This document shows positions 1 to 64,000 of a stretch of 64,000 bases of DNA, piece after piece. Made by a program: the position numbers and the translations under genes. This DNA comes from an uncultured bacterium (lineage in GTDB: Bacteria > Bacillota > Clostridia > Lachnospirales > Lachnospiraceae). The notes below the pieces were generated by a model. That model was not told where the DNA came from. It was given only the letters and a program-made list of their open reading frames with translations, and did not search any database. Every line of letters starts with the position of its first letter. The first letter of the stretch is position 1. The stretch lies in assembly GCA_947383005.1 (NCBI GenBank), contig CANDBT010000003.1:1-64000 (forward strand), read 5' to 3'.

Positions 1-80
1 GACTGTTTTTATTTGGTTTTCCCCATCGGGCGGATGCCCGATGCTTCTTGTCCGGTAAAGCCGGACAAGAAGATATCCCC
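1..80 (+). repeat. Family 2 structured repeat, partial copy
   Basis: This is the right part of a family 2 repeat whose left arm lies outside the window. It contains the arm ending GGTTTTCCCC, a hairpin with ATCGGGC/GCCCGAT arms, and a second hairpin with CTTCTTGTCCGG/CCGGACAAGAAG arms. The same 80 bases recur almost unchanged at 159-238. Confidence 0.8.
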
Positions 81-108
81 GAAAATAGCAACTCATTTCT
101 GATACAAT

Positions 109-238
109 TCGTGGGGCGGGGAAAACCAGATGAAAACAGGCGTCAAGCATGCTTGTAAGACTGTTTTTATTTGGTTTTCCCCATCGGGCGGATGCCCGAT
201 GCTTCTTGTCCGGCAAAGCCGGACAAGAAGATATCCCA
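109..238 (+). repeat. Family 2 structured repeat, complete copy
   Basis: The left arm GGGGAAAACCAGATGAAAAC (about 119-138) pairs imperfectly with the arm at 161-182. The loop between them holds the family core GTCAAGCATGCTTGTAAG. Two further hairpins follow, with arms ATCGGGC/GCCCGAT and CTTCTTGTCCGG/CCGGACAAGAAG. The repeat lies just past the 3' end of the minus-strand lacI-type gene and could act as its terminator, though no clear U-tract is seen. Confidence 0.8.
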
Positions 239-268
239 TAAATGGTTGTTGTTTTTCGGTTGCGACCG

Positions 269-1270
269 TCAGAATTTTGTGGTTGCCCGGATGATCAAAT
301 CAGCGGCTATAGTAGTTCGGGTAGGTACATTGCTGCCGTGAAAGACTCCCATTAACGTATTGATTGTGGTATTGCACAAGGTTTCGATTTTACTGTCGAT
401 AGACGTAAGCTCGGGATCCGTACAGAGAGCGTAGCTGGAATTATTATAACCGATAATGCTTAAGCTATCAGGGATTTCCCGGCCGGTCATGTTGGCATAT
501 TTGACTGCGCCCACAGCCAGGGCGTCATCAGAGGCTAATACGGCGTCAAAGCTCAGACCAGAATGATCAAGGCGCAGCAGCAAATCGCGGGCAGATGTCA
601 CATCTTTGGGGCATTGGCGGATGTATTTTTCTCGGACAGGCAGGCCGCATCCGGCCAGGGCATCCTGATATCCGTTCATTTTGTTGACTCCGCTGTAAGA
701 GTAGCTGGTATAGAGATATAATATATCCCGGCAGCCGGAAGAAATCAGCCGGCTGGCGGCTTCATGGGTGGCATGCCGGTCGTCACAGACAGTGGAGTAA
801 ATATTTTCCCCTTTCAGATAGCCGTTGACCAACATAATCGGGAGTTCCCGTGAGGCATCGATCAAGTACTGATTGTCCATGGGGTTCATCTCAATAAGCT
901 TGGAGCCGGCCAGTATAATCGCATCCACTTTTTTGGAGCGGAGCAGGTTGAAATACTTTTGCCGGGTTTCCAGAGAGTTGCCTGTGCAGCAGAGGATGGA
1001 ATCATATCCGTGAGTACGCAGACCCCGTTCCAGATAGGAGATGGCGTGAGCCAGATAGGGGTCTGAGGAATCGGAACACATGATGCCAATGGTGTAGATC
1101 GTACCTAATCCCAGACCTCTGGCGAAAACATTGGGCGTATAGCCTAGATCGTTCATAACTTCCAGAACCAGATTCCTGGTGCGGTCGCTGACATTGGGAC
1201 TGCCGTTGAGCACTCGGGAAACCGTAGCGATGGAAACGCCTGCTTTTCTGGATACGTCATATATGTTCAT
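269..1270 (-). CDS. LacI-family transcriptional regulator, probable uronate repressor
   Basis: This 333-residue protein has the usual LacI/GalR layout: an N-terminal helix-turn-helix (NIYDVSRKAGVSIATVSRVL, residues 2-21), the hinge-helix region, and a periplasmic-binding-protein-like effector domain to the C-terminus. The start at 1270 is chosen over an upstream in-frame ATG at 1291 because AAAGGAGAG lies at 1276-1284 with good spacing and because LacI proteins begin right before the helix-turn-helix. It is divergent from altronate dehydratase. Two near-identical 14-bp palindromes lie in the shared spacer, one near its own start and one at the expected start point of the uxaA transcript, so repression of uxaA and autoregulation are likely. 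The effector is not visible from sequence; a hexuronate or a keto-deoxy sugar acid is inferred from context. Confidence 0.9.
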   Translation of the reverse strand: MNIYDVSRKAGVSIATVSRVLNGSPNVSDRTRNLVLEVMNDLGYTPNVFARGLGLGTIYTIGIMCSDSSDPYLAHAISYLERGLRTHGYDSILCCTGNSLETRQKYFNLLRSKKVDAIILAGSKLIEMNPMDNQYLIDASRELPIMLVNGYLKGENIYSTVCDDRHATHEAASRLISSGCRDILYLYTSYSYSGVNKMNGYQDALAGCGLPVREKYIRQCPKDVTSARDLLLRLDHSGLSFDAVLASDDALAVGAVKYANMTGREIPDSLSIIGYNNSSYALCTDPELTSIDSKIETLCNTTINTLMGVFHGSNVPTRTTIAADLIIRATTKF

Positions 1271-1316
1271 CAGATCTCTCCTTTCGGCCAATAGAATTGT
1301 CCTCGAGCAGATGGCC

Positions 1317-1330
1317 TGTAAGTGCTTACA
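1317..1330. promoter_or_regulatory. LacI-type operator 1 (imperfect palindrome)
   Basis: The sequence TGTAAGTGCTTACA differs by one base from the perfect palindrome at 1521-1534. It lies 47 bases upstream of the start of the minus-strand regulator gene, which fits autoregulation. It also resembles the catabolite-repression cre consensus, which LacI-family sites share. Confidence 0.7.
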
Positions 1331-1488
1331 AAATTAATTCAATTATTTAGGAAGCAAAACCGGCTTCCTAAATCGGATTTGCGGCACGAAAAGCTGTGCC
1401 TTTTATCAAAATTAGCTTCGCAAATTCTGATAAGTTATATTATACGTATCAAATAAAAATAATGCAAGTGATTTATTTCATTTTCAGC

Positions 1489-1517
1489 TTGACTTATGGG
1501 AAAAGATTCTGTAAAAT
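1489..1517 (+). promoter_or_regulatory. Sigma-A promoter of uxaA
   Basis: TTGACT (1489-1494) and TAAAAT (1512-1517) are separated by 17 bases. The operator at 1521-1534 begins four bases after the -10 box, so a bound repressor would cover the start point. Confidence 0.8.
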
Positions 1518-1520
1518 AAT

Positions 1521-1534
1521 TGTAAGCGCTTACA
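1521..1534. promoter_or_regulatory. LacI-type operator 2 (perfect palindrome)
   Basis: TGTAAGCGCTTACA is a perfect 14-bp palindrome with the central CG typical of LacI/GalR and CcpA cre sites. It sits at the uxaA transcription start. CcpA binding is an alternative or additional reading, because the sequence also fits the cre consensus. Confidence 0.8.
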
Positions 1535-1606
1535 TTAGCGATTATCCAGGGCTGCTGGCTGATTATGGGTACAGCAGACCGGCATCCAGGAAAAAGGAGA
1601 AGAGTC

Positions 1607-3088
1607 ATGCAGGATTTTATCAGAATTCATGAGGATGACAATGTGGCTGTGGCCCTGCGTCCCATTGCCAGAGGAGAGCGCCTTACGGCAGGCCCGTATG
1701 AGGTGAATGCGTTGGAGGAAATACCTCAAGGGCATAAATTTGCATTAAAAGAGATCGGGGAAGGGGAAGCCGTGGTTAAATATGGTTTTCGCATTGGTTT
1801 GGCGAAAGAGCATATACCCGCAGGGGGATGGGTCCATGTCCATAATTTAAAAACGGCTTTGGGAGATTTGCTTACCTATCAATACAATCCGGTGGTATCT
1901 GGCCTGGCAGAGACGGAACATGCCTATTTTGATGGATATCGCCGTACAGACAAAAAGGCGGGGGTTCGCAATGAGATCTGGATTATCCCTACCGTGGGCT
2001 GTGTAAATTCTATCGCCCGGGCCCTGGAGAAGGAGGCACAGAAGCTGGTACAGGGAACAGTGGAGGCGGTAGTTGCGTTTCCCCATCCTTATGGTTGTTC
2101 CCAAATGGGGGACGATCAGGAGAATACCAGGAAATTGCTGGCTGATATGATCCATCATCCCAATGCCGGCGGTGTGTTGGTGTTGGGGCTGGGTTGCGAG
2201 AACAGCAATATTCCGGTATTGAAGGATTATATAGGCGAGTATGACGAGCAGCGGGTTAAGTTTTTGCAATGTCAGGATGTGGAAGACGAGCATGCAGAGG
2301 CGATGAAGCTTTTGGAAGAGCTGGCGGCATATGCCGGTGCTTTTAGCCGGGAGAAGATTGACGCCAGTGAATTGATTATCGGGATGAAATGCGGAGGTTC
2401 CGACGGTCTGTCGGGAATTACTGCCAATCCAGTAGTCGGCGCTTTCTCTGATTTACTGATTTCCAAAGGAGGCACGACGATTTTGACGGAAGTGCCGGAG
2501 ATGTTTGGAGCGGAAACGATTTTGATGGATCGCTGCGAGAACGAGGAATTGTTCGATAAGACCGTATCCCTGATTAATGATTTTAAGAATTATTTTACCA
2601 GCCATAATCAGACGATATATGAGAATCCGTCTCCAGGCAACAAAAAGGGCGGTATTTCCACATTGGAGGATAAATCTTTAGGCTGTACGCAGAAATCCGG
2701 CAGTGCTCCGGTGAAAGGCGTTTTGTCTTACGGCGAGCAGGTAAAGGTAAAGGGGCTGAATCTGCTTTCCGCTCCGGGCAACGATTTGGTTGCGTCCACG
2801 GCACTGGCGGTTTCCGGCGCCCATATTGTGTTGTTTACTACGGGGAGAGGTACGCCCTTTGCTTCACCGGTGCCTACGGTTAAGATTTCCAGCAATTCCC
2901 GGTTGGCCGGCCATAAGGATCATTGGATTGATTTTAATGCCGGACGTATGGTGGAGGATAAGTCAAAGGCGGAATTGGCTGAGGCGCTGTTTGATTATGT
3001 GCTTCAGGTGGCTTCCGGCCGGAAAGTGAAGGCAGAAAAAGCAGGATTCCATGATATGGCGATATTTAAGCAGGGAGTTACTTTATAA
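1607..3088 (+). CDS. uxaA: Altronate dehydratase (UxaA family)
   Basis: This 493-residue enzyme is predicted to dehydrate D-altronate to 2-keto-3-deoxy-D-gluconate in the galacturonate branch of uronate catabolism. It has both parts of a full-length UxaA: an N-terminal SAF-like domain (residues 1-90, with HVHNLKT) and the large C-terminal lyase domain containing GYRRTDKKAGVRN, a GCSQMGDD segment and a Cys-rich GLGCE/GMKCGGSDG region that probably forms the metal site. Length matches E. coli UxaA (about 495). The ATG at 1607 is preferred to one at 1565 because AAAAAGGAGA precedes it. KDG produced here would feed kdgK and eda about 2 kb downstream. The related galactarate dehydratase GarD is a less likely alternative. 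Confidence 0.9.
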   Translation: MQDFIRIHEDDNVAVALRPIARGERLTAGPYEVNALEEIPQGHKFALKEIGEGEAVVKYGFRIGLAKEHIPAGGWVHVHNLKTALGDLLTYQYNPVVSGLAETEHAYFDGYRRTDKKAGVRNEIWIIPTVGCVNSIARALEKEAQKLVQGTVEAVVAFPHPYGCSQMGDDQENTRKLLADMIHHPNAGGVLVLGLGCENSNIPVLKDYIGEYDEQRVKFLQCQDVEDEHAEAMKLLEELAAYAGAFSREKIDASELIIGMKCGGSDGLSGITANPVVGAFSDLLISKGGTTILTEVPEMFGAETILMDRCENEELFDKTVSLINDFKNYFTSHNQTIYENPSPGNKKGGISTLEDKSLGCTQKSGSAPVKGVLSYGEQVKVKGLNLLSAPGNDLVASTALAVSGAHIVLFTTGRGTPFASPVPTVKISSNSRLAGHKDHWIDFNAGRMVEDKSKAELAEALFDYVLQVASGRKVKAEKAGFHDMAIFKQGVTL

Positions 3089-3174
3089 TACGGAAATTTC
3101 GACGGAATGATAGCGAATAAACGTAATATCAGATGGACATCCCAGCTTGTGTCCGGTGCAGACGGGAAGATATC

Positions 3175-3207
3175 TTGTATCATAGGAAAGTGCGTTCTAT
3201 GATACAA
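3175..3207. repeat. Family 3 hairpin (AAGTGCG loop)
   Basis: A 13-bp stem (3175-3187 with 3195-3207) closes a 7-base loop AAGTGCG. The same loop with a different stem is found at 3353-3379. Confidence 0.7.
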
Positions 3208-3269
3208 AACGCTTCGTGTGGTTGCTGAGTGCCAGTGGCACTCGTTTAGCAACGACCGAAGTGGAACGT

Positions 3270-3346
3270 AGAGCGCACTCCGCGCAAAGGAAGATGGTTG
3301 CTGTCGCAACCGCGCTCCGGCGTGAGAGTCCGGCTCGCCGGACTCT
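3270..3346 (+). repeat. Family 1 structured repeat, divergent copy
   Basis: It has the family order: outer arm, AAAGGAAGATG strand, inner hairpin GTTGC-TGTC-GCAAC, outer arm, then a hairpin with arms AGAGTCCGG/CCGGACTCT at 3325-3346. The outer stem is weaker than in other copies (GAGCGC/GCGCTC). The final hairpin is followed by a T-rich stretch and could terminate the uxaA transcript. Confidence 0.55.
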
Positions 3347-3352
3347 TTGTTC

Positions 3353-3379
3353 TTTTATAGGAAAGTGCGTCCTATAAAA
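3353..3379. repeat. Family 3 hairpin (AAGTGCG loop)
   Basis: A 10-bp stem TTTTATAGGA/TCCTATAAAA encloses AAGTGCG. The loop and the closing GGA are the same as in the hairpin at 3175-3207, while the outer stem differs. Confidence 0.7.
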
Positions 3380-3404
3380 AAAAGCCCTCCGGGCAGGATC
3401 GTAC

Positions 3405-3477
3405 TGCGGCGGAGAGGAATCATGTCGCTAAAGCGACCCGCCGCAGGCGGAGAATCCTGCGGAGCAGGATTCTTTTT
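3405..3477 (+). repeat. Family 1 structured repeat copy
   Basis: Outer stem TGCGGCGG (3405-3412) pairs with CCGCCGCA (3438-3445). Between them lie AGAGGAATCATG and the inner hairpin GTCGC-TAAA-GCGAC. The terminal hairpin AGAATCCTGC/GCAGGATTCT (3451-3473) is followed by TTTT and resembles a terminator, about 30 bases before the iclR-type gene. Confidence 0.75.
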
Positions 3478-3506
3478 CATCTGAACGGATATGATAGACG
3501 GAAGGC

Positions 3507-4316
3507 ATGGTGACAGAGATGAAATTAAACAGAACCACCCAAAGAACAGTGGAAATCCTTAAATTGGTATCCAAAGCTCCGGAGGGAATTACTTTGGATG
3601 ATATCTGCAGGAGCCTGCTGCTTCCCAAAACCAGTGCATATGATATTATAACCACGCTGGCGGAGATGGGAATGGTTAATGTGGACAAGGGAGCACGGCA
3701 AAAGTATACGATTGGCCTGACTGCCTACCGTATCGGCGTAAACTATACCAATAATCTGGATTTTATCGGCGCTGTCGAGCCTGAACTGAAACAGTTTGCC
3801 AAAAAAGTGGGAAAGACGGTATTTTTCGGTGTGCGATCCGACCATGAAGTAGTGTACCTTTGCAAATCCGAGCCGGAAAATCCGATCATTACCACAGCTA
3901 CGGTAGGGACAAAAAATCCGATGTATTGTACCTCTTTGGGAAAGGCGATTTTGGCTTACAGTGATGAGGAGACTCTCGGCCAAGTCCTTGGGCGGATTAA
4001 ATTTGTCCGGAAAACGGAAAATACCATTATGGATAAAGAATCGCTTTTGGAAGAATTGGACAAAGTAAGAAGACAGGGTTATGCTTTGGATGCCAGGGAA
4101 GTGGAGGACCATATGGAATGTGTGGGTTCACCGGTATTTGGAGCTGATGGGAGCGTTATTGGCGCTATCAGTGTATCCAGTTTATACAAGCCTACGGAAG
4201 ATTATGAGTCTTTGGGATGTCTGGTGGCAAAAAAGGCGGAGGAGCTTTCAAAAATGTTGGGATATATAGGGGAAAAAGGACATTTTCCTCTTGACAAATC
4301 CTTAGTAAAAGATTAA
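3507..4316 (+). CDS. IclR-family transcriptional regulator (KdgR-like)
   Basis: This 269-residue protein has an N-terminal winged helix (RTTQRTVEILKLVSKAPEGI onward) and a C-terminal IclR effector domain, with the typical CTSLGKAILAY segment and the late EVEDHMECVGSPVFG segment. IclR-family members such as KdgR control pectin and uronate genes and sense KDG or similar acids. Its position between uxaA and the eda-kdgK pair, with a palindrome directly in front of eda, suggests it regulates that operon. The start at 3507 follows GGAAGG; an ATG at 3519 is a second option. The effector is inferred from context only. Confidence 0.88.
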   Translation: MVTEMKLNRTTQRTVEILKLVSKAPEGITLDDICRSLLLPKTSAYDIITTLAEMGMVNVDKGARQKYTIGLTAYRIGVNYTNNLDFIGAVEPELKQFAKKVGKTVFFGVRSDHEVVYLCKSEPENPIITTATVGTKNPMYCTSLGKAILAYSDEETLGQVLGRIKFVRKTENTIMDKESLLEELDKVRRQGYALDAREVEDHMECVGSPVFGADGSVIGAISVSSLYKPTEDYESLGCLVAKKAEELSKMLGYIGEKGHFPLDKSLVKD

Positions 4317-4319
4317 TAT
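4291..4319 (+). promoter_or_regulatory. Sigma-A promoter of eda-kdgK
   Basis: TTGACA (4291-4296), 17-base spacer, TAATAT (4314-4319). The promoter overlaps the last codons of the iclR-type gene, so eda-kdgK can be transcribed independently of it. Confidence 0.8.
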
Positions 4320-4329
4320 TTAAGTATAA

Positions 4330-4361
4330 TTCGTATTTGTGAAATACGTTCGCATATACGA
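4330..4361. promoter_or_regulatory. Candidate IclR/KdgR operator
   Basis: Nested inverted repeats lie just downstream of the predicted start point. CGTATTT-GTG-AAATACG (4332-4348) is a perfect palindrome, and TTCGTAT (4330-4336) also pairs with ATACGAA (4355-4361). Location and symmetry fit a repressor site. Assignment to the adjacent IclR protein is inference. Confidence 0.6.
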
Positions 4362-4385
4362 AAAATAGAAAAGGAGAAGAGAACA

Positions 4386-5039
4386 ATGAAAAAAGAACAA
4401 GTATTGGCAAGGATGAAGGAAGACTGCCTGGTAGCCGTGGTTCGCGCCAAGAATCTGGAGCAGGGCGAAAAAGTTGTTGACGCTATTGTGGAGGGCGGTA
4501 TTAATTTTATCGAGATCACCATGACTATGGATGAGGGAAATCCAGTTGAATTTATTGCCGCCATGGCAAAAAAATATAAAGATAATGACAGAGTCGTTAT
4601 CGGCGCAGGGACTGTTCTTGATCCGGAGACAGCCAGAGCCGTCATTCTGGCAGGCGCTAATTATGTAGTAAGCCCAAGTCTCAATGTGGAGACGATCAAG
4701 CTGTGCAACCGTTATCGTGTGCCGATGCTGCCAGGTGTGCTGACGCCAACCGAGGCTGTTACCGCTATGGAAGCCGGCTGTGACGTGATTAAGATTTTCC
4801 CGGGAAATATTGTCGGACCGGCGGCAATCAGTTCCTTTAAAGGCCCGCTTCCCCAGGGTGAATTCATGCCTTCCGGTGGCGTAGATGTCGATAACGTAGA
4901 CAAGTGGATCAAGGCAGGCGCATATGCAGTAGGAACAGGGAGCAGCCTGACCAAGGGTGCTAAGACCGGAGATTTTGCGGCTGTCACCGCAAAGGCCAAA
5001 GAGTTTGTGGAAGCCGTGGCAGCGGCCCGTGCGAAGTAA
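4386..5039 (+). CDS. eda: 2-dehydro-3-deoxyphosphogluconate aldolase (KDPG/KHG aldolase)
   Basis: This 217-residue class I aldolase is predicted to cleave KDPG to pyruvate and glyceraldehyde-3-phosphate. Family signatures include the active-site glutamate segment INFIEITMTM, the GAGTVLDPETA strand, the Schiff-base lysine in CDVIKIFPGNIVGP and the phosphate-binding MPSGGVDVDNV. A strong AAAAGGAGAAG site precedes the ATG. It is first gene of an operon with kdgK, with an 83-base gap between them. Confidence 0.95.
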   Translation: MKKEQVLARMKEDCLVAVVRAKNLEQGEKVVDAIVEGGINFIEITMTMDEGNPVEFIAAMAKKYKDNDRVVIGAGTVLDPETARAVILAGANYVVSPSLNVETIKLCNRYRVPMLPGVLTPTEAVTAMEAGCDVIKIFPGNIVGPAAISSFKGPLPQGEFMPSGGVDVDNVDKWIKAGAYAVGTGSSLTKGAKTGDFAAVTAKAKEFVEAVAAARAK

Positions 5040-5122
5040 GAAAGGGATCACTAAAGTGCGAAGGCTGTGGTTGAAGGACAGCCAACAACTGCAGTATTAT
5101 AAAAGAAAAAGGAGAGTAAAAA

Positions 5123-6154
5123 ATGGCAAAAGTAGTAACGATGGGCGAAATCATGCTGAGATTGTCAACCCCCAACAATGAAAAGTTTATCCAGGCTGAC
5201 GAGTTTGACGTGAATTACGGCGGTGGAGAAGCCAATGTGGCGGTATCTTTGGCAAACTATTGCCATGATGCCGAGTTTGTGACTGCAGTCCCGAACAATC
5301 CTATCGGCGAGTGTGCAGTAGCGGCATTGAGAAAATACAATGTTGGGACAAAAAACATTGTGAGAAGCGGCGAAAGGCTGGGAATTTATTATTTGGAAAC
5401 CGGTTCGGCAATGAGGGCTTCCAATGTGGTTTATGACCGTGCACATTCTTCTATTGCTACGGCTACCCCAGATCAGTTTGATTTTGATGCGATTTTTGCC
5501 GATTGCGATTGGTTCCATTTTACCGGCATTACCCCGGCAGTCAGCGACAGTGCCGCCGAGCTCACAGAAGCAGCCTTGAAGGCCGCCAAGGCTCATAACG
5601 TGACGGTATCTGTTGACTTAAACTTCCGCAAGAAATTATGGTCTTCCGAGAAGGCTCAGAAGGTGATGACCAATCTGATGCAGTATGTGGATGTCTGTAT
5701 TGGCAATGAAGAAGATGCAGAAAAGGTATTGGGCTTTAAACCAGGCAAAACCGATGTGACGTCCGGTGAGCTGGAGCTGGCGGGTTATGTGGATATTTTC
5801 AATCAGATGGCTGACAAGTTTGGCTTTAAATACATTATCAGTTCTCTGCGTGAAAGCTTTTCCGCTTCCAATAACGGTTGGTCTGCCTGCATTATGGACG
5901 GAGAGACTCGCGAATTCTATCATTCCAGAAAGTATTCTATCACTCCTATTGTGGACCGTGTGGGCGGCGGAGATTCCTTTGCTGCTGGTTTGATTTGCGG
6001 CCTGTTGGATAAGAAGGATATGAAAGCTGCTCTGGAATATGCGGTTGCCGCTTCTGCCTTGAAGCATACCATCCCGGGCGACTTTAACTTGGTTACCCGT
6101 GCTGATGTGGAGAATCTGGCCGGCGGCGACGGTTCAGGCCGTGTACAGAGATAA
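5123..6154 (+). CDS. kdgK: 2-keto-3-deoxygluconate kinase (PfkB family)
   Basis: This 343-residue sugar kinase of the ribokinase/PfkB family is predicted to phosphorylate KDG to KDPG, the substrate of the upstream aldolase. The N-terminal substrate-binding GGGEANVAVSLA and the C-terminal PfkB signature VGGGDSFAAGLICGLL with its catalytic aspartate are present. The length suits KdgK. It follows eda with its own AAAAGGAG site. KDG kinase is favoured over a generic fructokinase because of the uxaA and eda neighbours. Confidence 0.92.
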   Translation: MAKVVTMGEIMLRLSTPNNEKFIQADEFDVNYGGGEANVAVSLANYCHDAEFVTAVPNNPIGECAVAALRKYNVGTKNIVRSGERLGIYYLETGSAMRASNVVYDRAHSSIATATPDQFDFDAIFADCDWFHFTGITPAVSDSAAELTEAALKAAKAHNVTVSVDLNFRKKLWSSEKAQKVMTNLMQYVDVCIGNEEDAEKVLGFKPGKTDVTSGELELAGYVDIFNQMADKFGFKYIISSLRESFSASNNGWSACIMDGETREFYHSRKYSITPIVDRVGGGDSFAAGLICGLLDKKDMKAALEYAVAASALKHTIPGDFNLVTRADVENLAGGDGSGRVQR

Positions 6155-6210
6155 TCGGCGGCAGCAAACAATAGCGAGGGGCTACAGCAAAAAGAACAAT
6201 AATATCAGCA

Positions 6211-6280
6211 GGGGCTGAACAGCCCCGTATAAGGTTGAGAGAAGATATGGCTAATTTCCGCAAGCGGGATTAGCCATTTC
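6211..6280 (+). terminator. Hairpin pair after kdgK, probable terminator
   Basis: A short GGGGCT-GAAC-AGCCCC hairpin (6211-6226) is followed by a longer stem-loop at 6247-6277 with arms ATGGCTAAT/ATTAGCCAT and then TTCCTCT. The U-tract is weak. Confidence 0.5.
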
Positions 6281-6335
6281 CTCTATAGGAAAGATTGATA
6301 GAAAGTTCACACAAGGGAAAGAGAGGTATTGAGTT

Positions 6336-7586
6336 ATGGCATCAGTTATGGGAAATGTAATCGTAGGACAGTCTGGGGGACCGACAGCCGTTATTAATTC
6401 CAGTTTGGCGGGAGTATTTAAGACTGCCAGGGACAGGGGGGCGAAAAAGGTTTTTGGTATGCTTCATGGCGTGCAGGGGCTTTTGCAGGAGAGAATCGTA
6501 GATTTGTCTGAACATATCCGCAGCGATTTGGATATTGATTTGCTGAAACGAACACCATCATCATTTTTAGGCTCCTGCCGTTACAAATTGCCGGAAATTA
6601 AAGATGACCAGGAGACATATAATAAGATTTTTGCTATTTTGGAAAAGCTGGAGATTGAATATTTCTTTTATATTGGCGGAAATGACTCCATGGATACCAT
6701 TAAAAAACTGTCGGATTATGCGATTTTAAACGGCAGCAAGATTCGTTTCATGGGCGTACCCAAAACAATTGACAATGATTTGGCCGTGACTGACCATACG
6801 CCGGGTTTTGGCAGCGCAGCAAAGTATATTGCTTCTATTACCAAAGAAGTTATTCGGGACGGTCTGGTGTACGATCAGCAGAACGTAACCTTGATCGAGA
6901 TTATGGGCCGCAATGCCGGCTGGCTGACCGGCGCCGCTGCTCTGGCTAAAGGAGAGGACTGTGAAGGGCCGGATATGTTGTTTTTGCCGGAACTGACTTT
7001 TGACGTAGATGTTTTTATGAAAAGGGTGGCGGAAATCCATAAAGTAAAAAAATCGGTGGTAATTGCCATTTCCGAGGGGGTCAAAGTGGCGGATGGCCGT
7101 TATGTCTGTGAGCTGACAGACAATATTGATTATGTGGATGCCTTTGGCCATCGCCAGCTTACCGGTACAGCCCGTTATCTGGCCGAGAAAATATCCAAAG
7201 AGGTAGGCTGCAAGACCAGGGCAATCGAGTTCAACTCCCTGCAGCGTTGTGCTTCCCATATTGTAGGGCGTGTGGATATTACCGAGGCGTATCAGGTAGG
7301 AGGAGCCGCCGTAAAAGCCGCTTTTGAAGGGGAAACAGGAAAAATGATTATCCTGAAGAGAATTTCCGACGATCCTTATTTGTGTGTGACGGATATTTAT
7401 GACGTACATAAGATTGCCAACGTAGAGAAAAAAGTTCCCAGGGAGTGGATCAACGAAGCAGGCGATTATGTAACTCAGGAATTCGTCAATTATGTGCGTC
7501 CTCTGATTCAGGCAGAGCTGACGCCGATGATGGTGGATGGCCTGCCCAGGCATCTCAGGCTGGAAGATATCAGCTATGGGAAGTAA
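6336..7586 (+). CDS. pfp: 6-phosphofructokinase, probably PPi-dependent
   Basis: This 416-residue PFK of the ATP/PPi superfamily phosphorylates fructose-6-phosphate. The phosphoryl-donor motif reads YIGGNDSMDT where ATP enzymes have GGDGS and many PPi enzymes GGDD. Together with Lys in MGVPKTIDNDL (Gly in ATP enzymes), this favours pyrophosphate as donor according to the known rule for the family. Asn in place of the first Asp of GGDD is unusual. Further motifs are GRNAGWLTGAAA and the substrate segment SEGV. The gene stands alone after the uronate genes and is closed by a strong terminator. Donor choice is inferred from residues only. Confidence 0.85.
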   Translation: MASVMGNVIVGQSGGPTAVINSSLAGVFKTARDRGAKKVFGMLHGVQGLLQERIVDLSEHIRSDLDIDLLKRTPSSFLGSCRYKLPEIKDDQETYNKIFAILEKLEIEYFFYIGGNDSMDTIKKLSDYAILNGSKIRFMGVPKTIDNDLAVTDHTPGFGSAAKYIASITKEVIRDGLVYDQQNVTLIEIMGRNAGWLTGAAALAKGEDCEGPDMLFLPELTFDVDVFMKRVAEIHKVKKSVVIAISEGVKVADGRYVCELTDNIDYVDAFGHRQLTGTARYLAEKISKEVGCKTRAIEFNSLQRCASHIVGRVDITEAYQVGGAAVKAAFEGETGKMIILKRISDDPYLCVTDIYDVHKIANVEKKVPREWINEAGDYVTQEFVNYVRPLIQAELTPMMVDGLPRHLRLEDISYGK

Positions 7587-7661
7587 TCTTTAGCAGTAGT
7601 TCCTTTTTAAGATATTGGTTGCTATTTTTAACGATGTATAATTATACAATATATTTATATA

Positions 7662-7702
7662 AAAATAAGAGCTGCTCAGTCTGAATGAGTAGCTCTTATT
7701 TT
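7662..7702 (+). terminator. Intrinsic terminator after phosphofructokinase
   Basis: Arms AAAATAAGAGCTGCTCA (7662-7678) and TGAGTAGCTCTTATTTT (7686-7702) form a long stem ending in a T-run. Confidence 0.85.
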
Positions 7703-7779
7703 TTATGCAATTTTATAAAATTTTAAACGCAATAATTAAAAATGATAAATTTATCCTTTTTGAGATGCTGAATAATAAC

Positions 7780-7844
7780 ATGTAAAGAAAACTTGACAAA
7801 ATGATAAAATAGATATACTATATATGTAAAGGAAACTTGTCAAA
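7780..7844 (+). promoter_or_regulatory. Promoter with duplicated operator-like element
   Basis: TTGACA (7793-7798) is followed at 17 bases by TACTAT (7816-7821); TATACT (7814-7819) is a shorter-spaced option. A 20-bp element TGTAAAGAAAACTTGACAAA (7780-7799) overlaps the -35 box and recurs as TGTAAAGGAAACTTGTCAAA at 7825-7844 over the start region. The two copies, 45 bp apart on the same strand, look like binding sites for the Xre protein encoded next. Confidence 0.7.
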
Positions 7845-7901
7845 TGAAAAGCAATAAATGTCGTAAACTGCATATGGTTTCGTTTTATTAGGAAGGAGCA
7901 T

Positions 7902-8117
7902 ATGGAAAATAAGGTAGAAAAATTGCGGAAATCTTTGGGTATGAACCAGGATGATTTTGCTAAGGCAATTCATGTATCAAGGCAAACCGTTAGCGCAATT
8001 GAAACGGGGAAGTACAATCCATCTTTGGAATTGGCATTTGCTATTTCTGAATTTTTTGGTAAAAGCATTGAAGAAATTTTTATTTATGAAAGGAAATGGA
8101 AAGATGAAAAAAAGTAA
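7902..8117 (+). CDS. Small Xre-family helix-turn-helix regulator
   Basis: This 71-residue protein is almost entirely one Xre/Cro helix-turn-helix: residues 4-60 include LGMNQDDFAKAIHVSRQTVS and IETGKYNPSLELAFAISEFF. Such minimal regulators often control their own operon with a small membrane protein. AAGGAGCAT precedes the ATG. The stop codon overlaps the next gene by 14 bases, so the two are translationally coupled. Autoregulation through the repeated element upstream is likely but inferred. Confidence 0.9.
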   Translation: MENKVEKLRKSLGMNQDDFAKAIHVSRQTVSAIETGKYNPSLELAFAISEFFGKSIEEIFIYERKWKDEKK

Positions 8118-8550
8118 TTTGTTTGAAAGCATTCTATTTATTTTGGCTGGATTTATTTTTTTGAGCGTAGTACTGCTGGCTGACACCATACTGGACAGCC
8201 TGTTTATTGGATTTGCTGCGGGATGTTTTAGCTCCGGCATTGTTATGGCCTGTAAATATTTTTATTGGAGTATGCCTAAACACAGAGAACGGTATCAGGA
8301 AAAAATTGCGAATGAAAAAATTGAATTGCATGATGAATTGAAAACAAAGTTAAGAGATAAATCTGGGAGATACGCATACGTAACCGGGCTTTTGGCAGTT
8401 AGTGTTTCTATGGTGATATTTTCTATACTGGGACAACTTGGAATCATCAATAGTTCACGTTTAATCGTGCTGTACTTGGGAGGATATTTACTCTTTCAAA
8501 TTGTCATAGGTATTGTAATTTTTAATCAATTACTTAAAAAATATGAATAG
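8104..8550 (+). CDS. Membrane protein paired with Xre regulator
   Basis: This 148-residue protein starts inside the regulator gene; the ATG at 8104 is chosen because GGAAA precedes it and a membrane segment follows directly. Hydrophobic stretches lie at about residues 8-28, 33-47, 91-111 and 118-142, with a charged loop between the second and third that contains YQEKIANEKIELHDELKTKL. No family is recognised with certainty. Context suggests a transported signal, stress or antibiotic-sensing role under the Xre protein, without sequence proof. Confidence 0.75.
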   Translation: MKKSNLFESILFILAGFIFLSVVLLADTILDSLFIGFAAGCFSSGIVMACKYFYWSMPKHRERYQEKIANEKIELHDELKTKLRDKSGRYAYVTGLLAVSVSMVIFSILGQLGIINSSRLIVLYLGGYLLFQIVIGIVIFNQLLKKYE

Positions 8551-8638
8551 TAAAATTGTGGTTTTATAACAGCAATATTTTTCTGAAAAGAAGTAAAAAT
8601 ATTAATGACATGAACAATTTTGAGATATACCAAAGTTG

Positions 8639-8675
8639 AAAATAAGAGCAGGTTGTATGTGCTGCTCTTATTTTT
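8639..8675 (+). terminator. Intrinsic terminator
   Basis: Arms AAAATAAGAGCAG and CTGCTCTTATTTTT form a stem followed by a short T-run, ending the Xre/membrane-protein operon. Confidence 0.85.
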
Positions 8676-8677
8676 AT

Positions 8678-8766
8678 GCACAGGCCCGCACAGAGGAATA
8701 TGCCGCTAAAGCGGTGTGCGGGCCGCGCGGCGAGTAGGGAAAGATGGCTCTTCCCTACTCGATTGG
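8678..8766 (+). repeat. Family 1 structured repeat copy
   Basis: Outer stem GGCCCGCA (8683-8690) pairs with TGCGGGCC (8717-8724). Inside are GAGGAATATG and an inner CCGC-TAAA-GCGG hairpin. After GCGCGGC comes a second hairpin with GAGTAGGGAA/TTCCCTACTC arms, then GATTG. It lies directly after a terminator and before the DUF3793 promoter. Confidence 0.85.
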
Positions 8767-8812
8767 AAGGTTGCCGTATTATAAATTGATAAATTTTAGC
8801 GAAGAAGCTGCC

Positions 8813-8842
8813 TTGACATTTTTGGTTAGCTAATGCTAACAT
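8813..8842 (+). promoter_or_regulatory. Promoter and operator of DUF3793-flavodoxin unit
   Basis: TTGACA (8813-8818) and TAACAT (8837-8842) are 18 bases apart. The inverted repeat GTTAGC-TAAT-GCTAAC (8825-8840) fills the spacer and overlaps the -10 box. The symmetry resembles sites of DtxR/IdeR-type metal regulators, which would fit iron-dependent repression. The regulator is not in this window. Confidence 0.65.
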
Positions 8843-8956
8843 ATAAGAGGATATTTTGCAGGAAACGTTTAGCCGATAACATGACAGGTTTTGGGGAATA
8901 TTATAGTGCCGGCAATATTCGCTTGGTGTTAAAAATAATGGGAAGGAGATATTATC

Positions 8957-9544
8957 ATGCCAGCAGAAACTATGCTCATGTATCTACAGAATTGCGGCCC
9001 GGAAGGAAGGCTGGGATTTCAGGTGGCTGTGCAGTGTGCACCTGTACTGAAAGATGTGAAAATTTCCAATCTGATCACGGTAAAGCCGGGGGGATGGCAT
9101 AAAATTCGGGCAGATTTGAAAAAAAGCAGGATTATTTGTGTCCCGCTTTATATGGATAAAGAAAAGGAGGTGTTGTTTTTATACCGGTATAAGCGGCTGG
9201 AAAATTATCTGAGGCAAAAAAGCGTGCGTCGTTTTCTGAGAAAATACGGATATGGACAAGTTGATATCGCTTTTGTATTAAAAAATTTACGGATCCGTTA
9301 TGAGCTTTATGCTGGTTCAGGACAGGGATTCCCGCACGAATTGGGGGTGCTTTTGGAATATCCGGTGGAAGATGTGGAGGGTTTTATTGCCAATAGGGGA
9401 CAGAACAGCTTGATGTCCCGCTACTGGAAAGTCTACCATAACAAGCAGGAGGCCGAGCGCCGGTTCCATCTGTATGATGAGGCAAAGGAACAGGCATTGT
9501 GGGAGATAGTCAGCGGTTCTCCCTTGTACAAAATCGCAGTATAA
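8957..9544 (+). CDS. DUF3793 family protein
   Basis: This 195-residue cytoplasmic protein carries the features of DUF3793: a PLYMDKEKEVLFLYRYKRLE segment in the middle and the conserved FPHELGVLLEYPVEDVEGFI near residues 129-148. The biochemical role of the family is unknown. In clostridia it is often found next to flavodoxin or ferrous-iron transport genes, and here a flavodoxin follows after 47 bases. AAGGAGATATTATC precedes the ATG. The operator in the promoter spacer suggests metal-controlled expression. Confidence 0.85.
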   Translation: MPAETMLMYLQNCGPEGRLGFQVAVQCAPVLKDVKISNLITVKPGGWHKIRADLKKSRIICVPLYMDKEKEVLFLYRYKRLENYLRQKSVRRFLRKYGYGQVDIAFVLKNLRIRYELYAGSGQGFPHELGVLLEYPVEDVEGFIANRGQNSLMSRYWKVYHNKQEAERRFHLYDEAKEQALWEIVSGSPLYKIAV

Positions 9545-9591
9545 AAATAGTAAAGCCAAAATTGCAAATAAAATGAAGGGAAGGATAAGGA

Positions 9592-10020
9592 ATGGACGAA
9601 GTATATGTAATTTATTGGAGCAGTACGGGAAATACCCAGGCTATGGCGGAGGCTATAGGGGAAGGAATTGCGGAGGCGGGGAAAAAGGCGGCTGTGCTGG
9701 AAGTGGCTGCCGCTGATGTTTCCATGCTTGAAAACCAGAAAGGATTTGCGCTGGGGGCTTCGGCCATGGGTGCGGAAGAGCTGGATGGGGAGATGGATAA
9801 TTTTGTCACGGAAGTGGAGACTTTTGCTAACGGAAAAACAATCGCTTTGTTTGGTTCTTATGATTGGGGAGACGGCGAATGGATGCGCCAGTGGGTAAGC
9901 CGTATGGAGGAAGCGGGAGCTGTGGTACTCAATGGCGAAGGCTGCATTGCTAATCTGGCGCCAGACGAAGAGGCGATCCAGGCATGTAAAACGCTGGGGG
10001 CGGAGTTGGCAAAAATTTAG
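9592..10020 (+). CDS. Flavodoxin
   Basis: This 142-residue flavodoxin begins with a beta strand and the FMN-phosphate loop SSTGNTQAMA (residues 10-19). The isoalloxazine-contact region GSYDWGDGEWM lies near residue 89. It is a low-potential electron carrier that commonly replaces ferredoxin under iron limitation. Co-transcription with the DUF3793 gene behind a DtxR-like operator fits that role. GGAAGGATAAGGA provides a ribosome binding site. Confidence 0.93.
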   Translation: MDEVYVIYWSSTGNTQAMAEAIGEGIAEAGKKAAVLEVAAADVSMLENQKGFALGASAMGAEELDGEMDNFVTEVETFANGKTIALFGSYDWGDGEWMRQWVSRMEEAGAVVLNGEGCIANLAPDEEAIQACKTLGAELAKI

Positions 10021-10048
10021 CCTTAAGCGAGCCATTTATCTTTCCGTA

Positions 10049-10077
10049 TTGCCAGTGGAATAAAAATCATTTATAAT
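10049..10077 (+). promoter_or_regulatory. Sigma-A promoter of DUF554 gene
   Basis: TTGCCA (10049-10054), 17-base spacer, consensus TATAAT (10072-10077). Confidence 0.8.
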
Positions 10078-10124
10078 CGTTATATAATCAATGGTTTTAT
10101 TTTTTACGGCAGGAGGAAAAGAAA

Positions 10125-10856
10125 ATGGCAATTGGTATCATAGTAAACATTATCGCGGTTATAGCAGGTGGTATATTGGGGGCAGTGGCGGGGCATAGGC
10201 TGCCGCAGGATTTTACCGGGAAATTAAATCTTGTTTTTGGGATTTGTGCCATGGGGATGGGGATAAGTTCAATTATCCTGATGAAAAATATGCCTGCGGT
10301 CATCCTTGCGGTAGTATTGGGGTCTGTGGCAGGGATGGCGACCCATTTGGGGGCTTGGATTCAAAAAGGCGCCGGGCTGCTTCAAAAGCCGGTGGCAAGG
10401 CTGATGAAGGAAGAAAAAAATGGCGGGATGTCTCAGGAGGAATCCCTGTCCTTGCTAGTGACGGCAATTGTGCTTTTTTGTATCAGCGGGACAGGGATAT
10501 ATGGTTGTCTGGATGCGGGGATGACTGGCGACAGTACGATTTTATTGTCGAAGTCCATTTTGGATATATTTACGGCCATGGTTTTTGCCTGCAGCCTGGG
10601 GGTGGCAGTATCTCTGGTGGCCATTCCTCAAGCTATAATATTTTTTGCTTTATTTTTTGGAGCTAAATTAATTTTTCCGTTGACAACTCCAGATATGATT
10701 GCCGATTTTAAAGCATGCGGCGGCTTTCTGCTTGTAGCTACCGGGCTGCGCATGGCAAAAATCCAGGATTTTCCGATAGCGGACATGATACCAGCCATGG
10801 TTCTTGCTATGCCTTTCAGCCATGTCTGGACGAATTGGATTGCACCACTGCTGTAA
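10125..10856 (+). CDS. DUF554 family membrane protein (YdfK-like)
   Basis: This 243-residue polytopic membrane protein matches the DUF554 family, whose function is unknown. Six or seven hydrophobic segments are visible, including an N-terminal IGIIVNIIAVIAGGILGAVAG and later Gly-rich SGTGIYGCLDAGMTGD. Gly-rich helices and internal symmetry suggest a transporter-like fold. AGGAGGAAAAGAAA precedes the ATG. It has its own promoter and is followed by a long hairpin. Confidence 0.85.
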   Translation: MAIGIIVNIIAVIAGGILGAVAGHRLPQDFTGKLNLVFGICAMGMGISSIILMKNMPAVILAVVLGSVAGMATHLGAWIQKGAGLLQKPVARLMKEEKNGGMSQEESLSLLVTAIVLFCISGTGIYGCLDAGMTGDSTILLSKSILDIFTAMVFACSLGVAVSLVAIPQAIIFFALFFGAKLIFPLTTPDMIADFKACGGFLLVATGLRMAKIQDFPIADMIPAMVLAMPFSHVWTNWIAPLL

Positions 10857-10871
10857 AAAGTATGTTATGGT

Positions 10872-10915
10872 ATTAGCCCATAGCTAATCATTTTACCGAT
10901 TAGTCATGGGCTAAT
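10872..10915. terminator. Long inverted repeat after DUF554 gene
   Basis: Arms ATTAGCCCATAGCTAATC (10872-10889) and GATTAGTCATGGGCTAAT (10898-10915) form an 18-bp, nearly perfect stem with an 8-base loop. No U-tract follows, so it may be a terminator of atypical form or a repeat. Confidence 0.5.
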
Positions 10916-10974
10916 ATAGTTGTGAGGGGAAACATATGCCTTATACGGCAATTTGGATATATTTTAAAATCCTA

Positions 10975-11003
10975 TTGCAAAAAAAGAAAATTTATGCTAT
11001 GCT
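10975..11003 (+). promoter_or_regulatory. Promoter of surface-protein gene with long leader
   Basis: TTGCAA (10975-10980), 17-base spacer, TATGCT (10998-11003). The predicted start near 11010 leaves a leader of about 200 bases before the ATG at 11212. Confidence 0.65.
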
Positions 11004-11009
11004 AATTTC

Positions 11010-11165
11010 ACTTCTCGCAGATATTCAATCTGCAAAAGTTCAGAAAACAACAAAAAGTTGTTGATCGATGACGCTTTATGGTTTCGATAATCAATAAAGT
11101 GTCCTTGGCGTATCGCCAAAAGATACCAGGTAGTAGCAATATGATTTCCCCTTGGGAGTGTTTTT
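11010..11165 (+). ncRNA. Structured leader RNA, riboswitch-like, class unknown
   Basis: Three hairpins stand in a row: AACAAC/GTTGTT (11046-11062), GACGCTTTAT/ATAAAGTGTC (11070-11103) and TTGGCG/CGCCAA (11105-11119). A linker ACCAGGTAGTAGCAATATG and a weak TCCC-CTT-GGGA hairpin followed by GTGTTTTT (11147-11165) come next. The layout of aptamer-like folds plus a terminator-like end suggests a regulatory leader for the surface-protein gene at 11212. The core motifs of c-di-GMP-I, c-di-GMP-II, SAM, T-box and lysine leaders were looked for by eye and not found. Confidence 0.45.
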
Positions 11166-11211
11166 ACTGTGCGCTCAGAGGAAAAGTGGCCCCTGTGGGA
11201 GAAAGGAAGGT

Positions 11212-13527
11212 ATGAAAAAAAAGGCAGTAAAAGAGTGGGCGGTCGTGTGTATTTTGGCCATATTGGGGCGAAGCATGCCTGTTTATGCGGCATGGTCTCG
11301 GCAAGGTGAATTTTGGCAATTTGAACAGGAAAATGGAGAACTGGCAGTCGGATGGAAAAATATTGATGGCTTCTGGTATTTTTTGAGTCCTCTTTCCGGA
11401 GGCAGCTATGGTCAGATGGTGTCGGGATGGCAATGGATTGACGGCCGGTGTTATTATTTTTCGGAAATCGCCGCAGACGGCCATCCGGAGGGAAGTATGT
11501 ATGCTGGCGGAAAAACGCCGGACGGTTATTGGGTTAATGAAAATGGCGCCTGGATGAGTGAGACAGGGATGGTGGAAGAGGTTGCCGGCAAAGGCATTAT
11601 GACAAAACGTGCCAGTGAAACGGTAGGTTTGGGAGGCGGCAGAGGCGGGAGCGGCGGAAGCAGCGGAGGCGGCAGAAGCGGTGGAGGCAGAAGCGGCGGA
11701 AGCAGCAGAGACGGCAGAGGCGGCGGAAGCGGCGGAGGCAGAGGTGACGGAAGCAGCGAAGGTGGCAGAGGTAGTGGAAACGGCGGAGGCGGAAGCAGTA
11801 AAGACAGTAAAGACGAAAAAATCCTGGATGAGGATGAGATTGGCCGGGATGAATATGGCCAGGATGAGAAAGGAGAAGCAGAGGATACGGATAAAAGCGG
11901 AGATGAGGGAAAACGATATGCGGATGAAAAACAGGATTCCGATGAAAATGGGGATTTGCGTGGCGGAAACGAAGAAGAAGGTTCAAAAGCGCTGAAATCC
12001 AGTCCGTCTGACGCGCGGATGACAGAGTGGCGGATTTGCTTTACCGATGAGGAAACCCATCAGTTATCGTTGGCGGAATCACGTCACGGAAAAATTGGTG
12101 AAGGGGAAAAGCTGGTGATTAACTTCAAAAGCCGGATTGTGGACAGAGATAACCGGGTTTGGGAATCGGTAGTTAAGCCGCCTTTGACTATTGAGGTCTG
12201 CGGGCCAGGAGATTTTTTGTATTACGTGGAATATCGGCAGACAGGTATGGCAGAAACGGAGGAGCCATTTGCACGCGAAAAAGAAAAGCTGCGGCAGTGG
12301 CTGGTGAAGGCAAAGGAGCAGGAAGTAGAGTGGATGGGAGAAGAAATCCGTCATATTTCGGACGAAAGAGTCCTGGTCATTGATCAGCAGGGGAATGAAA
12401 GCAGGCTGTTAGCGGCGGCAGGCAGGCTGTTGCCTGGACAGGAGCAGGTGATGTATACAATCGGCAAAAATATAGAGCCGACGGGGACAGTTTTAAAAAT
12501 TGTTTATGGAGATGGGATTATTTATTCCCAACATCAGGAAGAAAGGCTTACTGTGGGAGAAGATGTCTATACCATTACGCGTTTTGCGCTTAAAAGAAAG
12601 GCGGATAAGGAAGAGTGTCATCACAAATGGGCGTTGGCAAGCGTCAAGGAACCTTCCTGTTCGGGCAGCGGACAAAAGGCGTATCAATGCGGGTATTGCG
12701 GCATGAGAAGGGAAAGCGTTCTCCCTGCCTGGGGTCATGAGGATCAAGACGGGGACGGGATTTGCGACAGATGCCAGGAGGAGACGGAGCCAGGCAAGCC
12801 GGATCCGATCCACTGGAATGTGGGAGATGTGTTGGAGGTGGAGATAAATGAAGAGCTTTTCCCGTTCCGCTGTATTGACCAAAATTATTCTGATCAAGGG
12901 GAAAACCATCGACAGGCAGCATTATTTTTGTGTGATCAAGTTATTCCGGCCGATTTTGCTTCTTTTTATTCTTATGAAAAAGGGGAGGACGGAGTTTTTG
13001 ATTATGTGTTTCATCCGGGTCCTATTGCAAATTTCGGTGATTCCAATGAGTATAAATATTCCCGTATCAGGCATTGGTTAAAGGAGTGGGAAAAAAATGT
13101 CCCTTTTGGTGAGGATATCAGCCTGGGAGTTTCTTTTGCCTATACGGGATACACAGAAGAAGGCAAGTACAGGTATTTGAATTGGTCAAATTTGAAAAGC
13201 TCTTATATCGGAATGCAGAAAATGACGGATAAGCTGTTTATTCTGTCTGTAGACGAAGCCGTTAGATATCGGGATTGGCTTTGGCGGTTCGACGGGGTGG
13301 AGGAGGAAAATCCGGGAACTCAGTGCAACGGGTTTTCTAAAGGCTATTGGCTGCGCAGTCCTGCCGGAGAAAGGGGGAACCATGATACGGAATATGTCTA
13401 TGTGGTGGATTTGGCCAGAGGAAATATCCGTCCGGCGCCCGTTTCTTATGCAAAGACAGCCGATGAAGAGGATCTGCGGACGGCCGCTATAGGAGTACGC
13501 CCAGCGTTTGTCGTAGCGCAGGAATAG
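11212..13527 (+). CDS. Secreted cell-wall-binding protein with DUF6273 domain
   Basis: This 771-residue protein has a signal peptide (KKK, hydrophobic core, cleavage after VYA near residue 26). Residues 27-105 hold choline-binding-type wall repeats (WKNIDGFWYF, GQMVSGWQWIDGRCYYF, DGYWVNENGAW). A Gly/Ser/Arg linker (about 140-205) and an acidic stretch (about 205-260) follow. Around 465-525 lies a Cys/His-rich segment with HEDQDGDGICDRC. The C-terminal 240 residues resemble the DUF6273 domain, ending with YWLRSPAG and IGVRPAFVV. The ATG at 11212 is chosen for its AAAGGAAGG site and signal peptide. It is the first of three successive secreted proteins. Its target is unknown; the wall repeats imply surface attachment. 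Confidence 0.85.
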   Translation: MKKKAVKEWAVVCILAILGRSMPVYAAWSRQGEFWQFEQENGELAVGWKNIDGFWYFLSPLSGGSYGQMVSGWQWIDGRCYYFSEIAADGHPEGSMYAGGKTPDGYWVNENGAWMSETGMVEEVAGKGIMTKRASETVGLGGGRGGSGGSSGGGRSGGGRSGGSSRDGRGGGSGGGRGDGSSEGGRGSGNGGGGSSKDSKDEKILDEDEIGRDEYGQDEKGEAEDTDKSGDEGKRYADEKQDSDENGDLRGGNEEEGSKALKSSPSDARMTEWRICFTDEETHQLSLAESRHGKIGEGEKLVINFKSRIVDRDNRVWESVVKPPLTIEVCGPGDFLYYVEYRQTGMAETEEPFAREKEKLRQWLVKAKEQEVEWMGEEIRHISDERVLVIDQQGNESRLLAAAGRLLPGQEQVMYTIGKNIEPTGTVLKIVYGDGIIYSQHQEERLTVGEDVYTITRFALKRKADKEECHHKWALASVKEPSCSGSGQKAYQCGYCGMRRESVLPAWGHEDQDGDGICDRCQEETEPGKPDPIHWNVGDVLEVEINEELFPFRCIDQNYSDQGENHRQAALFLCDQVIPADFASFYSYEKGEDGVFDYVFHPGPIANFGDSNEYKYSRIRHWLKEWEKNVPFGEDISLGVSFAYTGYTEEGKYRYLNWSNLKSSYIGMQKMTDKLFILSVDEAVRYRDWLWRFDGVEEENPGTQCNGFSKGYWLRSPAGERGNHDTEYVYVVDLARGNIRPAPVSYAKTADEEDLRTAAIGVRPAFVVAQE

Positions 13528-13533
13528 AACGCA

Positions 13534-14032
13534 ACCGTTCAGACGGCGGGGGATTAGGCATAAATTTGGGCGTCAAGCTTGCTTGTAAGCCAGAATTTAT
13601 GCCAAATCCCACATCGGATGGATATCCGATGCTTCTTGCCCGTCGGAGACGGGCAAGAAGAGGCGTCTGAATAAGAAATAAATAAGCCAGGCGGGGGATT
13701 AGGCATAAATTTGGGCGTCAAGCTTGCTTGTAAGCCAGAATTTATGCCAAATCCCACATCGGATGGATATCCGATGCTTCTTGCCCGTCGGAGACGGGCA
13801 AGAAGAGGCGTCTGAATAAGAAATAAATAAGCCAGGCGGGGGATTAGGCATAAATTTGGGCGTCAAGCTTGCTTGTAAGCCAGAATTTATGCCAAATCCC
13901 ACATCGGATGGATATCCGATGCTTCTTGCCCGTCGGAGACGGGCAAGAAGAGGCGTCTGAATAAGAAATAAATAAGCCAGGCGGGGGGGATTAGGTATAA
14001 ATTTGGGCAAGAAGATGCCCTGTCTGAACGGT
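13534..14032 (+). repeat. Family 2 repeat array, three 145-bp tandem units plus remnant
   Basis: Units begin at 13545, 13690 and 13835 with an exact 145-bp period and near identity; a deleted fourth starts at 13980. Each unit holds a pairing arm, the core GTCAAGCTTGCTTGTAAG, the second arm, a hairpin ATCGGAT/ATCCGAT and a hairpin CTTCTTGCCCGTC/GACGGGCAAGAAG. The whole array is enclosed by an 11-bp stem, ACCGTTCAGAC (13534-13544) with GTCTGAACGGT (14022-14032). The region between the surface genes holds no other feature. Confidence 0.92.
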
Positions 14033-14080
14033 CACGAATAGAATTTTATCTTGGTATTGTTAAAAACGAGGAGGATTGGA

Positions 14081-17000
14081 TTGAAACAGATGAAAAGAAA
14101 ACTTGCCATTTTTTTGTCGGTGGCGATGATGACGCAGGGAATAACACCGGCTATGGCAGAAGTGGGAGTGGTAACCGGAAAAGCGGAGACTGGTTATGCA
14201 CAAGATCTGTCCACACCGGCTGATGCGGGGAAGACGACGAAGCTAAAAGATGAGTATGAGGAGAAAAAGGAATATGGAAAAGGGAATGAAGGGAGTGCCC
14301 CAAAAGAGGATGAATCAATACAGAGCCAAAGAATATATGATGAGGATGAGGAATGGATGGAGGAAGAGGAGGTTATGGCGGCAACGGATGCCAATGCGCA
14401 GATGAAGTTACCGGCAAAATCAGCCGCCAGGTCTTCCAGTGTCGGGGATTTGTGGGAGGACTGGATAGGCAATATGGATTTTGAAGGCCAGGGAACGGAG
14501 GATAATCCCTATCAAATCCGTGATTTAGCCGATTTAATGGGATTATCTGAAGCAGTAGCAGCCGGGATGGATTTTGAGGGGGAATATTTTGCCTTGACTG
14601 AGGATATCGATATGGGAAATTGTTCCTGGAATTCCGGTAATTGGAATCCGATAGGCTGGTATCAGAATCGGACAGAATTAGGAGGGGAAGTATCACATCC
14701 GTTTCGGGGATATTTCGACGGAGGCGGAAATACCATATTTGGCCTTCGCATTATGAATTCTTCGCTGGGACTTACGAATGTCGGCCTTTTTGGAGTGATT
14801 GACGGCGGTTCGGTGAAAAATCTTACCGTGGAAGCAGAGAATATCGCCGGCGAAGAAAATGCGGCTATATTGGCGGGAAAAATCTTGGGAGACACGGTAA
14901 TCGCCCAGGTGACGGTTTCCGGTTATGTCAATTCCCAGGGGAATGCAGGAGGGATTGCGGCAGAGGTGACCGGAAATAAAAAAGCGGTGATTGAAAATTG
15001 CCTGGCTGACGGGATTGTCCTAAATTCCGGCAACAGGGAGGGTTATGTGGGAGGCATTGCCGGAAATGTGCAGAATGCTTGGCTGGCAGACAATGCCGTC
15101 ATTACCCAGGATGGTGATTTTGACCGCATTCGGGGAAAAGGTTATGTGGGCGGTATTGCCGGGCGGATCAATCGGGCGGATATTTACAATGTCTATGTGG
15201 ACGGAACCGTAGGGGGGAACGGGAGCCGGGCAGTTGGCGGGATTATCGGAAAATATTGCAGCGGAAATCTTATCCTGGCCCGGATGGCAGGAGATGTTTC
15301 GGCAACGAATAATGGTATAGCTTCCCGGGAAGGGACTTTTGTGGGGACACGGGAATCGAGAGATACCTTTACTTACGGAACGGAAAAAAACAGTAATTTG
15401 AGCTATTTGTTTACCAATGACGGGGCAAAAGCGAAAAGAGTTTGGGGAAGCGGTCTTGACCGGGACAATATATTTACGGAAAAAGCGCATATCGGCTATT
15501 GGATAGATAACGAGACGAAGTATATACTTGTAACCGGCGGGACGAAAAGCTACAGAGGGGAACGGTATTTCTATGAGGAGCTGGAAGATGGAGTCCGTTA
15601 TATGGTGACGCATAAGCTGAATCAGGATTTTACTGCGTCTGGTGATCATGCAGGATTACCGTTTTGTCCGGATCATTTTGCACCTGGTCATATGGGGCAG
15701 CCGGTAAAAGGATATCTGGTTTCCGTTCCCAGGATTGATGCTCAAAATGGGAACGGAAGTTATGATACGGATATAGCGGAGCTGACGGCAATGCCGGGAA
15801 CAAATCAATCATATTATCGTGTCATCGATAAAGATCATGCTGCGGCGATAGCGCCGGGGACGGTGGTAACCGTGGCGACTGCGCCGAAGAATACAGGAGA
15901 AAACCGTTATCAGATGATTGTTGATCCGGATATGCCGGGAGGAGTGAAGCCCCCGGTCTATCACGACAGTCAGGGAAAACCGATTCCGATGAATTATGTT
16001 TATGGAGGGACTTACAGTTTTGTTATGCCGGAGTGGAATACGGAATTGAATGCAGAGTATATCCGGGCATCGACCAAGCTTACTCTGAATCCGGCGGAGA
16101 CAGCCATTCATGTGACACAGATACGCAGCGGAGACAGAAAAAATCCCCGGATCGTAACGGAGGTAACGGATAAAGAAGGAATTTTGATTGCGCGCTATAT
16201 CGACGGGGCACAGGATAATTCGGTCCAGGTACAGCCGGTGACGATTCATGGGGAACAGAACGGGACAGAATGGGGTAAGGACCGGACAATGAAATGGTCG
16301 GTTGACGATACCAATTTACTTACGAATTTGTCCGAGTCCGGTTATACAATCAAAGATGCCGTGATAATGCCGAATCTCTCCTCACGGTTTATTAGACAAA
16401 TTATTGACAGGGAGGTGCAGGCTCAGGCAGATAATCAATACAAAGAAAAGATTAATAATACCATTTATTCGCAATATGCGGTGGTTACTGCCGCCGCCAA
16501 TCCGGCTACCTCGGCAGACAATCGTCCGGTTTATGCCAATTGCCGCGTACAGGTGACGTTTCAGATTATCGATAATACGACGGTTCGGGTGGAAGGGATG
16601 AAGCTGAATCGGGACGGCGTCCATTTTACGATTACCCGGAAGCTGACCGGAGACAGAATGAGACCGGAAGAAACCATTACCTGCTCGGCGCCGGTGGTTT
16701 TGACTGCGACGTTAAGTCCCGAAAGGCCATTTTTTAAAAATGTATCCTGGAAGGATAAGGAAGCTGAAAAGATATTATCCCTTCATCCGCAGGGAAACTA
16801 TACTCAGGATTGTCAGGTGTCCGTGAAGTGTGACACTTCAGGTCAGGCCAATCCGGCCTGGATTCAAAATATTCTTTTGCAGGATGGAGAGCGAAAAAAA
16901 GCAAATCCCTATGAACGGCTTCACGGTGCGGGAACCTGTACGGAAACCGTGGAAGCGGTCAGTGAGGATCAGACAAACGGGCATCAGACAGCTTCCTGTG

Positions 17001-18007
17001 TGATTACCATAGATTTTGCGACGGAGGATGAGACTATTCTTTACCCGGAAGCGGTTTCGCTGGCGCAGGAAGAGTTGTGCTATTTTTTATCTTATGATTA
17101 TACAGGAAATATTTTTTCTTCTGTCAGGGAAAGAAACGGGTTTGGCAGGAAAGATACCCTTGCCACGGTTTTCCGGCCGGAACTTCCTCTGCTATCTGAG
17201 TTTTGCCTGCCTTACGATCAGTCCGTGCGCTGGCATTCATCAGACCCGGACGCGGTGACTATAGCTGATGACGGGACGGTTGTGGTTATGGATAATGCCA
17301 GATGGATACAAGAGGCATTGAAAAGCTTCCCCTATAAAGGGGAGAAAACGGTGGAAATTACGGCAGAGGCAGGGGGGCAAAGGAGCAAGCCCTGCAAAGT
17401 TAAGCTGTATTTTCAGGCAAATACTGCAGATGCCGGCAAAAAGGGCGGCGGTTCTGGCGGGAAAGGCTCAGGAGGAAGCGGAGGGGGTGTCGCAGCGGCA
17501 ATAGCGGGTCAGAATGTGCCTTTGGGTGCGCGGGTCCCGGACGAAGACCTTCCGGATTATGTAGTATCCGGTTCCTGGCAGCATCATGAAAATGGTGAAT
17601 GGACGTTCTCGGCAGGAGAAGAAATTTATACCGGCAGATGGGCGGCGATTTATAATCCTTATGCCCGCGATGAAGCCGGACAGGATAGGTTTGCCTGGTT
17701 TTTCTTTGACGACAGAGGAGTCATGATATCCGGGTGGCATAAAGATAAAGACGGGAAAATATATTATTTGAATCCCTTGTCTGACGGTACTAAGGGACAG
17801 ATGGTTACAGGTTGGAATTGGATTGAAGGAGAAGACGGGAAAATATACTGTTACTATTTTAATGAAGATTCCGATGGCGCACAGGGAGCTATGGCATGCG
17901 GCATGACAACTCCGGATGGATACGAGGTAGACAGGAAAGGCCGATGGATAATCGACGGGGTACCGCAGTCGACGGACAGACAAGAAAAATCGGACAAGAG
18001 TGAATGA
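14081..18007 (+). CDS. Secreted GLUG-repeat surface protein with wall-binding C-terminus
   Basis: This protein of about 1308 residues starts at TTG 14081, because GAGGAGG lies six bases upstream, while the ATG at 14090 would be too far. A signal peptide (KRKLAIFLSVAMM ... AMA) is followed by an acidic Lys/Glu region. Residues about 130-430 carry GLUG-type repeats with FDGGGNTIFGL, VGLFGVIDGG and several GGIAG/GGIIG turns, as in bacterial adhesins. A long beta-rich region follows, then a Gly/Ser linker (about 1130-1150). The C-terminal choline-binding-type repeats (GQMVTGWNWIEG, MTTPDGYEVDRKGRW) closely resemble those at the N-terminus of the preceding protein. Predicted location is the cell surface. 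Ligand unknown. Confidence 0.85.
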   Translation: MKQMKRKLAIFLSVAMMTQGITPAMAEVGVVTGKAETGYAQDLSTPADAGKTTKLKDEYEEKKEYGKGNEGSAPKEDESIQSQRIYDEDEEWMEEEEVMAATDANAQMKLPAKSAARSSSVGDLWEDWIGNMDFEGQGTEDNPYQIRDLADLMGLSEAVAAGMDFEGEYFALTEDIDMGNCSWNSGNWNPIGWYQNRTELGGEVSHPFRGYFDGGGNTIFGLRIMNSSLGLTNVGLFGVIDGGSVKNLTVEAENIAGEENAAILAGKILGDTVIAQVTVSGYVNSQGNAGGIAAEVTGNKKAVIENCLADGIVLNSGNREGYVGGIAGNVQNAWLADNAVITQDGDFDRIRGKGYVGGIAGRINRADIYNVYVDGTVGGNGSRAVGGIIGKYCSGNLILARMAGDVSATNNGIASREGTFVGTRESRDTFTYGTEKNSNLSYLFTNDGAKAKRVWGSGLDRDNIFTEKAHIGYWIDNETKYILVTGGTKSYRGERYFYEELEDGVRYMVTHKLNQDFTASGDHAGLPFCPDHFAPGHMGQPVKGYLVSVPRIDAQNGNGSYDTDIAELTAMPGTNQSYYRVIDKDHAAAIAPGTVVTVATAPKNTGENRYQMIVDPDMPGGVKPPVYHDSQGKPIPMNYVYGGTYSFVMPEWNTELNAEYIRASTKLTLNPAETAIHVTQIRSGDRKNPRIVTEVTDKEGILIARYIDGAQDNSVQVQPVTIHGEQNGTEWGKDRTMKWSVDDTNLLTNLSESGYTIKDAVIMPNLSSRFIRQIIDREVQAQADNQYKEKINNTIYSQYAVVTAAANPATSADNRPVYANCRVQVTFQIIDNTTVRVEGMKLNRDGVHFTITRKLTGDRMRPEETITCSAPVVLTATLSPERPFFKNVSWKDKEAEKILSLHPQGNYTQDCQVSVKCDTSGQANPAWIQNILLQDGERKKANPYERLHGAGTCTETVEAVSEDQTNGHQTASCVITIDFATEDETILYPEAVSLAQEELCYFLSYDYTGNIFSSVRERNGFGRKDTLATVFRPELPLLSEFCLPYDQSVRWHSSDPDAVTIADDGTVVVMDNARWIQEALKSFPYKGEKTVEITAEAGGQRSKPCKVKLYFQANTADAGKKGGGSGGKGSGGSGGGVAAAIAGQNVPLGARVPDEDLPDYVVSGSWQHHENGEWTFSAGEEIYTGRWAAIYNPYARDEAGQDRFAWFFFDDRGVMISGWHKDKDGKIYYLNPLSDGTKGQMVTGWNWIEGEDGKIYCYYFNEDSDGAQGAMACGMTTPDGYEVDRKGRWIIDGVPQSTDRQEKSDKSE

Positions 18008-18010
18008 AAG

Positions 18011-18038
18011 GTTACTGTTCACACCTGTGAACAGTAAC
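18011..18038. repeat. Minimal family 2 palindrome
   Basis: GTTACTGTTCAC (18011-18022) and GTGAACAGTAAC (18027-18038) form a perfect 12-bp stem with an ACCT loop, four bases after the stop of the GLUG protein. The same arms recur at 38179-38211 and, modified, as the outer stem of the full element at 37957-38107. It may end transcription, but no U-tract follows. Confidence 0.8.
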
Positions 18039-18100
18039 AATGAAAGTGAATGCGGATAGATGGAAGACCGGCAGAATCAAAGGATTATTTAGGGGGGGAC

Positions 18101-21100
18101 ATGCAGATTCAAGGTAAAACCGTACGGAAGGGATATGGAGGAGCAATGGCATTGCTTGTGTTTATTATGGCGTTTGTGCCATACCTGCCGATTCCGGAGA
18201 AAATATATGGGGCGGTTTCTTTTGGTGAAGGGGAAATCGTATACAGCAGCGAGCTTGTGTCTGTTTGGGATCATCTGGCGGCACAGGAGGGGATGGAGCG
18301 GACGGATTTTGTCGGGCATATGACCCGGACGTATCCCTATCCGGGAATTATCATTTACAAACAACAGACGAGCGTAAGCCCTGGCGGAAGATGGGCAGAT
18401 TATGAATACCGGAATATGTACTGCATCGCACACAGCCGTGAGCTGCAGGAAAATCCGGATATGAATATGGAAACAACGGCTGTCTGGTATATGAAAAAGA
18501 AGCCTTATACCCTGCAGGATTTGCCGGAATTTATCCGGGAAAATACGGCTGATGAGTATGCCTGGCGGTTGAATTTCCTGATTATGGCTTACGGGGCAAA
18601 TCAAGAAGCCGCTCAGGATGGAGTAAATTCGGACCCGGTTATAGGGACAGCTAATTACTATCTATGCCAAAGCCTTTGTACGTTGTCTGAGAAGGCGGAG
18701 TTTACGGGGGATTACAGTCATGATTGGGAGATTTACCGCGAGCATGCAGGGAATGTGGCTGAACGTTATCATCCGTCCGAGTTAGGCAGCAGCCAGGTAT
18801 ATCATGACATGAATGCCAAAATGGAACAAACTTTCTCCGTTGTATGGCATACGGCAAAATTGGCAGCGGAATGCAGGGAATCTTCCGACGAAGGATTTAT
18901 TTTTCGCCCGAGGGTCACACGGGAAGCTGACGGCATGTATCATGCCAGATATCCGTTAGATCAGGAGACAAGAGAGATCCTTTCCGCTGCCGCAATACAA
19001 TTGTATGGTGATTGGAGTTACGAATTCCAGGAAGATTCCATAGATTTTAAATCTCAGACAGGGAAAATTCCTGAGGAAGGATTTCTCGCCGGTCTTAATC
19101 TGGACAATGCCAATGGGATAATAAGAAGACATATCGGCAAAGAAAGTGTGAGGGAAGTTCACATGCCGGTGAAAGTGGGAAATCAATGGAGCCTGACTTT
19201 TGCCCAGGGGAATTTGATTTCCTGTTTGGAGGAAGGACTGCAGATCTTTGTTGGCAGTCCTTCGGAAGAAGCATTCGATGCAGGCGATTCATTAAGTACG
19301 TTGTCGGTAAAGCGTTATAAGCATCAGGAGAGATGGCAGGCTGATTACATAGTGGCTCTTCAAAAACGTGATGCGGAGACGGGGGAACCTTTAGCAGGCG
19401 CTTGGTTTGATATTTTGGAAGCATTTGATGAAAGGCAGTTGGAAGGAAGTGTGCTGGAAGACGATAATTGGGATAATGACCAGGGCAGCCAGTTTTTTCG
19501 CTGGGAAAGCTGGGACGGATCTTATGGCCAAAATGAGGGCGGTGATTCGTGTCAGAAAGATCAGGAGGTCACGGGAGAAGATGGGTGGCTGAGAGAAATG
19601 TCTTCTCTAGGAGCAGGCGAACTGCAGCCTGTAGGGGAATCCGTCCACAGGGACGTGAAATATTATACTTATACAAAGGGTTATTGCGGCGGACATCCCA
19701 AGCCGGATACAGAAGATGAGGATGAGGAGGAAGAGTATCAGCGGCAGGTGGAGATTTGTGAGAGGCTGTCAGCGGCCGGAGGTTTTTATCATTCTCTTGA
19801 CGGAAAAGCAGAGGAGTGGCTGAGAGAAGACAGGGACCGCCATTATCAGCAATTTGTCTCACTGGTTTATGATTATTCGGCGCGGGAACTGGCCGCACGT
19901 AAAGGATATATTCTGCATAATCAGGAGAAGATACATGAGCCTTATGACAATAGCTTTGATGGGATTCACCGGGATACCGTTCCTATTGAGACAGTAGCCG
20001 TTCATTCCAGTCAGTATTATGACTTGAATCGGAATCGCCGGCCGATGGTTTTGTCCGAAATAAAGCTGTCAGTGCCCAGAACGACGGCCGGTATTGCGAA
20101 AGCTACCGCGTCTGATGCGGATTTAACCGAAGATCTGCGGATTATCGATGAAGACGAATGTGCGGAAGAATCAGACGGGCAAGGACAATCAGCGACGGCT
20201 TCTGACGCAGTCAGGATTTTACCGGGAATAGTCAGGAGACAGATAAAAGAAAACGATGCACGGGCCGAACGAATAAAAACCGGCAGAAATGACAGGAAAG
20301 CCATTCAGATAAAGAATGAAGTGAATTTCCAGCCGTCTCCGATAGAAAAAATTTCACCGGCTGATTCGGAGTATTCCGGGCGCGGCGGAAAGGCATGGAT
20401 ATTTGAAGTGTATGATTACCGTACCGAGGGAGAAATCCATATCAATAAACGGGATCTGCAGTTAAAAGCGGGAGAAAACAATAATTACAGTTCTTATGGA
20501 GACGACCAGGGGGATGGTACTTTGGAGGGAGCCGTTTACGGGTTGTTTGCAGCAGAGGATCTTGTCCATCCGGACGGCAGGAGCGGGGTAGTGTTTGAAG
20601 AGGGAAATTTGGTGTCGGTAGCCGCTACTGATAAACACGGAGAGGCTTCGTTTATGGCTGTTACCGAACCTCCGGGAACCATTTATGACTTCAAGACGGG
20701 GACAACAAAGAAAACGGAATTTGACGGACCGCCAAACAAGTATATTGAGACATCCCATAAATATACCAGCAATAAAAATATAAAGGATAATGATCGGTGG
20801 TATTATCCGGTTTTTGATAACCAGTCAGCGAATGGCAATTGCTGGATCGGCCGGCCCCTTTTTCTTGGTTCTTATTATGTCCAGGAGTTGTCGCGTTCAG
20901 AAGGGTATGAAATGTCTGTATATGGCGCACAGGCAGAGGTTTCCAACAGAAATTCCTGGCTGGCAGGCAGAAACGGGCAAACCGCGGGTACCGTACGGGT
21001 AGATAAGGTCAAGGGCGTTTTTCAGAAGGCAGAGGATGAAGGGAGAGAAGAAACGGTAACAGAAATTTCTCTTATCAGCGAAAAAACCCGTTACGGATAC

Positions 21101-24100
21101 GATATCATGGTTAAAAATGCTGATCCGGCAAAGGAGCCTTCTTTTCATTTGACAGAAAAAGGGAAGAAGGAAGTATATCGGGAGTGGGATGAGACGGAAA
21201 TTGTAAGAGAGCCGGTACTGGCGGCTTTGGGAACACAGGTGATTCTTAATGGGAAAAGTGTGGAGGCGCAGGAAGGAGATGTGATTAATCTCCCCAACGG
21301 AAATTCAGCGGTGGTAAACCAGGTGCAAAAAATTGCCGTAACTCCGGAAAATGTCCGCATTACCGGCGAAAAAGGTGTGATTAAAATGTTGGATGTCCAA
21401 TATATTCCTGAATTGACCGGGATAGAGGGAAGTCTGACAGAGCAGTTTATCGGGAATTGTAATCAGGCATTTGCGCAGATCGGTCTGAGGGATGTGGGGA
21501 AGGATGCGCCATATTGGCTGGTGGAGTTGGGGGAAGACAGGCATTTTTGGGGACAAAAGCTATATTCTTTTCTGGAAAAGGAAGATAGGGCTGCCTTTAA
21601 CGGAGCAAGGCTGGAAACGGTGATTGAGCGGGAAGGGAAGAGTTATGGGGTGCTGCGATATTCTTTTCTGGGTGCAGACGGTCCTTTGCCGATAGTCTAC
21701 AGCGCTACGGATCAGATCTTTTATGTCAAATATCCGGTCAGTTATTCCGACGGAACAAGCGGTTATCTGTATCGGGGCTATCCTTTGGCAGAGGTGTCAA
21801 AAGAATACGATGAACAAAAGGAAGGCTGTTTTCGTTGGGTGGAAGTCCCTAATGTGGGGCCGGAAGCTTCGAATGTGCAGCTATATGAAGATTTGTCCGT
21901 CCTTTCTTACAAAAACAAACAGGAATTTAAGTCTTATTGGGTTTACGGAGCGGGAGAGTTTCTGCGCACGGATGACGGGGGAATTTATCAAAGAGAAGAG
22001 ATTCGGTATAAGAAAAACTCCGGCTATCAAACGGTAGAAACAACAGAATACATCCGTTTGAACGCTGAATATGAAGAGAATACCCATACCTGGCGTATTC
22101 ATGTGGCACAGGAACATATTCCTGCTGATGGCAAAATATTGGTTACTTTGCGGTACGGACATCGGTTTGCCGATTTGCCCGCCGGCGGGGGAGGAGGTAT
22201 CAGCGTCACGGCAGCGCCATGCAGGGACTGGGGTGAGAATTATAGCAAACCGGTGACTTTGGTTTATCCCGGGCAATTTGCCGTCAGTGAGGATGGCGGG
22301 ACAAGACAGAAACCGGTGGAACTTTTGGAGCGGGCTATTGTACAAAAGATCCGGATATCCAAAAGTATCAACAAGGATTCTTATTATCAGGTAAATACCT
22401 ATGGGGAGATCCATGAAGATTGGTTTACCCAGTGGTTTGGCGGGTATAAAAAAGAACATCGCAAAGCTGCGGCGGCAGAGAGAATCGATAATTTTCGATT
22501 TAAAATTTATTTGAAATCGAATTTGGTCAGGCTTTATCGAACTGAAGAAGGAAAAATTGTTTGGCAGGACCGAAGTGGTGCGGAACAAGAAGACAGACAG
22601 GCAAAAAAGGAAAATCAGGTATTTCCGGGATTGGTAAGGAAGATTTTTACGAAGGTGCTCCATAGGACAAACATTCTTTGCTACAATTCGCAGGATGCCG
22701 TTTTGGCTAACGGTCAGCTTTATGATTTTACGGGTGGATTGATTAACGAAAAGCCCAACAGCGGTTATAGTTCCGTGTTGGAAATTATCGAGGACGGGGG
22801 AGAGAATACAGGAGAAAAGACAAAAGTCCGATATAATTATGAAAAATTTTTCGCTGCTTTAGAAACAGCCAACCAGGACAAATGGGATGATGGGAAACCT
22901 TCTTACACCAGCTTTCGTCCTGTCGGCAATTTGCCTAATCGAACCGGGGATGCTTTGTTGAATGCTGCGGTTTCCGATCGGGTACGTCAGTTTGCTATTG
23001 ATTGGTATTTGGATGAAGAGGTGAAAAAGCTGCAGGAGGAATCGGTATCTTATTCTGATGAACAGTTGGATAAGGCGATGCGGGCTGCAACAATAAAAGC
23101 AGAAAATTATCTTATTCCGTTCTTTGCCTATGATTTGGATGAAATTTATGCGATTGACTGGGACAGCGAAGAAAATGGAGGCAGTGATGGTGACAGTTGT
23201 ACGCTTTCGGCGGACACGTTATCTGGAGACGAAAAATATTATTTGGGGACTTCCGCTTATTTGCCGTATGGGACATACGTGATTGCGGAGCAGCAGCCCC
23301 AATATGCGGGAGATGAATATGGGAAAAACTTCAAGGATTTTAAGAACAAGCATTATGAGAAAGCCGCGCCTTGTGAAGTGGTTTTGCCGTCGCTGCCGGA
23401 GTTCGTGGAGAACAGCTATATTTATGATTGTTCCATGACAATGGAAGAAATGGAACAAAAATACCATATTCGTTTTGGTGAAGAAAATCATGTAATCCAG
23501 GCACATAACCATCAAGGGGATTTCCAAATTTATAAATTCGGCCTTTCCATTAGCCAGATAAAAAACGGAGTGCCGCCTTCGTTGGGGAAGGGAGACTATT
23601 TTGCCTTGACGCAAAGCCCATACAAACCATTAAAAAATTATTATAATAAGGAAGATGACCGAACGGCAGGAAAGGCAGATTTTTATTTGGCGGAAGGAAA
23701 GAGCGGGCGAGAAGGGATTTCTTCCTATTATCGTTACAGTTCCGTATCGGAAGATAAAAAAACGGCAAGCGGAGGGCAGTATGGTTCTATGCTGGTGCCT
23801 TGGAGTATTGTGGCAGAAGAAGGAGCGGCAGAAAAAGATCCGGACACTGGCGAGAGCAGTTATAAAGGGTTTTGCCCTGTCGGGTTTGATAATCATTTTT
23901 TTGCGGCAAGGCTGAGGCTGGAAAAACTGGATAGCGAGACACATGAAAATCTTTTGCATGACGGAGCGATATTTGCGGTTTATGCGGCCAAAAGAGAAGA
24001 TTCCCAGGGGGGCAGCGGCTGTGTGGCTTTTTATGAAAAGGATACGGTTATATCCGGAAGCAGGGAATTTTTGGTTTCCATGGGCGCCCGTAATATTCAG

Positions 24101-27100
24101 CCTGTATATCCGGGGGAGGGAGAGCTTTGTACAGGGATAGTTTTGGCGGGGACGCCGATATGTGAAGAATCGGAAAAGATCATATTTGATGGTGCAGAAA
24201 ATGGGCAAAGAGCTTTATTCTGCTCGCAATCTACCGTACTTGACCATCAGACAGTCGGATATTTAGTAACGGCGCAGCCTTTGGGAGCGGGAGTATATGT
24301 GGTTGCAGAAGAAAAGCCTCCTTATGGGTACGTGAGAAGCCGCCCAGTGGCGGTAGAGATTTATTCGGATAAAATCACTTATTACAGGGAGGGGAAACGT
24401 GACAGCAGGGTATTGGCCGCCGTTTATTCCGACGCAGCCTATTCCGCCGCGGTTTATTCCGGTGCGGTTTATTCCGGCGCAGCTTATTCCGGCGCAGCTT
24501 ATTCCTATAAAGAAGATATTGATGACGGTAAGCAAGAAAAGGCGGAGGGAGGAGATGAGGATGAGCGGACGAATCAAGGATATACGGCGCGGGTATATAT
24601 AGAAAACACGCCGATTAAGCTGACCGTGGAAAAGAAAAAGGAGACAAATAAAACCCTTACCTATAAAGTTAGCGGCCGGATTGACGGCAGCCTTGAGGAT
24701 ATCGGTAACAACCCTGCTTATGAATATGCTTATGACGGGGGAACTTATCTGGGATATGCCTGGAAAAAAGGGACGCGGGAATACCTGGAATCCAGGCAAA
24801 AGGCGGGAGAACAGGTAGAACTTGTTTTTAAAGGAAATATTTTTGCCGGATATGGTTATGTAACGCGGACGCTTATGTTGGCAGACGACGAGAATCCTTA
24901 CGTGGCCGGGGCAAGGTTGGCTTTATTTGACGGTATTTTGCTCAATTCTACGGGGGATACCCAAGACCATGCTTTTGAAGGTCTGGTAGTCGAGCGCAAT
25001 GATGCCAATAATGTGACGCGAATGTATGTAAAGGAAGGGTACGGAGGGGAAAAAACCGATCTGATCAAGACAGAAGAAGGTGTGTGGACGGCGATTGTTC
25101 AGCCTCGCCCGGATACGGATATTCTGTATTATGATTTGGGCGGCCTGGAGATTTTTTCTACGGAAATGATTGAAGGGAGAAATGTGGTTTTTGGTTTTGA
25201 TAAAAACCACAGGAAGGTACCAAGAACAGAATCTTCCCTGTTTGCTTTTAAAGGCGGAGTGCCTTATTTGGAATTTGTCGGGGAAGACCTTACCAAACTC
25301 TCGTATTCCGCAAAAGACAAGGTTTTAACGATAGGCAAAGATACGTTAGTTTATCATTTGGATCGCGAAGGCAACAGGGACTCTTTGACGGATCCATATA
25401 CGGGTATGGCTTATGTAAATAGGAGGGAAGGTTTTTCAGCAGATAATGAAGGAGCAGGGGGCATTATGGTCTGGCCTGTCTATATCCAGAAGGATTCATA
25501 CGGAAATGTGATTGCCCGGGACAAAATTCTTACTTCGCGGATAGCTACGATAGGTGAAAATCAAAGTAGTGATGAAAACAGCGGTGAGGAAAGCGGTTTT
25601 CTGACCGGCTCTTGGAAAGCAGGAGGGGATGGTCAAAGCCATCGGAAAATTACGATACCTTTTAGCAGTTCGGAGAAAAATAGAGACGGAGAGATGTTGA
25701 TTGATCAGAATAACGGCAATGTTGAAAAACAAATGGCGCCGGTTATTGATCAGCATGGATTACCCCGATATTATCCAAAAAGTTCGGGAATTTACAATAA
25801 GGGAACCGTTCTTTTTGACCGCAACGGAGATTTTGTGCGCTATAAAGATTCTGATGGATTAAATCAGTATAACCGCAATGCTTATCATATGTATTCTCAG
25901 TCACAGCTTTATGACGGAAAGCTTCTGCAGGAGGATCAAAGCCAGGAAAAGCTGTATCATCGCCTGGGGGAAGCGTATATTTTGGAGAATGTATGGATTA
26001 CCTCAGATAAGACGCCAAATGATCCGTTCTCTTATGAAATGACGGATGGACAGCCGGATATCCTGAAACGGGTGGCGGCGGGAAATTATATTATGGAGGA
26101 ATGGGAAAGCCCTGAAGGATACAGGAAAGCTATGCCTGTAGCTGTCGTTGTCGGGGAGGATATTTCTATGCACAAGGCGTTTATGGAAGATAAAGTCATA
26201 AAGGCGGAAATCTCCAAGGTAGATGGAAGTGATGGTCAGAAAATAGGGGTGTTTGCCATTGACCAGGGAAAACCGGCAGAACAAATCGGGAACATAACAG
26301 AAGGGGCAGGTACCTATACTCATGGATTGGTAGCCGGGGCAAAACTTGCCTTGTTTGAAGCAAAAAAGGTGTATTCTGCCGACGCAAAAAAAGGCTATAA
26401 ACTGGTAAAAACTACAAATGAGCCGTTTACTTATGAAATTACGGACAGCAGGGCAGGAAAACGGCAAGAGAGACAGGCTGTCTGGGTTAGCGGCCATCAG
26501 CCAATATATCTGGAAGGTATTCCCGCAGGTACATATCTTTTGGAAGAGGTTTTTACTCCAGAAGGTTTCGTTGCCAGCGAACCTGTAGAGCTGGAAATTA
26601 CCGGCACGGAAGATGTGCAATTGGCGGTAATGTATAATGACCATACAAAAGTGGAAATGGAAAAGTATATGTTGGAGCAGGGAGAAAAAAAGCAGCTTGC
26701 CGGGGCAGGATTTACTTTATATGAAGCGCAGACGGATCATTTGGGAGAGGTTATATGGAAGGAGGGAAAGCCTCAGTATGATGAAGAAAAGGCGGCGGAT
26801 ACATGGGTTAGCAGCGATATGCAGGAATATTCGGGCTTCATTCCGGCATTTGAAGAAATGTACCGGACGCACGAGGGGAAAAGCGGTATGGCAGAAGGCG
26901 GTACGGCAATAGCCTGGGAAGCAAACGGGCAGGCATCCACAGCCAGTTTAAAGGAAATATCTCCCGAAGGAGGGATGATATTCTGCACGGACAACGGAAA
27001 ATTTATCCGTGTCAGTATCTATGGAGAACGAGAAAACCGGCAAGGGAAGACGGGGGATTTCGAATATCAGTTTGACTATAAAAAAATGCCCTGGATAAAC

Positions 27101-30100
27101 AGCCGGGCCGTGTCTTATGTGACGCTGGATGGTGTCCGGCGGTTCAATTTTCTTCCGGCAGGAAAGAAATATGTGTTGGTGGAAACAACCGTTCCCAGAG
27201 GTTATGCGAAATCGTCCGACCAGGTAATTACAGTGCCGGAGGCAAGGGATGTGTGGAGATATTCGACAGAAAACCGTGAAGGCAGGCTGGCTGTTTCCAA
27301 AACGGCAGAGGGAAGGAATGGAGAACTGGCCGGAGGGCGTATGGAATTATATCGGGCGGGAGCAGACGGAGAATGCATAAAAGATGAGGAACATTTGGTG
27401 GCCGGGTGGGTTACGGGAAGTGACGGGGCGTACACCCGGCAGGATTTTAGCCGGGGAGCGATACCTCAGGGATATAAACCGGGAGATTTAAAACCTCATG
27501 AAATCACTGGCTTGCCAGATGGGATTTATTGGCTTTTTGAGGAGGAAAGCCCGGATTACTATACCCGGATTGCACCGGTTTGTATTGATTATCATGTGGA
27601 AGATGAATTCCGGGTTATCTGCGTGGAAGATCAAATGGCAGTTGGCAAAGTAGTGGTTAAGAAAACGGATCAGGAAAACTGTCCTTTGGAAGGAGTCCTT
27701 TTTGAATTGGCAGCTTATCGGCCAAATGACAGGAAAAATCCGGTATTTACCAGGACCTTATGTGACAGGAAAGGGATAGTTCAGGCAGACGGCCTGCCTG
27801 TAGGCGAACAGGGAGAGGATGGCCGCATATCCCCTTATTTATACCGACTGAAGGAAATAACGCCGCCAAAAGGCTTTTCGGCAAGTACGCAGATTTTTAC
27901 CTGGAGTTTTGCCCCGGATAAAGAGGGGGTATCTTATGATAACGGGGAATCCGCTAGTTATGCGATAAATGTGGCTAACGATAAGACAAGAATTTTTGTG
28001 GGCAAGAAAAGCTTTGGTCATTTAAAAGGCCCTGAAGAAGGAGGGGTTTTTCTTGATGGGGCAGAGCTGGAGCTCTATGTTATTGAAGGCAGGGACGAGC
28101 AGGATTGTATTGTATACAAGAAAGATAAGCCCTGGGCAACATGGACAACAACAAAAGACAAGGAATATCTATTGGAAGGATTGGAAGCGGGGAGAAGTTA
28201 TCTGCTTGTGGAGCGAAAAGCACCGAAAGGGTATCAGCTTATGGAGCCGTTAATTTTTACCTTGTCTGCGGATGGAAGAAGAATTTGCAGCATTACCAAT
28301 CAGATCAATACTCTGGAGGCCAATTATCGTTCTTCGGATCAGGACGAAAGCCGGGAAATTGAATCTGTGACGGTAAGAGGGCGTTATGCGGTGAGGACAG
28401 AGTATGAGATGAGAGACGATTTGGGCAACGTGGTAGCGGGCTGGTTAGGAAGCAGGGATGGCTATAATGGGAAAAAAGAAGATGGGCTGGAAGAGGGGAA
28501 ATTGTATACGATAACTGAAAAGACAATATACAGCGATGGGACGGAAAAGATTGCCAGACGGTATACGGAGGTTTGGCGGTATGGCGATAACGATGAGAAA
28601 CATATTCCGGGACGTGAGGCCGGCCGGGTTGAACTAAAACTGAGCCGTGCAGATGGAACCGTGGTTGATTGGTTCAGTCCTAATGAAGCGATTCAGGAAA
28701 AAACCATTGTCAATACAGTTTCACCGGAAAATCCCAAGATAGTTTTGCAGAACAGAAATCATTCCGCCGGAGAGGGGCTGGATTCCCGGCAAGCGGTATT
28801 TGGCTCCGTAACATGTGTGAATGATTCGCTTACCGCCGCCGATATGAGTCTTACCGTTCGGCTAAATCCCGATACGGTCATTATCGATTCGGGAATCGGG
28901 ATAGTGTCAGGAGATTACCTGGTTTATCAGGAGGATCATGTTTTACCCCAGGAAAGCAGAGAGTTTAGTTTCGCTTTTGAGGCCGGAGAGGACGAGCTTT
29001 CTGTTCAGGCAGAGGCCGTTTTGCAGTATGGGGAAAACACAGTTACATCGGTAAAGCAGATGCCGGTAAGGCAAAAGGGAAAGCTGACGCTTTATCATGA
29101 GCTGACCGGTTCGGGAAAGGAGCTGTTTGGCGGGGAAGAAAGCCGGTTTGTGATTTGGCTGTATCGGGATAATGGTGAAGAACTGAAAGGACGGTATGGA
29201 TATGAGGGGAGCAAAACAGGTTTTTTACGGAGCGGAGACAGTATTACTTTAGCGGGCGATGAATTTATTACTATTGATCCGGGCGTATATCAGAATGTAC
29301 GATACCGGATTATCCAAATATCAGGAGGGAAGGATACAACAGAGGCAAACGTTCAAGGTCAAATAAGAACGGAAGGGAGTTGTGCTGTATTTAGCTGCGA
29401 GGTTTCCGATACTTCCAGGCGTCAATTGTTTAAAAAAGGAGAAAGTTATATTTTGACGGAAGATACTTACTATTCCGATGGCACGGTGCAGGAAACCGAC
29501 AGATTAGACATTACGTTAAACGAGAAAGCAGATCTTGTGGGCGTTGCAGCGGCAGATCGGAAAACCCGGGTGATATTTTCCAAAATCAATAAGGCAGACG
29601 GACAGCAATTGCCGGGAAATCAGCTTGCAGTAAGAGATTTGCAGGGGAAAGAGATTATCTCCTGGATATCCGGTGAACAGTCTTATGTGGCAGAAGGGCT
29701 TTTATCTGCCGGAGAGATGTATGTTTTGGAGGAACGTCTGCCTGCCGGCGGATTTGCCCAGGCAGAAGAAATGGTGTTTACTGTAAGCCGGGACAGCATG
29801 GAAGATATTGTGGTTTTGGAAAACGGGCCGACCAGGGCAGAGATAGACAAACGGGATGGCGCATCGGGAAAATATCTTTCGGGAGCCTATTTGCAGATAG
29901 AAGATTGTCAGGGGACGGTTATGGAACAATGGATTTCCGGGACGGAGGCTTACAAGGTTACGGGAAAGCTGAAGGCTGGTGAAACCTATTACCTTTGTGA
30001 GACAAAAGCGCCGGAGGGTTATCAAAAAGCAGAAAAAACGGAGTTTCGGATGCCATGGGGAGAGGAGAAAATAATATTGGTTTTAAATAACCGAAAAGAG

Positions 30101-30526
30101 GAAGGGGATGAGCCAGACAGGCCGGATGAACCGGGCAGTCCGGATGAGCCGGACAGGCCGGAAGAGCCAGACAGGCCGGACAAACCAAAGGAGCCACAAA
30201 TACCGGATGCTGTTTCGCACCGGGATAGGCAAAATGGGCCAGGGCAGGAAAAAAATGTGGGCAAAACAGGGAAGGAAAATCAAAATCCGGCAGGAGATAA
30301 AAAAGTTGGATGGATCAGCGCCAGATATACGGCGGAAGTCCCCCTGAATGGCGAAAAGTTTTTTGACGGTCATCCAGAAGAGGTTTTGACGCTTGTGCCT
30401 GCAGGAGACAGATCCCTTGTTCGGTTATACCGGATGCTTTGGCTGATGTCTGTGACGGGGATGATTGTCATTTTGGCTGCTATTCGGGAAAAGATTTTCT
30501 GTAATTTCTCAATTTCTGATAGATGA
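18101..30526 (+). CDS. Giant SpaA/Cna-B-repeat surface adhesin, possible thioester domain
   Basis: This protein of about 4141 residues is the largest in the window. ATG 18101 is preferred (GGGGGG site and a basic signal-peptide start); ATG 18146 behind GGAGGAGC is a second option. After the signal peptide, a region with YCIAHSREL (Cys at 18422-18424) and YYLCQSLC about 80 residues on resembles a Cys-Gln thioester adhesion domain, a tentative call. Prealbumin-like SpaA/Cna-B modules follow. Eleven E-box-like segments are visible, e.g. YVVAEEKPPYGYV, YLLEEVFTPEGFV, YRLKEITPPKGF, YLLVERKAPKGYQ and YYLCETKAPEGYQ; such domains form Lys-Asn/Asp isopeptide bonds. A five-residue AVYSG repeat lies at 24421-24506. 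A Pro-Asp-Glu spacer and one transmembrane helix (LYRMLWLMSVTGMIVILAAI) end it. No LPXTG motif is seen, so anchoring seems to be by the membrane helix. Confidence 0.85.
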   Translation: MQIQGKTVRKGYGGAMALLVFIMAFVPYLPIPEKIYGAVSFGEGEIVYSSELVSVWDHLAAQEGMERTDFVGHMTRTYPYPGIIIYKQQTSVSPGGRWADYEYRNMYCIAHSRELQENPDMNMETTAVWYMKKKPYTLQDLPEFIRENTADEYAWRLNFLIMAYGANQEAAQDGVNSDPVIGTANYYLCQSLCTLSEKAEFTGDYSHDWEIYREHAGNVAERYHPSELGSSQVYHDMNAKMEQTFSVVWHTAKLAAECRESSDEGFIFRPRVTREADGMYHARYPLDQETREILSAAAIQLYGDWSYEFQEDSIDFKSQTGKIPEEGFLAGLNLDNANGIIRRHIGKESVREVHMPVKVGNQWSLTFAQGNLISCLEEGLQIFVGSPSEEAFDAGDSLSTLSVKRYKHQERWQADYIVALQKRDAETGEPLAGAWFDILEAFDERQLEGSVLEDDNWDNDQGSQFFRWESWDGSYGQNEGGDSCQKDQEVTGEDGWLREMSSLGAGELQPVGESVHRDVKYYTYTKGYCGGHPKPDTEDEDEEEEYQRQVEICERLSAAGGFYHSLDGKAEEWLREDRDRHYQQFVSLVYDYSARELAARKGYILHNQEKIHEPYDNSFDGIHRDTVPIETVAVHSSQYYDLNRNRRPMVLSEIKLSVPRTTAGIAKATASDADLTEDLRIIDEDECAEESDGQGQSATASDAVRILPGIVRRQIKENDARAERIKTGRNDRKAIQIKNEVNFQPSPIEKISPADSEYSGRGGKAWIFEVYDYRTEGEIHINKRDLQLKAGENNNYSSYGDDQGDGTLEGAVYGLFAAEDLVHPDGRSGVVFEEGNLVSVAATDKHGEASFMAVTEPPGTIYDFKTGTTKKTEFDGPPNKYIETSHKYTSNKNIKDNDRWYYPVFDNQSANGNCWIGRPLFLGSYYVQELSRSEGYEMSVYGAQAEVSNRNSWLAGRNGQTAGTVRVDKVKGVFQKAEDEGREETVTEISLISEKTRYGYDIMVKNADPAKEPSFHLTEKGKKEVYREWDETEIVREPVLAALGTQVILNGKSVEAQEGDVINLPNGNSAVVNQVQKIAVTPENVRITGEKGVIKMLDVQYIPELTGIEGSLTEQFIGNCNQAFAQIGLRDVGKDAPYWLVELGEDRHFWGQKLYSFLEKEDRAAFNGARLETVIEREGKSYGVLRYSFLGADGPLPIVYSATDQIFYVKYPVSYSDGTSGYLYRGYPLAEVSKEYDEQKEGCFRWVEVPNVGPEASNVQLYEDLSVLSYKNKQEFKSYWVYGAGEFLRTDDGGIYQREEIRYKKNSGYQTVETTEYIRLNAEYEENTHTWRIHVAQEHIPADGKILVTLRYGHRFADLPAGGGGGISVTAAPCRDWGENYSKPVTLVYPGQFAVSEDGGTRQKPVELLERAIVQKIRISKSINKDSYYQVNTYGEIHEDWFTQWFGGYKKEHRKAAAAERIDNFRFKIYLKSNLVRLYRTEEGKIVWQDRSGAEQEDRQAKKENQVFPGLVRKIFTKVLHRTNILCYNSQDAVLANGQLYDFTGGLINEKPNSGYSSVLEIIEDGGENTGEKTKVRYNYEKFFAALETANQDKWDDGKPSYTSFRPVGNLPNRTGDALLNAAVSDRVRQFAIDWYLDEEVKKLQEESVSYSDEQLDKAMRAATIKAENYLIPFFAYDLDEIYAIDWDSEENGGSDGDSCTLSADTLSGDEKYYLGTSAYLPYGTYVIAEQQPQYAGDEYGKNFKDFKNKHYEKAAPCEVVLPSLPEFVENSYIYDCSMTMEEMEQKYHIRFGEENHVIQAHNHQGDFQIYKFGLSISQIKNGVPPSLGKGDYFALTQSPYKPLKNYYNKEDDRTAGKADFYLAEGKSGREGISSYYRYSSVSEDKKTASGGQYGSMLVPWSIVAEEGAAEKDPDTGESSYKGFCPVGFDNHFFAARLRLEKLDSETHENLLHDGAIFAVYAAKREDSQGGSGCVAFYEKDTVISGSREFLVSMGARNIQPVYPGEGELCTGIVLAGTPICEESEKIIFDGAENGQRALFCSQSTVLDHQTVGYLVTAQPLGAGVYVVAEEKPPYGYVRSRPVAVEIYSDKITYYREGKRDSRVLAAVYSDAAYSAAVYSGAVYSGAAYSGAAYSYKEDIDDGKQEKAEGGDEDERTNQGYTARVYIENTPIKLTVEKKKETNKTLTYKVSGRIDGSLEDIGNNPAYEYAYDGGTYLGYAWKKGTREYLESRQKAGEQVELVFKGNIFAGYGYVTRTLMLADDENPYVAGARLALFDGILLNSTGDTQDHAFEGLVVERNDANNVTRMYVKEGYGGEKTDLIKTEEGVWTAIVQPRPDTDILYYDLGGLEIFSTEMIEGRNVVFGFDKNHRKVPRTESSLFAFKGGVPYLEFVGEDLTKLSYSAKDKVLTIGKDTLVYHLDREGNRDSLTDPYTGMAYVNRREGFSADNEGAGGIMVWPVYIQKDSYGNVIARDKILTSRIATIGENQSSDENSGEESGFLTGSWKAGGDGQSHRKITIPFSSSEKNRDGEMLIDQNNGNVEKQMAPVIDQHGLPRYYPKSSGIYNKGTVLFDRNGDFVRYKDSDGLNQYNRNAYHMYSQSQLYDGKLLQEDQSQEKLYHRLGEAYILENVWITSDKTPNDPFSYEMTDGQPDILKRVAAGNYIMEEWESPEGYRKAMPVAVVVGEDISMHKAFMEDKVIKAEISKVDGSDGQKIGVFAIDQGKPAEQIGNITEGAGTYTHGLVAGAKLALFEAKKVYSADAKKGYKLVKTTNEPFTYEITDSRAGKRQERQAVWVSGHQPIYLEGIPAGTYLLEEVFTPEGFVASEPVELEITGTEDVQLAVMYNDHTKVEMEKYMLEQGEKKQLAGAGFTLYEAQTDHLGEVIWKEGKPQYDEEKAADTWVSSDMQEYSGFIPAFEEMYRTHEGKSGMAEGGTAIAWEANGQASTASLKEISPEGGMIFCTDNGKFIRVSIYGERENRQGKTGDFEYQFDYKKMPWINSRAVSYVTLDGVRRFNFLPAGKKYVLVETTVPRGYAKSSDQVITVPEARDVWRYSTENREGRLAVSKTAEGRNGELAGGRMELYRAGADGECIKDEEHLVAGWVTGSDGAYTRQDFSRGAIPQGYKPGDLKPHEITGLPDGIYWLFEEESPDYYTRIAPVCIDYHVEDEFRVICVEDQMAVGKVVVKKTDQENCPLEGVLFELAAYRPNDRKNPVFTRTLCDRKGIVQADGLPVGEQGEDGRISPYLYRLKEITPPKGFSASTQIFTWSFAPDKEGVSYDNGESASYAINVANDKTRIFVGKKSFGHLKGPEEGGVFLDGAELELYVIEGRDEQDCIVYKKDKPWATWTTTKDKEYLLEGLEAGRSYLLVERKAPKGYQLMEPLIFTLSADGRRICSITNQINTLEANYRSSDQDESREIESVTVRGRYAVRTEYEMRDDLGNVVAGWLGSRDGYNGKKEDGLEEGKLYTITEKTIYSDGTEKIARRYTEVWRYGDNDEKHIPGREAGRVELKLSRADGTVVDWFSPNEAIQEKTIVNTVSPENPKIVLQNRNHSAGEGLDSRQAVFGSVTCVNDSLTAADMSLTVRLNPDTVIIDSGIGIVSGDYLVYQEDHVLPQESREFSFAFEAGEDELSVQAEAVLQYGENTVTSVKQMPVRQKGKLTLYHELTGSGKELFGGEESRFVIWLYRDNGEELKGRYGYEGSKTGFLRSGDSITLAGDEFITIDPGVYQNVRYRIIQISGGKDTTEANVQGQIRTEGSCAVFSCEVSDTSRRQLFKKGESYILTEDTYYSDGTVQETDRLDITLNEKADLVGVAAADRKTRVIFSKINKADGQQLPGNQLAVRDLQGKEIISWISGEQSYVAEGLLSAGEMYVLEERLPAGGFAQAEEMVFTVSRDSMEDIVVLENGPTRAEIDKRDGASGKYLSGAYLQIEDCQGTVMEQWISGTEAYKVTGKLKAGETYYLCETKAPEGYQKAEKTEFRMPWGEEKIILVLNNRKEEGDEPDRPDEPGSPDEPDRPEEPDRPDKPKEPQIPDAVSHRDRQNGPGQEKNVGKTGKENQNPAGDKKVGWISARYTAEVPLNGEKFFDGHPEEVLTLVPAGDRSLVRLYRMLWLMSVTGMIVILAAIREKIFCNFSISDR

Positions 30527-30606
30527 GTTAAAAATATGAATAATCTCGACTAACGCCTCCTTTTGTGGTATATTTGAAAAATATGTAATCACGGAAGGAG
30601 ACATTT

Positions 30607-33408
30607 ATGGGCGAACAGGAACCTAAAAAAGCGAAAAAATATATATGTGCCGGTGTGTTGGCCCATGTAGATGCCGGGAAAACTACACTGTCAGAAAGAA
30701 TCCTGTATCTGACCGGAAAGATTAGGAAAATGGGCCGGGTAGATTCCGGGGATACTTATCTGGATACGGATGAAATGGAGAGAGCCAGGGGGATTACTAT
30801 TTTTTCGAAACAGGCGATATTTTCCCTGGGTGAAACATCCGTGACTCTTTTGGATACTCCGGGCCATGTGGACTTTTCAGCGGAAATGGAACGGGCGATG
30901 CAGGTGATTGACTGTGCGATTTTGGTTATCAGCGGTGCGGATGGAGTCCAGGGCCATACAGAGACATTATGGCGGCTCCTTGGCCGCTATCAAATCCCCT
31001 GCTTTTTGTTTATTAACAAGATGGATCAGGAAGGCACGGTCAGGGAAAGGCTAATGGAAGAGCTGAAGAACCGCTTGAATGAAAATTGTGTTGATTTTGG
31101 CGGGGACAGACAGCTTTTAATGGAAAATCTGGCAATGTGCGAAGAAGAGCTTTTGGAGGATTATCTGGAATGCGGAACAATAGAGGAAGCGCAGATCAGA
31201 CGGTTGATTACCGAAAGAAAAGTTTTTCCCTGTTATTTCGGATCGGCGCTTAAAGGAGACGGGGTTGAAGAATTTTTAACCAGCCTCGAAAAGCTGATGC
31301 CTTGTCCGCAGTATGGAGAGGAATTTGGCGCTAAAGTATTTAAAATTTCCCGGGACGACCAGGGAAATCGCCTTACCCATATGAAGATTACCGGAGGATG
31401 CCTGAAGGTAAAAGAAATTTTGCAAGGAAAGGAAGCAGAAAAAGTAAACCAGATTCGGGTGTATTCCGGTGTGAAATTTGAACCGGCGGCCTGTGCCGAG
31501 GCGGGGATGGTTTGTGCCGTTGTCGGCCCTATGACGACATATCCGGGTCAGGGATTAGGCAGGGAGGTTCAATCCCAGATGCCGGTTTTAGAGCCGGTGC
31601 TGAATTATCGGATAGAATTGCCGGAAGGCGGCGATATCCATAAAATGATGAAGAATCTCCAGCAGTTGGAAGAGGAAGAGCCGCAGCTTCATGTATTGTG
31701 GGATGAGGATTTGCAGGAAATTCATGTCCAGATTATGGGAGAGGTGCAGATTGACCTGCTAAAAAGCGTGATAAAAGAGCGTTTCGGCGTGGATGCTGAA
31801 TTCGGCACAGGAAATATTGTCTATAAAGAGACGATTTTGCGTCCCGTGGAAGGAGTAGGGCATTTTGAACCTTTGCGTCATTATGCGGAGGTTCATCTTT
31901 TGATGGAACCGGCGGAACAGGGGAGCGGCCTGCAGTTTGATACTTGCTGCAGTGAGGATGTGCTGGACAGAAATTGGCAGCGGTTGGTTTTGACTCACCT
32001 GGAGGAAAAAATCCATAAGGGGATATTAATTGGAGCGGAAATTACTGATATGAGAATCCGGCTGGTTTCCGGCCGTGCCCATATCAAACATACGGAAGGC
32101 GGAGATTTCCGTCAGGCTACGTATCGGGCCGTGCGGCAGGGGCTGATGGAAGCTGGCTGCCGTCTGCTGGAGCCTTATTATGCTTTTCGGCTTGAAGTGC
32201 CGCAGGAGTCGGTGGGACGGGCTATGGCGGATTTGGAGCGGATGCAGGGGAGGTTTGAACCACCGCAGATAGAAGGGGGCAGGGCGGTGCTGACAGGCAG
32301 CGGACCAGTAGCCAAGATGCGGGATTACCAACGGGAGGTGGTTAAATACACTAGAGGACGAGGGATATTTTCCTGTGTTTTGGAAGGATACAAGCCCTGC
32401 CATAACGAAGAAGAGGTTGTAGCTGCTGCCGGATATGATCCGGAGGCCGATTTGGACAATCCTGTGGGGTCAGTATTCTGCGCTCATGGCGCCGGGTTTG
32501 TGGTGCCCTGGAATGAAGTGAAAGCTTATATGCATGGGGAAAGCTTGTGTGTTTCAGATGCGCAGGTCCCAGAAGCACAAGTTCAAGATGTGCAGATCCC
32601 AGAAGCGCAGGTTCCAAATGCACCGAAGACAGTAGCCAGGAAGGAATATCCACAACGGCAGGCGCCACGTACAGCAGCTTTAACGTCGGCTTTCGGAGCG
32701 GAAGAGAAAGAACTGGAAGAGATTTTCATTCGGACTTATGGGGAGCAAAAGCCCAGGCGGTTTGGGGAAACAGGAGCCAGGCAGGTTGTATACAAAGAAG
32801 AATCCGCACGGAGACAAGAAGATGTGGCGCAAAGGCAGGAAGGAACAGGTGGCCATGCCACAGATAAACAAAAGGAGGAGCCAGGGTATCTTCTGGTAGA
32901 TGGATACAATATTATTTATGCGTGGGAAGAGCTGCGTGAATTGGCGGAGCGAACCATCGACGGGGCCAGGTATCGTTTAATGGATATTCTTTGTAATTAT
33001 CAGTCTTTTCTCTGTCGTGAGCTGATTGTGGTATTCGATGCCTATAAAGTACCGGGAAATTCAGGCAGTACGATGGACTATCACAATATTCACGTGGTAT
33101 ATACGAAGGAAGCAGAAACGGCGGATCAATATATCGAAAAATTTGCCCATCAAATGGGCAGGAAAACTCCCGTGACGGTGGCTACGTCGGACGGTTTGGA
33201 ACAGTTGATTATCCGGGGCCAGGGATGTTTGCTGATGTCGGCTAAGGATTTACGGGAAGATGTGGAGCGGGTAGACCGTCAGATAAAGGAGCAACAGCAT
33301 AAGCTTTTGCAGCCGGAAAAATATTCTTTGTTTGACGGAGTTGATCAGGAGTTGGCCAGGTATCTGGAAGATGTGCGTTTGGGGAAGATTAGCCTTTCTC
33401 ATCAATAG
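30607..33408 (+). CDS. Tet(M)-like translation GTPase fused to NYN/Rae1-like nuclease domain
   Basis: This 933-residue protein has an EF-G-like ribosomal-protection part (about 1-640) and a C-terminal NYN/YacP domain (about 760-925). GTPase motifs are intact: AHVDAGKTT (19-27), RGIT, DTPGH and NKMD. The domain IV region LLEPYYAFRLEVPQ resembles Tet(M)/Tet(O). The linker (about 645-755) is Gln/Ala/Arg-rich with QVPEAQV-type repeats. The C-terminal domain shows LLVDGYNII (D765), VVFDAYK (D811), EAETADQY (E837, D840) and ATSDG (D862), the acidic set of PIN-like NYN nucleases. In B. subtilis the single-domain YacP/Rae1 cleaves mRNA in the ribosomal A site. The fusion suggests GTPase-guided action on ribosomes. 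Tetracycline resistance cannot be deduced. GGAAGGAG precedes the ATG. Confidence 0.88.
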   Translation: MGEQEPKKAKKYICAGVLAHVDAGKTTLSERILYLTGKIRKMGRVDSGDTYLDTDEMERARGITIFSKQAIFSLGETSVTLLDTPGHVDFSAEMERAMQVIDCAILVISGADGVQGHTETLWRLLGRYQIPCFLFINKMDQEGTVRERLMEELKNRLNENCVDFGGDRQLLMENLAMCEEELLEDYLECGTIEEAQIRRLITERKVFPCYFGSALKGDGVEEFLTSLEKLMPCPQYGEEFGAKVFKISRDDQGNRLTHMKITGGCLKVKEILQGKEAEKVNQIRVYSGVKFEPAACAEAGMVCAVVGPMTTYPGQGLGREVQSQMPVLEPVLNYRIELPEGGDIHKMMKNLQQLEEEEPQLHVLWDEDLQEIHVQIMGEVQIDLLKSVIKERFGVDAEFGTGNIVYKETILRPVEGVGHFEPLRHYAEVHLLMEPAEQGSGLQFDTCCSEDVLDRNWQRLVLTHLEEKIHKGILIGAEITDMRIRLVSGRAHIKHTEGGDFRQATYRAVRQGLMEAGCRLLEPYYAFRLEVPQESVGRAMADLERMQGRFEPPQIEGGRAVLTGSGPVAKMRDYQREVVKYTRGRGIFSCVLEGYKPCHNEEEVVAAAGYDPEADLDNPVGSVFCAHGAGFVVPWNEVKAYMHGESLCVSDAQVPEAQVQDVQIPEAQVPNAPKTVARKEYPQRQAPRTAALTSAFGAEEKELEEIFIRTYGEQKPRRFGETGARQVVYKEESARRQEDVAQRQEGTGGHATDKQKEEPGYLLVDGYNIIYAWEELRELAERTIDGARYRLMDILCNYQSFLCRELIVVFDAYKVPGNSGSTMDYHNIHVVYTKEAETADQYIEKFAHQMGRKTPVTVATSDGLEQLIIRGQGCLLMSAKDLREDVERVDRQIKEQQHKLLQPEKYSLFDGVDQELARYLEDVRLGKISLSHQ

Positions 33409-33489
33409 CTGCTGCCACGAATAGAAAAAAAGAAAGTGGAGAAAGTAATAGAATGAAAGCAGCTACGATGATGGAAGGAGTTAGACAAT

Positions 33490-34521
33490 ATGCAGAAGGG
33501 AAAGGCCAGTTTACAATTTGATCATCCGGCTTATATCGCGGCATATGCCTCTGTGGCGGGAAAGAAAGAGGGAGAAGGGCCGTTAGGGAAGGCTATTGAC
33601 GTAGTAGAGCAGGATCCGATGTTTGGGTCGGAAACCTGGGAACAGGCAGAATCGGCCATGCAGAAGCAGGCGGCTGATTTAGCTTTGGAAAAGGGAGATA
33701 TCCACCGCCGGGAAATTCGCTATCTGTTTGCAGGAGATTTGCTGGGGCAGTTAATTGCCACTTCTTTTGGAACAGTAGATTTGGAAATTCCTCTTTTCGG
33801 GCTTTACGGCGCTTGTTCGACTATAGGAGAGGCGTTGAGCTTGGGCGCTATGAGTATTGATGCCAAACATGCCGATAAGGTTATGGCTGTGTCTTCGAGC
33901 CATTATGCTACGGCTGAAAAACAGTTCCGTTTTCCTCTTGGGTATGGAAATCAAAGGCCCCAAAGTGCCACTTGGACAGTGACTGGCTGCGGAGCCGTGG
34001 TTCTGTCATCGAAGGGGAACAAAAGCCAGGTGGTTATCACGGGTGTCACTACCGGACGGATGATTGATTTGGGCGCCCGGGATTCCATGAATATGGGGGC
34101 GGCCATGGCTCCTGCGGCCTGGGATACCATCCGGCAGAATTTTCAGGATTTTGGAGTGGACCAGGATTGGTATGACAAAATCATTACCGGTGATTTGGGC
34201 GAAGTGGGAAAGAAAATCTTATTGGATTTTATGAAAAATGAAGGATGTGATTTGTCGGAAAAACATATGGACTGCGGTTTGGAGATCTATGATAGCCATA
34301 TCCAGGATACACATTCGGGGGGAAGCGGCTGCGGCTGTGCGGCCGTAACGCTGTGTGCCGGTATTTTGCCAAAATTGTTGGATGGCACCTGGAAAAGGGT
34401 GTTGTTTGTTCCTACCGGGGCGCTTTTATCCACGATAAGTTATAATGAAGGGCAAAGCATCCCCTGTATTGCTCACGGAGTGGTTTTAGAGCGATGTGAA
34501 AACGGAGGTGGGAAGAGATGA
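33490..34521 (+). CDS. spoVAD: Stage V sporulation protein AD
   Basis: This 343-residue protein has the thiolase-like fold segments of SpoVAD (YGACSTIGEALSLGAMSI, SSHYATAEKQFRFPLGYGNQRPQ given here as two parts of one region, and a C-terminal GGSGCGCAAV). SpoVAD is part of the SpoVA channel that loads dipicolinic acid into the forespore and binds it directly. AAGGAG precedes the ATG. It overlaps spoVAE by four bases. The usual upstream partner spoVAC is not here; the preceding gene is the GTPase fusion. Confidence 0.95.
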   Translation: MQKGKASLQFDHPAYIAAYASVAGKKEGEGPLGKAIDVVEQDPMFGSETWEQAESAMQKQAADLALEKGDIHRREIRYLFAGDLLGQLIATSFGTVDLEIPLFGLYGACSTIGEALSLGAMSIDAKHADKVMAVSSSHYATAEKQFRFPLGYGNQRPQSATWTVTGCGAVVLSSKGNKSQVVITGVTTGRMIDLGARDSMNMGAAMAPAAWDTIRQNFQDFGVDQDWYDKIITGDLGEVGKKILLDFMKNEGCDLSEKHMDCGLEIYDSHIQDTHSGGSGCGCAAVTLCAGILPKLLDGTWKRVLFVPTGALLSTISYNEGQSIPCIAHGVVLERCENGGGKR

Positions 34522-34874
34522 TGGATTTGATTAAAGCTTTTTTGGTTGGAGGCGCGATATGTGCATTGGTGCAGATATTGCTGAATAAGACCAAATTGAT
34601 GCCCGGACGGGTGATGGTGCTTCTGGTCGTTACCGGGGCGGTCTTGGGATGTCTGGGGGTCTATGAGCCATTTGCCCAATGGGCAGGCGCAGGCGCTTCG
34701 GTGCCATTGCTTGGTTTTGGCAATACCTTGTGGAAGGGCGTGGCAAAGAGCATGGGAGAAGAGGGGTTTCTTGGCATATTTAAAGGCGGCCTTACGGCCA
34801 GTTCCGCCGGCATTGCCGGAGCTATGATTTTCGGCTATTTAGGTTCACTCGCTTTCAAGCCGAAAATGAAGTAA
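34518..34874 (+). CDS. spoVAE: Stage V sporulation protein AE
   Basis: This 118-residue membrane protein matches SpoVAE/SpoVAEb. It shows four hydrophobic segments, the early GGAICALVQILLNKTKLMPG and the end GGLTASSAGIAGAMIFGYLG. It is an integral part of the dipicolinate channel. Its ATG overlaps the spoVAD stop, so the pair is translationally coupled, and expression in the forespore is expected from the family. Confidence 0.95.
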   Translation: MMDLIKAFLVGGAICALVQILLNKTKLMPGRVMVLLVVTGAVLGCLGVYEPFAQWAGAGASVPLLGFGNTLWKGVAKSMGEEGFLGIFKGGLTASSAGIAGAMIFGYLGSLAFKPKMK

Positions 34875-34985
34875 CCGTTCAGAAGGGCAAGAAGATGATC
34901 CGTCTGGACGGTTACAAAGTGGAACGGTTGTAAAATGGAATGCTTGCAAAACCGAACGGTTGTAAAAGGGAACGGTTGCAAAAGG
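34871..34985 (+). repeat. Family 2 remnant hairpin plus short tandem repeats
   Basis: GTAACCGTTCAGA (34871-34883) pairs with TCTGGACGGTTAC (34903-34915) around AAGGGCAAGAAGATGATCCG-type sequence, which is a deleted family 2 element overlapping the spoVAE stop. Four 16-17-bp copies of GGAACGGTTGTAAAA-like sequence follow at 34921-34985. Confidence 0.7.
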
Positions 34986-34992
34986 AAAGAGT

Positions 34993-35040
34993 AAAGGACA
35001 AAAAGGGATGTCGGAAGACCGGCATCTCTTTTTGTCCTTT
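34993..35040. terminator. Bidirectional terminator between spoVAE and the PBP gene
   Basis: A long hairpin centred on GATGTCGG-AAGA-CCGGCATC has an A-tract before and a T-tract after (CTTTTTGTCCTTT), so it can serve spoVAE on the plus strand and the penicillin-binding protein gene on the minus strand. Confidence 0.85.
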
Positions 35041-35052
35041 AGGAAGTTTACT

Positions 35053-37725
35053 CTAATCCCGTCCGGGGCCGTTGGAGATTCCGGGCCCGGTATATCCGGT
35101 TCCCGGAGAGACGTATCCCGGCCCGATAGGTTTCGGATCGTTATTGCCGTTGCTTTCCGGAGCGGCAGAATTGTCCTCTTCCGTAGGCGGGATAATGGCG
35201 GCTTCATGTCCGGGACAACGCCTGACAGGCATGCCGAATGGGGAATCGTCCGTACTGCTCTCGGCATCGGAAGGTAAGGCGATACGGATTGCCGTGGTGC
35301 GGGGGCACCATGTCCCCGGAAGGAGACCGGTAGAAGAACATACCGTTACCCGTACGTGGGTATCACAGACTTCTGTGGGCGCAGTGCCTTTAGCGAAATA
35401 CTCCGTGTAAGAGGCATTGCCCCGGGGGTCGTTAGAGCAGACGCCAGGGATGGCCAGTTTGCCGGATTTGCGGCAAATTTCCGCGGTTTCTATGCTGTCA
35501 GGCACTTCGAATCCGATATCCGGAAGGTTTTCATGAACCCGGGTCATGATTTTCCGCCAGATTGCTTTGTGAAATGAAGTGTTGCCGTTGATGCCGCCCA
35601 GCCGCTGGTTGTTGTCGCAGCCGGCCCAGATACCGGCCGTGTAGTATGGGGTATAGCCGACAAACCAGATATCTACATTGTTTGTAGTCGTGCCGCTTTT
35701 GCCGGCATTGGACATGGAAGGAATGTTGGCGGCTACGCTGGTAGCGTTGACACTGACACCGGAACGGGAAAATTTCCGGTTGCTTTCCATGGAATCCGAC
35801 ATGGCATCAGTCAGCAAAAAGGCGGTTGAGTCTTTTAGTACCCGATGGGTTTCCGGATCGTTGTCGATAAGAATTTTACCATTGTGGTCAAGAATCTGCG
35901 TGAAAAATACAGGTTTGGTGTAAACACCGTCATTGGCAATAGAGGCATAAGCGCCGGTAAGCTCAAGATTGGAAACGCCCCGGGTAATGCCTCCTAAGGC
36001 GGTAGCGGCGTTTAAATCCGTATCCGTCAGGGAAGTGATGCCAAAGTTTTTTGCATATTCTACACCCAACTGCGGGCTGACGGTTTCCATCAGGCATCGG
36101 ACAGCTACGATATTCATGGAATAGATGATGCCGTCCCGAATGCTGGAATAGCCTAAGTAGCCCTGGCTGTACCAGTTGGAAAAGGTTTTTTTGCCCACGG
36201 TGTATGGTTCATCGTAGTAGACGGTACCCAGAGTGGCGCCGCAAGTGTCAATGGCGGGGGCAAAAGAAGTGATCACTTTGAAGGCGGAACCTGGCTGCCG
36301 GGTAGTATTGGTAGCACGATTGAGCGTCAGGCTGCTGGTTTTTACACCTCGGCCGCCGCTGATTGCCTTAACCTGGCCAGTCCGCTGATCCATGATAACA
36401 AATGAAACCTGAGGCTCCAGGATTTTAGTCAGGTTTTCGCCGATGATATTGTCTCCTTCCTGAAGCTGATAGGTTTTGTAAGCATCGACATCAGCCTGGG
36501 CCGCTTCTTCCGTATTGTATAAGCCGTCGTAGGATTCATGCAGGACAGAGCGATGCCATTTTTGAATATCTTTTTCTGAAAAGTGTTCGGTGGTTCCGTC
36601 TGCATGGGTTACAGACAGCCGATATTCGATGGAATAGCGGGTTACGGTGTAGTTGTCCGGGTTATTGATCTCCTCGTCAACGATAGCCTGAATTACCGGG
36701 TCCTGAGTGGTATGGATCTGCAAGCCCCCGCCATAAAGCAGGTTGTGGGCCTGGGTTTCCGAATAACCGAGTTTTTCCATCAACGTATCTTTCACCTGCT
36801 GGGTCAGTTCATCGGTAAAATAACTGTAAGGGGTGGAGTTTTCCCGTGCGATCAAATTGACATCCTGGATGCGGGAATACACGTCGTCAGCCAGGGCTTC
36901 TTCCTGTCTGCTTTTGTCAATGTAGCCCTGTTCAAACATATATTGTAAAATTATAGACCGCCGGTCAGCGTTTTTTTCCGGGTGGACGATAGGGTCGTAT
37001 TTGGATGGACTTTGCGTAATAGCGGCCAGGACTGCCGCCTCGGACAAGGTAAGTTCCGACACTTCCTTATCAAAATACCGGCGGGCGGCAACCTTAACCC
37101 CGAGGGCATTGTTGCCCAGATTGATGGTATTTAAGTAGTTGGTCAGGATTAGCTTTTTGTCCATCGATTTGCTGAGCTGCAAAGCCAGATATTGTTCCTG
37201 GAGCTTGCGTTCCAGCTTTGCTCCAAAGCTTGGTTCCATGCCGCCGTTGAAGACGTTGTTTTTAATTAGCTGTTGGGTGAGCGTACTTCCGCCGCCTCGG
37301 TTCTCTCCTGTCAGAACACCTACGGCGGCACGGGTGATGGAACGCAGGTCAATGCCGTTGTGAGTCCAGAAACGGGAATCTTCGATAGCGACGAAGGCGT
37401 TGATCAAATCTTCTGGCAATTCTTCATAAGTGGCTTCCTCACGGTTGGCTCCGGCCATTACCAGAGTATCGGTCAGGTTGCCTGCACTGTCGTAGACGGT
37501 AGTGGCGTAACCCATGGGGACGATGCTTTCCACATCAATATCCGGGGCACTGTCAATAATACCCATAAACATGCCGAAACCGACGCTGGCCGAAACCATG
37601 ACCGTAAACAGGCAGAGGATAAAACCGGCTTTGAAAATTGTCAGGAAAATGCGGGAAGTATATTTTTCGGCATTGGAGCTGGCCTCTTTTATCTTTTTTT
37701 CCGTAGCGTTTTTTCCGTAATTCAT
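35053..37725 (-). CDS. Class A penicillin-binding protein (PBP1A type)
   Basis: This 890-residue bifunctional peptidoglycan synthase has a cytoplasmic N-terminus, one membrane anchor (FLTIFKAGFILCLFTVMVSA, about 27-46), a GT51 glycosyltransferase domain (EDSRFWTHNGIDLRSITRA, GGSTLTQQLIKNN, RRYFDKEVSELTLSEAA) and a transpeptidase domain with SAFK (in TRQPGSAFKVITSF), SMN and KSGTT motifs. A Pro/Gly-rich tail ends it. The start at 37725 is set by AAGGAGG at 37733-37739; an open frame continues upstream into repeats but lacks a good start. It acts outside the membrane in cell-wall synthesis. Confidence 0.95.
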   Translation of the reverse strand: MNYGKNATEKKIKEASSNAEKYTSRIFLTIFKAGFILCLFTVMVSASVGFGMFMGIIDSAPDIDVESIVPMGYATTVYDSAGNLTDTLVMAGANREEATYEELPEDLINAFVAIEDSRFWTHNGIDLRSITRAAVGVLTGENRGGGSTLTQQLIKNNVFNGGMEPSFGAKLERKLQEQYLALQLSKSMDKKLILTNYLNTINLGNNALGVKVAARRYFDKEVSELTLSEAAVLAAITQSPSKYDPIVHPEKNADRRSIILQYMFEQGYIDKSRQEEALADDVYSRIQDVNLIARENSTPYSYFTDELTQQVKDTLMEKLGYSETQAHNLLYGGGLQIHTTQDPVIQAIVDEEINNPDNYTVTRYSIEYRLSVTHADGTTEHFSEKDIQKWHRSVLHESYDGLYNTEEAAQADVDAYKTYQLQEGDNIIGENLTKILEPQVSFVIMDQRTGQVKAISGGRGVKTSSLTLNRATNTTRQPGSAFKVITSFAPAIDTCGATLGTVYYDEPYTVGKKTFSNWYSQGYLGYSSIRDGIIYSMNIVAVRCLMETVSPQLGVEYAKNFGITSLTDTDLNAATALGGITRGVSNLELTGAYASIANDGVYTKPVFFTQILDHNGKILIDNDPETHRVLKDSTAFLLTDAMSDSMESNRKFSRSGVSVNATSVAANIPSMSNAGKSGTTTNNVDIWFVGYTPYYTAGIWAGCDNNQRLGGINGNTSFHKAIWRKIMTRVHENLPDIGFEVPDSIETAEICRKSGKLAIPGVCSNDPRGNASYTEYFAKGTAPTEVCDTHVRVTVCSSTGLLPGTWCPRTTAIRIALPSDAESSTDDSPFGMPVRRCPGHEAAIIPPTEEDNSAAPESNGNNDPKPIGPGYVSPGTGYTGPGISNGPGRD

Positions 37726-37741
37726 AGCATGGCCTCCTTGT

Positions 37742-37945
37742 ATGTCCATCCGACGGGTAATCTTCTTGCCCGTCTGCGTTGAACAAGAAGTATCTGATGT
37801 CCATCCGACGGGTAATCTTCTTGCCCGTCTGCGCCGGACGAGAAGCATCGGATGTCCATCCGATAGGGAATTTGACATGAATTTAGGATTGCAAGCAAGC
37901 TTGACGCCCCGATTCATATCAAATTCCCCGCCGTCTAAACGGTTA
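37742..37945 (-). repeat. Family 2 structured repeat, minus orientation, with 55-bp duplication
   Basis: In minus orientation the element shows the arms around 37867-37890 and 37908-37929, enclosing the core read as GTCAAGCTTGCTTGCAA. The hairpin part ATGTCCATCCGACGGG... is tandemly repeated with a 55-bp period (starts 37742, 37797, 37852). It lies directly upstream of the PBP gene. Confidence 0.8.
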
Positions 37946-37956
37946 TCGCTCTATTA

Positions 37957-38107
37957 GTTATTGTTCACGGGACGCATCTTCTTGTCCGGCTACACCGAAC
38001 AAGAAGCATCGGGCGTTCGCCCGATGGGGAAAACCGGATGAAAACAGTCTTACAAGCAAGCTTGACGCCTGTTTTCATCCGGTTTTTCCCGCCCCGTGAA
38101 CTGTGAC
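37957..38107 (-). repeat. Family 2 structured repeat, complete with outer stem
   Basis: This is the clearest complete element. Outer stem GTTATTGTTCACGGG (37957-37971) pairs with CCCGTGAACTGTGAC (38093-38107). Inside are a CTTCTTGTCCGG/CCGAACAAGAAG hairpin, an ATCGGGC/GCCCGAT hairpin, and the long arms GGGGAAAACCGGATGAAAAC and its partner, which flank the core CTTACAAGCAAGCTTGACG. Confidence 0.88.
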
Positions 38108-38178
38108 CTCTATTATATCAAAAATTGCGGGACAATTCAATAAGGTTGCAAAATGTTGGAAATACTGGTAAACTGTAA

Positions 38179-38211
38179 GTTACTGTTCACTGGGTACCAG
38201 TGAACAGTAAC
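38179..38211. repeat. Minimal family 2 palindrome
   Basis: GTTACTGTTCACTGG (38179-38193) and CCAGTGAACAGTAAC (38197-38211) form a perfect 15-bp stem with a GTA loop. Its arms extend those of the palindrome at 18011-18038. Confidence 0.8.
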
Positions 38212-38293
38212 AACTGTAACAAGTCCTTGTCATTTGGATGGTTATAGTAAAATGAACGGAATAAATTTTATATGCTGTGGACTGGGAGGATGT

Positions 38294-38944
38294 ATGGAGG
38301 GAAGATATAAAATTTTGTATAAAGGCGGACAGGGTGAGTTGGTGGAGAAAAAGTCCCGGTTTATCGCTACAACCCGGCCGGTGAAAACAGAGGAGGAAGC
38401 TGCGGCTTTTGTGGAAGAGATAAAGAAAAAATATTGGGATGCCAGACATAACTGTTATGCGTATGTGATTGGAGAACGAGGGGAATTTTGCCGTTGCAGC
38501 GATGACGGAGAACCGGCACAGACGGCAGGAAGGCCAATGCTGAATATACTGCTGGGCGAGGAAATACGGGATGTATGTGTGGTAGTGACCAGATATTTTG
38601 GCGGGACGCTGCTGGGGACAGGAGGGCTGGTGCGGGCCTATTCGGGGGCGGTTCAGGAAGGGTTAAGCAATAGTGTGGTTGTGGAAAAAATACAAGGGAG
38701 AAAGCTGAGGATATTGACTGATTATAACGGGTTAGGGAAGATTCAGTATATTGTGGGTCAGATGGGATTTACGGTATTGAATACGGAGTATACAGATCAA
38801 GTGGCGGTGAGCCTGGCTGTTCCTTTCGACCAGGTGGAAAGGTTTAAGGTTCAGGTGACGGAGCAGACAAACGGAAAGGCATTGACGGAGGATGAAGGAG
38901 TACTGTATTATGGGGTAATTGATAATAAAATCGTGTTATTATGA
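38294..38944 (+). CDS. YigZ/YvyE family protein (IMPACT domain)
   Basis: This 216-residue protein has an N-terminal IMPACT/UPF0029 domain (KKSRFIATTRPVKTEEEA, CSDDGEPAQTAGRPML, VVVTRYFGGTLLGTGGLVRA) and a C-terminal DUF1949 domain with an EF-G-like fold. Relatives such as E. coli YigZ and yeast Yih1/IMPACT are linked to translation or its stress control, but the bacterial role is unsettled. Start at 38294 is supported by GGGAGG and by the usual family length of about 215. Confidence 0.9.
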   Translation: MEGRYKILYKGGQGELVEKKSRFIATTRPVKTEEEAAAFVEEIKKKYWDARHNCYAYVIGERGEFCRCSDDGEPAQTAGRPMLNILLGEEIRDVCVVVTRYFGGTLLGTGGLVRAYSGAVQEGLSNSVVVEKIQGRKLRILTDYNGLGKIQYIVGQMGFTVLNTEYTDQVAVSLAVPFDQVERFKVQVTEQTNGKALTEDEGVLYYGVIDNKIVLL

Positions 38945-38975
38945 GAGGATGCCGAGGAAAGCCTTCATTTATCGC

Positions 38976-39004
38976 TTGCAATCTGCTCCTGAAAATGTTA
39001 TATT
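38976..39004 (+). promoter_or_regulatory. Promoter of typA
   Basis: TTGCAA (38976-38981), 17-base spacer, TATATT (38999-39004). The terminator at 39028-39061 would lie within the first 60 bases of this transcript. Confidence 0.65.
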
Positions 39005-39027
39005 ATTATCTTGTAATGACCACAGGG

Positions 39028-39061
39028 AGCTAAGGACTGACGCTGCGTCCTTAGCTTTTTT
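39028..39061 (+). terminator. Intrinsic terminator in front of typA
   Basis: AGCTAAGGAC (39028-39037) pairs with GTCCTTAGCT (39047-39056), followed by a T-run. It may end the IMPACT-gene transcript or act as an attenuator in the typA leader. A degenerate copy of its 3' arm and T-run follows at about 39066-39085. Confidence 0.85.
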
Positions 39062-39105
39062 GAAAGTCTTTAGCTTTTTTTGAAAGGGAAAGAAGAGATT
39101 TTTGT

Positions 39106-40935
39106 ATGAATGTGAAGAGAGAAGATGTCAGAAATATAGCGATTATCGCTCATGTAGACCATGGCAAGACTACTTTGGTGGATGAGCTGCTGAAGGCCAG
39201 CGGCATTTTCCGTGCAAACCAGGAAGTGGTGGAACGGGTCATGGATTCCAATGATATTGAGCGGGAAAGAGGAATTACCATTTTATCAAAGAATACGGCT
39301 GTTTTTTATGAAAATATCCGAATCAATATTATTGACACTCCCGGACACGCCGATTTTGGCGGGGAGGTCGAGCGGGTTCTGAAAATGGTCAATGGCGTAA
39401 TTTTAGTAGTAGACGCGTACGAAGGCCCCATGCCTCAGACTAAATTTGTGCTGAAAAAAGCATTGGAACTGGATTTGCCGGCGATTGTATGCATCAATAA
39501 GATTGATCGGCCGGAGGCGCGGCCGACCGAAGTAATTGATGAGGTTTTGGAGCTTTTCATGGATTTGGACGCTTCCGATGAACAGTTGGATTGTCCTTTT
39601 GTTTTTGCTTCGGCAAGAGAGGGATTTGCCAAAAAGGAGCTGGATGGGCCGTCAGAGGGGATGAAACCGCTGTTTGAGACAATTGTGGATTATATTCCCG
39701 CTCCGGAAGGGGATTTGGATGCGGATACCCAGATGCTGATTAGCACGATTGATTACAACGAATATGTGGGGCGTATAGGAATAGGGAAAATTGACAACGG
39801 GAAGCTGCATGTGAATCAGGAATGTGTGATTGTCAACCATCATGACCCGGACAAGCTGCGCAAGGTAAAAATCGGTAAGCTCTATCAGTTTGACGGCTTG
39901 AACCGGGTAGAAGTGCAGGAAGCCGGCATGGGAGATATTGTTGCTGTGTCTGGTATCACTGACCTGCATATCGGCGATACTATCTGTTCGCCGGATAATC
40001 CGCAGGCAATTCCGTTTCAAAAGATTTCCGAGCCGACTATCGCTATGAATTTTGTGGTAAATGACAGTCCTCTGGCAGGACAGGAAGGAAAATATGTCAC
40101 TTCCCGCCATCTTCGTGAACGTCTGTTCAGAGAGCTGAATACCGATGTCAGTTTGCGGGTAGAGGAGACGGATACCCCGGATTGCTTTAAGGTATCCGGC
40201 AGAGGGGAGCTTCATCTGTCCGTGCTTATTGAGAATATGCGCCGGGAAGGTTTTGAGTTTGCTGTCAGCAAGGCAGAAGTGTTGTATAAATATAATGAAA
40301 GGAATCAGAAATTGGAGCCGATGGAGCTGGCGTATATTGATGTGCCGGAAGAATTCACCGGGAGCGTGATTCAGAAACTGACATCCCGGAAGGGAGAACT
40401 GCAGGGAATGAGTCCGACTAACGGAGGTTATACCCGTCTGGAATTTTCCATTCCTTCCCGTGGCTTAATCGGGTATCGGGGTGAATTTTTGACAGATACC
40501 AAAGGCAACGGGATTATGAATACAATTTTTGACGGATATGCTCCTTGCAAAGGAGAGCTGAGTTATCGGAAAACCGGCTCGCTGATTGCTTATGAGAGCG
40601 GCCAAGCAATCACTTACGGTTTGTTTAATGCACAGGAAAGAGGAATGCTGTTTATCGGGCCGGGAGAAAAGGTTTACGCAGGCATGGTTATCGGACAGAG
40701 TCCTAAAGCGGAAGATATAGAGGTCAATGTCTGCAAAACGAAAAAATTGACGAATACCCGTTCTTCCAGCGCTGACGAAGCGTTAAAGCTGGTGCCGAAG
40801 AAAGAAATGAGTTTGGAACAATGCCTGGAATTTATTGATACGGACGAACTTCTGGAAGTGACGCCCAAGAGCCTTCGAATCAGAAAAAAGATTCTTGATT
40901 CTACCTTACGGAAACGGGCATCTTTTAAAAAGTAA
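39106..40935 (+). CDS. typA: Ribosome-binding GTPase TypA/BipA
   Basis: This 609-residue translational GTPase has the normal length for BipA. Its motifs are [15 protein letters not shown] (residues 14-28), [27 protein letters not shown] and [10 protein letters not shown], followed by EF-G-like domains and the BipA-specific C-terminal domain ([20 protein letters not shown]). BipA assists ribosome assembly and translation under stress and cold. It is preceded by its own promoter and a leader hairpin. No strong GGAGG is seen; AAGAAGAGA is the likely site. Confidence 0.96.
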
Positions 40936-41136
40936 GAAAAAGTCGGAATTTAGCGAACGAAATTCCTCATATTTGCGTTTTCTTTTTCATAGACATATTT
41001 AAGAGCAGAAGGCATATGCCTGGGTTTTGGCACAGGTTCCTGCCGGTCGTTCGCTGGCCTGCCAGACAGAGGTAAATGTTGGCCGCCATGATTGAAGAGC
41101 AAATAGAATATGAAAAAGGAAGAGGAGAGAAGTACT

Positions 41137-41772
41137 ATGGCAGAAAAAATAATTGAAAACAACAAGGTAAGCGTAATCGGTGAAATCATTTCCGGGTTTA
41201 GTTTTAGCCATGAAGTGTTTGGTGAAGGGTTTTATGTGGTGGATGTGGCGGTCAGCCGTCTGAGTGAGCAGGCAGATATTATTCCGCTGATGATTTCCGA
41301 GAGGCTGATCAATGTGCAGGAGGATTATCGGGGCCGTACGGTGGAAGCTATCGGCCAGTTCCGTTCTTATAACCGGCATGAAGGAGTCAAAAACCGTCTG
41401 GTACTATCGGTGTTTGTTCGGGAAATTAACTTTATGGAGGAATTTACTGATTATACGAAGACGAATCAGATTTTTTTGGATGGCTATATCTGTAAAGCGC
41501 CGATTTACCGAAAGACTCCTTTGGGACGTGAGATTGCCGATTTGCTTTTGGCAGTAAACCGGCCATATGGAAAATCAGATTATATTCCCTGTATCGCCTG
41601 GGGCCGCAACGCGCGTTTCGCTTCAGGATTTGAGATGGGCTCCCGGGTGCGGGTTTGGGGCAGGGTACAGAGCAGGGAATATACAAAAAAGCTTTCGGAA
41701 ACGGAATGCGAGAAACGTGTGGCTTACGAAGTGTCCATCAGTAAATTAGACTGTGGAGACGAAGAGGTGTAA
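41137..41772 (+). CDS. Single-stranded DNA-binding-like protein with two OB domains
   Basis: This 211-residue protein seems to hold two OB-fold halves. The C-terminal half (about 108-205) clearly resembles SSB: NQIFLDGYICKAPIYRKTPL, REIADLLLAVNRPYGKSDYI, CIAWGRNARFA and VRVWGRVQSREY. The N-terminal half (about 8-100) is a more distant OB-like segment. There is no acidic SSB tail, so it is unlikely to be the main replicative SSB. Start 41137 follows GGAGAG at reasonable spacing; an in-frame ATG at 41110 lacks a site. The gene overlaps nothing and precedes the BtuR-like gene by 20 bases. Confidence 0.8.
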   Translation: MAEKIIENNKVSVIGEIISGFSFSHEVFGEGFYVVDVAVSRLSEQADIIPLMISERLINVQEDYRGRTVEAIGQFRSYNRHEGVKNRLVLSVFVREINFMEEFTDYTKTNQIFLDGYICKAPIYRKTPLGREIADLLLAVNRPYGKSDYIPCIAWGRNARFASGFEMGSRVRVWGRVQSREYTKKLSETECEKRVAYEVSISKLDCGDEEV

Positions 41773-41792
41773 GCATACCAAGGAGTTGGAAG

Positions 41793-42284
41793 ATGAATAC
41801 AGGTAAAATTGAGATTATATACGGAAAAGGCCATGGTAAGACAGCCATGGCTTTGGGAAAAGGGCTGATAGCCGTGGCTAAACAAAAAAAGGTGGTGGTG
41901 ATTCAATTCCTCAAAGGCGGCCAGCTTCCGGAAAGAATTGATGTGGTCAGACGGTTGGAGCCGGAGATGAGCTTGTTCCGTTTTGAAAAGTCCCGCTGTG
42001 ATTTTGAACATTTGTCGGAGGAAGCGAAGCAGGAGGAGTGCCGGAATATTCTTAATGCGCTGAATTATGCCAAAAAAGTATTGACGACAGGAGAATGCGA
42101 TTTGCTGATTCTTGACGGGGTACTGGGGCTTTTGGACCAGGAGATATTCCAGGAGGAAGATTTGATCAGGCTTTTGGACTATCGCTCAGGGACGGATGTG
42201 ATTCTTACAGGGAGGACTTTTCCCTCTAAGGTAGCGCTTTTTGCCAATGAGATTGAATGTATAAACCAGGTGGGGGCAGATTGA
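41793..42284 (+). CDS. BtuR/CobO-like cob(I)alamin adenosyltransferase family protein
   Basis: This 163-residue P-loop protein resembles BtuR/CobA, which adenosylate corrinoids. It begins with the phosphate loop YGKGHGKTAMALGKGL (residues 10-25; typical family GxGKGKTT) and has VVVIQFLKGG, an ILDGVLGLLD Walker-B-like strand and VILTGR. The His-for-Lys difference in the loop and the short C-terminus make true corrinoid activity uncertain. It ends just upstream of the dapA regulatory region; no cobalamin genes are nearby. Confidence 0.75.
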   Translation: MNTGKIEIIYGKGHGKTAMALGKGLIAVAKQKKVVVIQFLKGGQLPERIDVVRRLEPEMSLFRFEKSRCDFEHLSEEAKQEECRNILNALNYAKKVLTTGECDLLILDGVLGLLDQEIFQEEDLIRLLDYRSGTDVILTGRTFPSKVALFANEIECINQVGAD

Positions 42285-42302
42285 TTGCTTAAGATTTGCC
42301 TG

Positions 42303-42331
42303 TTGACAACGGAAAAAGATAATGGTATAAA
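42303..42331 (+). promoter_or_regulatory. Sigma-A promoter of dapA
   Basis: TTGACA (42303-42308), 17-base spacer, TATAAA (42326-42331). Transcription would start near 42338, about 30 bases before the lysine aptamer. Confidence 0.85.
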
Positions 42332-42364
42332 TGAATTACAGAAATTGAATATGATATGATGAGT

Positions 42365-42520
42365 AAGTAGAGGTTGCGTGAAGCATAAGTAAACTGCCGG
42401 ATGTACCAGAAACAGAAGATGGCAGCGGAAAGGGCGGACGCCGAAGGCCGGTGTATGCTGGATATATGGGCCTGGGCGCAGAGTGAAGAATTCTGCGACT
42501 GTCATCTGGATGAGTTGGAG
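42365..42520 (+). promoter_or_regulatory. Lysine riboswitch (L box)
   Basis: The conserved landmarks of the L box occur in order: AGAGGTTGCG (42369-42378), AAGTA, GGAAAGGGCGGACGCCGAAGG (in two adjoining parts near 42427-42447), CTGGGCGCAGAG with its TTCTGCG partner, and ACTGTCATCT (42498-42507). Lysine binding is expected to favour the terminator at 42582-42613 and so reduce expression of dapA and dapB for lysine and dipicolinate synthesis. Any open frame across this stretch is fortuitous. Confidence 0.93.
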
Positions 42521-42581
42521 AGCTTGAGATCGGATGGAGAGCTGCTTAGAGGGAATTATAAGAGATATTATAATTGTTTTC

Positions 42582-42613
42582 AGAGGGCTGGCCAGATATC
42601 AGTCCTCTTTTGT
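42582..42613 (+). terminator. Riboswitch expression-platform terminator
   Basis: AGAGGGCTG (42582-42590) pairs with CAGTCCTCT (42600-42608), followed by TTTGTG. It lies about 75 bases after the aptamer, where an antiterminator could form with the GAGAGC and TTAGAGG segments upstream. Confidence 0.8.
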
Positions 42614-42618
42614 GTGTA

Positions 42619-42700
42619 CAGGTCCGCACAGAGGAATATGCCGCTAAAGCGGCGTGCGGGCCGCGCGGCGAGCAGGGGAAAATCTTCCCTACTCGATTCC
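42619..42700 (+). repeat. Family 1 structured repeat inside the dapA leader
   Basis: GGTCCGCA pairs with TGCGGGCC around GAGGAATATG and an inner GCCGC-TAAA-GCGGC hairpin; a second hairpin, GGGAAAATCTTCCC, follows. It sits between the riboswitch terminator and the dapA ribosome binding site. Confidence 0.85.
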
Positions 42701-42734
42701 GAGAGTACATTTCCATACTAAAGGAGGGAAAATT

Positions 42735-43619
42735 ATGGCAATTTTTGAAGGCGCGGGCGTAGCGCTGGTTACTCCGTTTTATCCCAATGGGGATGTGAAT
42801 TATGATAAGCTGGAGGAGCTTTTGGAGGAGCAGATTGTTAGCGGCACAGATGCGATTATTAGCTGCGGGACTACAGGAGAGTCTTCCACGATGAGTCATG
42901 ATGAGCATTTGGATGTCGTACGTTTTACCTGTAAAGTAGTGAAAAACCGAGTTCCGGTTATAGCAGGAACCGGTTCTAACAGTACCCGCGAGGCGGTTTA
43001 TTTGTCGGAACAAGCGCAGGAGGCCGGTGCAGACGGGCTTTTGGTGGTGACTCCTTATTATAATAAAGCGACTCAGGCCGGCTTGATTGCTCATTATAAA
43101 GCGATTGCCGTTTCCGTGAAAATACCACTTTTGCTGTATCACATTCCCGGCCGCACGGGAGTGACCATGAAACCGGAAACCATGGTAACTTTATGCGGGG
43201 AGGTTCCCAATATTGTCGGAGTCAAGGAGGCCAGCGCCAATTTTTCCTCTATGGCGGAGATGATGAATCTGGCTGACGGTTGTATTGACCTTTATTCCGG
43301 CAATGACGACCAGATAGTCCCGACACTTTCATTGGGCGGCAAAGGCGTGATTTCCGTATTGTCTAATGTAGCGCCCAGGCAAACACATGATATCTGTGAG
43401 AACTTTTTCCGGGGAGACGTGAAAAAAAGTTGCGAACAGCAGCTAAAAGCAATTCCGTTAATCCAGGCGCTGTTTTGTGAGGTCAATCCCATACCGGTCA
43501 AAGCAGCGATGAATTTGATGGGAAAAGAGGTTGGCCCTATGCGGATGCCGCTGACAGAGATGGAACTGAAGAATCAGGAACGCTTGGCTAAAGCAATGAA
43601 AGAATATGGGATTTTGTAA
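42735..43619 (+). CDS. dapA: 4-hydroxy-tetrahydrodipicolinate synthase
   Basis: This 294-residue class I aldolase condenses pyruvate with aspartate semialdehyde, the first committed step to lysine, diaminopimelate and spore dipicolinate. Motifs are ISCGTTGESSTMSHDEH, the tyrosine in VVTPYYNKATQAG, YHIPGRTGVTM and the Schiff-base lysine in VGVKEASANFSSM. AAGGAGGG precedes the ATG at 42735; longer in-frame extensions would run into the repeat. Control by the upstream lysine riboswitch is clear from sequence. dapB follows. Confidence 0.97.
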   Translation: MAIFEGAGVALVTPFYPNGDVNYDKLEELLEEQIVSGTDAIISCGTTGESSTMSHDEHLDVVRFTCKVVKNRVPVIAGTGSNSTREAVYLSEQAQEAGADGLLVVTPYYNKATQAGLIAHYKAIAVSVKIPLLLYHIPGRTGVTMKPETMVTLCGEVPNIVGVKEASANFSSMAEMMNLADGCIDLYSGNDDQIVPTLSLGGKGVISVLSNVAPRQTHDICENFFRGDVKKSCEQQLKAIPLIQALFCEVNPIPVKAAMNLMGKEVGPMRMPLTEMELKNQERLAKAMKEYGIL

Positions 43620-43668
43620 CAACCGTTCGGACGGCGTGGAATTTAGCATAAATTACGGAAGGCGTTTT
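43620..43668 (+). repeat. Family 2 fragment between dapA and dapB
   Basis: AACCGTTCGGACGGCGTGG followed by AATTTAGCATAAATT matches the left outer arm and first inner arm of family 2 elements. The rest is missing. Confidence 0.5.
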
Positions 43669-43696
43669 TGTATAAGCGGCGGGAGGATAAGGGAAG

Positions 43697-44461
43697 ATGA
43701 CAAAAATAATTATGTATGGCTGCAACGGAGCAATGGGGAAGGTGATTACCAGCCTGGCGGCTGAGCAGGAAGATGTGGAAATTGTTGCCGGTATTGATTT
43801 ACAGGCCGGGTCAGCCGGCGCTTATCCGGTGTTTTCGTGTCTGGAACAATGTGACAGAGAAGCGGATGTGATTGTGGATTTTTCATCGGCAAAAGCGGCA
43901 GATTCTTTGCTTGATTATTGCGCCAGAGAGAAGATGCCATTGGTGCTTTGCACTACCGGATTATCAAAACAGCAGGAAGAAAAGGTGCAAAGGGCGGCGC
44001 AGATGACAGCCATACTTCGATCAGCCAACATGTCGCTGGGAATCAATACGCTGTTGAAGCTCGTACAGGAAGGAGCCAGGGTATTGGCCGGGGCCGGCTT
44101 TGATGTGGAGATTGTAGAGAAGCATCATAACCAGAAGCTGGATGCTCCCAGCGGGACTGCCCTGGCTTTGGCGGAATCGGTGAATGAGGCTATGGGGCGA
44201 ACCTACCATTACCAATATGACCGTACCGGGAGCCGGGCCAAGCGTGATCCGAAAGAGATAGGAATCCAGTCCGTCCGCGGCGGTTCCATTGTCGGTGAGC
44301 ACGACGTGATTTTTGCCGGAAAAGATGAAGTGGTGACGATCAGCCATACGGCATATTCCAAGGCTATTTTTGCCAAGGGAGCTTTGGAGGCGGCCAGATT
44401 TTTGGCAGGAAAAGAACCGGGACTTTATACTATGGCAGATGTGGTTGCGGCAGAAAAATAA
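43697..44461 (+). CDS. dapB: 4-hydroxy-tetrahydrodipicolinate reductase
   Basis: This 254-residue enzyme reduces the DapA product with NAD(P)H. It shows the dinucleotide loop YGCNGAMGKVI (residues 7-17), a VDFSS strand and the signature EIVEKHHNQKLDAPSGTAL with catalytic His and substrate-binding Lys. It is transcribed with dapA under the lysine riboswitch. GGAGGATAAGG precedes the ATG. Confidence 0.97.
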   Translation: MTKIIMYGCNGAMGKVITSLAAEQEDVEIVAGIDLQAGSAGAYPVFSCLEQCDREADVIVDFSSAKAADSLLDYCAREKMPLVLCTTGLSKQQEEKVQRAAQMTAILRSANMSLGINTLLKLVQEGARVLAGAGFDVEIVEKHHNQKLDAPSGTALALAESVNEAMGRTYHYQYDRTGSRAKRDPKEIGIQSVRGGSIVGEHDVIFAGKDEVVTISHTAYSKAIFAKGALEAARFLAGKEPGLYTMADVVAAEK

Positions 44462-44478
44462 ATTAATGGCAATATTTT

Positions 44479-44521
44479 CCAGGTATAACAGGAATTGGAT
44501 ACTGTTGTACCTGGTTTTTTA
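44479..44521 (+). terminator. Intrinsic terminator after dapB
   Basis: CCAGGTATAACAG (44479-44491) pairs with CTGTTGTACCTGG (44502-44514), followed by a seven-base T-run. Confidence 0.9.
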
Positions 44522-44573
44522 TGATAATGAAAGAATTTATGTGGCATACTAAAGACAAAAGCGAAAGGAGAAT

Positions 44574-45005
44574 ATGATGATGAAGAAGAAAATAAGATTG
44601 TTAGCTGCTGTTTTTCTGGTTTCTTTATCCGTTCTTTGTCTGACGGCTTGCGGAAGCAACAGCAGTAATGACACACAGAGCACTTCCGGCTCTCAAAATC
44701 AGACCAGCGGTTCGGGCAGCGGCAGTACAGGTACAACAAACAGTTCCAACGGGACAGGAAGTGCAGGTATGACAAACGGTTCCAACGGGACGGGAAGTAC
44801 GGGCGCGGCTAACGGTTCCAACGGGACGGGAGGTACGGGCGCGGCTAACGGTTCCAACGGGACAGGAGGTACGGGCGCGGCTAACGGCTCGGGAAGCGCA
44901 GAAGAAAGCACAGGGGTAATTGACGGACTGTTGGATGATGTGGAGCAGGGAGTGGGGGATATGACAGGAAACAGGTCTTCCGGAGCTTCCGGTGAAAATG
45001 AATAA
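44574..45005 (+). CDS. Small repeat-rich lipoprotein
   Basis: This 143-residue protein starts with MMMKKK, a hydrophobic segment and the lipobox LTAC (Cys at about residue 26), so it should be lipid-anchored outside the membrane. The middle is low-complexity Ser/Gly/Thr/Asn, with 36-base repeats coding NGSNGTGGTGAA. The acidic tail includes VIDGLLDDVEQGVGDMTG. Three successive ATGs (44574, 44577, 44580) follow AAAGGAG; any may be used. No function is recognised. Confidence 0.8.
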   Translation: MMMKKKIRLLAAVFLVSLSVLCLTACGSNSSNDTQSTSGSQNQTSGSGSGSTGTTNSSNGTGSAGMTNGSNGTGSTGAANGSNGTGGTGAANGSNGTGGTGAANGSGSAEESTGVIDGLLDDVEQGVGDMTGNRSSGASGENE

Positions 45006-45028
45006 AAAGCTGCATTAAAATAATCAAA

Positions 45029-45071
45029 AAAGGGGCGGTAAAAGCATTGGATATGCAGTTACCGTCCCTTT
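45029..45071 (+). terminator. Intrinsic terminator after lipoprotein gene
   Basis: AAAGGGGCGGTAA (45029-45041) pairs with TTACCGTCCCTTT (45059-45071), with an inner GCAT/ATGC extension and an A-tract in front, so it could work in both directions. Confidence 0.8.
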
Positions 45072-45081
45072 AAATAAAAAG

Positions 45082-45110
45082 TTGACAAGGCGGGGTTAAA
45101 GTGCTATTAT
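45082..45110 (+). promoter_or_regulatory. Sigma-A promoter
   Basis: TTGACA (45082-45087), 17-base spacer, TATTAT (45105-45110). The next gene is either the doubtful 45311 frame or purC; the leader to purC would be near 680 bases. Between 45111 and 45310 nothing else is clear. Confidence 0.75.
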
Positions 45111-45310
45111 TCCTATATCCGGTCCGGTATGGACATTCTTTATGGTTTTCGTTTATTCTATGTTTTATTTGTTACCATTCCAAAACAGTGATATCCTTTA
45201 TTAAAACATAAAATGTGGAGTAATCCTGTATCCTGGGAGTTAGTGCCTTGGCCGCATTATATCTTTGGTTTCGACATCTAACAACGGGTTATGATGACGG
45301 AAAAGGCGTA

Positions 45311-45697
45311 ATGAGAATAAAAAATATGCAGATTTACCGAAAAAATTGCTGGTGGCGAAAGGAACGCGTTAGTCAAAAAGCCAGGCAGGTGAGAAGCCGC
45401 TTTTTTGTGATGCGGCGCTGCTTGGCTGCTATCCTGGTATGGGAAGCGGTTATAGCGATCGGAGGGATATTTCCGATAAAGGATATGGATTTTTGTATCG
45501 TGGAGAAGGAAGAGGATTTTTTCGTAGAGTGGATTGTGCCGGATCAAATAAGCCCTGGAGCCCCGGACGATGTATATGGGATGCACATTTGCCTGGAGGC
45601 GTGGAAAATCGAATTTTACCACAGGACGGAAAATCTATACAGGCAAAATCAGAAACACGATCAACAGCAAAACGGCAAAGAATGTGAAAAACCATGA
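45311..45697 (+). CDS. Possible small membrane protein, unrecognised
   Basis: A 128-residue frame from ATG 45311 (weak AAAAGG site) has a basic N-terminus, one hydrophobic segment (CLAAILVWEAVIAIGGIF, about 37-54) and an outer part rich in Asp/Glu and Tyr. It resembles a single-pass protein, but no family is recognised and other frames are also open nearby, so it may not be a gene. A strong promoter lies 200 bases upstream. Confidence 0.3.
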   Translation: MRIKNMQIYRKNCWWRKERVSQKARQVRSRFFVMRRCLAAILVWEAVIAIGGIFPIKDMDFCIVEKEEDFFVEWIVPDQISPGAPDDVYGMHICLEAWKIEFYHRTENLYRQNQKHDQQQNGKECEKP

Positions 45698-45793
45698 AGA
45701 TTATGTTGCAATTACCAAAGTGGTGTATTATAATTCTTCTGTAATTTTAAACGGCACTTTCACACTATTCAATAAAAAGGACAGGTGAAGAAC

Positions 45794-46504
45794 ATGGAAA
45801 AGAAAGAATTATTGTATGAAGGCAAGGCCAAAAAAGTTTTTACGACGGATGATCCGGGCCTGCTGATTGTATCTTATAAGGATGATGCGACTGCATTTGA
45901 CGGGATGAAAAAAGGAACGATTGTAGGGAAAGGCGCTATTAACAATCGTATGACCAATCATATTTTTAAGCTGCTAGAGGAAAAGGGGGTTCCGACCCAT
46001 CTGGTAGAGGAGCTGAATGACAGGGAAACCGTGGTGAAAAAGGTACAGATTCTTCCGCTGGAAGTGATTATCCGCAATTATTCGGCTGGAAGTTTTGCGA
46101 AAAAGATGGGAATGGATGAGGGGATTAAGCTGTCCCGTCCGACTTTGGAGTTCAGCTATAAAAATGATGATCTGCATGATCCTTTTATCAACAGCTATTA
46201 TGCTTTGGCGCTGAATCTTGCTACTCAGGAGGAGATTGATACCGTTACGCGTTATGCGTTTATCGTCAATGATGTGATGCGGGAGTATTTTTCCACTTTG
46301 GGCATTGAACTGATCGATTTTAAAATTGAGTTTGGACGGCTGGGAGACGGCACGGTGATTTTGGCTGATGAGGTTTCTCCTGATACCTGCCGTTTATGGG
46401 ATAAAGAAACCCATGAAAAGCTGGATAAGGATCGTTTCCGCCGGGATCTGGGAAATGTAGAAGATGCTTACAATGAAGTGTTCCGTCGTTTGGGGATCCA
46501 GTAG
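45794..46504 (+). CDS. purC: Phosphoribosylaminoimidazole-succinocarboxamide synthase
   Basis: This 236-residue SAICAR synthetase joins CAIR and aspartate in purine synthesis. Motifs are LLYEGKAKKVF at the N-terminus, NRMTNHIFKLLEE, EVIIRNYSAGSFAKKMG and the signature LIDFKIEFGRL with LADEVSPDTCRLWD. Start 45794 is chosen over GTG 45785 by spacing. It heads a purC-purF-purB-purA cluster on one strand. Confidence 0.96.
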   Translation: MEKKELLYEGKAKKVFTTDDPGLLIVSYKDDATAFDGMKKGTIVGKGAINNRMTNHIFKLLEEKGVPTHLVEELNDRETVVKKVQILPLEVIIRNYSAGSFAKKMGMDEGIKLSRPTLEFSYKNDDLHDPFINSYYALALNLATQEEIDTVTRYAFIVNDVMREYFSTLGIELIDFKIEFGRLGDGTVILADEVSPDTCRLWDKETHEKLDKDRFRRDLGNVEDAYNEVFRRLGIQ

Positions 46505-46620
46505 TTTGACGGCCAAACCGGGAAAACCTGTGCAAGCGCCAAAGGCGCAGAGCAATCGATTTTCGCGGGTTGGCTGGTGCAACTCGGAAGTTGCATGAAT
46601 GTTCAGTAAGGAGAGCGGCA

Positions 46621-48060
46621 ATGAGCGAAGAAAGAGGGCCGATGTCGGATAAGCCCGGTGAGGAATGCGGAGTTTTTGGTATCTATGATTTGGATGGGAA
46701 TTCGGTAGCCAGCGAGATTTATTATGGTTTATTTGCCCTGCAGCACAGGGGACAGGAAAGCTGCGGCATTGCTGTCAGCGATACTAACGGCCCCAAGGGA
46801 AAAGTAAATGTCTACAAGGGTATGGGGCTTTGCCACGAGGTATTTACCCCAGAGATTTTAGCGGGGCTTCACGGGGATATCGGCGTGGGGCATGTCCGCT
46901 ACTCTACCGCCGGGAGCAGTACATGGGAGAATGCCCAGCCGTTGGTGCTGAATTATGTAAAAGGCGCATTGGCGTTGGCTCATAACGGAAATTTGGTCAA
47001 TGCGCCTCAACTGCGCCGGGATTTGGAATATAGCGGCGCTATTTTTCAGACAACCATAGATTCGGAAGTGATTGCTTACCATATTGCCAGGGAAAGAGTC
47101 CATACACCTGATGTGGAAAGCGCAGTAGCGGGCGCGATGAAAAAGCTTAAAGGGGCGTATTCTTTGGTGATTGCCAGCCCCAGAAAGCTGATTGGGGCCA
47201 GAGATCCTTTCGGGTTCAGGCCTTTATGCATCGGAAGGAAGGATAATGCTTATATTCTGGTATCGGAAAGCTGTGCTTTGGATACTATAGGCGCAGAGTT
47301 CGTCCGGGATGTGGAACCAGGAGAGATTGTCGCGATTACCCGCAAGGGGATTCGTTCCGACAAAAGCATGTGCTTTGCCGATTCCGGCAGGCAGGCCAGA
47401 TGTGTGTTTGAGTATATTTATTTTTCCCGGCCGGACAGCGTGTTTGACGGGGTGAGTGTATACCGTTCCCGCATTTATGCCGGCCGTTGTCTGGCGAAAG
47501 ACTCGCCGGTGGAAGCGGATATGGTGGTAGGGGTGCCGGAGTCTGGCAACGCTGCCGCATTGGGATACTCGATGGAATCCGGTATTCCCTACGGAACGGC
47601 TTTTGTGAAGAATTCTTATGTGGGCAGGACGTTTATAAAACCGGGGCAGAGCAGTCGGGTTTCGGCTGTGCGGGTGAAACAAAATGCTTTGCGGGAGGCT
47701 GTGGCAGGCAAGAGGATTATTATGATTGACGATTCTATTGTCCGGGGAACGACCAGCCACCAGACTGTGCGGATGTTGCGGGAGGCCGGGGCGAAGGAAG
47801 TGCATCTCAGGGTCAGCGCGCCGCCTTTTCTCCATCCGTGTTATTTCGGGACGGATATTCCGTCAGAGGAACAGTTGATTGCCCATGGAAAGACAGTGGA
47901 GGAAGTGTGTACTCTTTTAGGCGCGGATTCTTTGGCCTATTTGCGCATAGAGCGTCTGGCCGAGCTGGCAGAGGGAAGGCCCATTTGTACTGCGTGTTTC
48001 AGCGGGCAATATCCCGTTGCCCCTCCGGAGGAAGATATTCGGGGGGAGAGGGAAGAGTAA
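46621..48060 (+). CDS. purF: Amidophosphoribosyltransferase
   Basis: This 479-residue enzyme commits PRPP to purine synthesis. A short propeptide ends at PGEE before the N-terminal nucleophile Cys of CGVFGIYD (glutamine amidotransferase class II). The PRPP loop IIMIDDSIVRGTTSHQ is present. Cys residues in RQARCVFEY, PFLHPCYFG and PICTACFSG match the 4Fe-4S cluster ligands of the B. subtilis type. AAGGAGAG precedes ATG 46621. The 117-base gap after purC contains small hairpins. Confidence 0.96.
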   Translation: MSEERGPMSDKPGEECGVFGIYDLDGNSVASEIYYGLFALQHRGQESCGIAVSDTNGPKGKVNVYKGMGLCHEVFTPEILAGLHGDIGVGHVRYSTAGSSTWENAQPLVLNYVKGALALAHNGNLVNAPQLRRDLEYSGAIFQTTIDSEVIAYHIARERVHTPDVESAVAGAMKKLKGAYSLVIASPRKLIGARDPFGFRPLCIGRKDNAYILVSESCALDTIGAEFVRDVEPGEIVAITRKGIRSDKSMCFADSGRQARCVFEYIYFSRPDSVFDGVSVYRSRIYAGRCLAKDSPVEADMVVGVPESGNAAALGYSMESGIPYGTAFVKNSYVGRTFIKPGQSSRVSAVRVKQNALREAVAGKRIIMIDDSIVRGTTSHQTVRMLREAGAKEVHLRVSAPPFLHPCYFGTDIPSEEQLIAHGKTVEEVCTLLGADSLAYLRIERLAELAEGRPICTACFSGQYPVAPPEEDIRGEREE

Positions 48061-48160
48061 CCGCCGTAGTTTTTGGAAGTACATAGTATTCCCGGAAAAT
48101 CAGCGAACAGGCAGGGGCGGGAAAATTTCGGGAGTATGCCATATCCAAGGGAGGTGCAAA

Positions 48161-49591
48161 ATGTACGATAGATATCAAAGCCCGTTGTCAGAGCGGTATG
48201 CCAGCAGAGAGATGCAGTATATTTTTTCGCCGGACAAAAAGTTTAAAACCTGGCGGAAATTGTGGATTGCCCTGGCAGAGACGGAAAAGGAGCTGGGACT
48301 TCCTGTTACCCAGGAACAGATTGATGAATTAAAGGCTCATGAAGAGGATATCAATTATGAAGTGGCTAAGGAACGGGAAAAGCTGGTTCGCCATGATGTG
48401 ATGTCTCATGTCTATGCCTATGGCCAACAGTGTCCCAAAGCAAGAGGGATTATCCATCTGGGAGCAACATCCTGCTATGTGGGGGACAATACCGATATCA
48501 TTCTGATGACGGAAGCGTTAAACCTGGTTCGAAGGAAGCTGCTCAATGTTATTGCCTGTCTGGCAAAGTTTGCGGAAGAATATAAAGAGCTGCCGACACT
48601 GGCTTTTACCCATTTTCAGCCTGCCCAGCCAACCACGGTGGGAAAACGGGCGACATTGTGGATGCAGGAACTTTGCCTGGATTTGGAAGACCTGGAACAT
48701 GTGCTTGGTTCGATGAAGCTTTTGGGTTCCAAAGGGACTACGGGGACGCAGGCCAGCTTTTTGGAGCTGTTTGAGGGAGATCATGAAAAGTGCCGCCAGG
48801 CAGACCGGATGATTGCGGAAAAAATGGGCTTTTCGGATTGTTATCCGGTATCCGGACAGACCTATTCGCGCAAGATAGATACCCGGGTGGTCAATGTACT
48901 TGCGGGCATAGCCCAGAGTGCCCATAAGTTTTCTAATGACATACGGCTTTTGCAGCACTTGAAAGAAGTGGAAGAGCCTTTTGAAAAAAACCAGATTGGT
49001 TCTTCTGCCATGGCATATAAGAGAAATCCCATGCGGAGCGAACGGATTGCTTCTCTTTCCAATTATGTGATGAGCGATGTGATCAACCCTATGATGGTAG
49101 CTTCGACCCAATGGTTCGAGCGTACCCTGGACGATTCGGCCAACAAGCGGTTGAGCATTCCCGAAGGATTTTTGGCTGTGGACGGGATTTTGGACTTGTA
49201 TTTGAATGTGGTGGATGGTCTGGTGGTTTACCCGAAAGTGATCGAGAAACATTTTCTGGCAGAGCTGCCTTTTATGGCGACGGAAAATATTATGATGGAT
49301 GCGGTTAAGGCGGGCGGGGATCGCCAGGAACTTCATGAGCGAATCAGGCAATTATCTATGGAGGCCGGAAAGAACGTTAAAGAAAAGGGGTTGGATAACA
49401 ACCTTTTGGAGCTGATTGCCGCAGATCCGGCTTTCGGGCTTTCTTTGGAAGAACTTCGTGCTTGCATGGAGCCGTCGCGCTATGTGGGGAGGGCGCCTCA
49501 GCAGGTGGAAGAATTTTTAAGCCAGGTAATCGATCCCGTCCTGGAAGAGAACAAAGAGCTGTTGGGTATGACGGCGGAAATTAACGTATAA
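48161..49591 (+). CDS. purB: Adenylosuccinate lyase
   Basis: This 476-residue member of the fumarase/aspartase superfamily cleaves SAICAR and adenylosuccinate. The signature SSAMAYKRNPMRSE, the HLGATSCYVGDNTD segment and THFQPAQPTTVGKR are intact. Its length and N-terminus (MYDRYQSPLSERYAS) match the longer, eukaryote-like PurB group found in many clostridia. AAGGGAGG precedes the ATG; longer frames upstream overlap purF and lack sites. Confidence 0.96.
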   Translation: MYDRYQSPLSERYASREMQYIFSPDKKFKTWRKLWIALAETEKELGLPVTQEQIDELKAHEEDINYEVAKEREKLVRHDVMSHVYAYGQQCPKARGIIHLGATSCYVGDNTDIILMTEALNLVRRKLLNVIACLAKFAEEYKELPTLAFTHFQPAQPTTVGKRATLWMQELCLDLEDLEHVLGSMKLLGSKGTTGTQASFLELFEGDHEKCRQADRMIAEKMGFSDCYPVSGQTYSRKIDTRVVNVLAGIAQSAHKFSNDIRLLQHLKEVEEPFEKNQIGSSAMAYKRNPMRSERIASLSNYVMSDVINPMMVASTQWFERTLDDSANKRLSIPEGFLAVDGILDLYLNVVDGLVVYPKVIEKHFLAELPFMATENIMMDAVKAGGDRQELHERIRQLSMEAGKNVKEKGLDNNLLELIAADPAFGLSLEELRACMEPSRYVGRAPQQVEEFLSQVIDPVLEENKELLGMTAEINV

Positions 49592-49613
49592 AAATGAATG
49601 ATTATTACGGTGA

Positions 49614-50933
<1,320 letters not shown>

Positions 50934-50963
50934 AAAATTACCGGAAATATAACTCTATAGCCT

Positions 50964-50990
50964 TATTTTTCCAACAGGGAAAGCCGATAT
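50964..50990 (+). promoter_or_regulatory. Sigma-28 (SigD/FliA) type promoter
   Basis: GCCGATAT (50983-50990) is a consensus-type sigma-28 -10 box. The -35 region about 15 bases upstream (TTAT near 50964) is a poor match to TAAA. It precedes the FliD-like gene, which fits late flagellar expression. Confidence 0.6.
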
Positions 50991-51145
50991 ATATAATGTA
51001 TTCCAGAATCTGTCCGCAGGCGGTTTTCCCAGGGAAGGGGCCGGCCCGTTTTGACGGAGGCAGGGATTCCTTATATTCGAATGCGGGAAACGCTTTGCCG
51101 GCGGATCTGCATGAGAAGGTATATATATACCGGAAAGGAGATATT

Positions 51146-52003
51146 ATGGCAATCAGCGGAGTATCAAATCATAGTTACAATTACTATGACTATAGTAAGC
51201 TTGACAGTACCAGTTGGGAACAAAACGCCAAGGATCAGGCAGATAAGATTACCAGCTCGGTTACAGGTACATCCAGTACGAAATCAACGACAGCCAGCAG
51301 CGCATCAGGTTTTTTGATGGGGTATCAGACCAGGCTTGAGGATGTGGAAAGTTCCGCGGCTAAACTGCAGATGTTTGCCAAGGACAACGTATTTCAGAAG
51401 TATGATGAAGCTCTCAGAAATGCAGCGGCAGCTCCGGACGACAAGGCAGCGGCGGATAAGGTAGATAAGGCCGTGGATGATATTGTAGCCGCAGCTAAGG
51501 ATTTTACCAGCAAAATCAACAGCACACTCTCTTATCTGAAAAACAACACTGGCTTGGGTTCGGGAGTATCGGCCCAGTTGGATACGTTCAAAAGGAGCCT
51601 TCCTACAGATAAGACACTGAAAGCTTTGGGTATGGGCTATGACACAAACGGTAATCTGACTTTCGATGAAGATGCCCTTCGCGAAGCGATCGAGAACGAT
51701 CCGGATGAGGTGAAAGAGCTTTTGGGCGGCCAGTTTGGCTTGGCTGAGCGGGTTGGTTCCAAAGCTACGAAAATTTTGGATTCTTCTGTGAATTCCATTA
51801 TGGGAGGGACTTCCTCCAGCAGCAATACAAGTAGTACGGATAAGACCAATACTACCGGTTCGACGAACAGTACCAGTACTGGTACCAGCAGCAAGTCTTC
51901 AAGTACATCCGATTCCTTTAAACAGTTTGCCAGCTTTGCCAGGAGCGGTGCATACAATCTCAGCAATTATTATGCAGTATCGATGTTAAATATTTTGGTT
52001 TAA
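51146..52003 (+). CDS. FliD-like flagellar hook-associated protein, short
   Basis: This 285-residue protein has a middle region like the C-terminal part of FliD caps: LGMGYDTNGNLTFDEDALRE followed by AIENDPDEVKELLGGQFGLA. Helical segments (about 55-140) and a Ser/Thr-rich stretch (about 222-258) surround it. It is much shorter than a normal FliD (over 450) and lacks a recognisable FliD N-terminal domain, so it may be a specialised or truncated relative. AAAGGAG precedes ATG 51146. The sigma-28-like promoter and the flagellar operon downstream support a flagellar role. Confidence 0.7.
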   Translation: MAISGVSNHSYNYYDYSKLDSTSWEQNAKDQADKITSSVTGTSSTKSTTASSASGFLMGYQTRLEDVESSAAKLQMFAKDNVFQKYDEALRNAAAAPDDKAAADKVDKAVDDIVAAAKDFTSKINSTLSYLKNNTGLGSGVSAQLDTFKRSLPTDKTLKALGMGYDTNGNLTFDEDALREAIENDPDEVKELLGGQFGLAERVGSKATKILDSSVNSIMGGTSSSSNTSSTDKTNTTGSTNSTSTGTSSKSSSTSDSFKQFASFARSGAYNLSNYYAVSMLNILV

Positions 52004-52014
52004 GGGAAAATGAT

Positions 52015-52053
52015 ACGCAGGAAATCCGCAGGGCGGTTTTCCTGCGTGTTTTT
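52015..52053 (+). terminator. Intrinsic terminator after FliD-like gene
   Basis: ACGCAGGAAA (52015-52024) pairs with TTTTCCTGCGT (52037-52047), followed by GTTTTTAT. Confidence 0.88.
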
Positions 52054-52055
52054 AT

Positions 52056-52141
52056 GCACACGGGCACCCAAAGGAAGATGTCAGCTAAAGCTGACGGGTG
52101 CCCGGCGCGGCGGGTAGTGGGAAAATCTTCCCTACTCGATT
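52056..52141 (+). repeat. Family 1 structured repeat, array copy 1
   Basis: Outer stem GGGCACCC (52062-52069) pairs with GGGTGCCC (52096-52103). Inside are AAAGGAAGATG and the inner stem GTCAGC-TAAA-GCTGAC. Both stems differ from those at 8678-8766 yet pair fully. A GGGAAAATCTTCCC-type hairpin and GATTGCAC end the unit. Confidence 0.88.
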
Positions 52142-52219
52142 GCACAGGCCCGCACTGAGGAATATGCCGCTAAATCGGCGCGCGGCGAGTAAGGGAAGAT
52201 GGCTTTTCCCTACCCGATT
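52142..52219 (+). repeat. Family 1 structured repeat, array copy 2 (deleted)
   Basis: GGCCCGCA, GAGGAATATG and an inner GCCG-CTAAAT-CGGC hairpin are present, but most of the 3' outer arm is missing, so the outer stem is damaged. The following GTAAGGGAA hairpin and GATTGCAC end are kept. Confidence 0.8.
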
Positions 52220-52304
52220 GCACGGGTCCGCGTATGGAAGTTTGCTGCTGACGCAGCACGCGGGCCGAGCGGCGTGCGGGGGAGGAGCTTTCCCTGCTCG
52301 GTTG
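52220..52304 (+). repeat. Family 1 structured repeat, array copy 3
   Basis: GGTCCGCG (52225-52232) pairs with CGCGGGCC (52259-52266), the inner stem TGCTGC-TGAC-GCAGCA (52243-52258) is intact, and a GGGGGAGGAGCTTTCCCTGC-type hairpin follows. The conserved strand reads TATGGAAGTT. Confidence 0.85.
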
Positions 52305-52340
52305 CGAAGCCCCTTGCAGGGGAAGTGTGCCGCAGCCGTC
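52305..52340 (+). repeat. Truncated family 1 remnant
   Basis: GAAGCCCCTTGCAGGGGAAG followed by TGTGCCGC resembles the first half of a family 1 unit and then stops. From 52340 to 52578 the sequence is AT-rich and shows no other feature. Confidence 0.45.
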
Positions 52341-52578
52341 TTTTTTTGTGGCTTTAGCCAGTTTGTTATACAAACCCATTCATTTGCACATAAGATGGAT
52401 ATGCAAATATCAAGTAGTCTTTATCTTACCCAAAATAAAAAATATTATATAAACAACACAAAAAAAGTTTGCGGATATTACATATTTTTAGGTTGCTGGG
52501 GAAGAGGGCTGCCTTTGCGGCCGCGTTCCGGTACGAAGTTAAAACAAAGTTAAAAAGTAAAAGGAAAAAAGAAAACGG

Positions 52579-52607
52579 TTGACATAGATTAAATATTAAG
52601 GCATAAT
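52579..52607 (+). promoter_or_regulatory. Promoter of the flagellar operon
   Basis: TTGACA (52579-52584), 17-base spacer, CATAAT (52602-52607). It would give a leader of about 210 bases before flgB with two stem-loops: GGAGTA/TACTCC near 52637-52664, and GCCGTT/AACGGC near 52703-52732. No c-di-GMP riboswitch core was recognised in it. Confidence 0.75.
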
Positions 52608-52822
52608 ATACAGGTAAGCTTGGGTTGATTAAGGATGGAGTATTGGCCGATGGCGATTACTCCAATTTAGCGTGTGTACCTTTTATTGAAACCGCGCAGA
52701 TGCCGTTGTGCTCATAGGTTTTGTGAACGGCAATTTCCTGTTGATTTGGCAGTAACTTACTATTGATAATAGTTGTATTTTATTGGAAAATAGTTGTAAT
52801 AGGCAAATAGGGAGGAGAAAAA

Positions 52823-53215
52823 ATGTCAGGGATTTATGGCAATGGTATTGCATTAACGGAAAAAGTTTTGGATTTTCTATGGGGCAGGCAGACGGTGGCT
52901 CTGAACAATGTTGCCAATGTGGATACCCCCGGATTTAAATCACAATACATAACCTTTGAAGAAGAACTGGACCGAAGGCTGACAGTCGCCAACAAAGCGA
53001 AGAAGGCGCCTAAGCGCGCGGTTGCCGATGCGATTAACTCTTCCCAGTCATGGCTGAATACTACATGGAATGAATCCAGCAGGCTTGACGGAAACAACGT
53101 GGATATGGATCAGGAACAGGTGGAGATTGTGCGGACGGCATATGAGTATCAGTACATGTTAAATTCTATTAATAATGACATTACCCGATTGAAAAACGCC
53201 GCGAAAACCTTTTGA
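52823..53215 (+). CDS. flgB: Flagellar basal-body rod protein FlgB
   Basis: This 130-residue proximal rod protein has the N-terminal rod/hook motif WGRQTVALNNVANVDTPGFK and the amphipathic C-terminal helix typical of axial proteins. Length matches FlgB. GGGAGGAG precedes the ATG. It opens the operon. FlgC, which normally follows, is absent; fliE comes 67 bases later. Confidence 0.95.
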   Translation: MSGIYGNGIALTEKVLDFLWGRQTVALNNVANVDTPGFKSQYITFEEELDRRLTVANKAKKAPKRAVADAINSSQSWLNTTWNESSRLDGNNVDMDQEQVEIVRTAYEYQYMLNSINNDITRLKNAAKTF

Positions 53216-53282
53216 TTTTTGTATTGCCTGAAGCAGGCACAAGTATACACGACTGTGATAAAAATGGGAGAAGGAGGTAATT

Positions 53283-53597
53283 ATGGAAGGAGCAGCTTTT
53301 ATTACGCCGATGATGCCGTGGAGCAGGATCGGGGATTTGAATGAGGTCCAGTATGCGCCGACAGCCAATGCGGAAGCATCTTTATTTAAAGATATATTTA
53401 AAAATACGATTAACCGGGTGAAAGAAACCCAGGCGGACGTGGAACATAAGCAATACCTTCTGGCGACGGGGCAGTTGGATGATGTCCATACCCTTCCTAT
53501 AGCGGAAGCCAAAGCGGGATTGGCTTTGGATGTGATGATTACCCTGCGTAATAAGACTCTTGAATCTTACAGCGAATTGATAAAGATCAACGTCTAA
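53283..53597 (+). CDS. fliE: Flagellar hook-basal body protein FliE
   Basis: This 104-residue protein joins the MS ring to the rod. Family features are the VKETQADVEHKQYLLATGQL helix, DVHTLPIAEAKAGLALDVMI and the terminal RNKTLESYSELIKINV. AAGGAGGTAATT gives a strong site. It stands directly after flgB. Confidence 0.95.
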   Translation: MEGAAFITPMMPWSRIGDLNEVQYAPTANAEASLFKDIFKNTINRVKETQADVEHKQYLLATGQLDDVHTLPIAEAKAGLALDVMITLRNKTLESYSELIKINV

Positions 53598-53624
53598 ATT
53601 ATCTTATAGGACAGAAGGTTGGAT

Positions 53625-55388
53625 ATGGACACGAAAAATGTAAAAGAGAGCTGGCTGAAGATGCCGGCCAAGACCAGGAATATTTTGGTAGCGATCGTAG
53701 GCGGGACAGCGGTGATCGCCATTGTGGCAATATTGTTATTAAACAGAGGGAAAAACTCGGATTTCAGCACTTTGTTTACCGGTTTGAGCCAGGATGAAGC
53801 TCAGCAAGTGGTTGCCCTTTTGCAGGATGAAGGTATTGATTACCGTTATAATAACAGCAACGGGGCCATACGCGTTCCGGCGGCGTCGGTGGAGCAAACC
53901 AGAGCCGATCTCGCTGCCAAAGGATATCCGAAAAGCGGTTTCGCTTATGACGTGTATTTGCAGAACAGCGGTTTGATGTCTACGGAATCGGACAAAGAAC
54001 GAGTGTCCGTATTTGATTTGCAGAATCGCCTGGGAGCTACGATTCAGCAGTTTGAGGGCGTTCGGGATGCCAAAGTGACGATTGTTATGGGCAGTGACGA
54101 ACGATATGCTATGGGGGATGACAGCAGTACTTCCGCTTCCGCTTCGGTTATGGTTACGATGCAGAATGGCAGTGTGCTGACTGCCGACAAGGCCCAGGCG
54201 GTGAAAAATCTGGTTTCCCATGCGGTTCCCAATTTAAGTTTTACCGATGTGGCGGTTTTTGATTCCGCTACGATGATGGAAGTCGGAGGAGAGGGCAGCG
54301 GTTCCTCGGGAAGCCTTACTGATGCTACCAGTCTTACCAGTTTGGTGGAGAGCAACATAGCGGCCAATGTGCGGAGGGTGCTGGAGCAGCTTTATGGTAC
54401 GGGCAATGTGGCGGTATCCGTAAAAGCAACTTTAAATATGGATCGGATTATTCGGGAGACAACCCAATACACGACGCCGGACAAGATTGATGAGGAAGAT
54501 AAAGAGGGGCTTTTGTTCAATGAAGACCTGACCAATGAAAGCACTTCATCTTCAGATCAGAATGCCGGAGGCCTGGTTGGCGCCGATGCCAATGCGGATA
54601 CTCCCCGCTATACCAATGAGAATGGAACGGGGCAGGTCAATGACAGCTATGCCAACGGTACTTCATCCAGGGAGTGGCTGTTTAATGAATTAAAGGAACA
54701 ACTGGAACGCGATCCGGGTGTACTTTTGGAGGACGCGTCTATCGGTATTGTGATTAATACCGATAAGACGGATATACCGGTGGAAAATCTGATGAGGCTG
54801 GTTGCCAACTCGGCCGGGATTTCCGTGGAAGAGGTGGATCAGAAAGTTACGATTATCCGTGATCCGGGCCTGGTGCAGGATGTTCCTGTGGTCACTCCTG
54901 GGGACGACGGCGATGGGCCGGATACCCGCAGCATATGGGATCGATTGAAAACAATTCCTCTTTTGGTTTGGATTGCTATAGGCGCCGCGGTTGTACTGTT
55001 GTTTTTGCTGCTGTTATTGCTGCTTCTTATCCGGAGCCGCAGGAAGAAAAAACTGGCGACGATGGAAGGAGATCAGTTTATTGGAGGCGACCAGATGGGG
55101 TCTGAGGAGTGGCCTTTAGACGAGAACGGCCAGCCTGTCCCGGGAGCTGACCCGCAGGGGGCGGGACACGGGGCGCCGCCGATGGTTACTCCTGAGGAAG
55201 ATGAATTTGCAAAGAATGAAGAGATTTTGAATCTCCGTATGCAGCATAGCCTGCGCTTGAAGCAGAATATTGGCGACTTTGTTGATCAGAATCCGCAGAT
55301 AGCGGCGAAACTGGTGCAGAGCTGGCTTAGAGGAGAGGAGGAGGATGACGATGGCGGCAGAAGCGCGCACAGAAGCGGCAGAAAGTAG
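53625..55388 (+). CDS. fliF: Flagellar MS-ring protein FliF
   Basis: This 587-residue protein forms the MS ring. One transmembrane helix lies near residues 18-42 (ILVAIVGGTAVIAIVAILLL) and another near 447-470, before a cytoplasmic tail that binds FliG. The extracytoplasmic region includes YRYNNSNGAIRVPAASVEQT and the RVLEQLYGTGNVAVSVKATL segment. ATG 53625 is chosen with GAAGG six bases upstream. Its 3' end overlaps fliG by about 38 bases. Confidence 0.95.
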   Translation: MDTKNVKESWLKMPAKTRNILVAIVGGTAVIAIVAILLLNRGKNSDFSTLFTGLSQDEAQQVVALLQDEGIDYRYNNSNGAIRVPAASVEQTRADLAAKGYPKSGFAYDVYLQNSGLMSTESDKERVSVFDLQNRLGATIQQFEGVRDAKVTIVMGSDERYAMGDDSSTSASASVMVTMQNGSVLTADKAQAVKNLVSHAVPNLSFTDVAVFDSATMMEVGGEGSGSSGSLTDATSLTSLVESNIAANVRRVLEQLYGTGNVAVSVKATLNMDRIIRETTQYTTPDKIDEEDKEGLLFNEDLTNESTSSSDQNAGGLVGADANADTPRYTNENGTGQVNDSYANGTSSREWLFNELKEQLERDPGVLLEDASIGIVINTDKTDIPVENLMRLVANSAGISVEEVDQKVTIIRDPGLVQDVPVVTPGDDGDGPDTRSIWDRLKTIPLLVWIAIGAAVVLLFLLLLLLLLIRSRRKKKLATMEGDQFIGGDQMGSEEWPLDENGQPVPGADPQGAGHGAPPMVTPEEDEFAKNEEILNLRMQHSLRLKQNIGDFVDQNPQIAAKLVQSWLRGEEEDDDGGRSAHRSGRK

Positions 55389-56412
55389 TCAGGTTAAGGA
55401 AGAAGAAGTCATAACCGACATAAAGGCGAAAGCGGCTTTGGTGGTTGTGTCCCTTGGGGCCGACAGGGCTTCCCAGATTTATAAATATTTGAATGAGCAG
55501 GATATCGAGGAACTTACATACGAAGTAGCAAAACTGGGGAAGACAACGAACAGCCAGGTTGAGTCGACGTTGGATGAATTTTACAAATTGTGTCTTACTC
55601 ACAAAATGATGACTGACGGCGGCTTGGATTATGCCAGAAATGTTTTGGAAAAGGCGTTTGGCGAGTCTACGGCCAGGAATCTTTTGGAAAAAGTTTCCAA
55701 GACATTACAGTCAAAACCATTCAATTTCTTTACTAAGGGAGATCCCAAAGCCTTGCTTTCCCTGCTGCAAAACGAGCGTCCGCAGGTGATTGCCTTGATT
55801 ATGGCTTATATGGATCCTCAGCAGTCGGCGCAGGTATTGGAACAGCTTCCGGAAGAAAAACGGATTCAGGCTGTGGAATGCATGGCTCGTATGGATAGGG
55901 TTTCCCCTGAAGCAATAGCGATTGTGGAAGAGGAAATGAAGAGGAAATTTGCTACCATCATCACCAGTGAGGATAATATGAGCCTTGGCGGTGTGGATTA
56001 TGTCGCGGATATGATGAATAATATTGACCGCAGCAGCGAGCGGAAGATATTTGAAGAGTTGGATAAGAGAAATCCGGAACTTTCTCAGAGCATCCGTGAG
56101 AAGATGTTTGTATTCGAGAATATTTTGGATATGGATGACCGGTCCGTGCAGCGCTTTATCAGGGAATGCGATACCAAAGACGTCGTGTATGCCTTGAAGA
56201 GCGCTTCCGAGGAGATGAAGGCCGTATTCTTCAAGAACATGTCCAAGCGTATGTCTGATTCGGTTCGGGGCGATTTGGAGATTACGACCAATGTCCGTTT
56301 GAAAGATGTCGAAGAGGCGCAGCAGCGTATTGTTAATATTATCAGAAAATTGGAAGAACAGGGCGAAGTGATTATCAAGAAGGGAGGCGAGGATGATAAC
56401 ATCATCGTCTAA
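55351..56412 (+). CDS. fliG: Flagellar motor switch protein FliG
   Basis: This 353-residue switch protein carries the three FliG domains, with the middle domain GDPKALLSLLQNERPQVIAL and QSAQVLEQLPEEKRIQ and the C-terminal torque helix LKSASEEMKAVFFKNMSKRM. Start at 55351 fits AGGAGG spacing better than ATG 55345. The gene overlaps fliF and fliH, showing tight coupling. Confidence 0.95.
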   Translation: MAAEARTEAAESSQVKEEEVITDIKAKAALVVVSLGADRASQIYKYLNEQDIEELTYEVAKLGKTTNSQVESTLDEFYKLCLTHKMMTDGGLDYARNVLEKAFGESTARNLLEKVSKTLQSKPFNFFTKGDPKALLSLLQNERPQVIALIMAYMDPQQSAQVLEQLPEEKRIQAVECMARMDRVSPEAIAIVEEEMKRKFATIITSEDNMSLGGVDYVADMMNNIDRSSERKIFEELDKRNPELSQSIREKMFVFENILDMDDRSVQRFIRECDTKDVVYALKSASEEMKAVFFKNMSKRMSDSVRGDLEITTNVRLKDVEEAQQRIVNIIRKLEEQGEVIIKKGGEDDNIIV

Positions 56413-57277
56413 ATCAAAACGGGTCATCAAACGCTCTGCGATGCCACAAAATCTGATAATTGAACAATATACGCTTCCCCTTGAGCAGACTGCCAAACGG
56501 GAGATTGTTGAAAAAAAACCGATTTTTCCCCACTATAGCAAAGATGGCAAGAAAAAGGAGGCGGATATCCAGGAAAGAGAAGATGAAATTTTCCGGGATG
56601 AAACCGAGGAAGAACAGGATAGCCGCCGCTTTAGGGAGGATTATCTGGAAGAAGAAAAAGAGGAAGCCAGGCGGATTCTGGAGGAAGCAAGCCAGGAAGC
56701 CCAAAGAATACTGGGAGAAGCCCGGGAACAGGCTAGGAGGGAGAAAGAAGAGGCCAGGACTGCCGGGTACAAAAAAGGTTATGAGGATGGCCAGCGGGAA
56801 GGCAAAATGATAGCTGAAGGTCAGGTCCGCCAGGAATTTCAACAGCATTTGGATGCTTTTCAGACGGATGTCCGTCAGACTTTCCAGGCAATAGAGATGG
56901 CTAAAGAAAAATGTATCCGCGATTATTTGGATCAGCTTAAGGACTGCGCCATAGCTATCGGGGAAAAAGTCATTCATATTAGCCTCAGGTCCAGCGGCGA
57001 GGTAATCAAACAGATGATTATTTCCGCTACCGAGAAGCTGAAGAAGACAGCCTGGGTTAAGATATACATAGAAAAATGCGATTATGATATGATGATGGAG
57101 ACAGATACGGATATCTTGGATCAGCTTTCCCATCTGTCAGACAATATTAAGTTTATTGTTATGGATAAGGAAGAAAGAGGCAACTGCATTATTGAAATGC
57201 CGGAAGAGATAATTGATATCAGTGTTAATGCACAGATTGAGAATATTAAGGATATCTTGGAAAATGTGAGGGTATAG
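56393..57277 (+). CDS. fliH: Flagellar assembly protein FliH
   Basis: This 294-residue protein regulates the FliI ATPase of the flagellar export apparatus. A long charged coiled coil (about residues 60-130, Glu/Arg-rich with EEARRILEEASQEAQRILGE) leads into GYKKGYEDGQREGK and a V-ATPase-E-like C-terminal domain. The start overlaps fliG by 20 bases. The N-terminal 60 residues are not conserved. Confidence 0.9.
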   Translation: MITSSSKSKRVIKRSAMPQNLIIEQYTLPLEQTAKREIVEKKPIFPHYSKDGKKKEADIQEREDEIFRDETEEEQDSRRFREDYLEEEKEEARRILEEASQEAQRILGEAREQARREKEEARTAGYKKGYEDGQREGKMIAEGQVRQEFQQHLDAFQTDVRQTFQAIEMAKEKCIRDYLDQLKDCAIAIGEKVIHISLRSSGEVIKQMIISATEKLKKTAWVKIYIEKCDYDMMMETDTDILDQLSHLSDNIKFIVMDKEERGNCIIEMPEEIIDISVNAQIENIKDILENVRV

Positions 57278-57285
57278 GGAAAGTT

Positions 57286-58587
57286 ATGTTTGCGAAGATA
57301 CCTCAGTTAATCAGCAAATCAGAGACAGTGAGCCATATCGGAAAAATCGATAATGTAGTGGGAATGTCTATGGAAGCATCGGGCGGCCGTTCCAGCATTG
57401 GCGATATTGTGATGATCTATAACGAAGAACAGAACCGTCAGATGCCGGCCGAGGTAGTGGGCTTCAAGGACGGCAAGATTCAGTTGATGACTTATGAAGC
57501 TACCAATGGCATTGCTTCGGGAAGCTTTGTGCGTAACACCAGGCGTAGGCTGAAGGTGCCGGTGGGGGATTTCCTGCGGGGAAGGATTATCAATGCCCTG
57601 GGAGAACCGATTGACGGAGGCGCCCCGCTTCCGTCCAGCAGGCATTATACCGTGAGCAATCCGTATATCAATCCGCTGGCCCGCCCGCCGATCAGGGAGA
57701 GACTGGAATTTGGCGTTAAGGCTATCGACGGTTTAAATACCATTGGCAAAGGGCAGAGGATCGGGATTTTTGCCGGTTCCGGCGTGGGAAAGAGTACCTT
57801 GATGGGGATGATTGCCAAAAACGTCAAGACGGATATCAATGTGATTGCCCTTGTGGGAGAGCGTGGCCGTGAGGTGCTGGAATTTGTCCAGAAAGATTTG
57901 GGGGAGGAAGGCATGCGGCGCTCCGTGTTGGTTGTAGCTACATCGGATCAGCCAGCCATGCTGCGGATGAAATGTCCTTTGGTGGCCACGACGATTGCCG
58001 AATATTTCAAAGATCAGGGCTATGATGTGTTGCTTATGATGGATTCCCTTACCCGTTACGCTATGGCACAGAGGGAGATTGGCCTGGCCATTGGCGAGCC
58101 GCCGATTGCCAGAGGCTATACGCCCTCTATTTATGCTGAATTCCCTAAGCTTTTGGAGCGAAGCGGGAATTTTGGCAACGGTTCCATAACCGGGGTTTAT
58201 ACTGTGCTGGTGGAAGGAGACGATACCAATGAACCGATATCCGACACGGTCAGAGGAATCTTGGATGGCCATATTGTGCTAAGCAGGCAACTGGCCAATG
58301 AAAACCATTTTCCCGCAATTGATATCGGCGCCAGTATTTCCCGTCTTATGGTGGAGATCGTCCCCGAGGAGCATCAGAAAATAGCTTCCCGAATGAGAAA
58401 TCTTTTGGGACTTTATCAGAAAAACGCCGATTTGATTTCCATAGGAGCCTACAAAAGAGGAGCCAATCCGGCGTTGGATGAGGCCGTTTCCAAGATAAAC
58501 GACATCAATGCATTTTTGCAGCAAGATATTAATGAAAGCTTTACTTATGAAGAAACTCTGCGGCGTATGGAGAAAATAACAGGTTAA
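57286..58587 (+). CDS. fliI: Flagellum-specific ATP synthase FliI
   Basis: This 433-residue F1-beta-like ATPase energises flagellar type III export. It has the Walker A GIFAGSGVGKSTLMGMIAKN, GERGREVLEF, Walker B DVLLMMDSLTRYAMAQREIG and the FliI/type III signature GEPPIARGYTPSIYAEFPKL. It begins eight bases after fliH with a weak AGGGAAAG site. Confidence 0.97.
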   Translation: MFAKIPQLISKSETVSHIGKIDNVVGMSMEASGGRSSIGDIVMIYNEEQNRQMPAEVVGFKDGKIQLMTYEATNGIASGSFVRNTRRRLKVPVGDFLRGRIINALGEPIDGGAPLPSSRHYTVSNPYINPLARPPIRERLEFGVKAIDGLNTIGKGQRIGIFAGSGVGKSTLMGMIAKNVKTDINVIALVGERGREVLEFVQKDLGEEGMRRSVLVVATSDQPAMLRMKCPLVATTIAEYFKDQGYDVLLMMDSLTRYAMAQREIGLAIGEPPIARGYTPSIYAEFPKLLERSGNFGNGSITGVYTVLVEGDDTNEPISDTVRGILDGHIVLSRQLANENHFPAIDIGASISRLMVEIVPEEHQKIASRMRNLLGLYQKNADLISIGAYKRGANPALDEAVSKINDINAFLQQDINESFTYEETLRRMEKITG

Positions 58588-58603
58588 TTCCGGAGGAGAG
58601 ACG

Positions 58604-59062
58604 GTGAAGCAGTTTAAATATCGGTTGGAAACCGTGTTGACGTATAAAACACAGGTGTTGGATAACTTGAAAGTTGAACACGCGGCTATTGTCCAGAGCG
58701 TAAACCGGAAGCAGGATGAAATCCGGAGCCTGAATCAGGAACTGACAGGGTTTGAGCAGGACTTTGACAAAACGAAAGAGACTGGGGCTAGCATTGAGAA
58801 TTATCGTTTGTTTGATATGTGTATCGGCCGTATGGAAGAGATCATTGATGAGGAAAAAGGCCGCTTGAAAGATTTGAAAAAGAAAGAAAACGAAAAAAGG
58901 CAGGAAGTAATTACGGCGAAGGTTGATACCTCCAAATTCGAAAAGCTTAAGGAAAAGAAGGTCCAGGAATATCAAAAGGCGGTAATGAAGGCAGACGAGG
59001 TTTTTGTGGAAGAATTTGTGTCAAATACGGCTTTGCGTATGCGCCATCAGCACAGAGGTTGA
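58604..59062 (+). CDS. fliJ: Flagellar export protein FliJ
   Basis: This 152-residue coiled-coil protein has the FliJ start KQFKYRLETVLTYKTQVLDN and continuous heptads to its C-terminus. FliJ links the FliI ring to the export gate. GTG start at 58604 is supported by GGAGGAG seven bases upstream. Position between fliI and fliK is typical. Confidence 0.9.
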   Translation: MKQFKYRLETVLTYKTQVLDNLKVEHAAIVQSVNRKQDEIRSLNQELTGFEQDFDKTKETGASIENYRLFDMCIGRMEEIIDEEKGRLKDLKKKENEKRQEVITAKVDTSKFEKLKEKKVQEYQKAVMKADEVFVEEFVSNTALRMRHQHRG

Positions 59063-59169
59063 AAGCGTTTGACCAGAAGAAGCCCATGGAAAGGATAATC
59101 ACAGGTTATATATATCCTGTTGATTATAAATAATTTTTTGTATCATCTATCAAAACAGAAAGGAGTGAT

Positions 59170-60333
59170 GTGGTGGAAGCAACAGTGAGATTAGCTAATG
59201 TCATGCCAGCAAAGGCGTCAATTTCCCAGGGAAGCCAACAGGTAAAAGCTTCTGGCCAGCAGGGGGATTTTATTCAGATGCTGCAGGAGAAAAAAGAGCT
59301 GGCCGGACAGCCGGAGCAGCAGGAGACAGAAGAAACTCAGGCTGCGGTTTCGGGACAGGAAGCAGACGGCTCTTCCAAAAGCCAAAAAGAGGAGCAAAAG
59401 ACCGAAGGTGCAGGGCAGGAAGGAACCGTACAGCAGGAAGCCTTGCAACAGGCGGCCTTGATGCAGATGGCGGCTCAGATAACCGTGGCGGAACCTGAGA
59501 CTATTATGCAGCAGCCGGTGGCTGTGGAGACGGTTGGAGAACCGGTGCAGCAGGAGGCCGCCGGCGTAGCCAGGGCTTTGACGGAAGAAAAGGCCATGCA
59601 AAGCCAGGATAAAGAGCTTGCGATTCCCCTAAAGGAAGCTTCTTCCAAAGATGTGGTTCCCAAAACAGCAGAACATGTGGCAGCCGGAGAAGAGCAGAAA
59701 GCAGTCCAGTCGCAGAAGCCGGCGGACGGTCAGAAAGAGCAGGAAGCTCAGCCGCAAAAGCAGCAGGTGCCGTCTCCTCAGGGAGTTGTGAGGAGGGAAA
59801 GAGAAACGCCGAATGATGACGGTGTCCATCAAGCCGCGGTTTACGGTGAAAATCGGTTTGCGGTAAGCCAGCCGGAGGAAAGCCCGATGGTTTTTAAAAC
59901 CAGGGAAGTGCCGTTAAAGACGACGATGGAGACGCTTCCGCAGGATTTGGGAAAAACCCTGGCAGCCAAATTGTCATCGGATAACAGAAGCCTGACTGTT
60001 GAGCTGGAGCCGGCTTCGCTGGGCAAGCTGACAATCCGCCTCGTGTATGAGGGGCAGAGGGCTATGGTGTCCATAATGGCTTCCAATCCCAAGACGCTGG
60101 AACTTTTAAGTGAGAAAGCGGCCGAGATTGCTTCAATATTGAAGGAAAAGACCGGACAGGAAACACTCATTTATACTCAGCAGCCTGAACAAGGTTCCGA
60201 CCAGTACAAGGAGAACCAAAACGGTCAGGGCCAGGGAGCTTTTGAAAATCAGGAGAGAGGATACCAGGGACGGGGAAAAGAAGAGCATCAGCAGGAGTCT
60301 TTTGCCCAGCAGCTTCGTCTGGGACTGGTGTAA
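59170..60333 (+). CDS. fliK: Flagellar hook-length control protein FliK
   Basis: This 387-residue protein is Gln/Glu/Ala-rich over residues 1-230 and carries the compact C-terminal hook-length domain (about 255-345: LGKTLAAKLSSDNRSLTVEL, EPASLGKLTIRLVYEG). It acts as the molecular ruler and export substrate switch. GTG at 59170 (or 59173) follows AAAGGAG. The low-complexity N-terminal part varies widely in the family. Confidence 0.88.
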   Translation: MVEATVRLANVMPAKASISQGSQQVKASGQQGDFIQMLQEKKELAGQPEQQETEETQAAVSGQEADGSSKSQKEEQKTEGAGQEGTVQQEALQQAALMQMAAQITVAEPETIMQQPVAVETVGEPVQQEAAGVARALTEEKAMQSQDKELAIPLKEASSKDVVPKTAEHVAAGEEQKAVQSQKPADGQKEQEAQPQKQQVPSPQGVVRRERETPNDDGVHQAAVYGENRFAVSQPEESPMVFKTREVPLKTTMETLPQDLGKTLAAKLSSDNRSLTVELEPASLGKLTIRLVYEGQRAMVSIMASNPKTLELLSEKAAEIASILKEKTGQETLIYTQQPEQGSDQYKENQNGQGQGAFENQERGYQGRGKEEHQQESFAQQLRLGLV

Positions 60334-60372
60334 AAAGACAGAAAAGCTAGGAAGGAAAGAGGAAAGCGACTT

Positions 60373-60924
60373 ATGGCAGATGTAAATTCAATCAGCGGAA
60401 CAAGTGATCCATACGCAGATACCTATTATACTGCGTCAGTCAATGATAAGAATACCCTAAGCATGACAGGATTTTTCCAGCTTATGGCGGTGCAACTGCA
60501 AAATCAGGATATGAGCAACCCTATGGACAACAGCGAACTTATGGCTCAGATGACCCAGATGGCCATGGTACAGTCCATGACATCGATGACCGACGCGATC
60601 GAAAATTCCACGGCGATATCCACACAGGTATATGCGGCAGGGCTGGTTGGCCAGCAGGTCACGGTAGCCATAACGGAAGAAAATTCTTATGGCCAGGACG
60701 TACCAGTAGATGTAAAATACGCGAAAGTGGAATGGGTGGATTTTACCAGCGGTTCTCCCACATTTAAAGTGGAAGGTGATGAGAAAGTTTATCCCCTGAC
60801 TCATTTGGTAGGCATGGGCGAGGTGCCCAATCCGTTCGGAAATAGTTCGGAAGAGGTTGGAAAAAATCCGGATACGGATACGGACAAGAAAACCGACACA
60901 ACCAGCGGAATAGGCACTGTATAA
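60373..60924 (+). CDS. flgD: Flagellar hook assembly protein FlgD
   Basis: This 183-residue hook cap scaffold contains the FlgD core FFQLMAVQLQNQDMSNPMDN and SELMAQMTQMAMVQSM. The C-terminal part is shorter than in enteric FlgD and ends in an Asp/Thr/Lys tail. Order after fliK is normal for Gram-positive flagellar operons. Confidence 0.93.
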   Translation: MADVNSISGTSDPYADTYYTASVNDKNTLSMTGFFQLMAVQLQNQDMSNPMDNSELMAQMTQMAMVQSMTSMTDAIENSTAISTQVYAAGLVGQQVTVAITEENSYGQDVPVDVKYAKVEWVDFTSGSPTFKVEGDEKVYPLTHLVGMGEVPNPFGNSSEEVGKNPDTDTDKKTDTTSGIGTV

Positions 60925-60966
60925 CCAGCAGGCCATAAGGCAATTGTTTTGGAAGAGAGGTATTAT

Positions 60967-61347
60967 ATGGATGTGAAGGGAATGCGTTGCTATGAGAGCA
61001 GCCAGACCGCCATCCCCGGCCAGAATACCGCAGCGCCTGGAACCGGGGGAAAGCAAGCGGAATTTGGAAAACTTCTCCAGGAAAAGGCGAAGGTTGGCCT
61101 TAATTTTTCCAAACATGCCGCTAAGAGAATGAACGAGCGGGGAATTGCCGTTGACAACCAGTTGATGAGCAATTTGGAACAGGCTGTGGAGGATGCCAGA
61201 AAAAAAGGCGCCCGGGACGTAGCCATTATCGGCGCTCAAGGGATTTTTATTGTAAATGTACCCAACAATACGGTGGTTACCACCATGTCCCAGAATGATA
61301 TGAGGGAGAGAGTATTTACCAACATTGACAGTGCCGTCCTGATGTAG
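60967..61347 (+). CDS. Flagellar operon protein, TIGR02530 type
   Basis: This 126-residue protein matches the small family found between flgD and flgE in Firmicutes. The central NFSKHAAKRMNERGI and the DVAIIGAQGIFIVNVPNNTV segment are characteristic. Its function is uncertain; a role in hook assembly is inferred from context. ATG 60967 is chosen over TTG 60949 because GAGAGG precedes it. Confidence 0.88.
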   Translation: MDVKGMRCYESSQTAIPGQNTAAPGTGGKQAEFGKLLQEKAKVGLNFSKHAAKRMNERGIAVDNQLMSNLEQAVEDARKKGARDVAIIGAQGIFIVNVPNNTVVTTMSQNDMRERVFTNIDSAVLM

Positions 61348-61423
61348 CAGGACCTCGTTGGAGGATGCTTTTTTGCCTGCCGGATGGGCAGGCAAAGGGA
61401 TGGCAGAAAAAGGAGAATAAAAT

Positions 61424-62368
61424 ATGTTAAGATGTATGGACTCAGCAGTAGCAGGCCTGCGCGCCCATCAAAATAAAATGGACGTAGTAGGTCATAATAT
61501 CGCAAACGTAAACACTTTTGGTTTTAAAGCTCAGACCTTCACTTTTAAGGAAGCAATGTATCAGACCTCTACCGCTTCTACGGGGAACAACGGAGGGGCC
61601 GGTGGTGTCAACGCCGCCCAGTTCGGTTATGGTACCATGATGGGGACGATAGGTGTGGATATGACAGCCAGTACGCCGACTTATAAAGGCGGTTTTAACG
61701 CTTCCATCAACGGTGAGGGATTCTTTATCACGATGGGATCTAAGAGTCCTGGCGGATCTACCAGTGGCGTAGCGCCGGGAAATTTCAAAAACTACGATTT
61801 TATGTATACGAGGGTTGGACAGTTTAAGCTGGACAGCGAAGGCTATGTGGTGGACAGCAACGGTAATTATATATATGGTTTCCAGCCCACAGATCCCAAA
61901 GATCCGAATAGCATAAGCGGCACGTCAAATTTGGTTGCTCTGCGCGCGCCAAAGGATAACAGCAGCTTCAGTACCAGCACGAGCACTTCCACATCGGTGG
62001 AGGCAGCCCAGTTGAGCAACATTGAAATCAACCAGAACGGTATCATTTCAGCAAAACTTAAAGACACGGGCGAGATTGTTTATTTGGGTACCGTTGCCAT
62101 TGCTACCTTCCAAAACCCTGAAGGTTTGACGAAGGCCGGCGAGAACTACTATACGGCAAAAGACAGTGACAATACCGGTCAATCCAGCGCCACCACGCCA
62201 GGCGGTGAAACCTCCACACTGATGTGCGGCTATATCGAGGCTTCCAACGTAGACCTTGCCCAGGAGTTCTCCGAGATGATTACCACCCACAGAGGGTTCC
62301 AGGCCAATTCCAAGATGATTACTGTGGCGGACGAAATGTTGTCTGACCTGGTAAACATGAAGCGTTAA
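61424..62368 (+). CDS. flgE: Flagellar hook protein FlgE
   Basis: This 314-residue axial protein has the N-terminal motif GLRAHQNKMDVVGHNIANVN, the FINGEGFF-like ASINGEGFFITMGS, and the C-terminal EASNVDLAQEFSEMITTHRG with the closing amphipathic helix. It is rather short for a hook protein, indicating reduced outer domains. The Ser/Thr segment SFSTSTSTSTS lies near residue 185. FlgG or FlgF are unlikely because of its position after flgD. Confidence 0.9.
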   Translation: MLRCMDSAVAGLRAHQNKMDVVGHNIANVNTFGFKAQTFTFKEAMYQTSTASTGNNGGAGGVNAAQFGYGTMMGTIGVDMTASTPTYKGGFNASINGEGFFITMGSKSPGGSTSGVAPGNFKNYDFMYTRVGQFKLDSEGYVVDSNGNYIYGFQPTDPKDPNSISGTSNLVALRAPKDNSSFSTSTSTSTSVEAAQLSNIEINQNGIISAKLKDTGEIVYLGTVAIATFQNPEGLTKAGENYYTAKDSDNTGQSSATTPGGETSTLMCGYIEASNVDLAQEFSEMITTHRGFQANSKMITVADEMLSDLVNMKR

Positions 62369-62456
62369 GATCATGCATTGGTGGAAGAATAATCAAAACC
62401 AAAGAATCGCCGATCGGGCCCGCAAGGCACGTAAGGAAAGGATATCCGGGGAGAGA

Positions 62457-62485
62457 AGCCGTGAGAACGGCTTTTCTTCCGAAAA
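62457..62485 (+). terminator. Weak hairpin inside the operon before flbD
   Basis: AAGCCGT-GAGA-ACGGCTT is followed by TTCTTCC. It might reduce read-through from flgE into flbD-motA-motB. Confidence 0.4.
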
Positions 62486-62516
62486 CGTGATAAGTCAGAA
62501 AGGTGGCGGGAAAAAC

Positions 62517-62708
62517 ATGATAAAAGTAACACGCATAAGCGGCGAGGAAATATATTTAAATGTACTTCAGATTGAATCGATGGAAACAATACCGGAGACA
62601 AAGATTAAAATGATGAATGGTTATTATGTTCTTGTAAAGGAGCCTGCCGATTCTGTCTTGGGTCAAATCCGGGAGTTTATGCATAGCTGTGTCATTTTTG
62701 AGGATTAA
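62517..62708 (+). CDS. flbD: Flagellar protein FlbD
   Basis: This 63-residue protein is the usual size of Firmicute FlbD/SwrD and starts IKVTRISGEEIYLNVLQIES. Homologues raise motor torque in B. subtilis. ATG 62517 follows GGTGGCGGG. An open frame extends upstream to 62373, but the extension is rich in Arg/Lys/Asn, lacks a good start site and is unlike the family. Confidence 0.9.
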   Translation: MIKVTRISGEEIYLNVLQIESMETIPETKIKMMNGYYVLVKEPADSVLGQIREFMHSCVIFED

Positions 62709-62761
62709 GGGCAAATAGCATTCCCGAATTTCAGGCGGGTTTTTGGTAGGAGGAAAAAACA

Positions 62762-63571
62762 ATGGATTTAACAACACTTATTGGTATAGTATTGGCAATA
62801 GGCTTGTGCATATGGGGGATTACTCTGGAAAAAATCGGCAATTTTATTGATGTGCAGAGCCTTGCTATTGTTTTGGGCGGTTCTGTGGCGGCGACAATTG
62901 CCAGCTATCCCTTCCGCATTCTGAAAGATGTGCCAAAACATATCATGGTGTGTTTCCGAGGGGGAAAATATAATATCCCCAAGCTGGTAGACCAGTTGGT
63001 GGATTTGGCTATGCTGGCCAGGCAAAGCGGTCTTTTGGCATTAGAGGAAAAGGCCGAGGAGATAAAGGACCCGTTTTTTAAGCAGAGTGTCCTGATGATT
63101 GTAGATGCCAGTGATCCGGATAAGGTACGAGAGCATTTGGAAAAAACCATGGATGATATGATGGCCCGGCATGACGAAGCAGCCGGCCTGTATGAAAAAG
63201 CTTCCGCTTATGCGCCGGCATTTGGTATGATTGGTACGTTGGTTGGCTTGATTAACATGTTGAAGGGCATGGATTTGGACGGCGGCGGCGGAGCCAGTAC
63301 CTTGGGCCAGGATATGTCCGTGGCGTTGATTACTACTTTTTACGGCAGCGGGCTGGCAAATATTTTTTTCCAGCCTATTGCGAAAAAGCTGAGAGTCCGT
63401 CAGGCGGAGGAGGAATTATACTGCATGACGATTGTGGAGGGCCTTATGGGTATCCAGGCAGGAGAAAATCCCAAGATGCTCCGCGAACATCTTTTGGCTT
63501 GCATGAAGCAATCCCAGCAGAAGAAGCTCTTGCTTAAGGCAGAGAAGTCAGGTGGAGGTGGAGAAGGCTGA
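62762..63571 (+). CDS. motA: Flagellar motor stator protein MotA
   Basis: This 269-residue protein has four membrane helices; the third and fourth bear AYAPAFGMIGTLVGLINMLK and SVALITTFYGSGLANIFFQP with the conserved prolines. The cytoplasmic loop contains the charged residues that contact FliG. AGGAGGAAAAAAC precedes the ATG. It overlaps motB by one base in a TGATG junction. Confidence 0.96.
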   Translation: MDLTTLIGIVLAIGLCIWGITLEKIGNFIDVQSLAIVLGGSVAATIASYPFRILKDVPKHIMVCFRGGKYNIPKLVDQLVDLAMLARQSGLLALEEKAEEIKDPFFKQSVLMIVDASDPDKVREHLEKTMDDMMARHDEAAGLYEKASAYAPAFGMIGTLVGLINMLKGMDLDGGGGASTLGQDMSVALITTFYGSGLANIFFQPIAKKLRVRQAEEELYCMTIVEGLMGIQAGENPKMLREHLLACMKQSQQKKLLLKAEKSGGGGEG

Positions 63572-64000
63572 TGAGCAGAAGGAAAAAGGGCGGCGGAGGC
63601 GAAGAGTGCGGAAGCTGGATGGATACATATGGCGACATGGTTACTCTTCTTATGTGTTTCTTCGTTATGTTGTATTCCATGTCCAGCCTTGACCAGCAGA
63701 AATGGCAGATTTTCGTAAAAAGTATTTTTCCTAATTCCAATGAAAAAGAAGAAATTGCCATTAATGAAAATATTTCCGAAGGGGTGTATGACGTTTCGGG
63801 GAATTTGCAGACAGAGCAGGAAATCGAAGATGAGACATTGGATGAATTGTGGCTGTCTCTGGTCAGCGCGCTGAACCTTAACGGAATTGACGGGGTATCC
63901 GTATCCCGTGGAGAGGGTTATACATTTGTGTCTTTTGAGAACCAGGCGTTTTTTAGCGGCGACAGTTCCGCGCTTACCAATGAAGCGACCAGGATATTGG
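63571..64000 (+). CDS. motB: Flagellar motor stator protein MotB (partial, cut by window end)
   Basis: The first 143 residues are present. A basic/Gly N-terminus leads into the single transmembrane helix with the proton-path aspartate in TYGDMVTLLMCFFVMLYSMS. The plug and linker region follows. The peptidoglycan-binding OmpA-like domain has just begun (GYTFVSFENQAFFSGDSSAL). GGAGGTGGAGAAGG precedes the ATG. Confidence 0.95.
   Translation, partial: MSRRKKGGGGEECGSWMDTYGDMVTLLMCFFVMLYSMSSLDQQKWQIFVKSIFPNSNEKEEIAINENISEGVYDVSGNLQTEQEIEDETLDELWLSLVSALNLNGIDGVSVSRGEGYTFVSFENQAFFSGDSSALTNEATRIL

Follow-up and report, generated by a model that had tools for sequence, protein, structure and literature searches.

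Why would a translation GTPase related to the tetracycline-resistance proteins be joined in a single chain to a putative mRNA endonuclease, and is the resulting protein a drug-resistance factor or a component of some other ribosome-associated process? The question is raised by a gene in the window (the 64,000-nucleotide stretch of Lachnospiraceae DNA analyzed here), for which the initial annotation proposed a ribosomal-protection GTPase fused to a Rae1/YacP-like NYN nuclease, a factor that would recognize a stalled or drug-bound ribosome and cleave its mRNA. The domain pairing itself is not new because it has been reported previously: Atkinson 2015 (PMC4342817) describes the acquisition of a YacP-like NYN domain by Tet proteins from ten clostridial species and proposes that their resistance mechanism could be based on an RNase. 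These are presumably the same proteins, counted there as Tet; the present analysis differs in assigning them to a separate subfamily, in identifying unfused orthologs, in finding that the fusion is the usual form in a bacterial family, and in finding that it usually replaces the rae1 gene of the ordinary operon. A literature search, with Leroy 2017 and Condon 2018 outside its scope, yielded no earlier report of the separation from Tet, the unfused orthologs, the replacement of rae1 or the difference in the nuclease tail described below.

Domain architecture and conservation of the fusion protein

The gene and its parts are as follows.

30607..33408, + strand: fused translation GTPase-NYN (Rae1/YacP) gene, 933 aa, open reading frame with an ATG start
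30637..31302, + strand: G domain, residues 11-232 (Pfam GTP_EFTU, 175 bits)
31324..31806, + strand: domains II and III, residues ~240-400 (EFG_III, 44 bits)
31813..32154, + strand: domain IV, residues 403-516 (EFG_IV, 67 bits)
32080..32112, + strand: tip of domain IV, HIKHTEGGDFR, residues 492-502 (in the TetM alignment, Pro509 corresponds to K494)
32161..32409, + strand: domain V, residues 519-601 (EFG_C, 72 bits)
32416..32541, + strand: conserved C-terminal extension, residues ~604-645, SVFCAHGAGFVV.W (sequence comparison)
32542..32886, + strand: linker, residues 646-760, mostly disordered (alignment and AlphaFold2 model)
32890..33378, + strand: NYN_YacP (Rae1) nuclease domain, residues 762-924 (Pfam, 172 bits)

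The proposed fusion on one chain is borne out by the exact reading frame, with Pfam EF-G-type domains covering residues 11-601 and NYN_YacP covering residues 762-924; just 5' of the start, GGAAGGAG can be read by eye. The G-domain motifs AHVDAGKT, RGIT, DTPGH and NKMD are all intact and, together with the presence of domains III to V, place the protein among the EF2-family translational GTPases, with the alignment to EF-G domain 2 (Pfam EF-G_D2) at 19.4 bits, under the cut-off of 27. The nuclease domain scores 172 bits against a cut-off of 24.6 and spans positions 1-165 of the 166 in the profile. The fusion is not an assembly join because 42 full-length fused relatives were found and frames of fusion length are usual in the family.

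Among solved structures, the whole protein matches Tet(O) and Tet(M) with E values of 1e-78 to 1e-74 (~255-269 bits), the GTPase part matching EF-G as well, and the NYN part by itself matches the B. subtilis YacP/Rae1 structure over its whole length (E = 2e-29), which upholds the proposed homology to Rae1/YacP. An AlphaFold2 model built from 43 aligned sequences (mean pLDDT 81, pTM 0.63) consists of two mostly well-predicted modules with the linker between them, and a Foldseek search with the whole model returned EF-G-type structures among the 50 matches listed. The C-terminal extension is predicted to form a helix and a hairpin (pLDDT ~90). Within the linker, pLDDT falls below 50 at residues 651-699 and 714-756, on either side of a short predicted helix (700-711); the pose of the NYN domain in the model is undefined because the linker is disordered. 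A predicted structure in which the nuclease could not reach the ribosomal A site had been named as evidence against the initial proposal; the linker, predicted to be flexible, allows such reach, with the same proviso on the pose.

In an alignment of the window protein with its 42 full-length fused relatives (43 sequences in total), the nuclease residues D765, D811, D840 and D862 are invariant (43/43), so that the loss of acidic residues in orthologs, the other finding that would have counted against the proposal, did not appear when looked for. Of the acidic residues that had been listed as intact, only E837 falls short: this position is occupied by E in 30 sequences and by Q in 13. The alignment columns D6, D52, D81 and D103 of the NYN domain are invariant in all 25 rows of a set that includes both fused and standalone proteins, and the GTPase motif positions 19, 22, 25, 26, 64, 83, 87, 137, 138 and 140 are invariant in all 43 fused proteins. 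The stretch between the extension and the nuclease is 62-205 residues long (median 78; 116 in the window protein). It nevertheless retains a short segment, in which E702, located within the predicted helix 700-711, is found in 43/43 sequences as aligned; the claim of a linker motif rests on this looser alignment because only 15 of the 43 sequences conform to a strict ELxxIFxRTY-type pattern.

The GTPase half as a subfamily separate from Tet and EF-G

The description of the GTPase half as Tet(M)/EF-G-like and complete is accurate as far as homology is concerned, whereas the label "ribosomal-protection" is not supported. Of the named relatives, Tet proteins give the best scores to the fused protein, but these are far from the curated thresholds: the Tet models NF012153 and NF033148 (both NCBIfam) give 425 bits (cut-off 775) and 295.5 bits (cut-off 1100), and the EF-G model TIGR00484 gives 311 bits (cut-off 659.4); among the 25 of 40 NCBIfam matches listed, no Tet or EF-G model reached its cut-off. 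Three of the Tet proteins used for comparison (L250, L260 and L261) exceed the cut-off of 775, with 853-1001 bits, and three Tet-like proteins (L249, L262 and L263) fall under it, as do two unfused orthologs of the GTPase (450 and 393 bits). With a profile built from the fused GTPases, most fused proteins score ~690-1130 bits, complete unfused orthologs ~600-825 bits, and Tet-like proteins ~510 bits and lower.

A tree was built from 46 fused and 24 unfused proteins together with 6 Tet or Tet-like proteins and 2 EF-G proteins. All 70 fused and unfused GTPases fall into a single clade with a support of 1.0, and all six Tet and Tet-like proteins lie outside it. The tip of domain IV follows the same division: KHTxGGDF is present in 44 of the 46 fused and 23 of the 24 unfused proteins, the three proteins above the Tet cut-off have PVSPxDF in these seven columns, and both EF-G proteins compared have VDSxEMAF. 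In TetM, the domain IV tip is reported to bind the A site, with Pro509 overlapping the position of tetracycline (PMC7456112); the corresponding residue is K494 in the window protein and Lys in all 43 fused proteins. The C-terminal extension (SVFCxxGxxxxVxW type) is common to the fused and nearly all unfused orthologs, with no clear copy in L272, the unfused member that diverges most; none of the 6 Tet-type or 2 EF-G proteins in the comparison showed it. Thus, the fused protein resembles Tet(M) and Tet(O) as a multidomain EF-G-like GTPase but differs in the domain IV tip, the C-terminal extension, the curated scores and the clade to which it belongs; with EF-G, it shares the order of domains and the G motifs but not the tip or the score (311 bits against 659). 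By these sequence comparisons, the GTPase half belongs to a subfamily of its own that is related to Tet and EF-G without being a Tet protein.

The genome from which the window derives encodes EF-G separately, with two EF-G-type proteins. The matches to translational GTPases in this genome besides the fusion, these two proteins included, reach at most 221 bits per match and 315 bits for the whole protein, and none of these GTPases is in the score range of Tet-type proteins from other genomes. Two genomes with the fusion (G421 and G331) carry true Tet genes besides it. Labels in the tables of a plasmid collection vary: the fused ortholog from Agathobacter rectalis (WP_306784676.1) is recorded as a TetM/TetW family resistance protein, and the one from Monoglobus as a "translation factor GTPase family protein".

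Distribution of the fusion and replacement of the ordinary rae1 gene

NYN_YacP was detected in 135 of the 150 Lachnospiraceae genomes drawn, with one match in nearly all of them. After the removal of 11 genomes because of contig ends or split or second frames (five of which also contain fusion-length frames), 124 NYN genes of the family were scored: the frame is of fusion length for 114 of them and of standalone length for 9. The fusion is the usual form of this nuclease in Lachnospiraceae, and the window's genome has no NYN_YacP gene other than the fusion. Fusion-length genes are also spread over many families of the class and, judged by the length of the GTPase frame alone, occur in other classes of the phylum.

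The standalone rae1 loci of Clostridia have a recognizable context: 11 of 15 have trmH (a SpoU-type methylase gene) within ~2 kb of rae1, 8 of the 15 contain a sigma-70-type gene in addition to trmH, and cysS and a gene for an RNase III-domain protein are frequent (the latter gene and the sigma gene are those that we take to be mrnC and sigH in the nomenclature of B. subtilis). The sigma gene was used as a probe in eight genomes with the fusion. It located the trmH-sigma locus in seven, six of which also have cysS and mrnC there, and none of these loci contains a NYN gene; therefore, the fusion usually takes the place of ordinary Rae1. In the window's own genome, the sigma-gene probe found no trmH-sigma locus. 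There are exceptions to the replacement, with some genomes, such as G271, retaining a standalone Rae1 alongside the fusion.

The two genes outside the fusion

Of the 243 genomes drawn from the class, 84 carry a gene of fusion length and 10 combine an unfused GTPase with a standalone Rae1. An unfused GTPase for which no NYN gene was found occurs in 5 genomes, Rae1 alone in 63 and neither gene in 77; in the remaining 4, the genes are interrupted or lie at a contig edge. Most of the genomes with a standalone Rae1 (63 of 73) have no such GTPase, and therefore, Rae1 does not need it; conversely, the five genomes with the GTPase and without NYN imply that the GTPase may have a job of its own. A Fisher test gave no significant association between the unfused GTPase and standalone Rae1 (p = 0.17, with 82 genomes lacking NYN), so the link between the two rests on the fusion. 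The GTPase was sought in 51 chosen genomes, which include all 15 NYN-less genomes of the family and 13 of the 15 of the order: it is present in none of the 15 family genomes, and one of the 13 order genomes (G224) has a GTPase of the subfamily that is cut by a contig end. The nine family genomes with a standalone Rae1 have a full unfused GTPase in four cases, a shortened one in one case, and none in four. In the retrieved stretches around 25 unfused GTPase genes, no NYN, trmH, cysS or sigma gene was found; outside the fusion, the GTPase and Rae1 are separate, unlinked genes.

Origin of the fusion and shortening of the nuclease tail

Fused proteins are monophyletic in the best GTPase tree, but with a support of only 0.286, so that a single origin of the fusion is not established by this tree. 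In a tree of 122 NYN domains, from which 3 unclassified domains were left out, the distribution of fused and standalone labels requires 5 changes, compared with a mean of 39 and a minimum of 32 for shuffled labels. One tip of this tree labeled standalone (L274/G042) has a GTPase frame directly beside it.

The B. subtilis Rae1/YacP structures (5mq8 and 5mq9) align with the fused nuclease along the whole NYN domain and share its acidic positions; the differences are that Rae1 is standalone, without a GTPase, and has a tail of nearly fixed length. Among the matches listed, 121 of 228 fused genes and none of 150 standalone ones have a NYN match that ends short of profile position 160, a count over 379 genomes from overlapping draws (with 135, 132 and 161 matches) that omits contig-edge, broken and second copies and retains one entry (735 aa) belonging to neither class. 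Measured from the xTSD motif, the tail is 65-67 residues long in 14 of 15 standalone proteins, the fifteenth (L138, 249 aa) being longer, and 37-80 residues long in 45 of 46 fused proteins, L105 not being measurable. On the GTPase tree, short tails (11) and long tails (34) imply 6 changes, compared with a mean of 10 and a minimum of 6 in shuffles; the window protein retains the tail. The missense mutation R166P of B. subtilis Rae1, which the numbering of the NYN-Rae1 structure alignment places in the tail, is listed among suppressors classed as loss of function (PMC6613710). The tail may help standalone Rae1 on the ribosome, a need that the GTPase would relieve; the shortening fits the GTPase having assumed part of the docking, and could also be mere drift.

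Genomic neighborhood

The neighbors of the fusion gene in the window encode a SpaA-domain surface protein, SpoVAD, a SpoVAC/SpoVAEB protein, a penicillin-binding protein, a UPF0029 protein, TypA, an SSB-type protein and a CobO-type protein. The identity of the neighbors tested rules out a drug-resistance island, in accord with the initial annotation. The same annotation had noted the adjacent sporulation genes, and this association did not hold up: homologs of the SpoVAD and SpoVAE genes of the window are present in 0 of 42 fused loci (with flanks mostly of 3-4 kb, and a few shorter), and with respect to these two genes, the ones covered by the screen, the SpoVA neighbors are incidental. A fused relative in Monoglobus has cotJA-cotJB downstream. 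No neighbor is conserved because even the largest clusters of neighboring genes reach just 8 of the 42 fused loci.

Possible mechanism and alternative explanations

Rae1 is described as a ribosomal A-site mRNA endoribonuclease (PMC6613710, PMC12320835), and the explanation that we favor, at a probability of about 0.5, is that the fusion protein is an mRNA endonuclease targeted to the ribosome, with a dedicated GTPase that carries or gates Rae1 on a flexible tether. This explanation draws on the homology of the GTPase half to Tet and EF-G proteins with structures solved on ribosomes, the motifs invariant in 43/43 proteins, the homology to Rae1, the trmH-sigma loci devoid of NYN, the single NYN_YacP gene of the window's genome, the genomes that carry both genes unfused, the shortened tail of fused nucleases, the predicted disorder of the linker, and the joint absence in the family (0/15); it has to accommodate the prevalence of Rae1 without the GTPase (63/73), the five genomes with the GTPase only, the lack of significant association (p = 0.17), the separate locations of the two genes, and the genomes, G271 among them, in which a standalone Rae1 persists next to the fusion. 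We infer ribosome binding, cleavage in the A site, a stalled-ribosome target and the following order of events. The GTPase half in its GTP form would engage a stalled or slow ribosome with an A site free of tRNA, where the KHTxGGDF tip would probe the decoding center; GTP hydrolysis and release of domain IV would then free the A site for the tethered NYN domain, which would enter and cut the exposed codon, leading to ribosome rescue and mRNA decay. Because domain IV and Rae1 should not be able to occupy one A site together, the two halves have to act one after the other; given this competition for a single site, the particular order is a guess, and the linker, as modeled, allows sequential action without proving it. 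The idea of an mRNA-cleaving ribosome factor that was put forward initially is kept, unproven, but its "drug-bound ribosome" is dropped in view of the Tet scores, the tree and the replacement of Pro509 by Lys.

More tentatively, the protein might serve in a GTPase-licensed form of mRNA-cleaving ribosome quality control, sensing ribosomes that have stalled with the A site empty, which it would hand over to Rae1 upon GTP hydrolysis. Eukaryotic no-go decay also pairs a GTPase with an endonuclease, and the quality-control pathway would be its possible bacterial counterpart.

The same components could be arranged differently, with the NYN domain cutting the A-site mRNA first and the GTPase then clearing the ribosome as an EF-G-like motor, through translocation or splitting. 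Such sequential rescue is compatible with the retained EF-G-like domains and GTPase motifs, with the unfused GTPase that occurs without a NYN gene in 5 genomes of the class, and with the expectation that domain IV and Rae1 do not share the A site; however, the tip is unlike that of EF-G (KHTxGGDF against VDSxEMAF), the scores are well under the EF-G cut-offs, and the window's genome also has an ordinary EF-G. We consider this arrangement unlikely; the present data do not separate it from delivery of Rae1 by the GTPase. We regard as rather improbable the possibility that the chain combines two jobs, the GTPase having an unrelated function on the ribosome and the nuclease being attached for no more than co-expression or a higher concentration near ribosomes. 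The occurrence of either gene without the other (5 genomes have the GTPase but no NYN gene, and 63 of the 73 with a standalone Rae1 lack the GTPase), the lack of NYN genes in the stretches retrieved around 25 unfused GTPase loci, the long, disordered linker, and the standalone Rae1 that some genomes, such as G271, keep in addition to the fusion speak for such independence; the retention of the fusion across many families, the joint absence in the family (GTPase in 0 of 15 NYN-less genomes), the preserved linker segment with E702 (43/43 as aligned) and the tail shortening confined to fused genes speak against it.

Assignment of the protein to rRNA or tRNA processing, with the NYN domain trimming these RNAs and the GTPase assisting ribosome assembly, is very improbable: Atkinson 2015 (PMC4342817) cites the suggestion that the NYN_YacP domain takes part in the maturation of rRNA or tRNA, but the relative that has been studied, Rae1, is described as a cutter of A-site mRNA (PMC6613710, PMC12320835). 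That the protein protects ribosomes against tetracycline or another drug and has merely gained an RNase, the reading put forward in Atkinson 2015, is likewise very improbable in our assessment, even though Tet proteins are the best-scoring named relatives and the Agathobacter rectalis ortholog is labeled as a TetM/TetW family resistance protein. The score of 425 bits against 775, with the other Tet models listed also far under their cut-offs, the clade separate from Tet, and the Lys in place of TetM Pro509 in 43/43 proteins all argue against it, and the gene is a usual one in the family rather than a sporadic one. A role in tetracycline resistance appears unlikely because of the tip, the scores, the wide and regular distribution, and the true Tet genes carried in addition by the fusion-bearing genomes G421 and G331.

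Implications

A tetracycline-resistance label, as given in at least one record, on a gene that is present in most Lachnospiraceae genomes and whose GTPase does not pass the tests of the Tet family could inflate the resistance counts obtained from gut metagenomes. Beyond annotation, this natural fusion makes it testable how an A-site mRNA endonuclease gains entry to the ribosome, given that the GTPase and the nuclease can be mutated separately within one chain and compared with the two-gene version. If the quality-control interpretation is true, a GTPase subfamily hitherto filed under tetracycline resistance would belong to ribosome quality control, with a two-gene version of the same system elsewhere in Clostridia.

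Linker and genomic context of the fusion gene

Within the otherwise variable linker of the fusion protein, residues 700-712 are of the type ELxxIFxRTYG or EIDxIxxRTFYAN and are predicted to form a short helix; this segment is a possible docking motif.

Window 32704-32742: predicted short helix-forming segment in the linker, residues 700-712
Window 18050-30526, +: surface-type protein, 4158 aa, with SpaA prealbumin-like domains
Window 39106-40935, +: TypA/BipA, a second translational GTPase
NZ_OY725736.1 (L292), 6908-7364: spore coat genes cotJA and cotJB, Monoglobus pectinilyticus
NZ_CP020859.1 (L290), 4019-5938: unfused orthologue-like GTPase, Ligilactobacillus salivarius plasmid

Upstream, 80 bases separate the gene for the surface-type protein from the fusion gene; the TypA/BipA gene lies 5.7 kb downstream of the fusion gene. 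The sequence retrieved around the fused genes of relatives showed no TypA of its own, since the TypA matches there correspond to the fusion itself. The spore-gene screen of the fused loci covered SpoVA only, and the Monoglobus pectinilyticus record carries cotJA and cotJB downstream of the fused gene.

Unfused and split forms

The plasmid-borne GTPase of L. salivarius, which is labeled Tet in its record and is flanked by transposase genes, has the tip VHTxGGDF and the C-terminal extension found in the fused and unfused members of the subfamily.

In three relatives' genomes (G042, locus L274; G515; G334), the GTPase adjoins an NYN domain encoded in a different frame; the arrangement could reflect a fusion that has been interrupted, an error of assembly, or two neighboring genes that are truly split. 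In five others (G315, G343, G318, G357 and G461; L240-L243 and L245), an unfused GTPase is present and no NYN_YacP gene was found in the genome; the GTPase may function without Rae1 there, or the nuclease may have been replaced.
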